Part shown: positions 1 through 64,000 of the stretch, one piece after another
How the letters are laid out: each line of letters opens with the position of its first letter
Numbering within the stretch: position 1 is the first letter of the stretch
Origin: Burkholderia pyrrocinia
GTDB lineage: Bacteria; Pseudomonadota; Gammaproteobacteria; Burkholderiales; Burkholderiaceae
Length of the DNA: 64,000 nucleotides
Assembly: GCF_001028665.1 (NCBI RefSeq)
Contig: NZ_CP011503.1
Span: 1,178,001-1,242,000 of the forward strand
Reading direction: 5' to 3'
Made by a program: the position numbers and the translations under genes
The notes under the pieces: model-generated
Database searches by the model: none
What the model was told of the DNA's origin: nothing
The model's input: the letters and a program-made list of their open reading frames with translations, nothing else

Positions 1-319
1 CCACCACCACGCGCACCACGACGACAAGATCAAGTCGTTCGTGTACCGCAACGATCGCCCGTTCGACCCGAACAAGCTGGAAGACTTCCTCGGCGGCATC
101 CTGCAGATCTACGGCGAGCGGATGCTGCGCTACAAGGGCGTGCTGTTCATGAAGGGCGTCGACCGCAAGGTCGTGTTCCAGGGCGTGCACCAGATGATGG
201 GCAGCGACCTCGCCGCGAAGTGGCTGCCGGCCGAGAAGAAGACCAACAAGATGGTGTTCATCGGCGTCGACCTGCCGCAGGACCTGATCACCGACGGCCT
301 CGACGCCTGCCTCGCCTGA
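1..319 (+). CDS. COG0523 (CobW-like) GTPase, C-terminal fragment
   Basis: The window opens inside this gene; the reading frame begins at base 2 and ends at the TGA at 317-319. Visible are a His-rich stretch (HHHAHHDD) and then a CobW C-terminal domain with the typical features RPFDP, LLRYKG-like RMLRYKGVLF, VFQGVHQM and the terminal FIG-D segment. COG0523 proteins are G3E P-loop GTPases that act as metal chaperones or insertases, often for zinc; the His-rich segment fits metal handling. The GTPase half lies outside the window, so the exact subfamily is not known. It lies directly upstream of a dksA that lacks most zinc ligands, a neighbourhood reported for zinc-homeostasis members of this family. 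Confidence 0.85.
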   Translation, partial: HHHAHHDDKIKSFVYRNDRPFDPNKLEDFLGGILQIYGERMLRYKGVLFMKGVDRKVVFQGVHQMMGSDLAAKWLPAEKKTNKMVFIGVDLPQDLITDGLDACLA

Positions 320-814
320 CGCGCGCGGGCGCCGTTTGCGCCCCTTTGCGCCCCGTCCGCGCCGCCGCTTTCGCGGCGGTCCCGGGGGCGGCGTGCAGGC
401 AGGGTTTCGCCGTCATCGCTTTTTCGCGATTTGCGCGTTATATTTTCTAGATATTGGCGCAGCCGACGGGGATCGACCCGATACGGCGCCCGCTTGCGAT
501 TCAGTTACAATACGTGCCCGCTGGAGTACGGCAACAAACAGGCCCGGTTCTTGCTGAACCAGTTTTCCGGGCATCGCAACCGCGCCGGATCGCCAATCCG
601 CCACCCGGCCGCGGCCGATGCGATCTGCCGCGCAGCACACCGGTTCGCCGCGCGCGCAAATCCGCGCCAGGCCTATCCTGGTATTTGAGAACCGGTTTTC
701 CAGAGGCTTTCGGCCCCGCGGCGGCAAATCGCAAATGAATGCAAACGCGGTTGCGGGTAATCCCAAAGTGCAGGCAATATCTGTCGATTTGCCGCACATT
801 GAAGAAGCAAGCAG
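320..814 (+). other. long intergenic leader upstream of dksA
   Basis: About 495 bases separate the GTPase from dksA. The short frames across it have no recognisable product. An AT-rich patch at 436-456 stands out from the GC-rich surroundings and is a plausible promoter or regulator-binding area, but I could not find a well-spaced -35/-10 pair or a clear Zur palindrome. The dksA transcript may have a long 5' leader. Confidence 0.4.
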
Positions 815-1231
815 ATGACGAAGAAACTCTTGACCGAAGCCGAAATCCTGAAGATGAGCGACAAGGATTACATGAATGAGGATCAGCTCGCCTTCTTCAA
901 AAATCGGCTCGAACAGTTGCAGGCGGACATCCTCAAGAATGCAGGCCAGACGACCGAGAACCTCCGCGAGACGGTGATCGTGCCTGATCCCGCCGATCGC
1001 GCGACGATCGAGGAAGAGCACGCGCTCGAGCTGCGCACGCGCGATCGCGAACGCAAGCTCCTCAAGAAGGTTCAGCAGTCGCTCGCCCGCATCGATTCCG
1101 GCGATTACGGCTGGTGCGAGGAAACCGGCGAGCCGATCGGCATTCCGCGCCTCCTCGCGCGTCCGACGGCCACGCTGTCGCTCGAGGCGCAGGAGCGCCG
1201 CGAGTTGCGCCAGAAGCTGTTCGGCGACTGA
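815..1231 (+). CDS. dksA: RNA polymerase-binding transcription factor DksA (cysteine-poor zinc-finger type)
   Basis: A 138-residue DksA. The N-terminal half is the coiled coil that enters the RNA polymerase secondary channel to potentiate ppGpp control of rRNA and amino-acid promoters. The acidic tip is visible as DPADRAT near residues 50-56. The C-terminal globular domain keeps the fold residues (GDYGWCEETGEPIG, IPRLLARPTA). Of the four zinc cysteines of E. coli DksA only the first remains (WCEET); the others are replaced by Thr, Ser and Ala. The protein is therefore expected to fold without zinc, as described for Pseudomonas DksA2. Start at ATG 815 gives the usual family length. A strong hairpin terminator follows. 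Confidence 0.93.
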   Translation: MTKKLLTEAEILKMSDKDYMNEDQLAFFKNRLEQLQADILKNAGQTTENLRETVIVPDPADRATIEEEHALELRTRDRERKLLKKVQQSLARIDSGDYGWCEETGEPIGIPRLLARPTATLSLEAQERRELRQKLFGD

Positions 1232-1266
1232 TCGAGCGGCGTTCCGCTCCGACACGCTGCTTCCCG

Positions 1267-1300
1267 AAAGCGCGCGGCCTGCCGCGCGCTTTTTGTTTTT
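1267..1300 (+). terminator. rho-independent terminator after dksA
   Basis: A perfect 11-bp stem (1267-1277 pairing with 1282-1292) with the 4-base loop CCTG, followed by a T-rich tail (TTTTTGTTTTT). It lies about 35 bases after the dksA stop. Confidence 0.9.
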
Positions 1301-1336
1301 CCGGCACCGGTTCCCGGCCGATTTGCCCCTCCGCCT

Positions 1337-1364
1337 CTTGATATCCCGGCGCGCGCCCTAAAAT
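1337..1364 (+). promoter_or_regulatory. candidate heat-shock (sigma-32) promoter of hslVU
   Basis: CTTGATA at 1337-1343 and CCCTAAAAT at 1356-1364 are separated by 12 bases. This resembles the sigma-32 pattern CTTGAAA-N11-16-CCCCATNT. It sits about 100 bases upstream of hslV, whose operon is heat-shock controlled in other proteobacteria. The match is by eye only. Confidence 0.55.
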
Positions 1365-1462
1365 GAAACGGACGCGCGCCGGGCCGCTCCCCGGCGCACT
1401 GCGATTCACGCGGCGGCGCCTCGCGCCGCCCGACTCTTCCCCGTTTTTCTCAAGGAACGCAG

Positions 1463-1999
1463 ATGGAGCAATTTCACGGCACGACCATCGTTTCGGTCCG
1501 GCGCGGCGACCAGGTCGCGCTCGGCGGCGACGGCCAGGTAACCCTCGGCAACATCGTCATGAAGGGTGGCGCGCGGAAAGTGCGGCGGATCTACAACAAC
1601 CAGGTTCTGGTCGGATTCGCGGGCGGCACCGCCGATGCGTTCTCGCTGCTCGACCGCTTCGAGGCGAAGCTCGAGAAGCACCAGGGCAACCTGACCCGTG
1701 CGGCCGTCGAGCTCGCGAAGGACTGGCGCACCGACCGGATGCTGCGCCGCCTCGAGGCGATGCTGATCACGGCCGATGCGACCACCACGCTCGTGATCAC
1801 CGGCAACGGCGACGTGCTCGACCCGGAAGGCGGCATCTGCGCGATCGGCTCGGGCGGCGCGTACGCGCAGGCCGCGGCCCGCGCGCTCGTCGAGAACACC
1901 GAGCTGTCGCCGCGCGAGATCGTCGAGAAGTCGCTCGGGATCGCCGGTGACATGTGCATCTACACGAACCACAACCGCATCATCGAAACGATCGAGTAA
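1463..1999 (+). CDS. hslV: ATP-dependent protease, peptidase subunit HslV (ClpQ)
   Basis: A 178-residue proteasome-like N-terminal nucleophile hydrolase that forms the double hexameric core of the HslUV (ClpQY) cytoplasmic protease. The translated start is MEQFHG followed by TTIVSVRR, so a short propeptide must be removed to expose the catalytic Thr (residue 7). Other family landmarks are GDGQVTLGN, the conserved lysine in [19 protein letters not shown] and the C-terminal GDMCIYTN. The next gene, hslU, begins 10 bases after the stop, so the two are co-transcribed. Confidence 0.97.
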
Positions 2000-2009
2000 G
2001 GACCGCACC

Positions 2010-3353
2010 ATGAGCACCATGACCCCTGCCGAGATCGTCTCGGAACTCGACAAGCACATCATCGGCCAGGACAAGGCGAAAAAGGCCGTCGCGGTCGCGC
2101 TGCGCAACCGCTGGCGCCGCCAGCAGGTCGCCGATCCGCTGCGCACGGAAATCACGCCGAAGAACATCCTGATGATCGGGCCGACGGGCGTCGGCAAGAC
2201 CGAAATCGCGCGCCGCCTCGCGAAGCTCGCCGATGCGCCGTTCATCAAGATCGAAGCGACCAAGTTCACCGAAGTCGGCTACGTCGGCCGCGACGTCGAC
2301 AGCATCGTGCGCGACCTCATGGAGACCTCGGTCAAGCAGACGCGCGAATCCGAAATGCGCAAGGTGCGCAGCAAGGCGACCGACCAGGCGGAAGACCGCA
2401 TCCTCGACATCCTGCTGCCGCAACCGCGCGCGGTGGGTTTCGGCGGCAATGCCGAACACGCGAACGACGACAACAACGCGACGCGCCAGACGTTCCGCAA
2501 GCGCCTGCGCGAAGGCCAGCTCGACGACAAGGAAGTCGAGCTCGACCTGGAGCAGCCGTCGGCCGGCCTGGACATCATGGCGCCCCCGGGGATGGAAGAG
2601 ATGACCGAGCAGATCCGCTCGATGTTCTCGAACCTCGGCAGCGGCAAGAAGCAGCGCCGCAAGGTGAAGATCAAGGAGGCGCTGAAGCTGCTGACCGACG
2701 AGGAAGCGGCGAAGATGCTCAACGACGAGGAAGTGAAGACGAAGGCCGTGCAGAACGTCGAGCAGAACGGCATCGTGTTCCTCGACGAGATCGACAAGAT
2801 CACGTCGCGCAACAACGAAGGCAGCGGCGGCGAAGTGTCGCGCCAGGGCGTGCAGCGCGACCTGCTGCCGCTCGTCGAAGGCACGACGATCAACACGAAG
2901 TACGGGATGGTGAAGACCGATCACATCCTGTTCATCGCGAGCGGCGCGTTCCACCTCGCGAAGCCGAGCGACCTGATCCCGGAACTGCAGGGCCGCTTCC
3001 CGATCCGCGTCGAGCTCGAATCGCTGTCGGTGGAAGACTTCGAGGCGATCCTCGACGCGACCGACGCGAGCCTCGTCAAGCAGTATCAGGCGCTGCTCGC
3101 GACCGAGGACGTGCAGCTCGAATTCGCCCAGGACGGCATCCGCCGCCTCGCGGAGATCGCGTATGCGGTCAACGAGAAGACCGAGAACATCGGCGCGCGC
3201 CGGCTGTACACGGTGATCGAGAAACTGCTCGATGAAGTGTCGTTCTCGGCCGGCAATCACGCCGGCGAGCGCGTGACGATCGACGCGAAGTATGTCGACC
3301 GGGCGCTCGGCGAAGTGTCGCAGGACGAGGATCTGTCGCGCTACGTGCTGTAA
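2010..3353 (+). CDS. hslU: ATP-dependent protease ATPase subunit HslU (ClpY)
   Basis: A 447-residue AAA+ unfoldase that feeds substrates to HslV. Walker A is GPTGVGKT at residues 57-64, Walker B is VFLDEIDKI, and the I-domain insertion lies between them. The chain ends in DLSRYVL; in this family the C-terminal tail inserts into HslV and activates it. ATG at 2010 was chosen because AAGG lies just upstream and it gives the family start [10 protein letters not shown]; the open frame extends further upstream into hslV but those residues are not family-like. A bidirectional terminator follows. Confidence 0.97.
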
Positions 3354-3379
3354 CGCGGCACCCGGCATCCAACGAAAAA

Positions 3380-3412
3380 CGGGCGGCTCCGCTGGAGCCG
3401 CCCGTTTTTTTT
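3380..3412. terminator. bidirectional terminator between hslU and the convergent lipoprotein gene
   Basis: A perfect 11-bp stem (3380-3390 with 3394-3404), 3-base loop, flanked by AAAA on the left and eight T on the right, so it can serve both hslU and the minus-strand gene that ends at 3445. Confidence 0.9.
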
Positions 3413-3444
3413 GGCGGGCGCAGCGGCCCGCCGACACCGGCCCG

Positions 3445-5517
3445 TCAGCGGTCGTACTCGACCGACACCGTAAACTGCATGTCGAACGGATCCGACCAGC
3501 TCAGATTCGCGAACGAAAAATCGGCACTGCCCGTCCAGCCGGCCACCGACGGAAACGCCACGCCCTGATCGCCCGGCACGTTGAGCGTCACCGCGGTGCC
3601 CGGCTGCGCGGGCGTGGCGCGTGCTGACCCGTTGACGAAGACCGCCGACGCTTGCCCCGCCGACGTCGCGCGAATCTGCACGTTGCCGCGCTTGACGAAC
3701 GGCAGCCCCGCTTTCGACGTCCAGCCGAGCGGGAAGATCGTGCCGCCCGCGAACGTGCTGGCCGTGCCCGGCGTCAGCATGTCGCGCGTCGACTGCGCGG
3801 GGTCGTGCCACTGATACTGGCGCAGCGCGTCGGGCAACGGCGACGGAGTACGCAGTCGGACCGTATAGCTCCTTGCCGGCGCGGCCGTGCTGCCGTCCTG
3901 GTAGAGGTCGATCGTATAGGCGCTGAACGGCTTGATGTCGGCCAGCTCCGCTGCGCTCAATTGCGGCTTCGACCATGCCGTGTTGTTACGCGGCGCGTCG
4001 CCGGGCCATGTGAACACGCCCTGGTTCGCCGGGTCCTGCGCGACGCCGGCCAGCCGATAGTTGTTGCGGCATTGGCTGCCCTTCGCGAGCGCGGCGAGTT
4101 GGGCCGGCGTCTGCCCGCCGGCGATCTGCGCGCGGATATTGAGCGTGTCGCACGTGCCGCTCGACGGCTGGAGGAACACGCCGTTGCGCAAGCCCGGACC
4201 CTTGACGATCGCGAAATCCACTGCCTTGCCGGCAGCATCGACGATTCCGACCTGCAGGTTCAGCGAGTCGACGAACGCGTTGGTGCCGGTCGACGGATTG
4301 GCCGGATTCAGCCAGTCCCACTTCTGCGCGTTCGCATTCACCTTGCTCAGCACCGCGCGCTGGTTGCCGATCACGCGCCAGCCAGTGTCGCCGCTTGTGC
4401 GTGCGCCTTCCTTCACCGCCAGTTGCACGTGCTGCTGCATGCCGTCGCGAATGCCGTCCGCTCGCGTCCACGACAGCTTGACCCACATCGTGTCGCCTGC
4501 CGTCACGCGAATCACTTCCGGCAGGCTGAAGCTCGCGTTGTTCATCGCATCGTCGGCCACGATGCCCGGCGCCGTGCCGAACTCCTGTTGCGCCGACATC
4601 CCGTTGTTGAGGTAGGTGGAAGGCACGCCGGCGTTCAACGCGCCGGAAGCGACGTCGTCGACGACGAGCTGGCTGCAGGCCGCCGCGCCGCCGCCGAGAC
4701 GCGCGGCGGCGGTGGTGCCGGCGAAGCATTTGTTGAACGCGGCCTGCAGTGCGGCGAGATCGCTGGCGCTCGGCAGGCTCGTCACCGGCGCGCCGTTGAT
4801 GGTCGCGACAGCCGGCAGGCTGGCCTTGTCGCCGGCTTGCGGCGCCACGCCGGGCGCGAGCTGAAGCTGCGCGGGCGTATCGCTCGAAGCGCCCGCCACC
4901 GAGCTGATCTGCACGCCGCCGTCCGGAAGCACGCTGACCTTCAACTGGTCGAGCAGCCGGTCGAGCCCCGGCGCGCCCGCGGTCAGCGGGCCCGCGATCA
5001 GGTCGACGCCGGCGTTGCCGGTCGCGGCCAGCACGTCGGCCAGCGCGGCGGAGTAGGCCTGCACGGCGCCGGCGACGGCCTTCGCCGTCACCTTGCTCTG
5101 CAGCAGTCCGGTGTTGCCCAGCAACTTCGTGGGGTTGTCGCCGACGATCGTGGCGGCGATCGCATTCGTGAGCGGCGTGATGTTGATCGTCTGCGTGCCC
5201 GCGGTGGCGCTGAGCGAGATCAGCGTCGCCTGCGAATCGGCGACATTGCCGACGGCCGACAGCGCGAAGGGCGCGGTCATGCCGGTCACCGTGCAATGGA
5301 ACGCGCCCGTGGTCGCGTCGGCCGGACAGTCGGCCGACTTGCCCGTCGCGTCGACGAGCGTGACGGTCGCGCCCTGCATCGCGGCACCCGCCGCCGCGAC
5401 GCCGCTGACCGTCTGCGCGGCCGGCGGCGGCGAACCGCCGGACGACGAATCGCTGCCGCCCCCGCAAGCAGTCAGGACCAGTGCGGCAATACCGAGTACG
5501 ACAGGTGTGCGTTTCAT
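3445..5517 (-). CDS. large putative lipoprotein of unknown function
   Basis: A 690-residue protein with a classic lipoprotein signal: Lys/Arg N-terminus, hydrophobic core and lipobox LTAC with Cys18, followed by a Gly/Ser/Pro-rich linker. The Ser/Gly after the Cys suggest outer-membrane sorting. Residues about 35-110 resemble a carboxypeptidase-regulatory-like beta sandwich (SGVAAAGAAMQGATVTLVDA, then DATTGAFHCTVTG). The remainder is rich in beta-prone segments with no catalytic motif I recognise. It is a single-gene unit, convergent with hslU and divergent from the LuxR-type gene. No function is assigned. Confidence 0.85.
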   Translation of the reverse strand: MKRTPVVLGIAALVLTACGGGSDSSSGGSPPPAAQTVSGVAAAGAAMQGATVTLVDATGKSADCPADATTGAFHCTVTGMTAPFALSAVGNVADSQATLISLSATAGTQTINITPLTNAIAATIVGDNPTKLLGNTGLLQSKVTAKAVAGAVQAYSAALADVLAATGNAGVDLIAGPLTAGAPGLDRLLDQLKVSVLPDGGVQISSVAGASSDTPAQLQLAPGVAPQAGDKASLPAVATINGAPVTSLPSASDLAALQAAFNKCFAGTTAAARLGGGAAACSQLVVDDVASGALNAGVPSTYLNNGMSAQQEFGTAPGIVADDAMNNASFSLPEVIRVTAGDTMWVKLSWTRADGIRDGMQQHVQLAVKEGARTSGDTGWRVIGNQRAVLSKVNANAQKWDWLNPANPSTGTNAFVDSLNLQVGIVDAAGKAVDFAIVKGPGLRNGVFLQPSSGTCDTLNIRAQIAGGQTPAQLAALAKGSQCRNNYRLAGVAQDPANQGVFTWPGDAPRNNTAWSKPQLSAAELADIKPFSAYTIDLYQDGSTAAPARSYTVRLRTPSPLPDALRQYQWHDPAQSTRDMLTPGTASTFAGGTIFPLGWTSKAGLPFVKRGNVQIRATSAGQASAVFVNGSARATPAQPGTAVTLNVPGDQGVAFPSVAGWTGSADFSFANLSWSDPFDMQFTVSVEYDR

Positions 5518-5773
5518 TGCTTTTCCCCGAGGACCTTCTGGTTATTGCGTGACATACGCGTCGCGCATGCACGCTGAATGGCGGGGATTCTCGCAAAACC
5601 GATTTTCCGGATCATCATCCAGGTAGATGAAAATCGCGATCGCGCATGCCCTTGTTCGCAAAGGACCTGTGATAGCCTGACCAAACATTCGGGGTTCGAA
5701 GCAATATCATCAGACAAAAGACCGATGCGCCGCGATTGCCACGCGCGACACCGAGGGAAGCGGGGGAACAACA

Positions 5774-6892
5774 ATGCAAAGAGACCACCTCATCGGCGAC
5801 CTCTATGAGGCCGCGCTGCGCCCGGACGGCTTTCTCGAAGTCTTTCATCAGGTATCCGAATCACTCGGTGCAAACGTTTTTCACATGTTCAGCTGGGACT
5901 CCGCGCGCAATGCGCCGCAGTTCTCGATCTACTCGCCGCGCGCGGAACTGGAAAGTGTCGTGGCGCTCTACGACCAGTATTACGGCGCACTCGATCCGCG
6001 CCGCAGCTTTGTCGAGCAGGCACCGCTCGGGCAATTCGTCTGCTGTCAGGATCACCTCACCGAGCAGGATGTCGCGCGCAGCGAATTCTTCCAGGACTAC
6101 CAGATTCCGTCAGGCATTCGCTATCTGATGGGCGTCCGCCTCGCGCGCCCGGGCGGCGACGACATCCTGCTCGGGTTGCTGAGGGCTTGCGGCCGCCCAC
6201 CCTACTCGCCCGAGGAACGCGCGACCCTGTCGGGCATGGCCGGACATCTGCAACGCGCGATCAACCTCTGGCAGGATGCGACCGTGCTGCACCGCGACGC
6301 CGCGCTCGGCGCCGAACTGATGGAAGAGCTGGGGCTGGCCGTGTTCGCGCTGGACCGGCATGCGCGCGTCGTCTTCGTCAATCGGGCCGCGGAGTCGATG
6401 TTGCGCGCGACGACCTGCCTCAAGCTCGAGCATGGACACCTGAGTGCCGCGAGCGCGCCGCACAACGATGCGCTGAAGGCCGCACTGGCACGCGTCGCGA
6501 AAACCCGCAACGGTGAGAGCCTCGCCCTGGCGGGCTCGCTGGACGCCGCCCACGAAATCTTTCTCGGCATTGCCGCGCTGACCGGACCGGCGCTCCACGC
6601 CGCGTTCGGCGGCGCGACGATGCTCGTGACGGCCAGGCGGAGAAGCGCCGCGCCGCTCGTCGTCGCGCAACAGCTGCGGCAGGCGTTCGGCCTGTCGAGT
6701 GCCGAAGCCGCCGTTGCGGAGGCGTTGATCGGTGGCAAAACGCCCGAGGAATGCGCGGCGAGCGCCCGGGTGTCGCTCGCCACCATCCGCACCCAGTTGC
6801 GCGCGATCTACGAGAAAACGCATTCACGAAACCAGGCCGAGGCGGTGGGAAGAATGCTGTGGGTGCTTCCGCGGCACCCACGCGAAAACTGA
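5774..6892 (+). CDS. LuxR-family transcriptional regulator
   Basis: A 372-residue regulator. A LuxR-type helix-turn-helix occupies about residues 305-362 (LSSAEAAVAEALIGGKTPEE, then VSLATIRTQLRAIYEKT), with the conserved Glu and the invariant-like TIRTQL recognition helix. A PAS-like segment (FALDRHARVVFVNRAAESML) precedes it at about 190-215. The N-terminal third contains a hydrophobic sensory region without recognisable acyl-homoserine-lactone pocket residues. No cognate synthase is nearby, so the ligand is unknown. It lies alone and convergent with regA. Confidence 0.82.
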   Translation: MQRDHLIGDLYEAALRPDGFLEVFHQVSESLGANVFHMFSWDSARNAPQFSIYSPRAELESVVALYDQYYGALDPRRSFVEQAPLGQFVCCQDHLTEQDVARSEFFQDYQIPSGIRYLMGVRLARPGGDDILLGLLRACGRPPYSPEERATLSGMAGHLQRAINLWQDATVLHRDAALGAELMEELGLAVFALDRHARVVFVNRAAESMLRATTCLKLEHGHLSAASAPHNDALKAALARVAKTRNGESLALAGSLDAAHEIFLGIAALTGPALHAAFGGATMLVTARRRSAAPLVVAQQLRQAFGLSSAEAAVAEALIGGKTPEECAASARVSLATIRTQLRAIYEKTHSRNQAEAVGRMLWVLPRHPREN

Positions 6893-7058
6893 CGCCACGA
6901 ATCGGCAAGTGTCGCGCACCCGGCCGTCGGTGCGCTCCCGCGGTGATCCTCGCAGCCCACCGCTACCGCACGCGTCCGAGGCGGCGGCAGCCGGCGCGCG
7001 GCCCGACGCCGGCTCCCTCGCGCAAACGGCTTGCCGCGCGAATCCGCGCACGCCCGCC

Positions 7059-7601
7059 TTACTGCCGCACCGGCTTCTTCGCGAGCTTGCGCTGCAGCGT
7101 GCGGCGGTGCATGTTCAGCGCGCGCGCGGTCGCCGAGATGTTGTTGTTGTTCTCCGCGAGCACGCGCTGGATGTGCTCCCATTCGAGCCGGTCGACCGAC
7201 AGCACGACCGGATTCTCGAGCGCCTCGTCGGCCTGCACTTCGGTCGCGTTGGTCTGCAGAGCAGCCAGGATCGACTCGACGTTCGCGGGCTTCGCGAGAT
7301 AGTTGTCGGCGCCTTCCTTCACGGCCTGCACGGCGGTCGCGATGCTCGCGTAGCCGGTCAGCACCAGAATCCGCGCATCGGGCTGCAGGTCGCACAGCGG
7401 CGCGATCAGGCTCAGGCCCGAATCCTCGCCGAGATGCAGGTCGACGGTGATGAACTGGAACTTGCCGCCCGCGGCGAGCCTGAGCGCCGTCTCCTTGTCG
7501 TGCGCCTGCTGGACCGCGTAACCGCGGCGCTCGAGGCCGCGCGCGAGCGTGCCCGCGAACACCTCGTTGTCGTCGATCACCAGGAAATTGTTCTCGCTCA
7601 T
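7059..7601 (-). CDS. regA: redox response regulator of the RegA/PrrA/ActR family
   Basis: A 180-residue response regulator. The receiver domain has the acidic pair D10-D11, phospho-acceptor D54 (in TVDLHL) and K104 (YLAKPA). A short linker leads to a Fis-type helix-turn-helix ending NMHRRTLQRKLAKK, the near-invariant RegA DNA-binding signature. RegA-type regulators are activated by the partner kinase under reducing conditions and control respiration-related genes. ATG at 7601 gives the family length. It starts 13 bases after the kinase stop codon, so the pair is one operon with kinase first. Confidence 0.92.
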   Translation of the reverse strand: MSENNFLVIDDNEVFAGTLARGLERRGYAVQQAHDKETALRLAAGGKFQFITVDLHLGEDSGLSLIAPLCDLQPDARILVLTGYASIATAVQAVKEGADNYLAKPANVESILAALQTNATEVQADEALENPVVLSVDRLEWEHIQRVLAENNNNISATARALNMHRRTLQRKLAKKPVRQ

Positions 7602-7614
7602 GTGGTTTCTCCGT

Positions 7615-9021
7615 CTACGTGTTGGTTGAGGCGGCCGGCGCCGCGACGCGCACGACCGGCAGGCGCAGCACGGCCCGCGTGCCGCGCCCGGCGGTTGTTC
7701 CGGCCGGGCGGCTGTCCGGCATGCCGGCCGTTCGTTCGGTCGTGCGTTGTGCCGACGCGGCAGCGGCGTGGCCATTCGCCGCACCGCCGGCCCGTCCGTT
7801 GCCGCCCGCCGCGCGCGGCGCGACATCGGACAGTTCGATCTCGCCGCCGAGCCGCGCGGCCGCACTGAACGCGAGATACAGGCCGACTCCGTGCCCGCCC
7901 TGCGTGCTGTCGACCGGCATCGCGCCGAGCGATTCGCGCAGCGCGGCCGGAATGCCGGGCCCGTCGTCGCATACCTCGAATTCGATCTCGTCGGCCGCGC
8001 GGTCGTGCTCGACCTTCGCGGCCAGCGTCACGCGCTGCGGGCTCGCGCGCGCGGCGTTGTCGAGCAGGATCGTCAGGATCTGGCCGGCCGCGACCGTGTC
8101 GTCGAGCGCGACGCCCGCCGGACGCGCGCCGAGCAGCTCGAACTGCACGTGCGGATGCCGCAGGCGCCAGTGCTCGACGAACGTGTCGAGCCAGTCGTCC
8201 ACCGGCTGGCGGCTCGCGGGCGCGCTCGCGCGGCTGCGCAGGCGCGCGAGCGCCGACGTGCAGAGCGTCATCTGTTCCTCGAGCACCTTCAGGTCGGCCT
8301 CGTAGCGGGCCAGCCCCGGATCGGCACGCGCCGCGTCGCGCAGCTCCTCGGCGAGCATCGCGATCGTCGACAGCGGCGTGCCCATCTCATGCGCGACGGT
8401 GGCCGCCTGCACGCCGAGCGCGACCGCCCGCTCGTCGCGCAGCAGGTGCTGCTGCGCTTCGCCGAGCGCCGCATCGCGCTGGCGCAGCGCATTCGACATG
8501 CGCGCGACGAACCACGCGATCAGCCCGACGCTGACCATGAAGTTCGCCCACATCCCGGTGCGGTAGTAGTCGAACAGGTTCGCGGGATTATCCATGTTGA
8601 GCGGCACCGAATCGAAGCCGAGCGCCGCGTAGCACGCAACCGCGAACGCCGCGAGCCAGATCATCAGGTGCCACGGCAGCACGGCCGCCGCGATCGCGAG
8701 CGACGGCAGGTACAGCGACACGAACGGGTTGGTCGTGCCGCCCGACAGGAACAGCAGCGCCGACAGCGCACCGAGGTCGACCCACAGCTGGCCGAGCAGC
8801 TCGAAATTGGTCTCGGGCCGCGCGCGCAGCACGCGCACCCAGGTCAGCGCGTTGAAAACGATTTCGAGCGCGATGACCATCAGCATCGCCGGCAACGGCA
8901 GATGCACGCCGAAATAGGTCTGCACGACGCCGATCGTCACGAGCTGGCCAATGATCGCAAGATTGCGAAGCCAGAACAGGTGACTGAGGTTGACGCGCCC
9001 GGTGGTGGTAATTCGTTGCAT
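7615..9021 (-). CDS. regB: redox sensor histidine kinase of the RegB/PrrB family
   Basis: A 468-residue membrane kinase with six predicted membrane segments in the first 180 residues. The quinone-sensing heptapeptide GGTTNPF (residues 94-100) matches the family GGxxNPF. The H-box is VAHEMGTPLSTI with H211, and C254 (in MTLCTSAL) is placed like the redox-active Cys of RegB. The ATPase core shows the N box (LDNAARAS) and G1 box (CDDGPGIP). Unusually, an Ala/Gly/Arg/Thr-rich insert of about 55 residues (roughly 388-445) separates the last core strands before TRAVLRLPVV. It is co-transcribed with regA. Confidence 0.92.
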   Translation of the reverse strand: MQRITTTGRVNLSHLFWLRNLAIIGQLVTIGVVQTYFGVHLPLPAMLMVIALEIVFNALTWVRVLRARPETNFELLGQLWVDLGALSALLFLSGGTTNPFVSLYLPSLAIAAAVLPWHLMIWLAAFAVACYAALGFDSVPLNMDNPANLFDYYRTGMWANFMVSVGLIAWFVARMSNALRQRDAALGEAQQHLLRDERAVALGVQAATVAHEMGTPLSTIAMLAEELRDAARADPGLARYEADLKVLEEQMTLCTSALARLRSRASAPASRQPVDDWLDTFVEHWRLRHPHVQFELLGARPAGVALDDTVAAGQILTILLDNAARASPQRVTLAAKVEHDRAADEIEFEVCDDGPGIPAALRESLGAMPVDSTQGGHGVGLYLAFSAAARLGGEIELSDVAPRAAGGNGRAGGAANGHAAAASAQRTTERTAGMPDSRPAGTTAGRGTRAVLRLPVVRVAAPAASTNT

Positions 9022-9042
9022 CCGGGCAGTTTACCCGTTTAG

Positions 9043-11318
<2,276 letters not shown>

Positions 11319-12135
11319 CGGACGACCAGGCATCACCCACCCGCACCCGTACTCGCCCGAAGCCGGGCGAGCGCCGCGTGCACATCCTGCAGACGCTCGC
11401 GACGATGCTCGAGGCGCCGAAGCGCGAAAAGATCACGACGGCCGCGCTGGCGGCCCGACTCGACGTGTCGGAAGCCGCGCTGTACCGCCATTTCCCGAGC
11501 AAGGCGAAGATGTACGAAGGACTGATCGAGTTCATCGAGCAGTCGCTGTTCGGCCTCGTCAACCAGATCGTCGCGAAGGAGCCGAACGGCGTGCAGCAGG
11601 CCCGCACGATCGCGCTGACGATGCTCAATTTCGCTGCGAAGAATCCGGGGATGACGCGCGTGCTGACGGGTGAGGCGCTGGTCGGCGAGGACGAACGGCT
11701 CACCGAGCGCGTGAACCAGTTGCTCGATCGCATCGAGGCGACGGTCAAGCAGTGCCTGCGGGTCGCGCGCACAGAGGCGAATGCGCCGCCGGACGGCGCG
11801 GCGTCGTTCGCACTGCCGGCCGACTACGACCCGGCCGCGCGGGCGAGCCTGCTCGTCAGCTACGTGATCGGCCGGTGGCACCGCTTCGCAAAAGGCGGGT
11901 TCCAGAAGCCGCCCGGCGAGCAAGCCGACGCGCATCTGCGGCTGATTCTGCAGTAGCGTACCGTCGACTCGCATCCGGCAACGCCTGCCGGTTGCGCGCA
12001 TTCGACGACGGATGGTGCGGTCGTCCCGTCAAGGGGCGGTGTCGATTCGCACCTTGCCGCCTCCCTCTGCAGGCGGCAAATACGCCACGCCAATTCGAAC
12101 TTGTCCAATATCATGCAGCTGCCTCACGAGTTAAA

Positions 12136-12155
12136 TTTGTCTCGTTACAGACAAA
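12136..12155 (+). promoter_or_regulatory. inverted repeat just upstream of the autotransporter start
   Basis: TTTGTCT (12136-12142) and AGACAAA (12149-12155) are perfect 7-base arms around CGTTAC. The repeat ends 10 bases before the chosen ATG, so it either forms an RNA hairpin beside the ribosome-binding site or is an operator. Confidence 0.5.
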
Positions 12156-12165
12156 CTCAGGTGAG

Positions 12166-15138
12166 ATGGTGAATCGCAGATTTCGACATTCCCGGATGAG
12201 GGCAGCCCGACGCTTCGCCCATTCGGCATTGCTTGCGGGGGCGGCAGTGCCATGGCCGTCGGCCGCGCAAGTGACCAACGGCGGGCCGCAACAGGCGGAC
12301 GGTGTCGTGCTTGAAATCGCGCCGGGCGAATATTCGACGACGCGATTGGGCGAGGCCGTGCTTTCCGCCGTCAATGGCGGCACGCTGGTGACGACCGGCA
12401 AGACGCGCGTGTTCACCACCGCCAATCTCGCGGCGGGCGCGACTGCGCTAGGCACCGGCTCGAGCGTCAGGCTGAGCGATACGGAAATCCGCACCCGCGG
12501 CGACTCCAGTGCCGGCATCGACCTCCGATACGGCGGCAGCGCGACCGCAGAACGCATCTCGATCGATACCGACGGCGACTATGCGCACGGCGCGTCCGTC
12601 GACAGCGCCGGCGGCCGGCTCCGCATCGCCGACAGCGTCATCGTCACGCGCGGCAAGGAAGCGTATGGTATTTCGGTGAACTACGTGCCGGGCGGCGTCA
12701 TCGACATCGCCGACACGCTGATTCGCACCAGCGGCCTGTTTGCCTATGGCATGGCCATCAGCTACGAGGGCGTCCGTGCGACGTTGAATCGCTCGGATAT
12801 CCGGACGGATGGCGACTACGCGTCGGCGCTGTACCTGCCCGGCGCATCGGCTGTCTCGTTCGCCGACAGCCGCCTCGAAACCGGTGGCGATTACGCTCTC
12901 GGCGTGGACGCCCGCGAAGGGCGCGTCGAGCTCGCACGCACGCAAGTCGTCACGCACGGCCGCAGCGCACACGGGCTGTATGCGTCGAAGGAATACACCG
13001 ACATACCGACCATCGACGCGATCGAAACGCAGGTGGCCACCACCGGCGCACGTTCGATCGGCGTACTGGCCCGGCTCGGCGGCCGGGTCACGATGACACG
13101 CGGCGGCATCGTCACGACCGGCGAGCGCGCGCGCGGTGCAATGTCCGCCGGCGCGGGGTCGGTTGTGTCGCTCGTCGACGCAACCGTCGAGACGCGCGGC
13201 AACGAGGCCGCAGCGCTCTATGCAAGCGCCGGCGGCAGCATCGACCTGCTGCGCACCGACGCCCGCGCGACCGGCGACGCCGCGCCTGCCGCGAGCGTCC
13301 ACGGCGGCAGGCTGACGGCGGACGGCGGTTCGCTCTTCAGCGAACGGCATGCGGCCATCGACGCGTCCGACGCCGACATCACGCTGCACAACGGCACCCG
13401 CGCCGCCAGCGGCACCGGCACGCTGCTGTCGGTCCGTGCCCAATCAGGCGCGCCCGTGCGCCTGACGCTCGACACCGGCGCGCAAGCGGCGGGTGACATC
13501 GTGAACCAGCCGACCGACGACGGCAGCCCGACATCCGCCGTGACCGATGTCGCGCTGTCCGGCGCGTCCGTCTGGACCGGCGCAACGGACGCGGTGCGCA
13601 CGCTGTCGCTCGACACGGGCAGCCGCTGGACCGTCACCGCCGATTCGTCGGCCGGCTCCATCGCATTGAACGACTCGACGATCGCATTCGCCGCGCCGGA
13701 CACCGGCACACCGCCCGCGCCGCGCACACTCGTCGTCAACGGCGACTACGCGGCCCGCAATGGCCGGCTCGTCATCCATACGATGCTGCAGGACGACGCG
13801 TCGCCCACCGACCGGCTCGTGATCGACGGCGGTCATGCGTCGGGCAACACGGAAATCGTCGTGAAGCGCACGGGCGGCAACGGCGCGCAGACGACACTCG
13901 GCATCCCGATCGTCGAGACGCGTCACGGCGGGACGACCGACGCGTCGGCATTCGCGCTCGACGCCGCATCGGACGGCTACCGGAACGGCTTCGGCACGCT
14001 GTCGGCGGGCGGTTACGACTACATGCTCAAGCGCGGCGGCACCGGCGGCCACGAGGAGAACTGGTACCTCGTCTCGGCCGCCAAACCCGCGCCGCCGGCA
14101 CCCGCGCCCGGCCCCACCGATCCCGACCCGCCCGTCAGTCCGGAAACCGTCCCACCGGTCCCGCCGCGCGCTGCCGCGCCCGAACCCGATGCGTACCTGG
14201 CCAACGCCGATGCGGCCGCGACAATGGCGATCCATACGCTGCATCAGCGCGAGGACCGTTCGCTGCGCGAGGCTCCCGGCGCGACGCCTTCGCTCGACGG
14301 CGCCGTCTGGCTGCGCGCCGAAGGCCAGTTCACGTCGATGTCAGGCGGCAACCGCAGCGTGTCGGGCAACGGCCGCCTGATCCACGCGGGCGCCGACCTG
14401 TTCCGTTTCGACGACGGGCGCGGCGGCCGCTTCCGGGTCGGCGCAATGGGCATGTACGGCAGCCAGACGAGCTGGTCGACCCGCCCGCTATGGAACGCGG
14501 TCCAACAGCGCATGGCGGATGCCACCGCGCGCGGCAGCGTCGCGGGTTACAACGTCGGGCTGTACGGCACCTGGTACGGCAATCGCGACATCCTGTCCGG
14601 GCCCTACGTCGATGCGTGGTTCATGTACGGTGCGTACGCGAACAGCGTCGGCGGCAGCCTCGCCGGCGACTCGTACCGCTCGCGCACCGTGACGGGATCG
14701 GTCGAAACCGGCTATTCGATCCGCTTCTACGAGCGCGGCGATACGCGGTTCTTTGTCGAACCCGAGGCGCAACTCGTCGTGTCGGACTATCGCGCGGCGG
14801 CGCACGATGCACCGGGCGGCCGCCTCGACGGGCAAGGCTCGACCGACGTGCTGACCCGTCTTGGCGTGCGCGTGCACGGCGTAACCGCGATGCCGTCCGG
14901 GCGCGAGCTGCGGCCGTTCATCGAGGCGAACTGGTGGCACGGCCCCGGATCGCGGTCGCTGACACTCGACCGCAATGCGTTCTCGTTCAGCGTGCCGCGC
15001 GATCGCGCGGCGTTCCGGGTCGGTGCGACGGGTCAATTGTCGAAGCGCTTCGCGATATCGGCCGGCTTGGGGCTGGAGGCGAACCTGTCCGACTATACGG
15101 TAGTCAAGGGCGAACTGACGGCGAAGTACCGCTGGTGA
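12166..15138 (+). CDS. type V autotransporter with a repetitive beta-helix passenger
   Basis: A 990-residue autotransporter. Basic N-terminus and hydrophobic signal peptide end at SAAQ near residue 35. The passenger (about 35-640) has degenerate repeats of about 22-25 residues of the type TRG-x-x-AxGLYA-x-x-GG-x-I-x-L-x-x-T, predicting a right-handed beta helix. A Pro-rich linker (about 642-675) leads to a helical hinge (LANADAAATMAIHTLHQRE) and a C-terminal barrel of about 270 residues ending in TAKYRW, so the final aromatic is Trp rather than the usual Phe. No protease triad, RGD or other obvious effector motif was seen, suggesting an adhesin-like role. ATG 12166 was chosen because a signal peptide follows directly. 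Confidence 0.88.
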   Translation: MVNRRFRHSRMRAARRFAHSALLAGAAVPWPSAAQVTNGGPQQADGVVLEIAPGEYSTTRLGEAVLSAVNGGTLVTTGKTRVFTTANLAAGATALGTGSSVRLSDTEIRTRGDSSAGIDLRYGGSATAERISIDTDGDYAHGASVDSAGGRLRIADSVIVTRGKEAYGISVNYVPGGVIDIADTLIRTSGLFAYGMAISYEGVRATLNRSDIRTDGDYASALYLPGASAVSFADSRLETGGDYALGVDAREGRVELARTQVVTHGRSAHGLYASKEYTDIPTIDAIETQVATTGARSIGVLARLGGRVTMTRGGIVTTGERARGAMSAGAGSVVSLVDATVETRGNEAAALYASAGGSIDLLRTDARATGDAAPAASVHGGRLTADGGSLFSERHAAIDASDADITLHNGTRAASGTGTLLSVRAQSGAPVRLTLDTGAQAAGDIVNQPTDDGSPTSAVTDVALSGASVWTGATDAVRTLSLDTGSRWTVTADSSAGSIALNDSTIAFAAPDTGTPPAPRTLVVNGDYAARNGRLVIHTMLQDDASPTDRLVIDGGHASGNTEIVVKRTGGNGAQTTLGIPIVETRHGGTTDASAFALDAASDGYRNGFGTLSAGGYDYMLKRGGTGGHEENWYLVSAAKPAPPAPAPGPTDPDPPVSPETVPPVPPRAAAPEPDAYLANADAAATMAIHTLHQREDRSLREAPGATPSLDGAVWLRAEGQFTSMSGGNRSVSGNGRLIHAGADLFRFDDGRGGRFRVGAMGMYGSQTSWSTRPLWNAVQQRMADATARGSVAGYNVGLYGTWYGNRDILSGPYVDAWFMYGAYANSVGGSLAGDSYRSRTVTGSVETGYSIRFYERGDTRFFVEPEAQLVVSDYRAAAHDAPGGRLDGQGSTDVLTRLGVRVHGVTAMPSGRELRPFIEANWWHGPGSRSLTLDRNAFSFSVPRDRAAFRVGATGQLSKRFAISAGLGLEANLSDYTVVKGELTAKYRW

Positions 15139-15338
15139 CGCCGCACGGCCGGCGCCTCCTGCTCCGTGCGGAAGGGCCGGCGGTCTCCTGCGCGTCCGCG
15201 GGGCCGATCCGACGCCTCCCCGAGCGCCCCCGAATCCGCCCTCCGCAATTTCCGCTATACTTTGCCGACTTGCCGCCCCCCTCGGCGGCAGGTCGGAAGC
15301 GCGCCGATTTGCTGACTCGATTGCGGGCGCGCGAACCG

Positions 15339-15396
15339 GCCGGGGCCTTGATTTGTCTTTGTCCCGGCGGTTCACTACAAATGCGGCTAAAGAGGT
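15339..15396 (+). ncRNA. SAM-II riboswitch upstream of metX
   Basis: The region folds like an H-type pseudoknot. P1 is GCCGGG (15339-15344) with CCCGGC (15363-15368). P2 is ATTTGT (15351-15356), inside the P1 loop, with ACAAAT (15377-15382). The conserved 3' part reads AAATGCGGCTAAAGAGG, very close to the SAM-II core AAAUGUAGCUAAAAAGG. It lies about 70 bases upstream of metX, so S-adenosylmethionine would repress methionine synthesis. Confidence 0.85.
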
Positions 15397-15466
15397 CGTC
15401 AGCCGCGCATCTCCGACTCCGCGCATCGCCGACACCATTTAGCTGCCCAGTCATAAGGCGGAACGA

Positions 15467-16612
15467 ATGGAATCGATCGGCATCGTCGCTCCACAGACCA
15501 TGCACTTCGCCGAACCGCTGCGCTTGCAAAGCGGCAGCGCGCTCGGCAACTATCAGCTCGTCGTCGAGACGTACGGCGAACTCAACGCCGCGCGCTCGAA
15601 CGCGGTGCTCGTCTGCCACGCGCTCAACGCGTCGCATCACGTCGCCGGCGTCTACGCGGACGATCCGCGCAGCACCGGCTGGTGGGACAACATGGTCGGC
15701 CCCGGCAAGCCGCTCGACACCAACCGCTTCTTCGTGATCGGCGTGAACAACCTCGGCTCGTGTTTCGGCTCGACCGGCCCGATGAGCATCGATCCGTCGT
15801 CCGGCAAGCCGTACGGCGCGCGCTTTCCGGTCGTCACCGTCGAGGACTGGGTGCATGCGCAGGCGCGCGTCGCCGACGTGTTCGGCATCGAACGCTTCGC
15901 CGCCGTGATGGGCGGCAGCCTCGGTGGGATGCAGGCGCTCGCGTGGAGCCTGATGTATCCGGAGCGCGTCGCGCACTGCATCGACATCGCGTCGACGCCG
16001 AAGCTGTCCGCGCAGAACATCGCGTTCAACGAGGTCGCGCGCTCGGCGATCCTGTCCGATCCCGACTTCCACGGCGGCGACTACTACGCGCACGGCGTGA
16101 AGCCGAAGCGCGGCCTGCGCGTCGCGCGGATGATCGGCCACATCACCTATCTCTCCGACGACGACATGGCCGAGAAATTCGGCCGCGCGCTGCGCCGCGC
16201 CGACGGCGCGCTCGACGCGTACAACTTCAGCTTCGACGTCGAGTTCGAGGTCGAGTCGTACCTGCGCTACCAGGGCGACAAGTTCGCCGACTACTTCGAC
16301 GCGAACACCTACCTGCTGATCACGCGCGCGCTCGACTATTTCGATCCGGCGAAGGCGTTCGACGGCAACCTGACGGCCGCGCTCGCGCGCACGCAGGCGA
16401 AATTCCTGATCGCGAGCTTCTCGACCGACTGGCGTTTCGCGCCCGCGCGTTCGCGCGAGATCGTGAAGGCGCTGCTCGACAACAAGCGCACGGTCAGCTA
16501 CGCGGAGATCGACGCGCCGCACGGCCACGACGCGTTCCTGCTCGACGACGCGCGCTATCACAACCTGATCCGCGCGTATTACGAACGAATCGCCAACGAG
16601 GTGGGCGCATGA
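15467..16612 (+). CDS. metX: homoserine O-acyltransferase MetX (probably succinyltransferase type)
   Basis: A 381-residue alpha/beta hydrolase-fold acyltransferase that activates homoserine for methionine synthesis. The nucleophile elbow is [10 protein letters not shown] with S151; the acid is in FSTDWRFAP and the His in [11 protein letters not shown]. The segment [12 protein letters not shown] is the form seen in the betaproteobacterial MetXS subgroup, which uses succinyl-CoA instead of acetyl-CoA; donor specificity is inferred from that resemblance. It is preceded by a SAM-II riboswitch and overlaps metW by four bases (ATGA). Confidence 0.93.
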
Positions 16613-17217
16613 ACCAGCAAGCGTTGAATTCCCTGTCCGCGCGCGCGGACTTCCGCACGATCGCGCGCTGGGTCGAGCCGCGCTCGACCGTGCTCGACCT
16701 CGGCTGCGGCGACGGATCGCTGCTCGCGCTGCTGATGGAGGAGCTGGACGTCACCGGCTACGGGATCGAACTGAACGACGCGGGCGTGCTCGCGAGCGCG
16801 AAGAACGGCATCAACGTGATCCAGCAGAACCTCGAGGACGGCCTGCGCCTGTTCGAGGACCACAGCTTCGACATCGCGATCCTGTCGCAAACCCTGCAGA
16901 CGATCCACCAGACGGCCGCGATCCTGCGCGAGACGGCGCGCGTCGGCCGCGAGTGCATCGTGTCGTTCCCGAACTTCGGCTACTGGTCGCACCGGCTGTC
17001 GGTGCTGCACGGCCGGATGCCCGTGTCGAAATCGCTGCCGTACCAGTGGCACAACACGCCGAACGTGCGGGTGCTGACGATCAAGGATTTCGAGGCGCTC
17101 GCGCCCGAAGTCGGCGTCACGATCCTCGACCGCGTCGTGCTCCACGAAGGCCAGCCGATTCGATGGGGAGCGAACTGGCGTGGTAGTCTTGCTGTCTACC
17201 GCGTCAAGCGCAGCTGA
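16609..17217 (+). CDS. metW: methionine biosynthesis protein MetW
   Basis: A 202-residue class I SAM-methyltransferase-like protein with motif [13 protein letters not shown] and the MetW-typical stretches [15 protein letters not shown] and [11 protein letters not shown]. MetW is encoded next to metX in many proteobacteria and is needed for full acyltransferase activity; its own chemistry is unsettled. Its ATG overlaps the metX stop, so the two are translationally coupled. Confidence 0.93.
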
Positions 17218-17312
17218 GCCGGGGGCCGTTGACGAACGCCGGGCCCGGCCCGCGCTGCTCCCCCCGCTGCGCGCTGCCGCCGCAATCAGTCAACGCTACC
17301 CAGTTCCAGTCC

Positions 17313-18734
17313 ATGTCGAAAACGCCACACGAGGCGCCCGCACTCACCGCTCACGAGGATCACCCCGGCTGGCGAGCCTATCTGAACACGCACATGCTGA
17401 TCTGCGTGTTCCTGGGCTTCACGTCGGGCCTGCCGCTGTTCACGCTCGTCTACCTCGTGCAGGCATGGCTGCGCTCCGAGGGCGTGAACCTGAAGGAAAT
17501 CGGTCTGTTCGCGCTGATCCAGTTCCCGTATACGTGGAAGTTCCTGTGGGCGCCGCTGATGGACCGCTACCTCCCGCGCCTGCCCGGCTGGCGGCCGGGC
17601 CGCCGGCGCGGCTGGATGCTGCTCACGCAGGTGCTGGTCGCGGGCGCGATCGCCGCGCTCGGCTTCGTGTCGCCGCGCGATTCGATCTGGACGGTTGCCG
17701 CGCTCACGACGCTCGTCGCGTTCTTCGGCGCGAGCTCCGACATCGTGATCGACGCGTATCGCCGCGAGCTGCTGCGCGACACCGAGCAGGGCCTCGGCAA
17801 CGCGGTGCACGTGAACGCGTACAAGCTCGCCGCGCTGATCCCCGGCTCGCTGGCGCTGATCCTGTCCGACCACATGCCGTGGGACGTCGTGTTCGCGCTC
17901 ACCGGCGCGTTCATGCTGCCGGGCATCCTGATGACGCTCGTCGTGCGCGAGCCCGAAGTGGTCGGCGCACCGCCGCGCAACCTGCGCGACGCGATCGTGC
18001 TGCCGTTCCGCGAATTCATCCAGCGCGACGGCTGGACCGGCGCGCTGCTCGTCATCGCGTTCATCTTCCTGTTCAAGATCGGCGACACGATGGCCACCAC
18101 GCTGTCGACGTCGTTCTTCCTCGACATCGGCTTCACGCGCACCGAGATCGGCATCGTCGCGAAAACCACCGCGCTCGTCGCGAGCGTCGCCGGCGGCATC
18201 ATCGGCGGCATCTGGCTCGTGAAGATCGGCATCGGCCGCGGGCTGTGGATCTTCGGCGCGCTGCAGATGGTGTCGACGCTCGGCTTCGCGTGGCTGGCGC
18301 AGCTCGGCCCCGGTTCGCCCGTGCTCGCGATGCTCTACGACTTCACCGTTTCGTCGAGCCATGCGATCGCATCGGCGCTGTCGGTGTTCGGCATTGCCGT
18401 CGCACCGCAATTCAGCCCGATGACGGTCGCGCTCGCGCTCGTCTACGGCGTCGAAACCTTCACCACCGGCCTGACGATGGCCGCGTTCGTCGCGTATATC
18501 GCCAGCACGACCGACCCGCGCTACACGGCCACGCAGTTCGCGCTGTTCACGAGCCTCGCATCGGTGCCGCGCACGCTCGCATCGGCCGCGAGCGGCTTCA
18601 TCGTCGCGAAGATCGGCTGGTTCGACTATTTCATCGTGTGTACCGCGCTCGCGATTCCCGGCATGCTGCTGCTGTTCAAGATCGCGCCGTGGAACGGCGC
18701 CGCACGCAACGGCGAGGCCAGCCGTGCGCAGTGA
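17313..18734 (+). CDS. ampG: AmpG-type muropeptide permease (MFS)
   Basis: A 473-residue major-facilitator protein with about 12-14 hydrophobic segments. AmpG hallmarks: FTSGLPLFTLVYLVQAWLR, YTWKFLWAPLMDRY and the motif FGASSDIVIDAYRRELL. AmpG imports anhydro-muropeptides for cell-wall recycling and so influences AmpC beta-lactamase induction. ATG 17313 gives the cytoplasmic N-terminus MSKTPHEAP. The gene overlaps the next by 11 bases. Confidence 0.9.
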   Translation: MSKTPHEAPALTAHEDHPGWRAYLNTHMLICVFLGFTSGLPLFTLVYLVQAWLRSEGVNLKEIGLFALIQFPYTWKFLWAPLMDRYLPRLPGWRPGRRRGWMLLTQVLVAGAIAALGFVSPRDSIWTVAALTTLVAFFGASSDIVIDAYRRELLRDTEQGLGNAVHVNAYKLAALIPGSLALILSDHMPWDVVFALTGAFMLPGILMTLVVREPEVVGAPPRNLRDAIVLPFREFIQRDGWTGALLVIAFIFLFKIGDTMATTLSTSFFLDIGFTRTEIGIVAKTTALVASVAGGIIGGIWLVKIGIGRGLWIFGALQMVSTLGFAWLAQLGPGSPVLAMLYDFTVSSSHAIASALSVFGIAVAPQFSPMTVALALVYGVETFTTGLTMAAFVAYIASTTDPRYTATQFALFTSLASVPRTLASAASGFIVAKIGWFDYFIVCTALAIPGMLLLFKIAPWNGAARNGEASRAQ

Positions 18735-19776
18735 CCGCGTGCACCGCCTCGCGCGCGTTGCGGCTTCGTTGAGCGTCGGTGCCGCGGCACTCGCCGCGGG
18801 CTTCGCGCATGCGGCCGACACCGGCGCGGCCGCGGCAGGCTCCGCACCGGCCGCTGCGCAGGCAACGCCAGCCACCCCGGCGACTTCCGCCGCACCCGTC
18901 CCGCCGTCCGCCGCCGAAGCCGCGCAGCCGACCGGCGGCGCCGTGTCGGCGAAGGCTTATACGCCGACGCCGCAGCAGGTCCGCTACGGCAACGAGATCG
19001 CGTTCCGTACGCTGCTTCCGTCGCCGCTGCTCGAGCAACTCACCGGCAACGAATACGCGCAGATCGTGCAGGCAGCCGCCGACAGCAACCTCCTGCTGCC
19101 CGCGAACCAGCCGCGCGTGAAGCGCCTGCGCGCGATCGTCGCGAAGCTCGCGCCGTATTCGGTGAAGTGGAACGATCGCGTGAAGAACTGGGCGTGGGAC
19201 GTCAACGCGATCCGCTCGCGCGACATCCGCCTGACCTGCCTGCCGGGCGGCAAGGTGCTCGTGTACGGCGGCCTGCTCGACCGCCTCCGCCTGAACGACG
19301 ACGAGTTCGGCGTGCTGCTCGCGCACGGCATCGCGCACGCGCTGCGCGAACACGCGCGCAGCAACTTCAGCGCGACCTCGCAGACGTCGCTGCGCGCGGC
19401 CACGCTGCCGCCGCTGTTCGGCGTCGGCGATCCGCTGCCGCAGGCACTGAACCTCGGCGAGCGCCTGCAGGCGCTCCATTACGACCCGACCGACGAGACC
19501 GAAGCGGACGTGATCGGCGGCGACATCGCCGCACGCGCGGGCTTCGATCCGCGCGCGGCGATCACGCTGTGGGACAAGCTCGCGGTCGCGACGCGCGCGA
19601 ACAAGGCGACGGGCTTCATCTACACGCATCCGTACAGCACCGCCCGGCGCCAGGATCTGCTGAACCGCCTGCCGGACCTGATGCCGCTGTACGCGAAGGC
19701 TACGGCCAGGCGCGTCGACATGCTGCCCGACTACGCGGGCATCAGCGCGCAGCGACGCAAGGTCGTGCGGCGCTGA
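18724..19776 (+). CDS. M48-family-like periplasmic protein with a changed HExxH motif
   Basis: A 350-residue protein with a signal peptide ending AHA at about residue 30 and an Ala/Pro-rich linker, then an M48-type peptidase domain. The expected metal motif HExxH reads LLAHGIAHALREH: H201 and H205 remain but the catalytic Glu is Gly202. The codon is GGC in the sequence. The downstream third ligand region (DETEADVIGGDIAARAG, E260) is intact. It may bind zinc but should lack classical proteolysis. Start GTG 18724 overlaps ampG by 11 bases; GTG 18739 is an equally plausible start. Confidence 0.8.
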   Translation: MRSDRVHRLARVAASLSVGAAALAAGFAHAADTGAAAAGSAPAAAQATPATPATSAAPVPPSAAEAAQPTGGAVSAKAYTPTPQQVRYGNEIAFRTLLPSPLLEQLTGNEYAQIVQAAADSNLLLPANQPRVKRLRAIVAKLAPYSVKWNDRVKNWAWDVNAIRSRDIRLTCLPGGKVLVYGGLLDRLRLNDDEFGVLLAHGIAHALREHARSNFSATSQTSLRAATLPPLFGVGDPLPQALNLGERLQALHYDPTDETEADVIGGDIAARAGFDPRAAITLWDKLAVATRANKATGFIYTHPYSTARRQDLLNRLPDLMPLYAKATARRVDMLPDYAGISAQRRKVVRR

Positions 19777-19796
19777 GCGGCGCGCGAAGCCGATCG

Positions 19797-20765
19797 TCAA
19801 GCGCCGACGTCCGCCGCGGCCGGCTTGGCCGACGTCGCGCCCGCCGGGCGGCTGCCGGTTTCGCGCATCCAGCGCACCTCGTCACCGGGGCTGCGGCCGA
19901 ACAGCCGCTTGAACTCGCGGCTGAACTGCGACGCGCTCGCATAGCCGACGCGCGCGGCGGCCGTGCCGGCGCCGACCCCGTCCTGCACCATCATCAGCCG
20001 CGCCTGATGCAGGCGCGCGGCCTTCACGTACTGCATCGGCGACGTCGCCGTCACGTGCTTGAACTGCGCGTGGAACACCGCGAGGCTCATCCCGGCCTCG
20101 CGCGCGAGCGTCTCGACGTCGAGATCGGCCTTCAGCTCCGCATGGATGCGCCGCAGCGCCTTCGCGATGCGGCCGAAGTGATGCTGCTGCACGAGCGCCG
20201 CGCGGATCGCGTCGCCCTGCGCGCCCGTCAGCACGCGATACGCGATCTCGCGCATGATCGCCGGCCCCAGCACGCGCGTGTCGTGCGGCGACGCGAGCGC
20301 TTCGAGCAGCCGCACGACCGCGTCGGCCAGCGGCGCGTCGAGCGGCGTCGAATAGACGCCGAGCGGCTCGCTGGCGGCCGCGCCGAGCGTCTCGTCGAGC
20401 AGGATCGCGAGCTCGGCGATCACCGCGAGATCGACGCGGATCGAGATCGCGAGAAACGGCTCGTCCATGCTCGCGAAAGTCTCGCATTCGAACGGCAGCG
20501 GCACCGACAGCACGAGATACTGCTGCGCGTCGTAGACGAACGAACGGTCGCCGAGATAACCGAGCTTGCGCCCCTGGCACACGACGATGATGCTCGGTTC
20601 GTACAGCACGGGCATGCGCGGCACGGGACGGCTCACGCGGATGAAGCGCACGCCGTCGAGCGCCGCCAGCGTGTCGCCCTCGTTCGGCGCGAGGCGCGTG
20701 TGCAGCTCGATCATGCGGCGCTGCACACGGTCGCCCGCATCGGCAAAAAGGGGCTGGAAGCTCAT
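19797..20765 (-). CDS. AraC-family transcriptional regulator
   Basis: A 322-residue regulator with an N-terminal AraC_N sensing domain (EPSIIVVCQGRKLGYLG, then QYLVLSVPLPFE) and two C-terminal helix-turn-helix motifs (LAREAGMSLAVFHAQFK and RVGYASASQFSREFKRLFG). This architecture is typical of regulators of nearby alcohol or aldehyde oxidoreductases. It is divergently transcribed from the alcohol dehydrogenase at 20995, its likely target. ATG 20765 was chosen; the open frame continues upstream but without domain support. Confidence 0.9.
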   Translation of the reverse strand: MSFQPLFADAGDRVQRRMIELHTRLAPNEGDTLAALDGVRFIRVSRPVPRMPVLYEPSIIVVCQGRKLGYLGDRSFVYDAQQYLVLSVPLPFECETFASMDEPFLAISIRVDLAVIAELAILLDETLGAAASEPLGVYSTPLDAPLADAVVRLLEALASPHDTRVLGPAIMREIAYRVLTGAQGDAIRAALVQQHHFGRIAKALRRIHAELKADLDVETLAREAGMSLAVFHAQFKHVTATSPMQYVKAARLHQARLMMVQDGVGAGTAAARVGYASASQFSREFKRLFGRSPGDEVRWMRETGSRPAGATSAKPAAADVGA

Positions 20766-20994
20766 CGGCGTGGTCCTGTCCGGCAAGAGAATCTGGCTCG
20801 CAATGTAGCACCATGAATGCGTTTTGACGGGCGTTCGCGCGCAATTCGAGAGGAATAGGCAAATCTTCCAGACCTTCGTGTATTTCGCCGCGCCGCCGCG
20901 CTCCTTACGATGACGTCCTGCCTCGCCGCATCGCCACATGGTGCGACGGCAGTCTGTTTCGCCGGATGTTTTTCCCGGACAAGGAGCCCCCTGC

Positions 20995-22047
20995 ATGAGC
21001 ACCACCTACGCTTACGCGGCGACCGATTCGCAGTCGCCGCTCGCCCCGTTCGAATTCCAGCGTCGCGCGCTGCGCGATCTCGACGTCCAGATCGACGTCC
21101 TCTACTGCGGCGTCTGCCACTCGGACCTGCACCAGGCCCGCAACGAATGGCGCAACACGATCTATCCGGTCGTGCCGGGCCATGAAATCGTCGGCCGTGT
21201 GACCGCGACCGGCCCGCAGGTATCGCGCTTCAAGGTCGGCGAGCTGGTCGGCGTCGGCTGCCTCGTCGATTCGTGCCGCACCTGCCCGAGCTGCGCCGAC
21301 GGCCTCGAGCAGTATTGCGAGAACGGCTTCGTCGGCACCTACAACGGCCAGGACCGCGTGACGGGCGACGTCACGTACGGCGGCTACTCGACGCAGCTCG
21401 TCGTCGACGAGGCGTTCGTGCTGCGCGTGCCCGAGACGCTCGATCCGGCCGGCGCCGCGCCGCTGCTGTGCGCGGGGATCACGACCTACTCGCCGCTGCG
21501 GCAGTGGAACGTCGGCCCTGGCAAGAAGGTCGGCATCGTCGGTCTCGGCGGCCTCGGCCACATGGGCGTGAAGCTGGCGCGCGCGATGGGCGCGCACGTC
21601 GTGCTGTTCACGACGTCGCCGTCGAAGATCGATGACGGCAAGCGCGTCGGCGCGCACGAAGTCGTGATCTCGAAGGACGAAGCGCAGATGAACGCGCACC
21701 TGAACAGCTTCGACTTCATCCTGAACACGGTCGCCGCACAGCACGACCTGAACCCGTTCCTGAACCTGCTGAAGCGCGACGGCACGATGACGCTCGTCGG
21801 CGCGCCGGAGCACGACCATCCGTCGCCGCAGGTGTTCAACCTGATCTTCAAGCGCCGCCGCCTCGCGGGCTCGCTGATCGGCGGGATCGCGGAAACGCAG
21901 GAAATGCTCGACTTCTGCGCGGAGCACGGGATCACGTCGGACATCGAAACGATTCCGATGCAGCAGATCAACGAGGCCTACGAGCGGATGCTGAAGAGCG
22001 ACGTGAAGTACCGGTTCGTGGTGGACATGGCGTCGATCAAGCACTGA
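20995..22047 (+). CDS. NAD(P)-dependent zinc alcohol dehydrogenase (YahK/CAD-like)
   Basis: A 350-residue medium-chain dehydrogenase. The catalytic zinc site is visible as CGVCHSDLH and GHEIVG, the structural zinc loop as CRTCPSCADGLEQYC, and the nucleotide-binding glycine motif as GLGGLGHMGVK. Relatives such as E. coli YahK reduce a broad range of aldehydes with NADPH. TTS after the second strand of the Rossmann fold suggests NADPH preference. It is paired divergently with an AraC regulator and followed by a strong hairpin. Confidence 0.92.
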   Translation: MSTTYAYAATDSQSPLAPFEFQRRALRDLDVQIDVLYCGVCHSDLHQARNEWRNTIYPVVPGHEIVGRVTATGPQVSRFKVGELVGVGCLVDSCRTCPSCADGLEQYCENGFVGTYNGQDRVTGDVTYGGYSTQLVVDEAFVLRVPETLDPAGAAPLLCAGITTYSPLRQWNVGPGKKVGIVGLGGLGHMGVKLARAMGAHVVLFTTSPSKIDDGKRVGAHEVVISKDEAQMNAHLNSFDFILNTVAAQHDLNPFLNLLKRDGTMTLVGAPEHDHPSPQVFNLIFKRRRLAGSLIGGIAETQEMLDFCAEHGITSDIETIPMQQINEAYERMLKSDVKYRFVVDMASIKH

Positions 22048-22093
22048 GCGTCGCCGGGCGGCAGGCACGATCGCCGCGCCGAGGCAAGAAACG

Positions 22094-22127
22094 AAACGGG
22101 CCGCATGTTCGACATGCGGCCCGTTTT
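22094..22127. terminator. hairpin terminator between the dehydrogenase and exonuclease III genes
   Basis: A perfect 15-bp stem (22094-22108 with 22112-22126) with the 3-base loop TCG. Its ends are AAA/TTT runs, so it can terminate both convergent genes. Confidence 0.88.
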
Positions 22128-22180
22128 GCATCCTGCCACCGGAGGGTTCGACCGCTACGCGCACTGCGTAGCGCCGGCGC

Positions 22181-22954
22181 TCACTTCTTGTAGTCGTAGT
22201 CGATCGTCAGCGGCGCGTGATCGCTGAACTTGATGTCCTTGAAGATCGACGTGCTCTTCGCAGTGCCGGCCACGCCCGGCGTCGCGATCTGGTAGTCGAT
22301 CCGCCACCCGACGTTCTTCGCATACGCCTGGCCGCGGTTGCTCCACCACGTGTACTGCTCGGCGCGCTGGTCTAGCGTGCGGAACACGTCGACATAACCG
22401 ACATCGTCGAACAGCTTCGTGAGCCACTCGCGTTCTTCCGGCAGGCAGCCCGAATTCTTCTGGTTGCTCTTCCAGTTCTTGATGTCGATTTCCTTGTGGA
22501 CGATGTTCACGTCGCCGCACAGGATCACCTCGCGCTTCTTCTTGAGCTGGGCGAGGTGCGGCATGAATTCGTCCATGAAGCGGTACTTCGCCTGCTGGCG
22601 CTCGTCGCCGCTCGAGCCGGACGGCACGTACACCGACACGACCGACAGCTTGCCGTAGCGCGCCTCGACGTAGCGCCCCTCGGAATCGAATTCGCTGCTG
22701 CCGAAGCCGATGATCACGTCATCGGGCTCATGGCGGCTGTACACGCCCGCGCCGCTATAGCCCTTCTTCTCGGCGTGGTGGAAGTAGCTTTTGAAGCCGT
22801 GCGGCTCGACGAATTCGACCGGCAGGTCGTCGGCCGATACCTTGATTTCCTGCACGCACACGCAATCGGCGTTCTGTTCGCCGAGCCAGTCGAAGAAGCC
22901 CTTCTTCGCGGCAGAGCGGATGCCGTTCAGGTTGGCGGTAATCACTCGCATCAT
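22181..22954 (-). CDS. xth: exodeoxyribonuclease III (AP endonuclease)
   Basis: A 257-residue exonuclease-endonuclease-phosphatase protein that repairs abasic sites. Motifs: VITANLNGIRSA (N8 region), CVQEIKV (metal-binding Glu), GDVNIVHKEID (Asp/Asn pair), and the C-terminal SDHAPLTIDY (catalytic His). The start has two consecutive Met codons; the first at 22954 is used here, the second would remove one residue. It is probably co-directional with, and downstream of, the ppk2 gene 40 bases away. Confidence 0.95.
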   Translation of the reverse strand: MMRVITANLNGIRSAAKKGFFDWLGEQNADCVCVQEIKVSADDLPVEFVEPHGFKSYFHHAEKKGYSGAGVYSRHEPDDVIIGFGSSEFDSEGRYVEARYGKLSVVSVYVPSGSSGDERQQAKYRFMDEFMPHLAQLKKKREVILCGDVNIVHKEIDIKNWKSNQKNSGCLPEEREWLTKLFDDVGYVDVFRTLDQRAEQYTWWSNRGQAYAKNVGWRIDYQIATPGVAGTAKSTSIFKDIKFSDHAPLTIDYDYKK

Positions 22955-22994
22955 GTCGGGTTCCGTTCAGTTCGATGTTTTACAGGGTGGCAGC

Positions 22995-23834
22995 TTAACG
23001 GATCTTCACGCCTTCGAGCTCGGGCTTCGGCGGCGGGAATTCCAGCTTCATGTCGGTCATCGTGCGCAGCAGCAGCTCGGCGATCATCACGTTGCGGTGC
23101 GTCTTCGAGTCCGCCGGGATCACGTACCACGGCGCATGCTCGGCCGACGTCGCGGCGAGCGCGTCGCGGTACGCGGACTGGTACGCGTCCCAGTGCTTGC
23201 GCGCGTCGAGATCGGAGATGTCGAATTTCCAGTGCTTGGTCGGATCGTCGATGCGCGCCTGCAGCCGCTCGCGCTGCTCGTCCTTCGAGATGTGCAGGAA
23301 GCACTTGATGATGGTCGTGCCGTTCTCGACCAGCATCGTCTCGAAATCGCGGATCTGCCGGTAGCGGCGCTCGCATTCCTTGCCGTCGATCGCGTCGAGC
23401 ACGCGCGGCACGAGCACGTCTTCATAGTGGCTGCGGTTGAAGATCGCCAGCTCGCCGGCGGCCGGCACCTGCGCGTGCACGCGCCACAGGAAGTCGTGCG
23501 CGGCCTCGATCGGCGTCGGCGCCTTGAACGGCACGACGCGCAGGCCGAGCGGATCGACCTCGCGGAACACCGCACGCACGGTGCCGTCCTTGCCGCTGGT
23601 ATCCATCCCCTGCAGCACGAGCAGCACGCGCTTCTTCTGCTGCGTGTGCAGGCGCTCCTGCTGCACGTCGAGCTCGGTCGACACGGCCGACAGCCGTTCG
23701 CGGTCGGCCTCCTTCGAACCGGACGAAAACGGCTTCGCGGCCGGGTCGAACGCATCGAGCTTGAATGCGGCGGCTTCCTTCTCGCGCGTGCTGTACGGCA
23801 CGCGGAAATCGTCGAGCGACGGTTGTTTCGCCAT
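22995..23834 (-). CDS. ppk2: polyphosphate kinase 2 family protein
   Basis: A 279-residue PPK2 protein with Walker A GMDTSGKDGT at residues 76-85, the segment FNRSHYEDVLVPRV (family Walker B/lid region) and the C-terminal lid helices. PPK2 enzymes use polyphosphate to phosphorylate nucleotides. The single-domain length and SGKDGTVR sequence fit the one-domain class, but whether it acts on AMP, ADP or both is not decided by sequence alone. ATG 23834 is the family start. Confidence 0.93.
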   Translation of the reverse strand: MAKQPSLDDFRVPYSTREKEAAAFKLDAFDPAAKPFSSGSKEADRERLSAVSTELDVQQERLHTQQKKRVLLVLQGMDTSGKDGTVRAVFREVDPLGLRVVPFKAPTPIEAAHDFLWRVHAQVPAAGELAIFNRSHYEDVLVPRVLDAIDGKECERRYRQIRDFETMLVENGTTIIKCFLHISKDEQRERLQARIDDPTKHWKFDISDLDARKHWDAYQSAYRDALAATSAEHAPWYVIPADSKTHRNVMIAELLLRTMTDMKLEFPPPKPELEGVKIR

Positions 23835-23887
23835 TCGTTCCTCCGTTGGACGGTGTGGTGCATACGATAACGCATCCACCAAACGCA

Positions 23888-23921
23888 ACGGGCCGCCCCG
23901 AACTGGTTCGGGGCGGCCCGT
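23888..23921 (-). terminator. hairpin downstream of gatB
   Basis: A perfect 16-bp stem (23888-23903 with 23906-23921) with a very tight 2-base apex. Read on the minus strand it follows gatB and is trailed by TTGCGTTT, a weak U tract, so it is a probable terminator of the gatCAB operon. Confidence 0.72.
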
Positions 23922-23952
23922 CGTCAAGCGCGGTTCAGGCGCCCGATCATGC

Positions 23953-25428
23953 TCAGCCGAGCTTCTTCTTCAGCAGTTCGTTGACCTGCTGCGGATTGGC
24001 CTTGCCCTTCGTCGCCTTCATCGCCTGGCCGATCAGCGCGTTGAACGCCTTTTCCTTGCCCGCGCGGAATTCCTCGACCGACTTCGCGTTCGCCGCGAGC
24101 ACCTCGTCGATGATCGCCTCCAGCGCGCCGGTGTCGGAAATCTGCTTCAGCCCCTTCGCGTCGATGATGCGGTCGGCCGCGCCTTCGTCGTCCGCCTTCT
24201 CGTCCCAGATCGTCGAGAAGATTTCCTTCGCGATCTTGTTCGAGATCGTGCCGTCGGCGATGCGCTGCAGCACGAGTGCAAGCTGGGCCGCCGATACCGG
24301 AATCGCGTCGATCTCGATGCCGTCGCGGTTCAGTTGCGACGATACGTCGCCCATCAGCCAGTTCGCGGCGATCTTCGCGTTCGCCGCGCCGGCCTTTGCG
24401 ACGACGGCCTCGAAATACGCGGCCATCGCCTTGCTCGACGTCAGCACGCCCGCGTCGTACGCGGACACGCCGTACTGCTCGACGAAGCGCTGTTGCATCG
24501 CTGCCGGCAGTTCGGGCATCCCGGACTGCACGCGCTCGATCCAGTCCTGGCCGATCACGAGCGGCATCAGGTCGGGGTCGGGGAAGTAGCGGTAATCGTG
24601 CGCGTCTTCCTTGCTGCGCATCGAACGCGTCTCGCGCTTGTCCGGATCGTAGAGGCGAGTTTCCTGCACGACTTCGCCGCCGTCCTCGATCAGCTCGATC
24701 TGGCGACGCACTTCGTAGTTGATCGCTTCCTCGAGGAACCGGAACGAGTTCAGGTTCTTGATTTCCGCGCGCGTGCCGAACTTCTCCTGGCCGACCGGCC
24801 GCACCGACACGTTCGCATCGCAGCGGAACGAGCCTTCCTGCATGTTGCCGTCGCAGATGCCGAGCCACACGACCAGCGCGTGCAGCGACTTCGCATACGC
24901 GACCGCCTCGGCCGCGCTGCGCATTTCCGGCTCGGTGACGATCTCGAGCAGCGGCGTACCCGCGCGGTTCAGGTCGATCCCCGTCATCCCGGCGAAGTCT
25001 TCATGCAGCGACTTGCCCGCGTCTTCCTCGAGGTGCGCGCGGGTCAGGTTGACCGTCTTCTCGTACGCTTCCTTGCCGGCCTTTTCGTTAGCGGGCACCT
25101 GGATCGTGATCTGGCCGCCCTGCACGACCGGAATCTCGTACTGGCTGATCTGATAGCCCTTCGGCAGATCGGGGTAGAAATAATTCTTGCGCGCGAAGAT
25201 GCTGCGCGGCGCGATGGTCGAGCCGATCGCGAGGCCGAAGCGGATCGCGCGTTCGACCGCGCCGCGGTTCAGTACCGGCAGCACGCCCGGCAGCGCCAGG
25301 TCGACCGGGCAGGCCTGCGTGTTCGGCTCGGCGCCGAACTGCGTCGACGCGCCCGAGAAAATCTTCGAGACGGTCGACAGTTGCGCGTGCGTCTCGAGAC
25401 CGATAACGACTTCCCATTGAGTAGCCAT
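23953..25428 (-). CDS. gatB: aspartyl/glutamyl-tRNA(Asn/Gln) amidotransferase subunit B
   Basis: A 491-residue GatB, the kinase subunit that activates misacylated Glu-tRNA(Gln) or Asp-tRNA(Asn). Family motifs: [13 protein letters not shown] at the N-terminus, [27 protein letters not shown] and the zinc/Mg region; the C-terminal YqeY-like domain runs to KKKLG. It starts 2 bases after the gatA stop, so translation is coupled. Confidence 0.97.
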
Positions 25429-25430
25429 GC

Positions 25431-26921
25431 TTACACCCCTGCCGGAACTTGCTTGTGCCAGTCGGTCGCGCGCTGGAACGCGTCGGCGACCTGCAGCATC
25501 CGGGCTTCGTTGAAATAGTTGCCGATGATCTGCAGGCCGACCGGGCGCTTCGCGTTCGCGCCCGCGCCGAAGCCGCACGGCACGCTCATGCCGGGCAGGC
25601 CGGCGAGGCTCACCGACAGCGTGTAGATATCCGCGAGATACATCTGCACCGGATCGTCGCCCTTCGCGCCGAGATCCCATGCGACCGTCGGCGATGCCGG
25701 GCCCATGATCACGTCGCAGGACTTGAACGCTTCCTGGAAATCCTGCGCGATGATGCGGCGGATCTTCTGCGCCTGCAGGTAGTACGCGTCGTAGTAGCCG
25801 TGCGACAGCACGTACGCGCCGACGAGAATCCGGCGCTTCACCTCGGGGCCGAAGCCTTCGGCTCGCGACTTCTTGTACATGTCGAGCAGGTCGCCGTACT
25901 GCGCGGCACGATGGCCGAAGCGCACGCCGTCGAAACGCGACAGGTTCGACGATGCCTCGGCGGGCGCGATCACGTAGTACACGGGGATCGACAGTTCCGT
26001 CTTCGGCAGCGACACGGGCACGAGCGTCGCGCCGAGCGCTTCATAAGCTTTAAGCGCCGCGTCGATCGTCGCGCGCACGTCGTCGGCGAGGCCGTCGCCG
26101 AAATACTCGTTCGGCAGGCCGATGCGCAGGCCCGCGAGCGGCTTGCCCGCATCGTTGCCGGTCGCCCACGGCTGGCCGAGGTGGCGCGTGAAGTCCTCGT
26201 CGTCGCGCTCGAGGCTCGTCGAGTCGCGCTCGTCGAAACCGGCCATCGCATTGAGCAGCAGCGCGCAGTCGGACGCGCTCTGCGCCATCGGGCCGCCCTG
26301 GTCGAGCGACGACGCGAACGCGATCATCCCGTAGCGCGACACGCGGCCGTAGGTCGGCTTGATGCCCGTCACGCCCGCGAACGACGCGGGCTGGCGGATC
26401 GAGCCGCCGGTGTCGGTGCCGGTCGCGGCCGGCGCGAGGCGCGCGGCGACGGCGGCCGAGCTGCCGCCCGAGCTGCCGCCCGGCACCGCGTTCGTGTCCC
26501 ACGGGTTCTTCACCGCGCCGAACGCCGAGTTCTCGTTCGACGAGCCCATCGCGAACTCGTCCATGTTGGTCTTGCCGAGCGTGACCATGCCGGCCGCCTG
26601 CAGGCGGGCGACGACGGTCGCGTCGAACGGGCTTTCATAATTCGCGAGCATCTTCGAGCCGGCGGTCGAGCGCCAGCCGCGCGTGACGAAGACATCCTTG
26701 TGCGCGATCGGCAGGCCGGTGAGCGCGCCGCCCGCGCCGCGCGCGAGCTCCGCGTCGGCGGCTTTCGCCTGCGCGAGGGTCAGATCGGTATCGACATGGA
26801 CGAACGCGTTCAGGTCGCGCGCGGCGTCGATCCGTTTCAGGTAGTGCTGCGCGAGCTCGACGGCCGAGCATTCCTTGGCAGCGAGCGCGGCGCGCAGTTC
26901 GGTCAGGCTTTTTGCGTGCAT
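25431..26921 (-). CDS. gatA: aspartyl/glutamyl-tRNA(Asn/Gln) amidotransferase subunit A
   Basis: A 496-residue amidase-signature enzyme that releases ammonia from glutamine for GatB. The Ser-cisSer-Lys triad is K75 (IAHKDVF), S150 ([12 protein letters not shown]) and S174 ([11 protein letters not shown]), with the same spacing as in the characterised S. aureus GatA. It is the middle gene of gatC-gatA-gatB. Confidence 0.97.
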
Positions 26922-26990
26922 TGAGTGGTTTTCCTGGGAATTCTGGGTGGCGCGCGGCGCTGGCCGGCCGGCGCGCTTGTCATCGAATGC

Positions 26991-27290
26991 TTACTCGATC
27001 ACCTTCGGCACGAGATAGAGGCCGTCCTGGACGGCCGGCGCCCGACGCTGGTTGTCGTCGCGATCGACGACTTCCGTCACGGCGTCGTCGCGCAGGCGCT
27101 GCGCGACTTCCTGGATCTGTTCGATCGGGTGGGCGAGCGGCGCGATGCCGGCGGTGTCGACCGCCTGCATCTGCTCGACGAGGCCGAAGAATTCATTGAG
27201 CTGGCCGAGCATGTGCTCGGCGTCGGCGTCGGCCATTTCGAGTCGCGCCAGGTGCGCGATGCGTTTCACATCGGTCAGGGTCAGGGCCAT
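26991..27290 (-). CDS. gatC: aspartyl/glutamyl-tRNA(Asn/Gln) amidotransferase subunit C
   Basis: A 99-residue GatC, the small belt-like subunit that stabilises GatA-GatB. Landmarks are [13 protein letters not shown] near the N-terminus and LVPKVIE at the end. First gene of the operon, divergent from mreB. Confidence 0.95.
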
Positions 27291-27427
27291 GCGATCACCG
27301 GAAAAACAAGGCTGCGCAGCGCATCAAAAGCAGCACTGCGGCGGGGGGTTGGAGGGTGCGATCCCACCCTCAAAAATCGGGACCGAAGCGGCAAAAATAC
27401 CGCCCGTTTCGATTCAAATACCGTGAA

Positions 27428-27458
27428 ATTATAAGGTATCATTACGCGTTCGACCCAA
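27428..27458 (-). promoter_or_regulatory. candidate promoter of gatCAB in the gatC-mreB divergent region
   Basis: In the 370-base region between gatC and mreB an AT-rich patch contains a perfect TATAAT on the minus strand (27428-27433). The best upstream box is TTGGGT (27453-27458), 19 bases away, so the -35 is weak. A 7-bp hairpin (27352-27358 with 27365-27371) lies in the resulting gatC leader. No clear mreB promoter was identified in the same region. Confidence 0.5.
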
Positions 27459-27660
27459 ACCCGGCAGCCTTTTCCCGCACCGTTTCGCCCCGCTTCGGCG
27501 AGCCGTGCGTGCTTCGTGCGATCCCCGGTAGACATCACTCGCAGCTTCGTGCGCCGCGGCGGCCGCTTCCGCCACGCTTCCCGAGGCTGTTATTTTTTCC
27601 GCTGCCGCCCTCAGCGTTGCACGCCACGCAGGGCCGGCTCAGAGCGAAACAGGATTCTGA

Positions 27661-28704
<1,044 letters not shown>

Positions 28705-28829
28705 TCGGCTAGGCAGTTTCTTGACATGACGCACCCGCGGCGTGGCCGGATCGCTCGTTCAGAACGAACCGCCGCGCCGTTTGCGCGTCTGAGCATCATT
28801 TAACCGATCACACGCGCCCGGCGCCGACC

Positions 28830-29879
28830 ATGGAATACAGTCCGCCGCCCCTCTTCAAGCAAGGTCCGCCCGCGCTCGCGCGGCTCATCTTCTTCGTTGC
28901 CCTCGCCATCGCGCTCCTCGTGTCGGACGCGCGCTTCAGCACGCTCGAAATCGTGCGCGGCGTGCTCGGCACCGTGCTCTATCCGCTGCAGCGCGCCGCG
29001 CTCGTGCCGCGCGACCTGTTCATGGGCGCGGCCGACATCGCCGTCACCGGCGCGTCGCTGCGCCACGAGAACGACGACCTCCGCAAGCGCAACCTGCAAC
29101 TGTCGACGCAAGCCAACCAGGCCGCCGTGCTCGCGCAGGAAAACATGCACCTGCGCGGGGTGCTCGAGCTGCGCCAGCACATCGCGACGCAATCGACGCC
29201 GGTCGAGATCCAGTACGACACGAGCGACCCGTTCACGCAGAAGATCGTGGTCGGGCAAGGTTTGCAGCAGGGCATCCAGAACGGCGCGCCCGTCGTCAGC
29301 GAGGACGGTGTGGTCGGCCAGGTCACGCGCGTGTTCCCGCTGCAGTCCGAAGTCACGCTGGTCACCGACCGCGATCTCGCGATTCCGGTGCAGGTGCTGC
29401 GCACCGGCCTGCGCAGCGTGATCTACGGCACGCCGAAGGGCGATTCGCTCGACCTGCGCTTCGTGCCGACGAGCGCGGATCTCGTCGTCGGCGACGAGCT
29501 CGTCACGAGCGGCCTCGACGGCGTCTATCCGCCCGGCCTGCCGGTCGCGAAGGTCGCGCACGTCGACAAGCTCGCCGATACCGCATTCGCGCGCGTGACC
29601 TGCGCGCCGGTCGCGGCCGTGCGCGGCGCGCGCCAGATGCTCGTGCTGCACTACCAGAACGCCATCCCGCCGCGCCCGGTCGAGCTCGAACCGGCCGCCG
29701 ACAAGAACGCGAAGGGCGGCAAGAAGGGCGCGAAAGCGGCCGCAAAGGGCGCGAAAGCCGACAAGGCCGACGCGAACGCGAAGCCGTCCGCCGCAGCCCA
29801 GCCCGCGCCGGCTGCGCCCGCCGCGCCCGCCGCCGCACCCGCGAAGCCCACGGCCGGGCAACCAGGAGCCCAGCGATGA
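28830..29879 (+). CDS. mreC: rod-shape determining protein MreC
   Basis: A 349-residue bitopic protein: short cytoplasmic N-terminus, one membrane helix (about residues 15-33), coiled coil (about 65-110) and the paired beta-barrel domain that scaffolds PBP2. The C-terminal 65 residues are a Lys/Ala/Pro-rich low-complexity tail (KGAKAAAKGAKADKADANAK and similar), longer than in enterobacterial MreC. Its stop overlaps the mreD start as ATGA. Confidence 0.95.
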   Translation: MEYSPPPLFKQGPPALARLIFFVALAIALLVSDARFSTLEIVRGVLGTVLYPLQRAALVPRDLFMGAADIAVTGASLRHENDDLRKRNLQLSTQANQAAVLAQENMHLRGVLELRQHIATQSTPVEIQYDTSDPFTQKIVVGQGLQQGIQNGAPVVSEDGVVGQVTRVFPLQSEVTLVTDRDLAIPVQVLRTGLRSVIYGTPKGDSLDLRFVPTSADLVVGDELVTSGLDGVYPPGLPVAKVAHVDKLADTAFARVTCAPVAAVRGARQMLVLHYQNAIPPRPVELEPAADKNAKGGKKGAKAAAKGAKADKADANAKPSAAAQPAPAAPAAPAAAPAKPTAGQPGAQR

Positions 29880-30388
29880 ACCGCCCGCAATACATCCTGC
29901 AGCCGGTCAATCCGTACTTCATCGTCTTCAGCCTCGCCGCCGCGTTCCTGCTGAACCTGATGCCGTGGGGCCGCCTGCCCGGCGTGCCCGATTTCGTCGC
30001 ACTCGTGCTGCTGTTCTGGAACATCCACCAGCCGCGCAAGGTCGGGATGGGTGTCGCGTTCGCGCTCGGCATCCTGATGGACGTGCATGACGCGGGGCTG
30101 CTCGGCGAGCACGCGCTCGCCTATACGCTGCTGTCGTACGGCGCGATCACGATTCACCGCCGCGTGCTGTGGATGCCGATCGGCGTGCAGGTGCTGTATG
30201 TCACGCCGCTGCTCGTCGTCGCGCAGCTCGTGCCGTTCGTGATCCGTCTCGTGATGGGCGCCGCGTTCCCGGGCTGGCGCTACCTGGTCGACGGCTTCGT
30301 CGAGGCCGCGCTGTGGCCGATCGCGAGCCACCTGCTGCTGATGCCGCAACGCCGCCCGGTCGATCCGGACGATACGCGCCCCATCTGA
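29876..30388 (+). CDS. mreD: rod-shape determining protein MreD
   Basis: A 170-residue integral membrane protein with about five hydrophobic segments and the family features NLMPWG, PDFVALVLLFW and GILMDVHDAGLLGEHAL. It works with MreC in the elongasome. Translational coupling to mreC is indicated by the 4-base overlap. Confidence 0.95.
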   Translation: MNRPQYILQPVNPYFIVFSLAAAFLLNLMPWGRLPGVPDFVALVLLFWNIHQPRKVGMGVAFALGILMDVHDAGLLGEHALAYTLLSYGAITIHRRVLWMPIGVQVLYVTPLLVVAQLVPFVIRLVMGAAFPGWRYLVDGFVEAALWPIASHLLLMPQRRPVDPDDTRPI

Positions 30389-30488
30389 GCCGGACCGACC
30401 TTGACTACCCGCCGCCCCCACGTCCGCGCACCGCGCTCCGGGGCGGCACCTCGCCCGCCCGCGCGCGGGTCAGATCGACCCTAACCGC

Positions 30489-32774
30489 ATGACCGAATTC
30501 AACGACACCCAACAGCAGCTCTCGAAGTTCCGCCTGCGCGTCGCGGCGGCGGGCGTGTTCGTGTTCGTCTGCTTCGGGCTGCTCGCGAGCCGCTTCTTCT
30601 ACCTGCAGTTGATGCAGCACGGCAAATACGCGCTGCAGGCCGAGGAAAACCGCATCTCGGTTGCGCCGATCGTGCCGAACCGCGGGATCATCACCGACCG
30701 CAACGGCGTGATCCTGGCGAAGAACTATTCGGCCTACACGCTCGAGATCACGCCGTCGAAGCTCGACGACACGCTCGACAACACGATCGACAAGCTGTCC
30801 GAGATCATCCCGATCGACGCACGCGATCGCCGCCGCTTCAAGAAGCTGCAGGAAGACTCGAAGAACTTCGAGAGCCTGCCGATCCGCACGCGGCTCACCG
30901 ACGCGGAAGTCGCGCGCTTCACCGCGCAGCGTTTCCGCTTCCCCGGCGTCGACGTGCGTGCGCGGCTGTTCCGCCAATATCCGCTCGGCACGACCGCCGC
31001 GCATGTGATCGGCTACATCGGCCGGATCTCGAAGCGCGACCAGGATCGTATCGACGCGATGAGCGACGACAACGACAGCGACCAGGAAAACTACGATCCG
31101 CGCCGCGACGCGAACAACTACAAGGGCACCGACTACATCGGCAAGATCGGTGTCGAGCAGAGCTACGAGACCGAGCTGCACGGGCTGACGGGCTTCGAGG
31201 AGGTCGAGGTGACGGCCGGCGGCCGGCCCGTGCGCACGCTGTCGCGCACGCAGGCGACACCCGGCAACAACCTCGTGCTGTCGCTCGACATCGGGCTGCA
31301 GCAGGTCGCCGAGCAGGCGTTCGCCGGCAAGCGCGGCGCGCTCGTCGCGATCGAGCCGAAGACGGGCGACGTGCTCGCGTTCGTGTCGTCGCCGAGCTTC
31401 GACCCGAATTCGTTCGTCGACGGCATCGACCAGCAGACCTGGGACGAGCTGAACACCTCGACCGACAAGCCGCTGCTGAACCGCCCGCTGCACGGCACCT
31501 ACCCGCCCGGCTCGACGTACAAGCCGTTCATGGCACTCGCGGGCCTGACGCTCGGCAAGCGCTCGCCGGGCTGGGGCTTCCAGGATCCCGGCTACTTCAC
31601 GTTCGGCGGCCACACGTTCCGCAACGACGTGCGCTCGGGCCAGGGCTGGGTCGACATGAACAAGGCGATCATGGTGTCGAACGACACCTACTTCTACATG
31701 CTCGCACGCGACCTCGGCGTGAACGCGATCGCGAACTTCATGAAGCCGTTCGGCTTCGGCCAGATCACCGGGATCGACATCCAGGGCGAAGCGCGCGGGA
31801 TCCTGCCGTCGACCGACTGGAAGAAGAAGGCGTTCAAGAAGGCCGCGCAGCAGAAGTGGTTCGACGGCGAGACGATCAGCCTCGGGATCGGCCAGGGCTA
31901 CAACTCGTTCACGATCCTGCAGCTCGCGCACGCGACCGCGACGCTCGCGAACAACGGCGTCGTGATGAAGCCCCACCTCGTGAAGGAAGTCGAGGATCCG
32001 ATCTCGCGCGGGCGTCGCCTGACCGTGCCGAAGGAAAGCGAAACGATCCCGCTCAAGCAGGCCGACATCGACGTCGTGAAGCGCGGGATGGAGAACGTGA
32101 TCGAGAACCCGTCCGGCACCGCGTACAAGGTGTTCCGCGGCGCGCCGTACCTCGCCGCCGGCAAGACCGGTACCGCTCAGGTGTTCTCGCTGCAGGGCTC
32201 CAACTACAAGGGCCACCTGCTCGCCGAGCACCTGCGCGACCACGCACTGTTCATCGCGTACGCGCCGGTCGACCATCCGCAGATCGCCGTGGCGCTGGTC
32301 GTCGAGAACGGCGGCTGGGGTGCGCAGGCCGCGGGCCCGATCGCGCGCCGCGTGCTCGACTTCTACCTCGTCGAACGCCAGAACCCGCAGAACGAGGCCG
32401 CGGCCGTGGCGGCCGCGGCGTCGGCGACCGAACCCGTCAACGCACCGGTGATCGGCGACGCGAACAAGCCCGCCGCCGTCGCGGCCGGCTTCAAGGCGCT
32501 GCCGCAGCCCGTCGTGCCGACCGCGGCCAGCGCGGCCGATGCGGCGTCGGCCGCGTCGGCGCCCGATGCGTCGGGTGCGGCCGGGGCAAGCGCGGCGCAA
32601 CCGGCCGAAGCGAGCGCCGCGGCGCCGAGGGCCGCGAGCCTGCCGCCGATCCGGCGCCCGCACCGGCCGCGCCGGCCCGCCAGCGACGCGCAGCCGCTCG
32701 TCGCCACGCCGCGGGACGACAACCACCGTGCGACGGCCCCCGCGAAAGCGGCGGACGCCGGCACCGCTCATTAA
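30489..32774 (+). CDS. mrdA: penicillin-binding protein 2 (elongasome transpeptidase)
   Basis: A 761-residue class B PBP: one membrane helix near residues 17-38, PBP dimerisation domain, then the transpeptidase domain with SxxK at S342-TYK, SND near the second motif (VSNDTYF) and KTG at K559. It crosslinks lateral-wall peptidoglycan. The last 120 residues or so are an Ala-rich then Arg/Pro-rich extension absent from E. coli PBP2 (633 aa). It lies 100 bases after mreD and 11 before rodA. Confidence 0.96.
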   Translation: MTEFNDTQQQLSKFRLRVAAAGVFVFVCFGLLASRFFYLQLMQHGKYALQAEENRISVAPIVPNRGIITDRNGVILAKNYSAYTLEITPSKLDDTLDNTIDKLSEIIPIDARDRRRFKKLQEDSKNFESLPIRTRLTDAEVARFTAQRFRFPGVDVRARLFRQYPLGTTAAHVIGYIGRISKRDQDRIDAMSDDNDSDQENYDPRRDANNYKGTDYIGKIGVEQSYETELHGLTGFEEVEVTAGGRPVRTLSRTQATPGNNLVLSLDIGLQQVAEQAFAGKRGALVAIEPKTGDVLAFVSSPSFDPNSFVDGIDQQTWDELNTSTDKPLLNRPLHGTYPPGSTYKPFMALAGLTLGKRSPGWGFQDPGYFTFGGHTFRNDVRSGQGWVDMNKAIMVSNDTYFYMLARDLGVNAIANFMKPFGFGQITGIDIQGEARGILPSTDWKKKAFKKAAQQKWFDGETISLGIGQGYNSFTILQLAHATATLANNGVVMKPHLVKEVEDPISRGRRLTVPKESETIPLKQADIDVVKRGMENVIENPSGTAYKVFRGAPYLAAGKTGTAQVFSLQGSNYKGHLLAEHLRDHALFIAYAPVDHPQIAVALVVENGGWGAQAAGPIARRVLDFYLVERQNPQNEAAAVAAAASATEPVNAPVIGDANKPAAVAAGFKALPQPVVPTAASAADAASAASAPDASGAAGASAAQPAEASAAAPRAASLPPIRRPHRPRRPASDAQPLVATPRDDNHRATAPAKAADAGTAH

Positions 32775-32785
32775 CGGAGAAAGGC

Positions 32786-33934
32786 ATGCAATTCGACAAG
32801 CGCGCCTGGCTCGACAAGATCAAGCAGATGTTCGCGGGCTTCGACCGCCCGCTCGCCCTCATCGTGTTCCTGCTGCTGTGCGTCGGCATCGTCACGCTCT
32901 ACAGCGCGGCGATCGACATGCCGGGCCGCGTCGAGGACCAGTTGCGCAACATCCTGCTGACGTTCGTGCTGATGTGGGTGATCGCCAACATCCCGCCGAC
33001 CACGCTGATGCGCTTCGCGGTCCCGCTCTATACGTTCGGGGTCGCGCTGCTGATCGCGGTCGCGCTGTTCGGGATGACCAAGAAGGGCGCGAAGCGCTGG
33101 CTGAACGTCGGCGTCGTGATCCAGCCGTCGGAGATCCTCAAGATCGCGACGCCGCTGATGCTCGCGTGGTACTACCAGCGCCGCGAAGGCGGGCTGCGCT
33201 GGTACGACTTCCTCGCCGCGTTCGGGATCCTGATGGTGCCGGTCGGGCTGATCGCGAAGCAGCCCGACCTCGGCACGGGCCTGCTCGTGTTCGCCGCAGG
33301 CTTCTTCGTGATCTACCTCGCCGGCCTGTCGTTCAAGCTGATCGTGCCGGTGCTCGTCGCGGGCGTGATCGCGGTCGGGTCGATCGCCGTGTTCGAGGAG
33401 CGGATCTGCCAGCCCGAAGTGCAGTGGCCGCTGATGCACGACTACCAGAAGCACCGCGTGTGCACGCTGCTCGACCCGACTTCCGACCCGCTCGGCAAGG
33501 GCTTCCACACGATCCAGGCCGTGATCGCGATCGGCTCGGGCGGCGTACTCGGCAAGGGCTACCTGAAAGGCACGCAGGCGCACCTCGAATTCATTCCGGA
33601 AAAGCACACCGACTTCATCTTCGCGGTGTTCTCGGAGGAGTGGGGGCTCGTCGGCGGGCTCGTGCTGCTGACGCTGTACATGGCGCTGATCGCGCGCGGG
33701 CTCTATATCGCCGCGCAGGGCGCGACGCTGTTCGGCCGCCTGCTCGCGGGTTCGCTCACGCTCGCGTTCTTCGTCTATGCGTTCGTCAACATCGGGATGG
33801 TGAGCGGCGTGCTGCCGGTCGTCGGCGTGCCGTTACCGTTCATGAGTTACGGCGGTACCGCGCTCACGACGCTCGGCATCGCGATCGGGATGATCATGAG
33901 CGTCGGGCGGCAGCGGCGGCTGATGAAGAGCTGA
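32786..33934 (+). CDS. mrdB: peptidoglycan polymerase RodA (SEDS family)
   Basis: A 382-residue SEDS glycosyltransferase with about ten membrane helices. Family residues: WLNVGVVIQPSE, AKQPDLGTG (with the catalytic Asp), FIPEKHTDFIFAVFSEEWG and PLPFMSYGGTA. It pairs with PBP2 in the elongasome. ATG 32786 follows GGAGAAAGG, a strong ribosome-binding site. A terminator follows the stop. Confidence 0.96.
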   Translation: MQFDKRAWLDKIKQMFAGFDRPLALIVFLLLCVGIVTLYSAAIDMPGRVEDQLRNILLTFVLMWVIANIPPTTLMRFAVPLYTFGVALLIAVALFGMTKKGAKRWLNVGVVIQPSEILKIATPLMLAWYYQRREGGLRWYDFLAAFGILMVPVGLIAKQPDLGTGLLVFAAGFFVIYLAGLSFKLIVPVLVAGVIAVGSIAVFEERICQPEVQWPLMHDYQKHRVCTLLDPTSDPLGKGFHTIQAVIAIGSGGVLGKGYLKGTQAHLEFIPEKHTDFIFAVFSEEWGLVGGLVLLTLYMALIARGLYIAAQGATLFGRLLAGSLTLAFFVYAFVNIGMVSGVLPVVGVPLPFMSYGGTALTTLGIAIGMIMSVGRQRRLMKS

Positions 33935-33958
33935 CCGCGCGGCACGGCCGCAGCAAGG

Positions 33959-33987
33959 AAAAACGGCGCCCCGGCGCCGTTTTTTTA
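33959..33987. terminator. bidirectional terminator after rodA
   Basis: GC-rich stem (CGGCGCC with GGCGCCG, 2-base loop) extended by AAAAA on the left and TTTTTTT on the right, usable by rodA and by the minus-strand Sel1 gene that ends at 34032. Confidence 0.9.
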
Positions 33988-34031
33988 TGTGCGTTTCGAA
34001 CTCGAACGCGGCAACGCAGCACGGCGCCCGG

Positions 34032-34808
34032 TCACTGCGGCGCCACGCGCGGGTTCCCCGGCTCCGCGCCGCCGCCCGACGCCGGCCCCTGTGGCTTCAG
34101 CCGCGCGCTCAGCTCCTTGAATTTCAGCCCGGCCGTCTCGTCGCCCTGCGCGGCCGCGGCCGCGTAGTACGCACGCGCGATGTTCAGGTTCTGCTCGACG
34201 CCGTCGCCGCCGCGCTCGTAGAACGATGCGGTCACGTACTGCGCGGTCGGCTCGCCCGCGTCGGCGGCCTGCTTGTACCACACGAACGCCTGCCGGTTGT
34301 CGCGCGGCGTGCCGCGCCCGTCGAGGAACTGGTTCGCGAGCGACAGCGCGGCCTGCACATGCCCCTGCTTCGCCGCCCGCAGGAACCAGCGATGCGCTTC
34401 GGCCGGATTGCGCGCGACGAACTCGCCGTCGTCGAACATCCGGCCGTACACGTACTGCGCATGCGACATGTTCGCGTCGGCCGCGCGCTTCAGCCAGCGC
34501 AACCCTTCGTCGACATTCGCCGTCACGCCTTCGCCCGTCAGCAGCATCATCGCGTAGTTGAATTGCGCGAGACGATCGCCGCGCTCGGCCGCGTCGTGGA
34601 ACTGCACCAGCGCCGCGCGATAGTCGCCGGCGTTGTAGTCGGCGACCGCCGATTGCGTCTCGCGCGACGGATCGGGCTTCGCTTGCGGCGCCCCCTGCGC
34701 GGCTGCCGCGACACACACGGCCCACAGGCCGAGCATCGCACCGAACCGCCCGCGCGCACCGGTCGCACCCTGCGCGCGCCTGCAAGACGCGCCGTCGCCA
34801 CCGTTCAT
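34032..34808 (-). CDS. Sel1-like repeat protein, probably exported
   Basis: A 258-residue protein with a basic N-terminus, hydrophobic stretch (AMLGLWAVCVAAAAQGA) acting as a signal peptide, and about five Sel1/TPR-type repeats such as AQFNYAMMLLTGEGV, AQYVYGRMFDDGEFV and AALSLANQFLDGRGT. Such alpha-solenoids mediate protein contacts; no enzymatic motif is present. ATG 34808 overlaps the stop of the upstream aldolase gene as ATGA, so both are co-translated. The partner is unknown. Confidence 0.85.
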   Translation of the reverse strand: MNGGDGASCRRAQGATGARGRFGAMLGLWAVCVAAAAQGAPQAKPDPSRETQSAVADYNAGDYRAALVQFHDAAERGDRLAQFNYAMMLLTGEGVTANVDEGLRWLKRAADANMSHAQYVYGRMFDDGEFVARNPAEAHRWFLRAAKQGHVQAALSLANQFLDGRGTPRDNRQAFVWYKQAADAGEPTAQYVTASFYERGGDGVEQNLNIARAYYAAAAAQGDETAGLKFKELSARLKPQGPASGGGAEPGNPRVAPQ

Positions 34809-35590
34809 GACCGTACCTCCTGCAGCGCTTGCCGCGTCGCACGCAGCAGCCAGCTCACGTCGGCCGACAGCGTGATCATCCGGTAGCCGGCCTCGCGGTA
34901 CTGCCGAGCACCCGCCGCGTCGCCCGCGAAAATGCCGACCGCGACGCCGGCCTGCTTGCCGGCCGCGAGCACGCGCGCCATCGCGGTTTCGACGTCCGGG
35001 TGGCGGATGTCGCCGAGATGCCCGAGGCTCGCCGCGAGATCGGCCGGGCCGATGAACAGGCAATCGACGCCGGGCGTCGCCGCGATCCGCTCGACTTCGT
35101 CGACGCCGCGCGCCGATTCGATCTGCACGATCACCGCGACCTGCGCGTTCGCCGTCTGCAGGTAATCGCGGCGCATCCCGAACGCCGCCGCGCGCACCAT
35201 GCCCGCGACGCCGCGCAGCCCGTCGGGAGATTCGGGCGACGGGAAGCGCGTGAGCCGCACCGCGTGCGCGGCGTCGTCGGGCGTCTCGATGCACGGAAAC
35301 ATCAGCGTGCGTGCGCCGGCGTCGAGCGCGCGCTTCACGAGCCACGGCTCGCGCGCCGGCACGCGCACGACGGGCTCGCTCGGCAGGTGCGCGGCAGCGA
35401 TCGCGCGCAACTGCGAGGCGACGTCGCGGCTGTCGTTCGGCGCGTGTTCCATGTCGATGCAGAGCCAGTCGTAGCCGGCGTGCGCGAGCGCTTCCGCGGC
35501 CGAATCGCTGCCGAGCGACAGCCACAGGCCGTACAGCGGCTCGTCGCCGTCGCGCAGGCGTTGTTTGAGGGAATTGGTGAGCGTGCTCAT
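34805..35590 (-). CDS. HpcH/HpaI-family class II aldolase
   Basis: A 261-residue TIM-barrel aldolase. Motifs: YDWLCIDMEHAPND (base and metal region), VRVPAREP, QIESARGVDEVE (metal-binding Glu) and IGPADLAASLGHLG. Family members such as HpaI, GarL and RhmA cleave 2-keto-3-deoxy acids to pyruvate plus an aldehyde; the substrate cannot be fixed here because no catabolic genes are adjacent. It overlaps the Sel1 gene by four bases. Confidence 0.88.
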   Translation of the reverse strand: MSTLTNSLKQRLRDGDEPLYGLWLSLGSDSAAEALAHAGYDWLCIDMEHAPNDSRDVASQLRAIAAAHLPSEPVVRVPAREPWLVKRALDAGARTLMFPCIETPDDAAHAVRLTRFPSPESPDGLRGVAGMVRAAAFGMRRDYLQTANAQVAVIVQIESARGVDEVERIAATPGVDCLFIGPADLAASLGHLGDIRHPDVETAMARVLAAGKQAGVAVGIFAGDAAGARQYREAGYRMITLSADVSWLLRATRQALQEVRS

Positions 35591-35906
35591 CGATACGGCC
35601 TCCGGGACGGAACGGCAATCGAACGGGACAAGCAACTGGCGAAGCGGGGCGCAACACGCCGGGCAGCGCAGCACGACGGCGGCGCCGGACCGCGCCCTGG
35701 AACGTTAGTCGGCCATGGGCGGCCGATCTGACAGCGCGGGCCGCGCGACGGCGCACGGATGCGTTTTTCGGTGCCACGCAACGATCATAGCGCGGCGTTA
35801 CGCGGAATGTGGGAATGGGCGGGGAGCAGCGCCGGCGCGGGACGAGGCCGCAAGGCGCAATGGCAGGCAGCCCGCGCCGGACGGCGGGGCTGCCGGGAAG
35901 GCAGGA
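35591..35906. other. intergenic region between the aldolase gene and queD
   Basis: About 316 bases. It contains the upstream region of the aldolase gene and the 3' flank of queD. Several short overlapping frames are present, but none has a ribosome-binding site or family-like product. I see no clear promoter or terminator. Confidence 0.35.
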
Positions 35907-36359
35907 TCAGCGGCCGGGCTGGCGCTCGACGTCGGCCCAGCAGTTCGGCGTTTCGTACAGGCGCACGCGCTCGAGGCGCAGGTTCACGCCGTAGTGCGCG
36001 TCGTACACGTTCGCGAGGAGGTCGAACGCGATCGCCGCGAGGTTCTCGACGGTCGGGATCCGGTCGATCACGACGGTCTTGTGGTCGGCCATCTGCTCGA
36101 GGAACGAGCGCACGACATCGTCGCGCGCGTAGACCAGGAATGCGTGGTCCCACTTGCTGACGAGGTGCTCCATCGCGAGCGCCTTCACGTCGGCGAAATC
36201 CATCACCATGCCGCGGTCGGGCGCGCCCTCGGTATCGACGAGATCGCCGCGCAACGTGATTTCGAGCACGTAGCGATGGCCGTGCAGGTTCCTGCACTGG
36301 CTGCGGTGATCGGGAATGCGGTGGCCCGCGTCGAATTCGAGTTTTCGGGTAATCAGCAC
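35907..36359 (-). CDS. queD: 6-carboxy-5,6,7,8-tetrahydropterin synthase QueD
   Basis: A 150-residue QueD, second enzyme of queuosine (7-deazaguanine) synthesis. Zinc ligands are H13 (FDAGHR), H26 and H28 (NLHGHRY); catalytic C22 sits in SQCRN. The later segments WDHAFLV, PTVENLA and ETPNCWADV are typical. It is the last gene of the queC-queE-queD cluster. Confidence 0.95.
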   Translation of the reverse strand: MLITRKLEFDAGHRIPDHRSQCRNLHGHRYVLEITLRGDLVDTEGAPDRGMVMDFADVKALAMEHLVSKWDHAFLVYARDDVVRSFLEQMADHKTVVIDRIPTVENLAAIAFDLLANVYDAHYGVNLRLERVRLYETPNCWADVERQPGR

Positions 36360-36377
36360 GATGTCAAAAGCCGGGGC

Positions 36378-37010
36378 TCAGGGAATGTTCAGATATTTGT
36401 GGGTCTGCATCGACAGGCGCCACTGCGGATGACGCTTGCACCAGTCGATCGCGAGCTTCGTATTGAGGTCGCGCGACGGGCCGTCCATCGGCTGGACGAG
36501 GAAATACTCAAAGTCGAGCTTCGCATAGTCGGCCAGCCGCTGGTTGTCCTGCGGGATCACGACCTTCAGTTCGTTGCCCTTCGTGACGACGAGCGGCGCG
36601 TCGGCCTTCGGGCTCACGCAGATCCAGTCGATCGATTCGAGCACCGGCAGCGAGCCGTTGGTCTCGATCGCGATCTCGAAGCCGGCCGCGTGCAGTGCAT
36701 CGACGAGCGGCTGGTCGAGCTGCAGCATCGGCTCGCCGCCCGTGCAGACGACGAAGCGGTGCGCTTCGCCCTCCGGCCACAGGCCGGCGATCGTCGCGAC
36801 GAGCGCTTCGGCGTCCTTGAACTTGCCGCCGTTCTCGCCGTCGGTGCCGACGAAGTCCGTATCGCAGAAGCGGCACACGGCCTCCGCACGATCCTCTTCG
36901 CGGCCCGACCACAGGTTGCAGCCGGCGAACCGGCAGAACACGGCCGGCCGGCCCGCGTTCGCGCCCTCGCCCTGCAACGTGTAGAAAATTTCCTTGACCG
37001 CGTAAGTCAT
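36378..37010 (-). CDS. queE: 7-carboxy-7-deazaguanine synthase QueE
   Basis: A 210-residue radical-SAM enzyme converting 6-carboxytetrahydropterin to 7-carboxy-7-deazaguanine. The cluster-binding motif is the unusual CX14CX2C (C31, C46, C49) known for QueE of Burkholderia. VCTGGEPML follows, binding SAM. ATG 37010 gives the family start MTYAVKEIFYTLQGEG. It is 18 bases upstream of queD. Confidence 0.95.
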   Translation of the reverse strand: MTYAVKEIFYTLQGEGANAGRPAVFCRFAGCNLWSGREEDRAEAVCRFCDTDFVGTDGENGGKFKDAEALVATIAGLWPEGEAHRFVVCTGGEPMLQLDQPLVDALHAAGFEIAIETNGSLPVLESIDWICVSPKADAPLVVTKGNELKVVIPQDNQRLADYAKLDFEYFLVQPMDGPSRDLNTKLAIDWCKRHPQWRLSMQTHKYLNIP

Positions 37011-37084
37011 CGTGCTTCGTCCGGCTCGCGCCGCTCGTTGTCGATCAGAATCCGTATCCATCAAGCGCTGCCCGCGCGTCCGCG

Positions 37085-37819
37085 TCACAGCGGCGCTTCG
37101 GTCACCCGCTCGCACTTCAGGTAGGCCTCGTAGCCGCGCTTGCGCAGCTTGCAGGCCGGGCACTCGCCGCAGCCGAAGCCCCAGTCGTGCAGTTCCGCGC
37201 GCTCGCCCACGTAGCACGTGTGCGTCTCGACGCGGATCAGTTCGACGAGCGCTTCGCCGCCGAGCTGTTCGGCGAGCTGCCACGTCTGCGCCTTGTCGAG
37301 CCACATCAGCGGCGTCTCGAGCACGATGCGCGTGTCCATCCCGAGGTTCAGCGCGACCTGCAGCGCCTTCATCGTGTCGTCGCGGCAGTCGGGGTAGCCC
37401 GAAAAATCGGTCTCGCACATCCCGCCGACCAGCACGCGCAGCCCGCGGCGATAGGCGATCGCCGCGGCGATCGTCATGAACATCAGGTTGCGGCCCGGCA
37501 CGAACGTGTTCGGCAGGCCGTTCGCCGTCGTCTCGATCTCGATCGTGCGCGTCATCGCGGTATCGCTGATCGCGCCGAGCACCGACAGGTCGATCATGTG
37601 ATCGTCGCCGAGCCGGTCCGACCACGCGGGAAACCTGTGCTTCAGCGCTTCGCGCACGCCTTCGCGACATTCGAGCTCGACCCGATGGCGCTGGCCGTAA
37701 TCGAAGCCAAGCGTCTCGACCGTCTGGTAGCGTTCGAGCGCCCATGCCACGCACGTGGCCGAGTCCTGCCCGCCGGAAAACAACACGAGCGCGCCGTCTT
37801 TAGCGTCTGTCCGAATCAC
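37085..37819 (-). CDS. queC: 7-cyano-7-deazaguanine synthase QueC
   Basis: A 244-residue ATP-dependent ligase that makes preQ0. P-loop [10 protein letters not shown] is near residues 12-21, and the C-terminal zinc site is CGECPAC preceded by a further Cys. GTG 37819 was chosen because it gives the usual start [17 protein letters not shown]; an ATG 36 bases upstream is possible but adds residues unlike the family. With queE and queD it forms the queuosine precursor cluster. Confidence 0.93.
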
Positions 37820-38128
37820 CGTGATACTCCGTGAATGTATAGGCTCGCGTCGCACTGCGCCCCGGGGCCGGCTGCCGCCGGGCGGCCCGACGCGTGCCGG
37901 CCTGCGCCGGCTCGACCAGTATAGGCAGCGCGGTCGGCCGCGAACGCGGCGGAGCGCTTATACCGCCCATCGCGCGGCATCGTTGCCGCGCGTCACGGCG
38001 GCGCATGGCTGGCGGCCTGCCGTGCGCATGAAGCGATGCGCTAAGTCATTGAGCGGGCACGGATTTTATCATGCCCCGGCGAATGCTGCCGGGCACGCCG
38101 CCTATGACACGCAATACCCACCACAAAC
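37820..38128. other. intergenic region between queC and the tRNA-Phe terminator
   Basis: About 310 bases. It should hold the queC promoter; no preQ1 riboswitch-like fold or strong sigma-70 pair was recognised. Only short, unsupported reading frames occur. Confidence 0.35.
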
Positions 38129-38162
38129 GAAAAACCCCAAGAACCTTCCGATTCTTGGGGTT
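38129..38162 (-). terminator. terminator of tRNA-Phe
   Basis: On the minus strand, an 11-bp stem (38152-38162 with 38133-38143) followed by a U-rich tract (complement of GAAAAA). It begins 9 bases after the tRNA 3' end. Confidence 0.85.
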
Positions 38163-38170
38163 GGAACTGC

Positions 38171-38246
38171 TGGTGGCCTGGGACGGAATCGAACCATCGA
38201 CACGCGGATTTTCAATCCGCTGCTCTACCAACTGAGCTACCGGGCC
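38171..38246 (-). tRNA. tRNA-Phe (GAA)
   Basis: A 76-base cloverleaf with encoded CCA. Minus-strand sequence begins GGCCCGGTAGCTCAGTTGG. The anticodon stem GCGGA/TCCGC encloses loop TTGAAAA with anticodon GAA, and the T loop is TTCGATT. One C-A mismatch lies in the acceptor stem (position 5-68). Confidence 0.97.
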
Positions 38247-38259
38247 AACGAAGAATGAA

Positions 38260-38288
38260 AGTATATCGAGCTTTGCCTACCTGCTCAA
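38260..38288 (-). promoter_or_regulatory. sigma-70 promoter of tRNA-Phe
   Basis: On the minus strand, TTGAGC (38283-38288) and TATACT (38260-38265) with a 17-base spacer. The -10 box ends 13 bases before the tRNA. Confidence 0.75.
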
Positions 38289-38306
38289 GCGTTTTCGCAA
38301 AAAAAT

Positions 38307-39008
38307 TTATATCGCGCCTTCGGACGGCTTCTTGCCGAGCTCGACGCCGAGCTGCTTGAGCTTGCGATACAGGTGCGTGCGCTCGAGGCCCGTCTTCTCC
38401 GCGACGCGCGTCATGCTGCCGTTCTCGCGCGCGAGGTGATATTCGAAGTACGCACGCTCGAACGCATCGCGCGCTTCGCGCAGCGGGATGTCGAACGGGA
38501 TCGCGGCCGTCTGCCCCGCGAGGCCGAGTGCCGCCGCCATGTCGTCGCCGAGGGTCGGCAGCGCAGCCGCGGATGCAACCGCCGCGGACCCCGCGGCCTG
38601 TCCGGCGCCGGCCTTCGCCGCCGCGTTCGCGGACACCGGCGCCGCGCCGCGTGCGAGACCGTGCTCGACGGACTTCAGCAGCTTCTGCAGCGCGATCGGC
38701 TTCTCGAGGAAATCGAGCGCGCCGATCTTCGTCGCCTCGACGGCCGTGTCGATCGTCGCGTGCCCGGACATCATGATCACGGGCATCGTCAGCAGCCCCT
38801 GCGCCGCCCATTCCTTGAGCAACGTGACGCCGTCGGTATCGGGCATCCAGATATCGAGCAGCACGAGATCGGGCGCCTGATTCAGCCGGTATTCCCGCGC
38901 GGCCTGCGCGTTCTCCGCTGCCTCGACGACATGTCCTTCATCGCTGAGGATCTCCGAGAGCAATTCCCGGATGCCCATTTCATCATCTACCACCAGGATG
39001 GTTGCCAT
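38307..39008 (-). CDS. NtrX-like response regulator without an AAA+ domain
   Basis: A 233-residue regulator: receiver domain with D8-D9, phospho-acceptor D52 (LLDIWMPD) and K103 (EKPI), an Ala-rich linker (about 125-155), and a C-terminal Fis-type helix-turn-helix (MTRVAEKTGLERTHLYRKLKQLG). NtrX proteins are usually about 450 residues with a central sigma-54-interacting AAA+ domain, which is missing here, so it cannot act as a classical enhancer-binding activator. Its ATG directly abuts the stop of ntrY. Confidence 0.9.
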   Translation of the reverse strand: MATILVVDDEMGIRELLSEILSDEGHVVEAAENAQAAREYRLNQAPDLVLLDIWMPDTDGVTLLKEWAAQGLLTMPVIMMSGHATIDTAVEATKIGALDFLEKPIALQKLLKSVEHGLARGAAPVSANAAAKAGAGQAAGSAAVASAAALPTLGDDMAAALGLAGQTAAIPFDIPLREARDAFERAYFEYHLARENGSMTRVAEKTGLERTHLYRKLKQLGVELGKKPSEGAI

Positions 39009-41423
39009 TTACGCTGCCCTTGTCTGCTCACTTGCTTTTGTCTTAGCGGGGGTCGTCCCGCCCTGCGCGCCCGTTTCGGCGCCTGGCGCATCGCTCGCCA
39101 TCTGCAGGAACAGGATCGACACCTGCGCACCCTCGACGGCCTCGCCGTGCATGCGATTGCGCAGATCGATCCGCGCACCGTGCTCGTCGACGATTTTCTT
39201 GACCGTGGCCAACCCGAGCCCCGTGCCCTTCGCCTTCGTCGTCACGTAAGGCTCGAACGCGCGGGTCAGGATGCGTGCCGGAAAACCGGGCCCGTTGTCG
39301 GACACGGTAAGACGTACCGCGACGCGCGTTTTGCCCTCGGCGTCGGGATCGCCATATTCTACTGTCTTGGTTTCGATCAACACACGCGGATGCGCGGCTT
39401 CCGCGACCGAATCCTGCGCATTCTGCAGCAGGTTGTGGATCACCTGGCGCAGTTGCGTCGCATCGCCGCGAATCACCGGCAGCGACGGCGCGAGCTCGGC
39501 GACGATCGGACTCTTGCCCTCGCCGACACCATACAGCCCGAGCACCTCGCTCGCCAGTTCATTCAACTGCAGGTTCGCGAGCACCGCCGGCGGCGTGCGC
39601 GCGTATTCGCGGAAATCGTCGACCATCCGCTTCATCGCGGCCACCTGGTTGACGATCATCGTCGCGCCGCGCTTGAGCACATCCGCGTCGGACGGCGAGA
39701 GCTTGTCGGACAGCTTCATCTGCAACCGCTCGGCCGACAGCTGGATCGGCGTCAGCGGATTCTTGATCTCGTGCGCCAGCCGCCGCGCGACCTCGCCCCA
39801 TGCAACCGAGCGCTGCGCGGAAATCACGTCGGAAATGTCGTCGAACACGACGACGTAACCGGACGTCTGCGGATCGTCGGCCTGCCCCTCGACCGTCGAC
39901 ACGAGGCGCGCGCCGCGCACGAGCAGCGTCAGCGGTTCGGTTTCGCCCGGCATCTCGATCGCGAACTGCTGCTGCCAGTGGCCGCGATCGCCGCTGCCGC
40001 CGTCGGACGCCGCCTCGCGATCGGCGAACGCCTTGCGCACCATCGCGCCGAATCCCGCGGCAACGCCGATCCGGTCGAGCGTCGTGCCGATCAGCGCGTT
40101 GAACGGCTGCCGGAAGATCCGCTCGGCGCCGCGGTTGGCCGTCGTCAGCCGGAACTGGCGGTCGAGCACGAACACGCCGGCCGTCAGGTTCGCGAGGATG
40201 CTCTCGAGATAGGTCTTCGAATGCTCGAGCGCGATGCGGTTCTTCTCGACCGCGAGCCGCGCCTCGGACAACTGGCGCGTCATCGCGTTGAACGACTGCG
40301 TGAGGAAGCCGAGCTCGTCGCGCGTCTTGATCTCGCGCTTCGGCGTGTAGTCGCCTTCCGTGATCTCCTTGGTGCCCTGCGCGAGCAGGAACAGCGGCCG
40401 CGCGAGCTGCTGGCCGAGCGCGAGCGCGAGCATCATCGCGATGAAGGTCGCGAGGAACAGCGCGAGCGTCAGCGTGCCGATGTACATCTTGCGCAGCCCC
40501 GTGCGGCCGAGCGATTTTTCCTGGTATTCGCGGTACGCGCGCTGCACGGCGTCCGCGTTGTGCGCGAGCGTGGGCGGCACCGGTTGCGTGAGCTGCAGGA
40601 ACCGCTCCGCCGGCTGCAGCAGCGACGTCGTCGCATCGGGAATCGGCCGCACGACGCGCAGCCGCAGCGCGCCCTTCGCGCCGTGCGCGCGCGGGTCGCC
40701 GTCGACTTCCCCCTCGATCGCCGCGTACGCGCCGTGTTCGCGCGCCTGGCTCAGCATCAGCGACGTCGGCAGGTCGTCCGGAATCAGCGCCGCGAAATTG
40801 CCCGACGCCTGCGCGACGATATGCAGGTCGGGCGCCGCGCCCGAACCGCCGCGGCTCGGCTCGACGATCGTCGCGTCCTGCACGCCGAACTGGTCGCGCA
40901 GCCGCAGCAGCGTGAGCGTCGTGCCGTTCGTATTTGCGTCGACGCTCGCGAGCTGGTCGGACATCAGCCGCGCCTTCGTCTGCAGATCGGACAACGACGC
41001 ATCGAGCATCCCGCGGCCGAGATTCAGGCCGGCCGTCAGCGCGGTCTCGACGTTCACGTCGAACCACGACTCGATACTGCGCGACACGAACTGGTACGAC
41101 ACGATGTAGATGATCCCGCCCGGCACCACGCCGACGAGCGCGAAGAACACCGCGAGCTTCGCGAGCAGCCGCGTGCCGAACTTGCCCTTCCTCAGGCGCA
41201 CGACGATCATCCCGATCAGCCCGAGCACCACGAGCAGGAACACGAGCGCGACGACGATGTTGGTCGCGTACAGCCACGAGTAGTAGCGATCGAAGAATTC
41301 GGTGTTCGCGCTCGCGGCCGCTAGCAGCACGAGCAGCAGCAGCGCGGTCAGCGCGACGGTCGAGACGATCACGCGAACGAGGAGGCTCTTCCCGCTGGCC
41401 GCGCGGCGCACTTTATTTAGCAC
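39009..41423 (-). CDS. ntrY: NtrY-like membrane sensor histidine kinase
   Basis: An 804-residue kinase. Three N-terminal membrane segments (about 15-36, 55-76, 88-110), an extracytoplasmic region, a fourth membrane segment near 313-337, a HAMP linker (about 338-390), a PAS domain (about 405-535), then the H box RRLAHEIKNPLTPIQL with H551 and an ATPase core with NLLQNAQDS and GTGLGLATV. NtrY kinases are linked to nitrogen or redox/oxygen responses. It is encoded in one operon with rsmB, DUF4390 and the NtrX-like regulator. Confidence 0.93.
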   Translation of the reverse strand: MLNKVRRAASGKSLLVRVIVSTVALTALLLLVLLAAASANTEFFDRYYSWLYATNIVVALVFLLVVLGLIGMIVVRLRKGKFGTRLLAKLAVFFALVGVVPGGIIYIVSYQFVSRSIESWFDVNVETALTAGLNLGRGMLDASLSDLQTKARLMSDQLASVDANTNGTTLTLLRLRDQFGVQDATIVEPSRGGSGAAPDLHIVAQASGNFAALIPDDLPTSLMLSQAREHGAYAAIEGEVDGDPRAHGAKGALRLRVVRPIPDATTSLLQPAERFLQLTQPVPPTLAHNADAVQRAYREYQEKSLGRTGLRKMYIGTLTLALFLATFIAMMLALALGQQLARPLFLLAQGTKEITEGDYTPKREIKTRDELGFLTQSFNAMTRQLSEARLAVEKNRIALEHSKTYLESILANLTAGVFVLDRQFRLTTANRGAERIFRQPFNALIGTTLDRIGVAAGFGAMVRKAFADREAASDGGSGDRGHWQQQFAIEMPGETEPLTLLVRGARLVSTVEGQADDPQTSGYVVVFDDISDVISAQRSVAWGEVARRLAHEIKNPLTPIQLSAERLQMKLSDKLSPSDADVLKRGATMIVNQVAAMKRMVDDFREYARTPPAVLANLQLNELASEVLGLYGVGEGKSPIVAELAPSLPVIRGDATQLRQVIHNLLQNAQDSVAEAAHPRVLIETKTVEYGDPDAEGKTRVAVRLTVSDNGPGFPARILTRAFEPYVTTKAKGTGLGLATVKKIVDEHGARIDLRNRMHGEAVEGAQVSILFLQMASDAPGAETGAQGGTTPAKTKASEQTRAA

Positions 41424-42003
41424 GTTCGGTCACCGTGAAGTTGAAGCGCTTCCAGTCCGACCCGAGCGTCCAGTCGCGGTTGTTCACGGCGTCGACCTGG
41501 AACGGCTTCGGCATCAGCGCCGTATCGAGCTGCATCCGCACCGATGCCAAGTAGGTTTCCCCCAGGCGCACCTGGTTGCGGTCGATCACGTGCCATGACG
41601 TGATGTGCCGGACGACCGCGAGCGCATCCTTCAGCGACGGGAAGCCGAGCTGCAGGCCGCCCGTCGACACGCGGTACTCGCGCGTGAGCGGCTGGAACGA
41701 CAGGCGGATCGTCTGTGACACCGATACCGGCTGTTCGTCAAGCCAGTACCAGCGCGCGCGGCTCAACTCGAAATCCGTCGTGAAATACACCGGAATGCCT
41801 TTGTTGACGGCATCCTCGAGGTTCGGATTCAGTTCGAAATCGAAACGGGCGTCGAGGCTCCAGCCGCTTCCGTCGGCCTGGAGCGACGCGCGCTGCACGG
41901 CGATCGACTGGGCATGCGCCGGCCGGACTACGGCCAGGCACAGCGTCAACGCGACCATCAGGACGGCCGCGAGCCGAAGTGGAAAAAGGTGTTTGATCGT
42001 CAC
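41413..42003 (-). CDS. DUF4390 exported protein
   Basis: A 196-residue protein with a signal peptide ending AHA at about residue 31, then a beta-rich domain (FDFELNPNLEDAVNKGIPVY and RARWYWLDEQ) typical of DUF4390. Function unknown; in betaproteobacteria it is usually found between rsmB and ntrY, as here. It starts with GTG at 42003, overlapping the rsmB stop (GTGA), and its end overlaps the kinase start by 11 bases. Confidence 0.87.
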   Translation of the reverse strand: MTIKHLFPLRLAAVLMVALTLCLAVVRPAHAQSIAVQRASLQADGSGWSLDARFDFELNPNLEDAVNKGIPVYFTTDFELSRARWYWLDEQPVSVSQTIRLSFQPLTREYRVSTGGLQLGFPSLKDALAVVRHITSWHVIDRNQVRLGETYLASVRMQLDTALMPKPFQVDAVNNRDWTLGSDWKRFNFTVTERAK

Positions 42004-43391
42004 CGTTTCTGAAACCGCGCGTAGAAAAATCCGTCGTGATCGGTGTTCTGGTCGAGTGCGCCGACGGCAGCCCCTCCCTGCACTCCGCCCGGCAGCAGTT
42101 GGCCGGGGGCGTCCAATCGTACCGCATCTTCACAGGCCGCTTCAAACCAGCGGGCCTGCAACTCGCCTTCTTCGGGGAAGATCGAACAGGTCACGTAAAG
42201 CAGTTCGCCGCCCGGCTTCACGAGCGGCCACAGCGCCGACAGGATGCGGCGCTGTTCCGCGACGAGCGCCGGGATGTCGGCCTCGCGGCGCAGCCAGCGA
42301 ATGTCGGGATGCCGCCGCACGATGCCGGAAGCCGAGCACGGCACGTCGGCCAGGATACGGTCGAACGGGCGCCCGTCGTACCACGCGTCGGGCGCACCCG
42401 CATCGCCGACACACACGTCCGCTGCGAGCGACAGGCGCACGAGGTTCTCGCCGATGCGCGCGGCACGCGTCGCGTCGCTTTCGAGCGCGACAACTTCCGC
42501 ATCGGCCAGTTCGAGAATATGTCCGGTCTTGCCGCCGGGCGCCGCGCACGCATCGAGCACGCGCATGCCGTCGCGCGCACCAAGCCATTCGGCCGCGAGC
42601 TGCGCGCCGGCGTCCTGCACCGACACCACGCCGTCGGCGAATCCCGGAATCCGCTCGACCGGCAGCGCCGATGCAAGCCGCACGGCATGCCGGCCGATTG
42701 CCGTCGCTTCGATCCCGCTCGCGCGCAGCGTGTCGAGATACGCGTCGACGCTTGCGCGTCGCGCATTCACGCGCAGCGTCAGCGGCCCCTGGCGCTCGCC
42801 GGCCGCGAGGATCGCCTGCCATTTGTCGGGCCACGCGCGCTTCACCGCATCGACCCACCATGCGCGGTAATTCCAGCGCGCGACGGCGTCGTCCTGCATC
42901 GCCGCGACGAGCGCATCGCGCTCGCGCAGGAAACGGCGCAGCACCGCGTTGACCATTCCCTTCGCGAACGCATATTCGCGCCGCGCGCCGATCACGGTGA
43001 CGGCTTGGTCAACAACCGTGAACGCCGGATATGCGGCATCGTCCGCCCGGTCGAGCAGCAGCGCGAACGCGCCGGCGAGCACCGCATGCACGTGCGCGGG
43101 CGGCGCCTTGCTGACGAACTTGCCGATCAGCCAGTCCGCGCTGCCGAGGCGACGCATCGTCCGGTACGCGACGTCCTGCGTCGCGCCGCGCGCAAGTGCC
43201 TGCGCACCGGACGCCATCTGCGCGAATACCGCCGAGAGTGCTGCCGGCAGCGCGGTACCGCGCCGTACCGCATCGACCGCCTGCGCGGCCGCGTCGAGTG
43301 CGAAGCCGAGCGATTCGGGCGCAAGGTGCAGCGCGGACAGGCGCGCCGGGCGGCCGGAAGAAGACAGGGCGGAAGAACGGGTTCGGGTCAT
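42000..43391 (-). CDS. rsmB: 16S rRNA (cytosine(967)-C(5))-methyltransferase RsmB
   Basis: A 463-residue methyltransferase with an N-terminal NusB-like RNA-binding domain (about 30-165) and a C-terminal catalytic domain. SAM motif is VLDACAAPGGKTGHI; the catalytic motifs are DVPCSASG and YVTCSIFPEEGE with the two cysteines of the C5-methyltransferase mechanism. ATG 43391 was chosen; it follows a short tandem repeat region. Confidence 0.95.
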   Translation of the reverse strand: MTRTRSSALSSSGRPARLSALHLAPESLGFALDAAAQAVDAVRRGTALPAALSAVFAQMASGAQALARGATQDVAYRTMRRLGSADWLIGKFVSKAPPAHVHAVLAGAFALLLDRADDAAYPAFTVVDQAVTVIGARREYAFAKGMVNAVLRRFLRERDALVAAMQDDAVARWNYRAWWVDAVKRAWPDKWQAILAAGERQGPLTLRVNARRASVDAYLDTLRASGIEATAIGRHAVRLASALPVERIPGFADGVVSVQDAGAQLAAEWLGARDGMRVLDACAAPGGKTGHILELADAEVVALESDATRAARIGENLVRLSLAADVCVGDAGAPDAWYDGRPFDRILADVPCSASGIVRRHPDIRWLRREADIPALVAEQRRILSALWPLVKPGGELLYVTCSIFPEEGELQARWFEAACEDAVRLDAPGQLLPGGVQGGAAVGALDQNTDHDGFFYARFQKR

Positions 43392-43404
43392 TGGAGCGGA
43401 ATCG

Positions 43405-43436
43405 GCAAACAAATGCGGCAAACAAATGCGGCAAAC
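43405..43436. repeat. 13-bp tandem repeat upstream of rsmB
   Basis: The unit GCAAACAAATGCG occurs twice head to tail and then partially (GCAAAC) between 43405 and 43436, starting 14 bases upstream of the rsmB start codon. Confidence 0.8.
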
Positions 43437-43535
43437 GGCGGGATCGCGGCCGCGTGGCAGCCGCAATCCCAAACCGCGCATTGTAGCGTGCGACCATGCG
43501 GCCCCTTTGGCCCCTTTACGGCGCGCACAAATGAA

Positions 43536-43565
43536 ACACCCCGCAGCGCGAAGCGTGCGGGGTGG
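43536..43565 (-). terminator. probable terminator of htpX
   Basis: CACCCCGCA (43537-43545) pairs with TGCGGGGTG (43556-43564). Read on the minus strand it follows htpX by about 45 bases and is trailed by GTTTCATTT. Confidence 0.65.
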
Positions 43566-43609
43566 CGGGGCGGACGCCACGCGGCAACGGCCGCGCGGTG
43601 CGCCAGGAC

Positions 43610-44467
43610 TTAATCTAAGCGGCCGGTACGCGCCATCTCCATCAGGCGCGCGATGCGTTCCTCGGTGGCCGGGTGCGTCGAGAACAGGTTCTGCAGGCCG
43701 CCGCCGTGCAGCGGGTTCATGATCATCATCTGCGCGGTGGCCGGATGCGCTTCGGCCGCCTGGAACGGGATGCCGGCCGCATAGCGATGGATCTTGTCGA
43801 GCGCGGTCGCGAGCGACTGCGGATCGCCGGAAATCTGCGCGCCGCCGCGGTCGGCCTCGAACTCGCGTGCCCGCGAAATCGCCATCTGGATCAGCGCGCC
43901 GGCGATCGGTGCGAGCAGCGCGACCGCAATACCCGCGATCGGGTTGGCCGGCCGGCCGTTCTCGTCGCGCCCGCCGAAGAACATCGCGAAGTTCGCCAGT
44001 GCCGAAATCGCGCCCGCCATCGTCGCGGTGATCGTCGAGATCAGGATGTCGCGGTGCTTCACGTGCGCGAGCTCGTGCGCCATCACGCCGCGCATCTCGC
44101 GCTCCGACAGCACGCGCAGGATGCCCGTCGTCGCAGCGACCGCCGCGTGCTCGGGGTTGCGGCCCGTCGCGAACGCGTTCGGTGCATCCTCGTTGATCAG
44201 GTAGACGCGCGGCATCGGCAGGTTCGCGCGCGTGGCCAGCTCGCGCACCATCCGGTAGAACTGCGGCGCCGTGTTCTCGTCGACTTCCTGCGCGTTGTAC
44301 ATGCGCAGCACCATCTTGTCGGAGAACCAGTACGAGAAGAAATTCATGCCGAGCGCGAACAGCAACGCGATCGTCATGCCGCGCGAGCCGCCGATCATCC
44401 CGCCGATCACGATGAACAGGGCCGTGATCGCGGCCATCAGCATCGCCGTTTTGACCCAATTGAACAT
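43610..44467 (-). CDS. htpX: membrane zinc metalloprotease HtpX
   Basis: A 285-residue M48B protease of the inner membrane that degrades misfolded membrane proteins. Two N-terminal membrane helices, the active site HELAH (H131, E132, H135) and third ligand region [11 protein letters not shown] are intact, unlike in the M48-like gene at 18724. ATG 44467 follows AAGGAGT, a good ribosome-binding site. A weak sigma-32-like pair (CTTACAA, 12 bases, CCCTGTGAT) lies upstream on the minus strand. Confidence 0.95.
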
Positions 44468-44567
44468 ACCCACTCCTTATCCGTCAGGGGACCCGCCGCG
44501 CATCACAGGGCGCGGCGGAAAATTGTAAGCGATTTGTTAGATAAGGTCTTGCCGGAAAAATTCAATC

Positions 44568-45203
44568 TCACCGTTGCGAAGTTGCAAGACGCAGGCCGAG
44601 GCCGACGAAAGCGCTGCCGACCGTGCGATCGAGCCACTTCTTGACGCCCGGCTTGCCGGAAAAGCGCTGCGTGACGCTACCCGCGACCCATGCGACCAGG
44701 CTGGTCCAGACCGTGCTCATCGCGACGAACACCGCACCGAGGGTCAGAAACGCCAATGCCTTGTGCGGGCTGTCGGCCGACACGAACTGCGGGAAGAACG
44801 ACACGAAGAACAGCACGACCTTCGGGTTCAGCACGTTGGTCCAGAAGCCCTGCATGAACAGCTGGCGCAGCGGCTTCGCGGCCTGTGCGGCCGCGGTGCC
44901 CGACGGCGCGGCCACCTGCTTCGTGATGATCATCCGCACGCCGAGATAGATCAGGTACGCAGCGCCGACCAGCTTGATCACCGTGAACGCGGCAGCCGAC
45001 GCCGCGAGCAGCGCAGTGAGGCCGAATGCGCACGCGAGCGCGTGAACGCAGCAGCCGGCCGAAATGCCGAGCGCCGACATCAGCCCCGCGCCGCGGCCCT
45101 GCGCGACGCTGCGGCCGACGATGTAGGCCGTGTCGGGGCCGGGCGTGACGTTCAGCAGGAAAACTGCCAGCACGAAGAAGCCGAAATGGGTGATGCCGAA
45201 CAT
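44568..45203 (-). CDS. LysE/RhtB-family amino-acid exporter
   Basis: A 211-residue exporter with six predicted membrane segments and the family motifs NVTPGPDTAYIVGRS and GCCVHALACAFGL, plus NPKVVLFFVSFFPQF. RhtB-type proteins export homoserine, threonine or other amino acids; substrate unknown. It lies 120 bases downstream of fmt. Confidence 0.9.
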   Translation of the reverse strand: MFGITHFGFFVLAVFLLNVTPGPDTAYIVGRSVAQGRGAGLMSALGISAGCCVHALACAFGLTALLAASAAAFTVIKLVGAAYLIYLGVRMIITKQVAAPSGTAAAQAAKPLRQLFMQGFWTNVLNPKVVLFFVSFFPQFVSADSPHKALAFLTLGAVFVAMSTVWTSLVAWVAGSVTQRFSGKPGVKKWLDRTVGSAFVGLGLRLATSQR

Positions 45204-45323
45204 GAAAACCTCGAAACCGGAGAGCGCAGGGAAATTCTACGCGCGCCTGCCGCGCTGCGCGACTCGGCCGTCCGGCCGATTGCGCAGGGCCGGCAGGCCG
45301 TGTCGAATGGCGGTCAGGCCACT

Positions 45324-46307
45324 TTACGCAACGTCGTTCAGCGCGAAACGCTGGCCTGCGGCGAGCGGCGAGCCGGCCAGGAATTCGCGCGCGGGCAGCC
45401 GCTTGCCGCCCGGTTTCTGCAACTGCGTGACGCGCAGCGCGCCGCTGCCGCATGCGACGACCACGCCTTCCGGCGCGGCTTCGACGATCGTGCCGGGCGC
45501 CGCGTCGCCGCGCGCCGCCACGGGCTCGGCCGCCCACAGCTTGATGGCCGCGCCGTCGAGCGTCGCGACGCCGCCGGGGAACGGATCGAACGCACGCACC
45601 TGGCGTGCGAGCACGTCGGCAGGCTTGCGCCAGTCGAGCGCCGCTTCGTGCTTGCCGATCTTTTCCGCATAGGTCACGCCGTCGGCCGGCTGCGGCGTCG
45701 CCGGTAGCGTGCCGTCGCGCTCGAGCCGCTCGAGCGCGTCGACGATCAACCGCGCGCCGTCGGCGGCCAGCCGGTCGTGCAGCGTCGCGGTCGTATCGTC
45801 GGGCGCGATCGCGATGCGCGCCTCCTCGATCATCGCGCCGGTGTCGAGGCCGACGTCCATCTGCATCAGCGTGACGCCCGTCTCGGCGTCGCCAGCCTCG
45901 ATCGCGCGGTGGATCGGCGCGGCGCCGCGCCAGCGCGGCAGCAGCGACGCATGGATGTTGATGCAGCCGTCACGCGGAATGTCGAGCACCTCCTGCGGCA
46001 GCAGCAGGCCGTACGCGGCGACCACCATCACGTCGTGCGGCGTCGTGCGCAGCAGCTCGATCGCGTCGGCCGCCTCCGCGGGGTACTTGCCCGCGCGGCG
46101 CAACGACGGCGGCTGCGCGACGGGCATGCGGTGCTCGACGGCGTAGCGCTTCACCGCGCTCGCCTGCAGTTTCATCCCGCGCCCGGCCGGGCGATCGGGC
46201 TGGGTGAGCACGAGCGGCACCGGGAAACCGGCCTCGTGGATCGCGGCAAGGGCAGCCGCGGCAAATTCCGGCGTGCCGGCAAAAATCACGCGCAACGTAT
46301 GGGTCAT
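45324..46307 (-). CDS. fmt: methionyl-tRNA formyltransferase
   Basis: A 327-residue enzyme formylating initiator Met-tRNA. Landmarks: [32 protein letters not shown], the catalytic region [21 protein letters not shown] and the C-terminal tRNA-binding domain. It is downstream of def by 34 bases; the two act on opposite ends of initiator Met formylation. Confidence 0.97.
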
Positions 46308-46341
46308 GAAAGCGTTCGGGATCGGGCAGGGCGAACGCGCG

Positions 46342-46845
46342 TCACATCGCGCGTTCGAGTTTCTTCATCTTCGTCTTGATGCGCGTCTGCTTGAGCGGCG
46401 ACAGGTATTCGACGAACACGCGCCCCATCAGGTGATCCATCTCGTGCTGGACGCACACGGCGAGCAGGCCCTCGCAGTCGAGCTCGAAGGCCTCGCCCTG
46501 CTCATTGAGCGCGCGCACGCGCACGTGGTCGGGGCGCTCGACTTCGTCGTAGATGCCGGGCACCGACAGGCAACCCTCTTCATAGACCTGCTTCGCGTCG
46601 CTCGACCACACGATCTCGGGGTTGATGAACGCGCGCAGCTCGTTCTTTTCCTCGGAAATGTCGATCACGATCACGCGCTCGTGCACGTCGACCTGCGTGG
46701 CTGCAAGGCCGATGCCGGGCGCCGCGTACATGGTCTCGGCCATGTCGGCGACGAGCTTGCGGATCCGGTCGTCGACCTTGTCGACGGGCTTGGCGACCTT
46801 GTGCAGCCGCTTGTCGGGGTAATGAAGAATATTGAGCAAAGCCAT
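46342..46845 (-). CDS. def: peptide deformylase
   Basis: A 167-residue metalloenzyme removing the N-formyl group. Motif 1 GIGLAATQ (45-51), motif 2 EGCLSVPG with C92 and motif 3 QHEMDHLMG with H134, E135, H138 are all intact. First gene of def-fmt, divergent from dprA. Confidence 0.97.
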
Positions 46846-47075
46846 GGCGTTCGGTATTCGGTAGAGCAGGGTGCGGCATCGGCCATCCGGCCGGCTGGCG
46901 CCGCCGCCGCGATGCAATGAAGATGAGGCGGATGCGCGGCGTATCAATGCCGCGGATCGCGCCTCCTGCAAATGGCCGGGCGCCTGCGCGCGCGGCCCTG
47001 TCGAGTATTTCGGATGATGAAAATTTTATCATGGCGCCACGCGGTCCGCTGGCCGCCGCGTTCGAGGGCAGCCTC

Positions 47076-48365
47076 ATGTCTCCGCAAGCGCTGACCACCG
47101 CCGCGTTGCGCGCGTGGCTGCAGCTCGCGCATGCGCCCGGCCTCGCGCCCGCCGTACTGCAGGCGCTGCTCGACGCGTTCGGCTCGCCGGCGGCGCTGCT
47201 GCGCGCGTCCGACCACGCCATCGCCGCCATCAGCAGCCCCGCCGCCGCGCAGGCCGTGCGCACCAGCGAACGCGACGATCTCGACGCACGCACCGACGCC
47301 GCGCTCGCGTGGCTCGATACGCCGGGCAACGCGCTCGTCACGCTCAACGATCCGGCCTACCCGCCGCGGCTGCGCGACCTGCATGACCCGCCGCCGCTGC
47401 TATATGTAAAGGGCCGGCTCGACCTGCTGCACGCACGCAGCCTCGCCGTGGTCGGCAGCCGCCACGCGACGCCGCAGGGGCTCGCCGACGCGACGCGCTT
47501 CGCACGCGAGCTGTCCGACGCGGGGCTCCCGATCGTCTCGGGCCTCGCGCTCGGGATCGACGGCGCCGCGCATCGTGGCGGGCTCGACGGCCGGTCAGGC
47601 ACGGTCGCGTTGATCGCGACGGGCGCCGATCTCGTCTACCCGGCGCGGCACCGCGCGCTCGCCCATGAGATCGCCGCGCAAGGTGCGATCGTGTCGGAAT
47701 GGCCGCTCGGCACGCCGGCCCGCGCCGCGCATTTCCCGCAGCGCAACCGGTTGATCGCGGCGCTGGCGATCGGGGCGCTCGTGGTCGAGGCCGCGCCGCG
47801 CTCCGGCTCGCTGATCACCGCGCGGCTCGCGAACGAACTCGGGCGCGATGTGTTCGCGATACCGGGCTCGATCCACGCGCCGCTCGCACAGGGCTGCCAT
47901 GCGCTGATCCGCGACGGCGCGAAGCTCACGGCGGCGCCGCTCGATATTCTCGAGGAATACGGGCTGGGTGAACCGCCGGCTCGCGCAGAATGCTCCGGAA
48001 AATCGGGCGCGAACGCCATCGGCATCGGCATCGACGGAACCGAAGCCGCCGGCCAGCGCGCCGTCGCCGGCAGTACGCAAACTGATTCCGCCGTTCCGGC
48101 CACTGCGCCCGCCCGAGTCGAAGCACCACCGCCTCCACCGCCCGGCACGCCGTCCGAACAGGCCGTGCTCGCCGCACTGGGATACGGCCCCGTCACATAC
48201 GAATGGCTCGCCGAACACAGCGGCCTGTCCGACGACGTGCTGCACGGCGCGCTGCTCGCGCTCGAACTGACCGGCCGCGTCGCGAGCCTGCCCGGCGGAC
48301 GCTTCGCGCGGCTTGACGCCGCGCCCACCCCGCCCGCGCGCGGCGTGCTACATTTCCCCGAATAG
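47076..48365 (+). CDS. dprA: DNA-processing protein DprA
   Basis: A 429-residue DprA/Smf that loads RecA on incoming single-stranded DNA in transformation. An N-terminal SAM-like helical region, then a Rossmann-like domain with VVGSRHATPQG and GLALGIDGAAHRGGL, and a C-terminal winged helix (SEQAVLAALGYGPVTYEWLAEH region). ATG 47076 was chosen because GAGGG lies 8-11 bases upstream; an in-frame ATG at 47031 would add 15 residues and cannot be excluded. Confidence 0.92.
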   Translation: MSPQALTTAALRAWLQLAHAPGLAPAVLQALLDAFGSPAALLRASDHAIAAISSPAAAQAVRTSERDDLDARTDAALAWLDTPGNALVTLNDPAYPPRLRDLHDPPPLLYVKGRLDLLHARSLAVVGSRHATPQGLADATRFARELSDAGLPIVSGLALGIDGAAHRGGLDGRSGTVALIATGADLVYPARHRALAHEIAAQGAIVSEWPLGTPARAAHFPQRNRLIAALAIGALVVEAAPRSGSLITARLANELGRDVFAIPGSIHAPLAQGCHALIRDGAKLTAAPLDILEEYGLGEPPARAECSGKSGANAIGIGIDGTEAAGQRAVAGSTQTDSAVPATAPARVEAPPPPPPGTPSEQAVLAALGYGPVTYEWLAEHSGLSDDVLHGALLALELTGRVASLPGGRFARLDAAPTPPARGVLHFPE

Positions 48366-48401
48366 GGGCGGCCGCGCCGCCGACGATACCCAAGGAAATC
48401 C

Positions 48402-48782
48402 ATGCCCGCGCTGAATCTCGACACCGATGCGGATCGGATCGCCGAGCGGCTCGCCGATCCCGGCACGTTGCTCGTCGCCTGCCTGTGCGCCGAGTGGTGC
48501 GGCACGTGCCGCGACTACCGGACGGCCTTCGACCAGCTCGCCGACGCGCATCCCGACGCCTGCTTCGCCTGGATCGACATCGAAACGCATGCCGACCGCC
48601 TCGACGATCTCGACGTCGAGAACTTCCCGACGATCCTGATCGAGGATGCCAACACCGCCCGCTTCTTCGGCACGGTGCTGCCGCACGCGACGATCGTCGA
48701 ACGAATGCTGTCCGACCTGAGCGCGGTACCCGGTGCGCAGCACGCACCGAAATTGCGCAACATCCTGAACGTCGAAGCCTGA
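48402..48782 (+). CDS. thioredoxin-family protein
   Basis: A 126-residue thioredoxin-like protein with active-site WCGTC (C33, C36) and the cis-Pro region ENFPTILI. No signal peptide, so cytoplasmic. WCGTC differs from the classic WCGPC, suggesting a different redox potential. It lies between dprA and topB and is probably co-transcribed with dprA (36-base gap). Confidence 0.88.
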   Translation: MPALNLDTDADRIAERLADPGTLLVACLCAEWCGTCRDYRTAFDQLADAHPDACFAWIDIETHADRLDDLDVENFPTILIEDANTARFFGTVLPHATIVERMLSDLSAVPGAQHAPKLRNILNVEA

Positions 48783-48975
48783 ATTCACGTGCCGGCCCGG
48801 CGGTTTTTCGCGCGTTTGCGCGCCGCGCCGCGCCGGGCGCTTGCCGCCGCTGCGGCCCCCCTCTATGATGAGCCGCTTTTTACACGCCGAGCCGCCGTCG
48901 CTCCGGCGTGTGCTATAAAGCGGTCGTAAAAGGGACCCACAACCGGCGAACCCGGTCTACCATCACACACCTGTC

Positions 48976-51585
48976 ATGTCCAAAGCACTGATCATTGCGG
49001 AAAAGCCTTCTGTCGCGAACGACATCGCGCGCGCTTTGGGCGGCTTTACCAAGCATGACGAATACTATGAAAGCGACGAATTCGTCCTTTCGTCCGCTGT
49101 CGGCCACTTGCTGGAAATCGCCGCCCCGGAAGAGTACGAGGTCAAGCGCGGGAAATGGAGCTTCGCGCATCTGCCCGTCATCCCCCCGCATTTCGACCTG
49201 AACCCGATCGCAAAAAGCGAGTCGCGCCTCAAGGTGCTCACCAAGCTGATGAAGCGCAAGGACGTCGAGCGCCTGATCAACGCATGTGACGCGGGGCGCG
49301 AGGGCGAACTGATTTTCCGCCTGATCGCGCAGCACGCGAAGGCGAAGCAGCCGGTCCAGCGCCTGTGGCTGCAGTCGATGACGCCGCAGGCGATCCGCGA
49401 CGGTTTCGCGAACCTGCGCAGCGACACGGACATGCAGCCGCTCGCCGACGCCGCACGCTGCCGCTCGGAAGCCGACTGGCTGGTCGGGATCAACGGCACC
49501 CGTGCGATGACCGCGTTCAACAGCAAGGGCGGCGGCTTTTTCCTGACGACAGTCGGTCGCGTTCAGACGCCAACGTTGTCGATCGTCGTCGAACGCGAAG
49601 AGAAAATCCGCCGCTTCATCCCGCGCGACTATTGGGAAGTGAAGGCCGCATTCGCGTGCGCCGGCGGTTTCTACGAAGGCAAGTGGTACGACCCGAAATT
49701 CAAGCGCGACGAATTCGATCCGGAAAAGCGCGACTCCCGCCTGTGGAGCCTGCCGGCCGCCGAAACGATCGTCGCCGCATGTCGCGACCAGGTCGGCACG
49801 GTCTCCGAGGAATCGAAACCGTCGACGCAACTGTCGCCGCTGCTGTTCGACCTGACGAGCCTGCAGCGCGAGGCGAACGGCCGCTTCGGCTTCTCCGCGA
49901 AGAACACGCTCGGCCTTGCGCAGGCGCTGTATGAAAAGCACAAGGTGCTGACCTACCCGCGTACCGATGCACGCGCGCTGCCGGAAGACTACATTTCGAC
50001 GGTCCAGTCCACGCTCGAGATGCTCAAGGAGAGCAACAACTACCTGCCGCATGCGAAGCAGGTGCTCGACAAGGGCTGGGTGAAGCCGAACAAGCGGATC
50101 TTCGACAACTCGAAGATCAGCGACCACTTTGCAATCATCCCGACGCTGCAGGCGCCGAAGTCGCTGTCCGAGCCGGAGCAGAAGCTGTACGACCTGGTCG
50201 TGAAGCGCTTCCTCGCCGTGTTCTTCCCGGCGGCCGAATTCCGCGTCACGACCCGGATCACCGAAGTCGCCGGCCATCACTTCAAGACCGAAGGCAAGGT
50301 GCTCGTCGAGCCGGGCTGGCTGCAGGTGTACGGCCGCGACGCCGAAGGCGCGGACGCGAACCTCGTGCCGGTGCAGAAGAACGAGAAGGTGAAGACGGAC
50401 GAAATCGCCGCCGTCGCGCTCGTGACGAAGCCGCCCGCACGCTACTCGGAAGCGACGCTGCTGTCGGCGATGGAAGGCGCGGGCAAGCTCGTCGAGGACG
50501 ACGAGCTGCGCGAGGCGATGGCCGCGAAGGGCCTCGGCACGCCGGCGACGCGCGCGGCGATCATCGAAGGCCTGCTCGGCGAGAAATACCTGTTGCGCGA
50601 AGGCCGCGAGCTGATCCCGACCGCGAAGGCATTCCAGCTGATGACGCTCTTGCGCGGGCTCGGCGTGAAGGAACTGACCGCGCCGGAGCTCACTGGCGAG
50701 TGGGAATACAAGCTGTCGCAGATGGAGCGCGGCAACCTCGGGCGCGACGCGTTCATGCAGGAAATCGCCCGCATGACGCAGCAGATCGTCAAGCGCGCGA
50801 AGGAATACGATTCCGACACGATCCCCGGCGACTACGCGACGCTCGAGACGCCGTGCCCGAACTGCGGCGGCCAGGTGAAGGAAAACTACCGCCGCTTCGC
50901 GTGCACGAAGTGCGAGTTCTCGATCTCGAAGATCCCGGGCAGCCGGCAGTTCGAGATTCCGGAAGTCGAGGAGCTGCTGCAGAAGAAGGAAATCGGTCCG
51001 CTGTCCGGGTTCCGCAGCAAGATGGGCCGCCCGTTCTCGGCGATCCTCAAGCTGTCCTTCGACGACGAGACGAAGAACTACAAGCTCGAGTTCGATTTCG
51101 GCCAGGACCAGGGCGGCGAGGAAGGCGAAGCGCCCGACTTCTCCGCGCAGGAGCCGGTCGGCGCGTGCCCGAAGTGCAAGGGCCGCGTGTTCGAGCACGG
51201 GATGAGCTACGTGTGCGAGCACTCGGTTGCGAACCCGAAGACCTGCGACTTCCGCTCGGGCAAGGTGATCCTGCAGCAGGAAATCACGCGCGAGCAGATG
51301 GGCAAGCTGCTCGCTGACGGCCGCACGGATCTGCTGCCGAACTTCAAGTCGTCGCGCACGGGCCGCAACTTCAAGGCGTTCCTCGTGAAGCAGCCGGACG
51401 GCAAGATCGGCTTCGAGTTCGAGAAGAAGGAACCGAAGGCCGCCGCCGCGAAGAAGACGGCGAAATCGGCGACGAAGGATGCCGAAACCGTGACGGAAGG
51501 CGCCGCAGAGAAACCGGCACCGGCCCGCAAGACCGCCGCCAAAACTGCCGCCCGCAAGACGACGGCACGCAAGACGGGCTCGTAA
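48976..51585 (+). CDS. topB: DNA topoisomerase III
   Basis: An 869-residue type IA topoisomerase that decatenates single-stranded intermediates. Toprim signature IIAEKPSVA at the start and the acidic triplet DAGREGE, active-site Tyr327 in VLTYPRTDA. Two C-terminal zinc-ribbon-like regions (CPNCGG...CTKCEF; CPKCKG...) and a Lys/Ala/Thr-rich tail (about 50 residues) extend it beyond the E. coli enzyme. A bidirectional terminator follows. Confidence 0.95.
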   Translation: MSKALIIAEKPSVANDIARALGGFTKHDEYYESDEFVLSSAVGHLLEIAAPEEYEVKRGKWSFAHLPVIPPHFDLNPIAKSESRLKVLTKLMKRKDVERLINACDAGREGELIFRLIAQHAKAKQPVQRLWLQSMTPQAIRDGFANLRSDTDMQPLADAARCRSEADWLVGINGTRAMTAFNSKGGGFFLTTVGRVQTPTLSIVVEREEKIRRFIPRDYWEVKAAFACAGGFYEGKWYDPKFKRDEFDPEKRDSRLWSLPAAETIVAACRDQVGTVSEESKPSTQLSPLLFDLTSLQREANGRFGFSAKNTLGLAQALYEKHKVLTYPRTDARALPEDYISTVQSTLEMLKESNNYLPHAKQVLDKGWVKPNKRIFDNSKISDHFAIIPTLQAPKSLSEPEQKLYDLVVKRFLAVFFPAAEFRVTTRITEVAGHHFKTEGKVLVEPGWLQVYGRDAEGADANLVPVQKNEKVKTDEIAAVALVTKPPARYSEATLLSAMEGAGKLVEDDELREAMAAKGLGTPATRAAIIEGLLGEKYLLREGRELIPTAKAFQLMTLLRGLGVKELTAPELTGEWEYKLSQMERGNLGRDAFMQEIARMTQQIVKRAKEYDSDTIPGDYATLETPCPNCGGQVKENYRRFACTKCEFSISKIPGSRQFEIPEVEELLQKKEIGPLSGFRSKMGRPFSAILKLSFDDETKNYKLEFDFGQDQGGEEGEAPDFSAQEPVGACPKCKGRVFEHGMSYVCEHSVANPKTCDFRSGKVILQQEITREQMGKLLADGRTDLLPNFKSSRTGRNFKAFLVKQPDGKIGFEFEKKEPKAAAAKKTAKSATKDAETVTEGAAEKPAPARKTAAKTAARKTTARKTGS

Positions 51586-51640
51586 CGGCCTGGCCGCCGG
51601 GGGGCTTCCCCCGGCGCATCGGGCTGCGGCAGGCACCCAT

Positions 51641-51677
51641 AAAAAAACGCGGATCGATCGCTCGATCCGCGTTTTTT
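51641..51677. terminator. bidirectional terminator between topB and the LysR gene
   Basis: An approximately 11-bp stem (ACGCGGATCGA with TCGATCCGCGT, 4-base loop TCGC) flanked by seven A on the left and six T on the right. Confidence 0.9.
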
Positions 51678-51716
51678 CTTTGTGCCGGCGGCAGCCGCCG
51701 CCCGGCCATCGCGCCG

Positions 51717-52766
51717 TTACAGCGGCGACGGCACCGCAACACGCGTGCGTGTCGAACGCGGCAGGCGCGGCGACAGGTTCGGGTCGGCCGATTCGGGCTG
51801 CTCCGCACGCGTCTCGACGCCGATCGGCGCGAGCGTCGCACCCTGCGCGGCCCACTGCTCGCCGATCGTCGCATCGGTCGCGTGACTGAAATACTCGACG
51901 AGGTGGTCGATGAACGTGCGCACCTTCGCGGGCAAATGGCGCCGGCTCGGGTAAGCGATGTTGATTTCGACCTGCGGCAGCCGGAAATCCGGCAGCAACC
52001 GCACGAGCGCACCGCGCGCGATGTCGCTGCCGATCAGGTAGCTCGGCAGGATCGCGACGCCCATCCCGAGCAGCGCGAACTGGCGCAGCATCGCCGTGTT
52101 GTTCGCGACGATCACGTTGGTCGGGCGCACGCGCACTTCGCCGTCCGGCCCCGTGAACACGCGCTCGTCGCCCCAGTATTCGGCCGGCAGGCTCAGGCTC
52201 GGGTGCGCGACGAGCTGCTCCGGATGGGTCGGCACGCCGTGCTTCTCCAGATAGCTCGGCGTCGCGCACACGGTCATGCAGCCCGTGGTCAGCCGCCGCG
52301 TGACGATGCTCGCGCTACGCATCTGGCGCGTAACGACGATACCGACGTCGAAGCCTTCCTCGACGAGATCGACCTGCCGGTCGACCAGCGTGAGATCCGG
52401 CACCACTTTCGGGAAATTCTCCGTGTACGTCTGCAACACGGGCGCGAGGTTATGCAGGCCGAACACGACCGGCGCGACGATGCGCAGCGTGCCGACCGGC
52501 TCGTGATTGCGCGCGACGACCATCTGCTCGACGTCCTCGAGCTCATCGAGGATCTGGCGAGCACGCTCCAGATAGACCTGACCCGACTCCGTCAGGGAAA
52601 GGCTGCGCGTGGTGCGATTGAGCAAACGCGTGCCGAGCCGGCCTTCCAGATCGGCGACGTGACGCGTCGCGACCGCGTTGGAGATATCCATTGCGCTCGC
52701 GGCCCGCGCGAAACTGCCGAGATCTGCAACCTTGACGAACACGCGCATCGACTGCAAATGATCCAT
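51717..52766 (-). CDS. LysR-family transcriptional regulator
   Basis: A 349-residue regulator: winged helix at residues 1-62 (VKVADLGSFARAASAMDIS, then LNRTTRSLSLTESG), then a periplasmic-binding-like effector domain (GTLRIVAPVVFG). The C-terminal 45 residues are a low-complexity extension after the usual end of the fold. It is divergent from the 2-hydroxyacid dehydrogenase gene, a likely target. Confidence 0.93.
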   Translation of the reverse strand: MDHLQSMRVFVKVADLGSFARAASAMDISNAVATRHVADLEGRLGTRLLNRTTRSLSLTESGQVYLERARQILDELEDVEQMVVARNHEPVGTLRIVAPVVFGLHNLAPVLQTYTENFPKVVPDLTLVDRQVDLVEEGFDVGIVVTRQMRSASIVTRRLTTGCMTVCATPSYLEKHGVPTHPEQLVAHPSLSLPAEYWGDERVFTGPDGEVRVRPTNVIVANNTAMLRQFALLGMGVAILPSYLIGSDIARGALVRLLPDFRLPQVEINIAYPSRRHLPAKVRTFIDHLVEYFSHATDATIGEQWAAQGATLAPIGVETRAEQPESADPNLSPRLPRSTRTRVAVPSPL

Positions 52767-53192
52767 AAACGACTCCTGCCGCTGTTACAACTTCAAAAAG
52801 ATGAAGCAAATGCGTAATTCTCCTACGACAGCGGAAATGATGCAGAGTTGCTCAACAAGGCACCGGTTGACGATAAAAATAGTCAAAAATCCTCGCCTTC
52901 TGCGGATAGTTGATCCAACTATTCTGATTGGAGCAACAATTGGGTGAACCTCGTCGAGTAAGCGGCCGAATCAGGAAGGACGTATTTGATGCGACACAAC
53001 AGCGCACCCTTGCGCACCGCACACGAGCGGCGCCGGGTAAGGCTGCCGCCAATTGCGGCGGAGCGTAACAACCTGTTAAAAAGACACCATGAAGGCGGCC
53101 GACGTAGCATCATGTCGGCCCCGGCCGGGCGGGACGGGTGCGCGACGTGCACCACCGCCACTGCCGCTTTCAACGCGCGACACCCGTTCACC
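52767..53192. other. regulatory region between the LysR gene and the hydroxyacid dehydrogenase
   Basis: About 426 bases, with an AT-rich centre (52870-52950) that should hold the divergent promoters. The open frame of the dehydrogenase continues upstream to 52986 but that part is not family-like. Apart from the dyad at 52906-52922 no clear element was identified. Confidence 0.45.
52906..52922. promoter_or_regulatory. 17-bp dyad, candidate LysR operator
   Basis: ATAGTTG and CAACTAT are perfect inverted arms around the spacer ATC. The dyad is 140 bases upstream of the LysR start codon within the divergent intergenic region, a usual location for LysR binding. Confidence 0.5.
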
Positions 53193-54206
53193 ATGAAAAT
53201 TGCCATCCTCGACGACTACCAGGACGCCGTCCGCAAGCTGAACTGCTTCGAGATGCTTGCCGGCCACGACGTGAAGGTCTTCAACAATACGGTGCGCGGC
53301 CTGGGACAGCTCGCAAGCCGCCTGGCGGAAGTCGAGGCGCTCGTGCTGATTCGTGAACGGACCCCGATTTCGTCGCAACTGCTCGCCAAGCTGCCGAACC
53401 TGCGCATGATCAGCCAGACCGGCCGCGTCTCGAGCCACATCGACCTCGAAGCATGTACCGACCGCGGCATCGCGGTGCTCGAAGGCACGGGTTCGCCGGT
53501 CGCGCCCGCCGAGCTGACCTGGGCGCTCGTGATGGCCGCCCAGCGCCGCATTCCGCAGTACGTCGCGAACCTGAAGCAGGGCGCATGGCAGCAGTCGGGC
53601 CTGAAGACGTCGGCCATGCCGCCGAACTTCGGCCTCGGCCAGGTGCTGCGCGGCCAGACGCTCGGCATCTGGGGCTACGGCAAGATCGGCCGGCTCGTCG
53701 CCGGCTACGGCAAGGCGTTCGGGATGAACGTGCTGATCTGGGGCCGCGAGCATTCGCTCGAAGCCGCACGCGCCGACGGCTACACGGCGGCCGAGAGCCG
53801 CGAGGCGCTGTTCGAGCAGAGCGACGTGCTGTCGCTGCACCTGCGCATGCACGACGACACGCGCGGGATCGTCAAGCAGGAAGACCTGATGCGGATGAAG
53901 CCAACGTCGCTGCTCGTCAACACGAGCCGCGCGGAGCTGCTCGAGGAAAACGCGCTCGTCAACGCGCTGTCGCACAACCGTCCCGGGATGGTCGCGATCG
54001 ACGTGTTCGAGAGCGAGCCGATCCTGCAGGGCTACAGCCTGCTGCGGATGGAGAACGTGATCTGCACGCCGCACATCGGCTATGTCGAACGCGAAAGCTA
54101 CGAGCTCTATTTCAGCGCGGCGTTCAGGAACATCCTCGCGTTCGACGACGGCGACATGTCGAGCGTCGCCAATCCGGAAGCGCTGACGCCGATCCGCAAG
54201 CGCTGA
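53193..54206 (+). CDS. D-2-hydroxyacid dehydrogenase family protein
   Basis: A 337-residue NAD-dependent dehydrogenase. Nucleotide motif GIWGYGKIGRLVAGYG, and catalytic residues Arg in NTSRAELL, Glu in DVFESEP and His in CTPHIGYVE are all present. Family members reduce 2-keto acids such as phosphohydroxypyruvate or hydroxypyruvate; the substrate is not determined. ATG 53193 gives the usual start MKIAILDDYQD. Confidence 0.92.
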   Translation: MKIAILDDYQDAVRKLNCFEMLAGHDVKVFNNTVRGLGQLASRLAEVEALVLIRERTPISSQLLAKLPNLRMISQTGRVSSHIDLEACTDRGIAVLEGTGSPVAPAELTWALVMAAQRRIPQYVANLKQGAWQQSGLKTSAMPPNFGLGQVLRGQTLGIWGYGKIGRLVAGYGKAFGMNVLIWGREHSLEAARADGYTAAESREALFEQSDVLSLHLRMHDDTRGIVKQEDLMRMKPTSLLVNTSRAELLEENALVNALSHNRPGMVAIDVFESEPILQGYSLLRMENVICTPHIGYVERESYELYFSAAFRNILAFDDGDMSSVANPEALTPIRKR

Positions 54207-54258
54207 TCGCGCGGGCTGCGCGCGCCGCGCGGCCCCGCTGCTGCTCCATTCCCCGCCA

Positions 54259-55125
54259 TCAGGCGGCCACGCGGCCGCCTGTCATTGCATCGACGCGCGT
54301 GAGGAAGTGCTCGCCGTCGCGCCGCCCGAGGTCGTACGCATGCCGCATCTGCGACGGGCTCGTGTAATCCCAGCTCGAAATCGGCACCTTGCTCGACGGC
54401 TGTACGTACAGCCGCCGCTGGTCGCCGTGCGCGACCGTGAACATCTGCGGACGCGGATACAGCCGCGTGACGAGCACCAGCACGTCGCCCGGCGACGGGT
54501 CGAGCGCGTCGACCGGCACGTTGTCGACCATCCCGCCATCGAGCACGGGCCGGCCGCCGCGGCGCAGCACCGGCGTGAACGGCGGCGTGCAGGACGACTG
54601 CAGGATCAGGTCGGCGAGTTCGTCGACTTGCGTGCAGGCCTGCGCGCGCACGAATTCAGGCCGAAAGCCGAGCGTGCGCCCGAGCGTCGGGTGCAGCGTC
54701 TTGCGCACGTATTTCTCGATGTTGTACGCGACGAGGCCGGCCGCGACCGCGCTGCGCGCGCCGAGCCAGCGCGGCACGTGCGACACGCCGATGCGGATCT
54801 CCGGCGCCGCGGCGAGCTTCGCGAACGGCTCGCCGTAGATGTCGAGCAATGCCTGACGGTAGATGCGGTAATGCGGAAACACGGGCTCGCGCCCGAACAG
54901 GTTGCCCCAGTACGCGTTCTTCCGGTTGTGGCGCAGCGCCTCTTCGTAATAGCGCATCACCCACGCGGCGTCGCGCGTATACAGCATGCAGGCGGTCGCC
55001 GCGCCGGCCGAGATGCCGGTGATCACGCGCGGGCGCAGCCCGAGGGCCGGCTGCGCGACGTCCCAGAAGCCGGCCTGCCACCAGCAGCGATTGCCGCCAC
55101 CCGCAAAGACGATCTGGTCGAACAT
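54259..55125 (-). CDS. patatin-like phospholipase
   Basis: A 288-residue patatin-fold lipase. Oxyanion hole AGGGNR (8-13), nucleophile GISAG with S39, and dyad Asp in LDGGMVDN (D196). No signal peptide; probably cytoplasmic or associated with the inner membrane. It begins 8 bases after the thioesterase stop, so the two are one operon, suggesting lipid turnover. Confidence 0.88.
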   Translation of the reverse strand: MFDQIVFAGGGNRCWWQAGFWDVAQPALGLRPRVITGISAGAATACMLYTRDAAWVMRYYEEALRHNRKNAYWGNLFGREPVFPHYRIYRQALLDIYGEPFAKLAAAPEIRIGVSHVPRWLGARSAVAAGLVAYNIEKYVRKTLHPTLGRTLGFRPEFVRAQACTQVDELADLILQSSCTPPFTPVLRRGGRPVLDGGMVDNVPVDALDPSPGDVLVLVTRLYPRPQMFTVAHGDQRRLYVQPSSKVPISSWDYTSPSQMRHAYDLGRRDGEHFLTRVDAMTGGRVAA

Positions 55126-55133
55126 CGCGCCGC

Positions 55134-55538
55134 TCAGCTGACGAGTGCGTAGGTCGACGTCGCGTGGACGGCCATCTTGCCGTCCTCGTCGAACAGTTCG
55201 ACTTCGCCGAACACGAGGTTGCGGCCCATCCGCAGCACGCGCGCGGTGACGTGCACGTCGCCCTTGCGCACGGGGCGCATGAAGTTCGTGTTCAGCGACA
55301 CGGTCGTCATCGGCCGGAACTCGCCGAGCGCGGCCGAGATCGCGACCACCATCGCGGTGTCGGCGGCCGCCGTGAACACTTGGCCGCAGATCACGCCGCC
55401 CGAATGGCGGAATTCGCCGGAAAACGGCAGGCGCAGCGTGACGCTGTCGTCGCCGATCGATACGGGAACCAGACCGAGCGAGCGGACCCATGGGGCCAGC
55501 AGGCGATCCAGCAATTCGCGGACTGCGTTTTCGTCCAT
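55134..55538 (-). CDS. PaaI-family hotdog thioesterase
   Basis: A 134-residue hotdog-fold protein with FRHSGGVICGQVFTAAADTA (active-site region, Asp as base) and TTVSLNTNFMRPVRKGDV. Acyl-CoA thioesterase of unknown specificity. It is the first gene of a two-gene unit with the patatin gene. Confidence 0.87.
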   Translation of the reverse strand: MDENAVRELLDRLLAPWVRSLGLVPVSIGDDSVTLRLPFSGEFRHSGGVICGQVFTAAADTAMVVAISAALGEFRPMTTVSLNTNFMRPVRKGDVHVTARVLRMGRNLVFGEVELFDEDGKMAVHATSTYALVS

Positions 55539-55686
55539 CTTCGAATGTCCAGAAAACGTTGCGCGACCGCCGCGCAACGCGTGTGGCGTCATCATACCGG
55601 GAGCGCGCAAACTGCGACCGCTCGTTACCGCGGCGACAGCCGCCGTTGGCGTGACGAAATATTTTCGAGAAATTTGCACAAAGGGC

Positions 55687-55715
55687 TTGCCATGCCCCTT
55701 AAACGCGTGCATAAT
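55687..55715 (+). promoter_or_regulatory. sigma-70 promoter of tRNA-Lys
   Basis: TTGCCA (55687-55692), 17 bases, CATAAT (55710-55715). The -10 ends 13 bases before the tRNA. Confidence 0.75.
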
Positions 55716-55728
55716 CTTTCTTCTGTTG

Positions 55729-55804
55729 GGGGCGTTAGCTCAGTTGGTAGAGCAGCGGACTCTTAATCCGTAGGTCGAGTGTTCGAGTCACTCACGCCCC
55801 ACCA
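55729..55804 (+). tRNA. tRNA-Lys (CTT), integration site of the island
   Basis: A 76-base cloverleaf with encoded CCA. Acceptor stem GGGGCGT/ACGCCCC. Anticodon stem GCGGA/TCCGT with loop CTCTTAA gives anticodon CTT, and T loop is TTCGAGT. Its 3' 45 bases are part of a 52-bp direct repeat found again at 61704-61755. Confidence 0.96.
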
Positions 55805-55811
55805 GGAATTC
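55760..55811 (+). repeat. attL-like direct repeat (52 bp), tRNA side
   Basis: Begins CTCTTAATCCG in the tRNA anticodon loop and ends GGAATTC just after the CCA. It is identical at all 52 positions to 61704-61755. Confidence 0.93.
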
Positions 55812-55813
55812 CG

Positions 55814-55848
55814 AAGCCCGGTTAGCGAAAGCTAACCGGGCTTTTTCT
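55814..55848 (+). terminator. island-borne replacement terminator for tRNA-Lys
   Basis: A 13-bp perfect stem (55814-55826 with 55831-55843), loop GAAA, followed by TTTCTTT. It is inside the element, but its layout closely mimics the chromosomal hairpin at 61758-61792. Confidence 0.88.
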
Positions 55849-55971
55849 TTTCTCCGGGTCATTTCCGGTCACTCCTAGCCATCAATCACCCAGTGGATTC
55901 TTGAGCGATTCGCCAGAAAGCCTCAGAATCACAAGCTGACCGAGGTGCTGTAGCGAGGAGGAATGCATTCA

Positions 55972-57306
55972 ATGCGGGGCACTAGACGAAACATGGAGAT
56001 TCGCAGATTTGACCAAGTAGTGATATCGAATCCCAAACGCTATGTGGACCGATCAAGCGCACAAGATGCGCGCATCTTCCCCTATTACGCCGGCTACTCA
56101 ACCGCCTTCACGGAACAATTGCTCCTGTCGCTTGGCCTCCAAGGCGACAGTATGGTTTTCGATCCATGGAACGGAAGTGGTACAACCACGCAGACCGCGT
56201 ACCGGGCGGGTATGCCCTGCATCGGCACGGACTTGAATCCGGTAATGGTCGTTGTGGCCAAGGCCGGTCTTCTCTCCGCTCTTGATGCCGAGAGTCTTCC
56301 TCCGCTTGCCCAGACAATAGTTGAGCAAGCCGCACAGCGGCAAACAGAAGACCTCTCCGATGATCCTCTGCACACTTGGATGATCCCTCAGAGTGCGGCG
56401 GCAATTCGTGGATTGGAACAAGAAATCCACCGCATACTCGTGTCCCACGCTGAGTATCGTCCGCTTACCTCAGAGGACACCCTAGCGTCTATCTCCCCGC
56501 TCGCGGCCTTTTTTTACGTCGCGTTGTTCCGAACTGCGCGCCGTCACTTGATCGACTTCATTCCGTCCAACCCTACTTGGACAAAGCGACCAAGCTCACC
56601 AGCCCATCGCAAGCGCCCGACTTCGGATAAGATTTACAAAGCTTTCGCTGAGGATGTTCAACTCCTCTCCCGCAAGGTTACAGAAGCTCGCACGCTCTTT
56701 TTTGATGACGCTAGCCCCGCCTCTGTCCGCCTCGGAAATGCCGAAGCGATTGGCTTGCAGACCAATTCTGTCGGCGCAGTCATTTCTTCGCCCCCTTATT
56801 GCACCCGCATCGACTATGCCGTCGCCACGGCCATCGAGCTGGCGGTTCTGCGAATGGGTGGCGGCGACTTCGACACCCTACGACGCAGCCTCACCGGCAC
56901 CTCAACTGTCCAGCGCGACAACCAAGAGGTTGATCCGCAATGGGGTGAGACGTGTGTCGATTTCCTGGATGCGCTGTATCAGCATTCGTCAAAGGCATCC
57001 AAAACCTACTACTTCAAGAACCACGTTCAGTACTTTCACTCCTTGCATGCATCTCTCCAGGAGATTGCTCGGGTACTCGAACCGCAGGCCCCCTGCGTGC
57101 TCGTCGTCCAAGACTCCTACTACAAGCAGATACGGAACGACATAGCGCAGATAACCTGCGAAATGGCGGAAAATGTTGGTCTTCAGTTGCGTAGGCAAGA
57201 GCACTTCTCTGCGACACGCTCTATGGTCGGGGTAAACAAAAAAGCGAAAATATATCTACAGAATCGGACTAATGTAGAAAGCGTTCTGTGTTTTGAAAAT
57301 TCTTGA
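55972..57306 (+). CDS. DNA methyltransferase (N6/N4 amino type), island copy 1
   Basis: A 444-residue SAM-dependent DNA methyltransferase. SAM-binding motif I is VFDPWNGSGTT at residues 62-72 followed by GTDLNP; catalytic motif IV is SSPPYCTRIDY (272-282), the S/D-PPY form of enzymes acting on exocyclic amino groups. About 200 residues lie between the two motifs. The C-terminal part has VLVVQDSYYKQ. AGGAGG at 55956-55961 fits ATG 55972 (10-base spacing) better than ATG 55963 (1 base). It is followed 10 bases later by the DUF262 gene. Target sequence is unknown. No restriction endonuclease of a classical type is adjacent. Confidence 0.85.
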   Translation: MRGTRRNMEIRRFDQVVISNPKRYVDRSSAQDARIFPYYAGYSTAFTEQLLLSLGLQGDSMVFDPWNGSGTTTQTAYRAGMPCIGTDLNPVMVVVAKAGLLSALDAESLPPLAQTIVEQAAQRQTEDLSDDPLHTWMIPQSAAAIRGLEQEIHRILVSHAEYRPLTSEDTLASISPLAAFFYVALFRTARRHLIDFIPSNPTWTKRPSSPAHRKRPTSDKIYKAFAEDVQLLSRKVTEARTLFFDDASPASVRLGNAEAIGLQTNSVGAVISSPPYCTRIDYAVATAIELAVLRMGGGDFDTLRRSLTGTSTVQRDNQEVDPQWGETCVDFLDALYQHSSKASKTYYFKNHVQYFHSLHASLQEIARVLEPQAPCVLVVQDSYYKQIRNDIAQITCEMAENVGLQLRRQEHFSATRSMVGVNKKAKIYLQNRTNVESVLCFENS

Positions 57307-57316
57307 GAGAACTGAT

Positions 57317-58471
57317 ATGGATGATAAACGGGGGGCCCAAGCAGTCGTCGATCTGATTCAGGAAGTTGATGCTCAACTAAAAAACGTACACACGCAAAGT
57401 CTCGACATTTCATTTAACGAGCTTGCCGACATGGTATCGACCAAAGAATTGGATATTAGTCCAGACTACCAGCGACTGTTCCAATGGTCGGAGGGCGCTC
57501 GATCGAGATTTATTGAGTCGCTCCTCCTCGAAATGCCGGTCCCGCCTCTTTATGTTGTCGAAGAGGAAAATAATCAGAAATTACTGATCGATGGTCTCCA
57601 GCGAATTTCGTCCTACCTCCATTTTCGAGGCATGCTGACGGCGACGCACCTACGTCCTCAAGTCAATATCGGCGACAAGCTTGTTTTGCAAGATTGCGAT
57701 ATCCTTCCGCAACTCAATGGAAAGACATTTGACGATCTAGGAACTGCTCTACAAATTAAGCTCAAGCGATCGTTCGTTCGCGTAGAGGTAGTACGAAAAG
57801 GCAGCAACCCGAAATTCAAGTATCATATGTTCAAGCGATTGAACACGGGAGGCGAAAGCTTAACAAATCAGCAGCTCCGCAATTGCACAATTCGCCTACT
57901 GGACGCGAAGTTTAATGATTTCGTCAACTCTCTCGCAGATCAAAATGACGATTTCTGCAGTTGCACGAGCACGATCTCCGAACAAGATCGCCATGGTGCA
58001 TACGATCGAGAACTAGTACTGAGATTCTTTGCCTTTAAGAATTGGCGTACGAAATTCAAACATGACGTCGCTGATTTTCTCACCGAGTATATGGAAGCTG
58101 TTGCGGATCCGGAACATCCCGAGCCCTTCGACTACGAGGCGGAGCGGAAGACTTTCGAGCGAACGTTCAAGATACTCAATCTCGCACTAGGTGAGCAGGC
58201 TTTCAGCCGTGCAAATCGAACAAGAACTGATTTGATTGCCGGGTTTGGGATTTACCAATATGAAGCCTTCACGCTTGGTATCCAATCACACCTGACCTCC
58301 ATCGACATCGATACGGAAGATGGTATCGCAAAAATTCGTGGAATTTTCCTCGCAATCAAACTTAATGAAGAATTTGTCGACATAACTACCGGCGGAGGGA
58401 AAAATAGCCCCGGACCATTCAACCAAAGAGTGGACTTCGTAACCAACCAACTATCCGCCGAGTACGTATGA
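57317..58471 (+). CDS. DUF262-domain protein, island copy 1
   Basis: A 384-residue DUF262 protein. The domain (GmrS/ParB-like nucleotide-dependent module) shows LDISPDYQRLFQWSEGAR (46-63), then LLIDGLQRISSY, where the canonical DGQQR is DGLQR (92-96), and FKRLNTGGESLTNQQLRNC. There is no DUF1524 HNH domain at the C-terminus; instead a helical region. DUF262 proteins occur in GmrSD, SspE and other DNA-modification-sensing defence systems. ATG 57317 follows GAGAGA. It overlaps the HEPN gene by ATGA at 58468. Confidence 0.85.
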   Translation: MDDKRGAQAVVDLIQEVDAQLKNVHTQSLDISFNELADMVSTKELDISPDYQRLFQWSEGARSRFIESLLLEMPVPPLYVVEEENNQKLLIDGLQRISSYLHFRGMLTATHLRPQVNIGDKLVLQDCDILPQLNGKTFDDLGTALQIKLKRSFVRVEVVRKGSNPKFKYHMFKRLNTGGESLTNQQLRNCTIRLLDAKFNDFVNSLADQNDDFCSCTSTISEQDRHGAYDRELVLRFFAFKNWRTKFKHDVADFLTEYMEAVADPEHPEPFDYEAERKTFERTFKILNLALGEQAFSRANRTRTDLIAGFGIYQYEAFTLGIQSHLTSIDIDTEDGIAKIRGIFLAIKLNEEFVDITTGGGKNSPGPFNQRVDFVTNQLSAEYV

Positions 58472-58963
58472 AAATTGACGTACTTCGGGCCAAAATGGAA
58501 GAGGATCTCGCGCGGCGAATCGAAGACATCCGTTTCTCTCAGAGCACATGCGCTAGCGTTGATTCTGACGCTGCGCAACAACGCTTTCTAAAGGCATTAA
58601 TCGTCCTTTTATACGCTAATCCTGAAGGATTCGCTAGATTTGTTTTTCGGCACCTACGTTTCTGCTATTAATGCAGAAGCCGTAGCTTGCCAAGGTGCAG
58701 ACTTCGCTATTGCCGAAGCCTTCTTATCCGACGTCTTTCGCTATCTGCACGACGGTAATAGCCGAGCACCCGGCTACAAGAAGCTCAAGCTGCCGGACGA
58801 TACACAGTTAGAGAAGTTTGCTCGTGACCGAGAATTTTTGTCGCAGGCGTTGGAGTTGATGCAAAGACCCGTGACTATTCCCGATAAGGTTACAAGTACG
58901 GAACCCTACATGGCTAAAGACACCAAAATCCGACGAGGCAAAGCTGCCAGTTCCAGCAAATGA
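58468..58963 (+). pseudogene. HEPN protein of MAE_28990/MAE_18760 type, frameshifted and truncated
   Basis: The first frame encodes MKIDVLRAKMEEDLARRIED and then ALIVLLYANPEGFARFVF before a stop at 58671; the continuation (GTYVSAINAEAVACQG, later PVTIPDKVTSTEP) is in another frame up to 58963. Removing one T from the TTTTT run at about 58643-58647 restores one continuous frame and gives the family feature LLYAxxEGFxxFxxxxYVxxIN. The C-terminal half, which should carry the R-x4-6-H catalytic motif, is missing because the sequence changes to methyltransferase-like after about 58905. ATG 58468 overlaps the DUF262 stop. A sequencing error or programmed slippage are alternatives to a true frameshift. 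Confidence 0.78.
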
Positions 58964-59648
58964 AATATGCGCTGCTTTCGCCGACCAAGCGAAGCGTATG
59001 GCAGATACGTTGCAAACATCTAGTTTTTTGATCGATCCAGCTCGGGTCAAAATCGCGGTTGGCAATACCACTGAATTTAAAGAAAAAGCGCCGACGGATT
59101 TTACTTTGACTTCTCCGTCGTACTGCACAAGAATCGACTATATAGCAGTGATTCGGGCGGAGTTAGCTCCAGCAAATAGCTCACTGAACGAGGATCGTGA
59201 CTACCTTAGCAAGAAAATGATTGACTCCATTAAACTGCCGGTCGATACGATGCAACCCTCTATATTCTGGAGCGAAACTTGCCTTGGCTTTTCTGGACAA
59301 ACTCAGGTCACACGACTCGAAAGCATCCACGATGCCATTATTGCAAGACGCACCTCAATTATTTCGACAAAATATCAAAGTCGATTTATAATATTCGGAC
59401 CAGCATGAAGAAGAATGCGATGGCTATTTTGGCGACACAAGACTCTTATCATAAAGATTTACATAACGACGTGCCGACGATTCTGACTGAAATGGCAGAA
59501 AATGTTGGATTTGAGATGCGAAGACGAAGAGATTTTGTTCAGGGGAACTCATTTCCCGGAATCAATTCGCGATCCAGAATGTACAGAGACACCTCTCGAC
59601 TGGTTGAGCCGGTGATTTATTTTTTAAAAATAGAGGAATATAAAACCT
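58914..59648 (+). pseudogene. remnant of a second methyltransferase gene
   Basis: Fragments in at least two frames align with the C-terminal half of the island methyltransferase: DPARVKIAVGN matches ASPASVRLGN, TSPSYCTRIDY matches SSPPYCTRIDY, CLAFLDKLRSHDSKAS (59282 onward, another frame) matches CVDFLDALYQHSSKAS, and LATQDSYHKDLHNDVPTI matches VVQDSYYKQIRNDIAQI. The SAM-binding half is absent and the catalytic PPY is PSY. It is therefore non-functional. The 5' boundary is approximate; the 3' end abuts the second DUF262 gene. Confidence 0.82.
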
Positions 59649-60698
59649 ATGAAAGCCAACGCATCGCCAATGTCAGTCGCGGATTATTGCAACGCCCTTC
59701 AAGAAAAGAAGATTATTGTCAACTCCGATTATCAGCGCAAGGATGGGCTATGGACTGCGCCGGCGAGATCCTTCTTCATTGAGTCTATATTACTCGAATA
59801 TCCAATTCCAAAATTGTTTGTCTATGCTAAGTTGGACTTAAAAACAAAGGGCGTGATTAAGGAAATCGTCGATGGGCAACAGCGTAGCCAGGCGCTTATG
59901 CTGTTCTATGAAAATAAGTTAACCTTGTCGAAGAATCTCGAGACCGAGGAGCTTCGAGGGATGCGCTACAACAAACTTTCCGAAGAATGGCAGACTAAAT
60001 TTCTTTCTTATCAGCTGCCAGTCGATCAATTTTCCGGAGTGCCCGAGAATGAAGTGAGAGAAGCTTTCCGGCGAATGAATGCCAACAACGTCCCGTTGAA
60101 TGCGGAGGAGCAACGAAACGCACGCTATCAAGGCGACTTTAAATGGTTTATCAATGGTCTCGCGGAAATATTCAAGGAGTCGTTGCTCAGCATTGGCGTT
60201 CTATCTCGTCGCGACATGATTCGCATGACCGACCTGCGACTCTACGCGGAGATCGTTCTTACTATGGACGAGGGCTTCGTAACGGTAAAAGGGGCGCAGC
60301 TCGATCGTATTTACAAAAAATACAATGCTGGGTTCGAGCAGGCTGATGATCTGAACGAAAAAATAAAATATGGGATCGAGTTTGTTTTGCAACACGAAGT
60401 TTTGCATGAGGATGTGCTTCTTCGAATGCATGTCTTCCAATCTCTTGTGCTTGCTGCAATTGCCGTTCGCTTCGGCGGCGACTTCAGTGATAAAGCAGAA
60501 CTGGATCATGAAGAAATGTGTGCCGAAATTGTCGCGCACGATTTCCCCGTTGAGACGCTGATAGCCTCTTTGCAAGATCCGGAAGATTTTCCAGCGTTGA
60601 CGAAATTTGTAGGTGCGAGTTCAGAGGCAACCAACACGGGCGCTGCACGCGCAATTCGATTTTTATATTTCAAACAGGCACTTAAGAACTTGGTCTGA
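59649..60698 (+). CDS. DUF262-domain protein, island copy 2
   Basis: A 349-residue DUF262 protein with the canonical motif VDGQQRSQALMLFY (DGQQR 75-79), an upstream VNSDYQRKDGLW and a later FRRMNANNVPLNAEEQRNARY. It differs strongly from copy 1, so the duplication is old or the two copies came separately. No nuclease motif is visible beyond the domain. Its reading frame is intact and it is followed after 5 bases by the HEPN-like gene. Confidence 0.87.
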   Translation: MKANASPMSVADYCNALQEKKIIVNSDYQRKDGLWTAPARSFFIESILLEYPIPKLFVYAKLDLKTKGVIKEIVDGQQRSQALMLFYENKLTLSKNLETEELRGMRYNKLSEEWQTKFLSYQLPVDQFSGVPENEVREAFRRMNANNVPLNAEEQRNARYQGDFKWFINGLAEIFKESLLSIGVLSRRDMIRMTDLRLYAEIVLTMDEGFVTVKGAQLDRIYKKYNAGFEQADDLNEKIKYGIEFVLQHEVLHEDVLLRMHVFQSLVLAAIAVRFGGDFSDKAELDHEEMCAEIVAHDFPVETLIASLQDPEDFPALTKFVGASSEATNTGAARAIRFLYFKQALKNLV

Positions 60699-60703
60699 TT
60701 ATT

Positions 60704-61354
60704 ATGCGCGCGTCAATGCATTTGGGGCGCCTGCATAGTGCCGCCCAATATCGGATTAAACGGTTAAGCGATCTTTTTAAATCTATTCCCGGGCTCAGCC
60801 CGGAGGAAAGGGGAAGGAGACTTTCGTATATTGCGATCGAGTTGGATAATTTAAATATATGTGCGCTTAGAGAATTCACCATAAGCACCATCCGGAAAGC
60901 AAAAACGCTTTCTGGGGTAAAGGTTTCGGTATCCTTAAACATCGGTCCGGAAGACGAGATTGCAGCTTACATGCTGTCCGTAACGAATAGTGTGAAATAT
61001 GCGAAAATGCACTCGCCGGCTCGCATAAAGCGCAGCGACGAGCAAGCTATTCGCGACCCGAAGCAAATCGAGAAAATTTTGATTGCTTGTTCCGCAAGCA
61101 ATTTACCGTCCTTGCAGAACGCCCTGGCGCTCAACTCGAGCATGTTTCGCGACTTAAAGTTTGTTCGTCATTTTTATGCCCATAGAAACCAAGACACTTT
61201 CGGTAAAGCCGCGACAAACGCGGCAAGCTTGGGGGTATTAAACCTTGATCATCCAGATAAGATTCTTCTGCACGTCATGAGTGGTAAAACTCACTCGGTA
61301 ATCGAGGAATGGTTGGCAGATGCAACGATTTTTTACGACTATCTAATGCAATAA
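60704..61354 (+). CDS. putative HEPN-type protein, island copy 2
   Basis: A 216-residue mostly helical protein not similar to the HEPN-1 remnant by eye. In its last third it has FRDLKFVRHFYAHRNQDTF; R155-x4-H160 matches the R-x4-6-H signature of HEPN ribonucleases. The position after DUF262 equals that of HEPN-1 in copy 1, which supports the assignment. It may be a nuclease effector or a HEPN-like RNA-binding protein. The start is ATG 60704, 5 bases after the DUF262 stop. Confidence 0.65.
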   Translation: MRASMHLGRLHSAAQYRIKRLSDLFKSIPGLSPEERGRRLSYIAIELDNLNICALREFTISTIRKAKTLSGVKVSVSLNIGPEDEIAAYMLSVTNSVKYAKMHSPARIKRSDEQAIRDPKQIEKILIACSASNLPSLQNALALNSSMFRDLKFVRHFYAHRNQDTFGKAATNAASLGVLNLDHPDKILLHVMSGKTHSVIEEWLADATIFYDYLMQ

Positions 61355-61703
61355 ATGACCTGTTTGCGCCGATGACGCGCACGAGTGGCACGCCGCCCGA
61401 AATACATTTAGGGTACCTCCCGTAAATGCAAAAGATCGCATCGGCCGCGGCGGACTTCCCCTGCATTTCCTTCATCGAACGTGTTCGAGATACCCGCTTT
61501 GTCCGGTCCTTCGCCGGTCGGGGGCACCCAATTTCGGCGTTCGAACGGGCAATGAGCACATCAAGCCAACTCGCAAAACGGCTGAATATCCACCGGAGAA
61601 CCGTGCCGCCGTTTGCATCAGGACTTCCACCACCTGCCAAGGCGCGAACCTCTGTCCCCTATAATTCCTTGCAGTAATATGCCCCTTATTTTTGCCTTAC
61701 GTT
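61355..61703. other. island right end without a supported gene
   Basis: About 350 bases between the last island gene and attR. Short frames on both strands (83 and 121 codons) show no integrase or other family feature. It could hold att-flanking binding sites or the remains of a lost integrase gene; neither can be shown here. Confidence 0.45.
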
Positions 61704-61755
61704 CTCTTAATCCGTAGGTCGAGTGTTCGAGTCACTCACGCCCCACCAGGAATTC
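61704..61755 (+). repeat. attR-like direct repeat (52 bp), distal end
   Basis: Identical to the 3' part of tRNA-Lys plus seven flanking bases (55760-55811). It lacks the 5' half of the tRNA, so it is not a second tRNA gene. Confidence 0.93.
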
Positions 61756-61757
61756 AA

Positions 61758-61792
61758 AAGGCCGGTCAGCGCAAGCTGACCGGCCTTTTTCA
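61758..61792 (+). terminator. original chromosomal terminator of tRNA-Lys
   Basis: A 13-bp stem (61758-61770 with 61775-61787), loop GCAA, then TTTTTCATTT. It follows the distal repeat exactly where a tRNA terminator would be before integration. Confidence 0.88.
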
Positions 61793-62079
61793 TTTCCGCG
61801 CGCCACGCTCGTGGCACGTCTCCTCTCGCAGTACGCATCCGTACGCCCCTTCCGCATCGTTTCCGCTAGAATCGTCCGACAAATATCACACGACCGGCTC
61901 AGGCACTGCCGCTTGCCCGCCGGCACTGAGAGAACATGGGACGTCAGACATGGAAGCATGTGAACGAGACGCGACCATTCAGAGGGCATGGTTGCGCCGA
62001 TATCGGCCTGTCCGTCGGGACACGCCACTCACCCGATCGCACCCGCATCCGCCGCGCGGCGCACGAACCGGATCCGGTC

Positions 62080-62985
62080 ATGCCGGGTAAGGACGCACTC
62101 GCCGCGCTGGCGCTCGGCGTCGTGCTGCTCGTGCTGGCAGGCGTGCTTGCCGTCACGACCGGCCGCGCGACCGGCCACCTGGTCCGCGCGCCGGGCACGG
62201 TCGTGCGCATCGTGCAGGACAGCGACGCGATGCGCACGTACCGGCCGATCGTCGCCTACCTCGCGAACGACGGCCAGCGCCGCGAAATCGCCGGCAATAC
62301 CGCCTCGACCGTCCCCGCGTACGACATCGGCGAGAACGTCGATATCTTGCTGGACCCGACCCATCCCGACCGCCCCGCGCTGATCGACGATTTCGCGCAA
62401 CGCTGGTTCCCGGCCGCGGTGCCGGCGCTGCTCGCCATCGCGTCGTTCGCGATCGGCGGCCTGCTGATCGCCGGCGAGCGCCGCCGCCGGCAATCCGACC
62501 CGCCGCCGACCCGCACCGCAAGCAAGCAGGCGCGGCGCCGCTGGGATATCGCGATCGTGCTGATTCCGATTGCGATCGGTACAGGCTTCCTCGCCGGCGC
62601 CGGCGCGACCGGCCTGCGTCAGTGGCAGATCGTCCGCCACTACGCACACTCGACTGGCCACGTCGTCGAGATCGCGAAAAACGCGCGGTCGCCCCGGGCA
62701 CGCATGTCGCTGTATTCGGCGATCGTCGCTTTCACGACCGACAGCGGCCGCCAGATCACGTTCGCGCAGGGATCGGCGTCGTCGCATCCGGGCCTGCATG
62801 AAGGCGAAGCGGTCAACGTGCTGTACGACCCCGTCACACCCGAGCGCGCGGTCGTCGACCGCTTCTGGGATCGCTGGGGCCTCACGGCCATCCTGTTCGC
62901 GATCGGCGCACCGTTCCTCGCGGCCGGACTGTTCGTCGCCGCGACGCTGTGGCCGGACCATCGCCCGCACGAAACCGCTCGATGA
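62080..62985 (+). CDS. DUF3592 membrane protein
   Basis: A 301-residue protein with hydrophobic segments at its N-terminus (GVVLLVLAGVLAV), middle (ALLAIASFAIGGLLIA; IVLIPIAIGTGFLAG) and C-terminus, and two DUF3592-type beta domains (YRPIVAYLANDGQRREI and YSAIVAFTTDSGRQITF, each followed by a VDILLDPTHPDR / VNVLYDPVTPER motif). The repeated motif shows internal duplication. Function unknown. ATG 62080 was chosen; an in-frame ATG at 61936 is possible but its extra 48 residues are not membrane-like. The 324 bases upstream (from 61756) otherwise hold only the tRNA terminator. Confidence 0.75.
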   Translation: MPGKDALAALALGVVLLVLAGVLAVTTGRATGHLVRAPGTVVRIVQDSDAMRTYRPIVAYLANDGQRREIAGNTASTVPAYDIGENVDILLDPTHPDRPALIDDFAQRWFPAAVPALLAIASFAIGGLLIAGERRRRQSDPPPTRTASKQARRRWDIAIVLIPIAIGTGFLAGAGATGLRQWQIVRHYAHSTGHVVEIAKNARSPRARMSLYSAIVAFTTDSGRQITFAQGSASSHPGLHEGEAVNVLYDPVTPERAVVDRFWDRWGLTAILFAIGAPFLAAGLFVAATLWPDHRPHETAR

Positions 62986-63034
62986 CGATCGCGCGCCGGC
63001 CGCGCGCGGTGCGGCGGCCGTAACGGCACGCGCT

Positions 63035-63649
63035 TCACCGTTCCCTGAACGCCTCCACCTTCGCGCGATTCCCGCACGTGCGCATGTCGCACCAGCGCCG
63101 CCCGACGCCACGGCCGCGATCGACGAAGAACCACGTGCAACGGCCGCACTGCCGCACGCGTGCGAAATCGTCGCTGCGCAGCAGATGCTCGAAGCCGAGC
63201 GCCGCCGCATCGATCCAGCGCGACGCGGCGCGCGCATCGGGCCGCCACGCGAACCGGCCGTCGACCGCGTCGAACGCGCTGCGCCCGATCGCATCGCGGA
63301 TCGCGACGGCGAGCCGGTCCGCCGCGCGCGCACCGGCGCTGCCGCCGCCTCCGGCCGTCAGGTGCGCGATCGCAACGTATGCATCCTCGCGAAAGCGATG
63401 CAGCGCCGCCAGTTCGTCCGGGCCGTCCTGGCGCGCATGACGCAGAAGCCGTGCCAGATCGGCCGGCGCCAGCAATCCCACCTTCTCGGCCCACGCGCGC
63501 ACGGCCGGCCAGTCGACGAGCTTGTCCTCGTCGCGCGTCTTGCCCGTATCGGCCACCGTGTTGAGGAAGTCGAGCGCCGGATGGCCGCCGACGAAATCGG
63601 CCGCGCCCCATTCGCGCGCGTGCCGCGCATGCTCGTGTCGAGTAACCAT
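63035..63649 (-). CDS. CGNR zinc-finger transcriptional regulator (ABATE domain)
   Basis: A 204-residue regulator with an N-terminal ABATE ligand-sensing domain (GHPALDFLNTVADTGK) and a C-terminal CGNR zinc finger: CGRCTWFFVD and RWCDMRTCGNRAK. Such regulators usually sense a stress or metabolite and control adjacent genes. It is divergent from the alpha/beta hydrolase gene. Confidence 0.9.
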   Translation of the reverse strand: MVTRHEHARHAREWGAADFVGGHPALDFLNTVADTGKTRDEDKLVDWPAVRAWAEKVGLLAPADLARLLRHARQDGPDELAALHRFREDAYVAIAHLTAGGGGSAGARAADRLAVAIRDAIGRSAFDAVDGRFAWRPDARAASRWIDAAALGFEHLLRSDDFARVRQCGRCTWFFVDRGRGVGRRWCDMRTCGNRAKVEAFRER

Positions 63650-63689
63650 TTATTTGCACCTATCGGTTTCAAGTCCGGACAATCCGGCG

Positions 63690-63716
63690 TAACCTGTTAA
63701 CAGCAAAAACAGGTTA
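63690..63716. promoter_or_regulatory. inverted repeat, candidate CGNR operator
   Basis: TAACCTGTT (63690-63698) and AACAGGTTA (63708-63716) are perfect 9-base arms with a 9-base spacer. It is 14 bases upstream of the hydrolase ATG and 41 bases from the regulator start, so binding could block transcription of one or both genes. Confidence 0.6.
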
Positions 63717-63730
63717 GCACGGAGAAGCCG

Positions 63731-64000
63731 ATGCTCGAACTCGCCAACCGCTTCATGTTCGAAGGTCACCGGATCGCGTGGGGAACGCTCGGTGAAGGCC
63801 CGCCGCTCGTGCTCGTGCACGGCACGCCGTTTTCATCGCAGGTGTGGCGCCGGATCGCGCCGTGGCTCGCGCGGCGTCATCGCGTGTACTTCTACGACCT
63901 GCTCGGCTATGGCCAGTCCGACATGCCGGACGCGGACGTATCGCTCGGCAGGCAGAACGTGCTGTTCGGCGCGATGCTGCGCGAATGGGCGCTCGAGCGC
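63731..64000 (+). CDS. alpha/beta hydrolase, N-terminal part (cut by window end)
   Basis: The first 90 residues of an alpha/beta hydrolase. LVLVHGTPFSSQVWRRI is the HG oxyanion region and YFYDLLGYGQSDMP the following strand with Asp/Gly-x-Ser. The nucleophile elbow is outside the window. GGAGA precedes ATG 63731. Confidence 0.88.
   Translation, partial: MLELANRFMFEGHRIAWGTLGEGPPLVLVHGTPFSSQVWRRIAPWLARRHRVYFYDLLGYGQSDMPDADVSLGRQNVLFGAMLREWALER

Follow-up and report, generated by a model that had tools for sequence, protein, structure and literature searches.

A tRNA-Lys island of Burkholderia pyrrocinia with two decayed methyltransferase-DUF262-HEPN modules of a conserved type

The closest described systems

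The three components discussed here have been listed together before. In Table 1 of Anantharaman et al. 2013 (PMC3710099), MAE_28990 HEPN genes appear "in operon with a ParB nuclease and DNA methylase genes," the same three components as in the modules of our island; the family includes the first HEPN of the island and its intact relatives, of which the HEPN of P. corrugata locus L020 scores 110 bits to PF18737 and 111 bits to PF18735. That operon occupies one table line, with no second HEPN family, clade-wise coupling or composite island in it. PD-T4-2, which blocks T4 in E. coli (Vassallo et al. 2022, PMC9519451), is composed of a DUF262 protein and a HEPN (PF18735) protein (PMC10952713) and thus resembles the core of the island; unlike the island modules, it comes with no methyltransferase in the portions of these two papers that describe it. 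A sequence-only reading of the island had mentioned a link between MAE_28990 HEPN proteins and DUF262 from comparative genomics, which the 2013 table bears out. Its further suggestion that such a three-gene system seems not to be described has to be narrowed in view of that table and of the protection that PD-T4-2 gives against T4: as far as the open-licence literature was searched, what is new is a second HEPN family, a clade-wise coupling with methyltransferases, and the complementary decay of two modules.

The DUF262 proteins also recall the Type IV restriction enzymes GmrSD and BrxU, with which they share the GmrSD_N domain, the [IV]DGxQR motif and a BrxU-like fold; however, no DUF1524/HNH nuclease (GmrD) domain was matched by Pfam in the 8 island ORFs scanned, and the corresponding place is taken by a separate HEPN gene. 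The pairing of a DNA methyltransferase with a putative self/non-self effector is reminiscent of Type II restriction-modification, but the effector is here a predicted RNase, and Pfam and NCBIfam detected no restriction endonuclease in the 8 ORFs other than the GmrSD_N domain, within which PADLOC also places a weak REase_II match (29 and 28 bits). Among PADLOC models, NsnA scores best against both DUF262 proteins (195 bits for number 1, 116 bits for number 2), above PD-T4-2_A (137 and 48 bits). NsnA was not found in the open-licence literature, and this catalogued system may already cover the DUF262-HEPN core. The intact L020 HEPN has no PADLOC PD-T4-2_B match at E 0.1, in a library that may lack that model.

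The island and its two incomplete modules

The window, a stretch of 64,000 nucleotides of the B. pyrrocinia contig NZ_CP011503.1, contains an island of about 5.9 kb with low G+C, bounded by a 52-bp repeat of a tRNA-Lys 3' end (Table 1). In 15 of the 19 relatives examined the site is empty, with the left flank, the full tRNA-Lys and the right flank contiguous. No integrase candidate was found by a Pfam scan of the 8 island ORFs or by a crude motif search of window positions 50001-64000. The island is a tRNA-Lys-inserted element that holds a conserved methyltransferase-DUF262-HEPN module twice, both times in degenerate form. The sequence-only reading had seen two successive gene sets in the same order; the order is real, but neither set is complete, HEPN 1 and methyltransferase 2 being broken. 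Its account of the first set holds in the coupling of the genes: the ATG of DUF262 number 1 (57317) follows the methyltransferase stop after a 10-base gap, and the DUF262 stop overlaps the next start at 58468 (ATGA). Methyltransferase 1 is likewise confirmed as a gene, with its start placed at 55963 instead of 55972, another in-frame ATG. Module 1 has the whole MAE_28990 HEPN-ParB-methylase triad in order, its HEPN being a remnant.

Table 1. Features of the island and its insertion site (window positions)
Feature	Position	Strand	Evidence or remark
tRNA-Lys (CTT)	55729..55804	+	ARAGORN; 3' part is the island insertion site
Left copy, 52-bp exact direct repeat (tRNA-Lys 3' end)	55760..55811		
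Right copy, 52-bp direct repeat	61704..61755		
Methyltransferase 1, intact	55963..57306	+	N6_N4_Mtase PF01555, E 8.6e-10
DUF262 number 1 (GmrSD_N, ParB/Srx NTPase type, motif IDGLQR)	57317..58471	+	PF03235, 79.1 bits
HEPN 1 remnant (MAE_28990 type)	58468..58901	+	PF18737, 22.9 bits; tblastn with intact relatives
Methyltransferase 2 remnant, C-terminal half only	58902..59629	+	two-frame match to L018 methyltransferase
DUF262 number 2 (motif VDGQQR), intact	59649..60698	+	GmrSD_N, 68.8 bits
HEPN 2, 216 aa, R155-x4-H160, predicted RNase effector	60704..61354	+	

Methyltransferase 1 carries the motifs DPWNGSGTTT and SSPPYCTRIDY. We take SPPY to be the rule for DNA cytosine-N4 methyltransferases, and the protein is likely, judging from its motifs, to be one. 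The genome has no second intact member of its family, other matches reaching at most 29 bits (5 of 19 candidates scored); phage records gave no match, and a PDB sequence search returned nothing useful for methyltransferase 1, DUF262 number 1 or the intact L020 HEPN. The methyltransferase 2 remnant, which opens at 58902, lacks everything before the equivalent of residue 189 in the P. polaris protein, and its reading frame shifts somewhere between about 59282 and 59336. Where the 24 methyltransferases compared (methyltransferase 1 and 23 relatives) all have SPPY, the remnant has SPSY. These frames, the truncation and the SPSY change rule out set 2 as a second intact copy. Against residues 189-430 of the L018 methyltransferase, the remnant is 62-63% identical in amino acids over two frames and 74.7% in nucleotides, and its changes fall mostly on third codon positions (16.7/14.2/44.8%); methyltransferase 2 therefore died recently.

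HEPN 1 is split over two frames near 58647. Its match to intact relatives ends, in the three that align furthest, at residue 145-152 of 225-229, and the C-terminal third with R179-x4-H184 is therefore missing; the R-x4-H is kept in 9 of 9 intact relatives, and the PF18737 score of the remnant lies below the cut-off of 26.8 bits. An assembly error may account for the frameshifts in HEPN 1 and methyltransferase 2; it gives no explanation for the truncations.

The prediction of HEPN-type third genes stands for the second module, the first retaining only a remnant. HEPN 2 has no Pfam HEPN match, and Imm5, its only match, was dropped as an identification at E 0.16. R155 and H160 are present in at least 90% of 59 aligned rows and conform to the R-x4-6-H active-site motif of the HEPN superfamily; from this conserved R155-x4-H160 and the fold rank, we regard it as a probable HEPN-type protein whose family has no Pfam match. 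The family is rare, since the window's own copy was the only one in 369 genomes of the class and one of two in 399 genomes of the order; plasmids gave no match.

Both DUF262 proteins are well above the GmrSD_N cut-off of 33.2 bits. A single-chain model of DUF262 number 2 resembles BrxU residues 1-411 (BrxU-like fold over residues 3-342, rmsd 11.2) and leaves the C-terminal nuclease part of BrxU unmatched. Among 32 DUF262 proteins chosen for the test, [IVL]DGxQR is kept in all, and the nuclease motif DH[IVLF][YFW]P occurs in none. An NTP motif with no nuclease domain, next to the R-x4-H of HEPN, fits a sensor plus an RNase. The ParB-fold protein could instead be a DNA nuclease itself, with HEPN as a back-up suicide RNase, as the wording "ParB nuclease" in the 2013 table suggests and as the mention of nicking ParB/Srx proteins in PMC12839542 would allow; the missing motif, the unaligned BrxU part and the lack of any Pfam nuclease domain beyond GmrSD_N in either protein make this quite improbable.

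Recurrence of the triad and its coupling with methyltransferases

The same gene order recurs elsewhere, more than by chance. Of 15 viral loci retrieved with the methyltransferase, 11 have it (two others run into contig ends, and in the last two the methyltransferase has neither DUF262 nor HEPN beside it). So do 7 of the 9 genomic loci retrieved with HEPN 2, among them L020, where the methyltransferase heads an adjoining type-1 module, and the two Roseomonas plasmid regions that we read (three records matched over 96% at 39%). The MAE_28990-type triad is intact in L020, Roseomonas plasmid locus L146 and viral loci. The three families thus co-occur in order, mobile DNA included, as the sequence-only reading had expected. 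In the Roseomonas plasmid copy L147, a frameshifted methyltransferase lies beside intact DUF262 and HEPN genes, which is either a sequencing error or a counterexample to licensing by methylation.

Presence on viral contigs, on plasmids and in a tRNA island, together with a methyltransferase that comes first in the triads (L105 excepted), would suit an addiction module, in which a cell that loses the methyltransferase is killed by the HEPN toxin and the island or prophage is thereby retained, phage defence being secondary, as with restriction-modification genes. The machinery would be the same as in the restriction-modification-like scheme that we favor, and the two roles are not separated here; with the related PD-T4-2 being a defence system, we give addiction little credence as the main role.

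On a 46-row DUF262 tree, the methyltransferase family of the island is found in 11 of 11 rows of the D1 clade, 9 of which came from methyltransferase-seeded searches, and in 8 of 8 rows of the D2 clade, 6 with their own and 2 as composites with a type-1 neighbour. These two, the window and P. corrugata L020, are the D2-clade loci without their own methyltransferase, and both adjoin a type-1 methyltransferase. Presence of the methyltransferase requires 5 changes on the tree; shuffled data averaged 15.6, and none of the 500 shuffles came as low as 5. A check not seeded with the methyltransferase, with profiles built from methyltransferase-seeded rows and viral searches sharing contigs, gave the same picture: 9 of 23 HEPN1-seeded viral loci have the methyltransferase, all with DUF262 scores of at least 579 bits, and none of the 14 with scores of 442 bits or less; DUF262-1-seeded loci (9 of 17) divide likewise. 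A D2-seeded viral search found it in 2 of 17 loci, with a weak match of 37 bits in one more, and a HEPN2 match in 7 of 17, the rest being distant DUF262 proteins. DUF262-HEPN forms the core, joined by this methyltransferase family in two separate DUF262 clades.

Pairs lacking the island family cannot be taken as methyltransferase-free, since 7 of 42 such loci have a DNA methyltransferase of another class close by (ORFs of at least 150 aa, in a span that starts 2.5 kb upstream of DUF262 and ends 3.5 kb downstream; for 6 of the 42 the upstream sequence was shorter than 1.5 kb). Two of these enzymes, an Eco57I-type one in L100 and a C5 one in L101, lie directly before DUF262; three of the seven are on the opposite strand behind HEPN and may be unrelated neighbours. 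Among 20 whole-genome PF18737 genes with an adjacent DUF262, 2 have the island family and 5 a methyltransferase of another class, and a motif search found none beside the remaining 13; therefore, the core can work without a methyltransferase in cis. The methyltransferase diverges faster than DUF262 (53% vs 75%, L018/L019), which is awkward if both must read one site, and the methyltransferase of the type-1 plasmid module L146 groups with type-2 methyltransferases (100/99), as if exchanged between module types.

A proposed mechanism for the island

We propose that the island module works in the manner of restriction-modification but with an effector predicted to cut RNA, not DNA, and that methyltransferase 1 covers both modules here, a reading to which we give nearly even weight. 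The methyltransferase, an enzyme class assigned from sequence, would mark a host DNA sequence, probably with N4-methylcytosine. DUF262, a ParB/BrxU-type NTPase in which no nuclease domain is recognisable, would survey DNA and be set off by unmarked incoming sites. It would then release the HEPN protein encoded directly behind it, whose R-x4-H, as in the HEPN superfamily, would cut RNA and stop the infected cell. With HEPN 1 and methyltransferase 2 broken, DUF262 number 2 and HEPN 2 are the sole effector arm left, and methyltransferase 1, as the only intact family member found in the genome, would protect against them: each copy lacks a different gene, and there would be one working system only if both were combined. 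Phage defence, methylation and RNA cleavage are thus predicted functions of this locus. The earlier reading as modifier, sensor and RNase agrees with the co-occurrence of the families and with their motifs, but not in taking the tandem for two working copies. Counted against the proposal are that known relatives read modification, that no methyltransferase was found with the core in many pairs, and that methyltransferase and DUF262 evolve at unequal rates.

The first of these objections points to a Type IV-like scheme, in which DUF262 reads a modified phage base and frees the HEPN RNase, and the methyltransferase supplies or tunes a docking mark, as in the phosphorothioate-sensing SspE or DndI systems. 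The DUF262 relatives GmrSD, BrxU and SspE are described in PMC10952713 as reading modified DNA, not its absence. However, the island methyltransferase family is present in every row of two separate clades and other classes recur beside other pairs, and a sensor triggered by the mark of its own partner would attack the host unless the mark keeps the sensor off; we consider such sensing unlikely. The island may also be a relic in which nothing works, as 2 of 6 genes are broken. Four genes are nevertheless open and full length, dN/dS against P. polaris is at most 0.1 for DUF262 number 2 (0.035/0.560) and HEPN 2 (0.040/0.419), and amino acid changes show no clear excess on the window branch (4 vs 3; 2 vs 1; 23 further sites ambiguous), so that a relic seems improbable. 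Because methyltransferase 2 died recently, these low ratios are no sign of selection after its loss.

Beyond this locus, we tentatively suggest, as a possibility somewhat short of even, an RNA-cutting form of restriction-modification: methylation would license the host, a nuclease-less ParB/BrxU-type NTPase would detect the unmethylated site, and a HEPN RNase, in place of a restriction enzyme, would shut the cell down. DNA methyltransferases would have joined each of the unrelated DUF262-HEPN chassis, among them one whose HEPN family is new to Pfam, and the methyltransferase of one module could protect against the RNase of another. If this is true, self/non-self DNA marking, so far mainly tied to DNA cutting, also controls an RNA-cutting response, and DUF262 proteins can be divided into methyltransferase-linked and methyltransferase-free sensors for direct comparison. 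Cross-protection between modules becomes a testable question through the two composite loci, in the island and in P. corrugata.

Decay of two modules in a tRNA-bounded island

Both modules noticed in the sequence-only reading lie in a 5.9-kb island, the stretch between a tRNA-Lys gene and the distal copy of a 52-bp repeat, whose genes and remnants have a G+C content of 44-54% versus 66% for the window; no integrase was seen in it. Module 1 retains an intact methyltransferase 1 (PF01555) and, after a gap of 10 bases, an intact DUF262-1 (PF03235), whose stop overlaps the start of HEPN 1. The latter begins as a MAE_28990-type HEPN and shifts frame near 58647; its match to intact relatives ends at residue 145-152, upstream of the R-x4-H motif that 9/9 of those relatives keep. 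In module 2, DUF262-2 and HEPN 2 are intact, and methyltransferase 2 is a C-terminal half with frame changes and SPSY replacing SPPY. Therefore, with HEPN 1 broken in one module and methyltransferase 2 in the other, complementary parts have been lost, a pattern that might reflect one deletion spanning HEPN 1 into methyltransferase 2.

The right flank had some match in 64/65 genus genomes; 20 loci were retrieved, one being the window itself. Left flank, full tRNA and right flank run uninterrupted in 15 of the 19 compared, and in the remaining four an insertion of other DNA means that the flank follows just the terminal 45-48 bases of the tRNA. These insertions (L110-L113) mark the site as a hotspot of the genus among the 19 relatives examined; their tRNA repeats are 45-49 bp long, and three measure about 1.8, 13.8 and 15.0 kb.

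Coordinates and gene arrangements in the window and at comparison loci (L numbers)
Locus	Feature	Position	Arrangement
Window	tRNA-Lys (CTT) gene	55729-55804	
Window	tRNA-Lys (CTT) insertion site	55729-55811	
Window	exact 52-bp repeat of tRNA-Lys 3' end, left	55760-55811	
Window	same repeat, right	61704-61755	
Window	methyltransferase 2 remnant	from 58902	
L020, Pseudomonas corrugata	two modules	2497-7651	intact methyltransferase-DUF262-1-HEPN1, then DUF262-2-HEPN2 without own methyltransferase
L025, Poribacteria MAG	DUF262-HEPN2 pair	5931-7645	no methyltransferase
L059, Escherichia phage vB_EcoM-689R6	DUF262-2-like gene and 216-aa gene with weak HEPN2 match (16.7 bits)	5001-6712	between phage integrase and isocitrate dehydrogenase gene
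L147, Roseomonas mucosa TT14 plasmid	frameshifted methyltransferase, intact DUF262 and HEPN	4995-8110	
L100	994-aa Eco57I-type methyltransferase, HSDR_N match (position includes the pair)	899-5677	directly before DUF262 of a DUF262-HEPN pair
L101	C5 methyltransferase (position includes the pair)	165-3027	directly before DUF262 of a DUF262-HEPN pair
L045	N6_N4 type, 34 bits to methyltransferase 1 family		behind HEPN
L044	C5 type		further behind HEPN
L099, L212, L213	N6_Mtase types		behind HEPN, opposite strand

Association of the three families

The profile of the HEPN 2 family found 9 loci in GTDB species contigs, with DUF262 directly upstream in all 9 (partial in L021, at a contig end) and a methyltransferase in 7, L025 having none and L021 not being scorable. 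Among the 7, that of L020 is the head of the adjoining intact type-1 module; no methyltransferase remnant was detectable in the 383-bp gap between the L020 modules. We take the genes flanking the L025 pair to be trpD- and trpC-like, and at L059 no methyltransferase was found. All 17 loci found with the DUF262-1 profile carry HEPN, and 9 of them the methyltransferase; the profile of DUF262-2 (clade D2) also gave 17 loci, in viral contigs, 7 with HEPN2 and 2 with the methyltransferase. In viral contigs, the methyltransferase profile found 15 loci: 11 triads, 2 cut and 2 without DUF262 or HEPN, counts that include the near-identical pairs L156/L157 and L154/L159, and L152 on the contig of L038. 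The HEPN1 profile found 23 viral loci, with DUF262 upstream in 23/23 and this methyltransferase family in 9/23; 3 of the 14 without it have <1.3 kb of upstream sequence.

In whole genomes, PF18737 occurs at 9 places in 8/399 order genomes and at 14 in 14/398 phylum genomes. DUF262 adjoins it in 9/9 and 11/14, respectively, the three exceptions all scoring under the Pfam cut-off, and this methyltransferase family is at 2/23 places (L046, L105). Some methyltransferase match occurs in 123 of 300 order genomes, mostly weak; the two places >500 bits (the window and genome G184) both adjoin DUF262-HEPN. Among plasmids, 12 records match the methyltransferase, 3 of them Roseomonas (over 96% at 39%). 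Both Roseomonas plasmid regions read carry the triad, with the methyltransferase frameshifted in one, TT14, and whole in strain AD1.

On the 46-row DUF262 tree, this methyltransferase family accompanies 11/11 rows of the DUF262-1 clade, D1, 8/8 of D2 and 4/27 others (plus 1 weak), proportions that are not frequencies, since methyltransferase-seeded searches supplied 9/11 of the D1 rows. For the D2 rows of the window and L020, the positive score comes from the type-1 neighbour; rows whose methyltransferase is of another class (L044, L099-L101) score negative. The label requires 5 changes versus a shuffled mean of 15.6, and 0/500 shuffles were that low. Pairs lacking this family surround the D1 clade on the unrooted tree, so the family probably joined DUF262-HEPN more than once. 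On the methyltransferase tree, types 1 and 2 are mixed at least once (L146).

Proposed mechanism and known relatives

What is observed is the content and conserved order of the genes, their motifs, the resemblance in fold, the coupling by clade and the decay; around this, we tentatively prefer a mechanism of methylation-licensed RNA cleavage: the methyltransferase would set a DNA mark, unmethylated DNA would be sensed, and the HEPN protein would then be released to act on RNA, with methyltransferase 1 cross-protecting in the island. Since it is modified DNA that the known relatives of DUF262 recognise, and since no methyltransferase is seen with many DUF262-HEPN pairs, modification-dependent sensing is the strongest rival, although we consider it rather unlikely.

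MAE_28990 is listed as "In operon with a ParB nuclease and DNA methylase genes" in an entry of Anantharaman et al. 2013 (PMC3710099). Deletion of PD-T4-2, described in part of PMC10952713 as DUF262 plus HEPN, from its native strain increased T4 plaquing, according to a passage of Vassallo et al. 2022 (PMC9519451), and sections of PMC12839542 cover other HEPN-methyltransferase systems. No experimental description of the three genes together turned up in the literature searched. The PADLOC NsnA model, however, fits DUF262-1 and DUF262-2 better than PD-T4-2_A does, and its source was not traced in that literature; any claim of novelty is therefore tempered.

A motif search of the 42 loci without this methyltransferase family showed no other DNA methyltransferase in 35 and one nearby in 7, namely L044, L045, L099-L101, L212 and L213. 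Such varied methyltransferase chemistries next to one DUF262-HEPN core fit a self-marking role, as in the licensing mechanism that we prefer.
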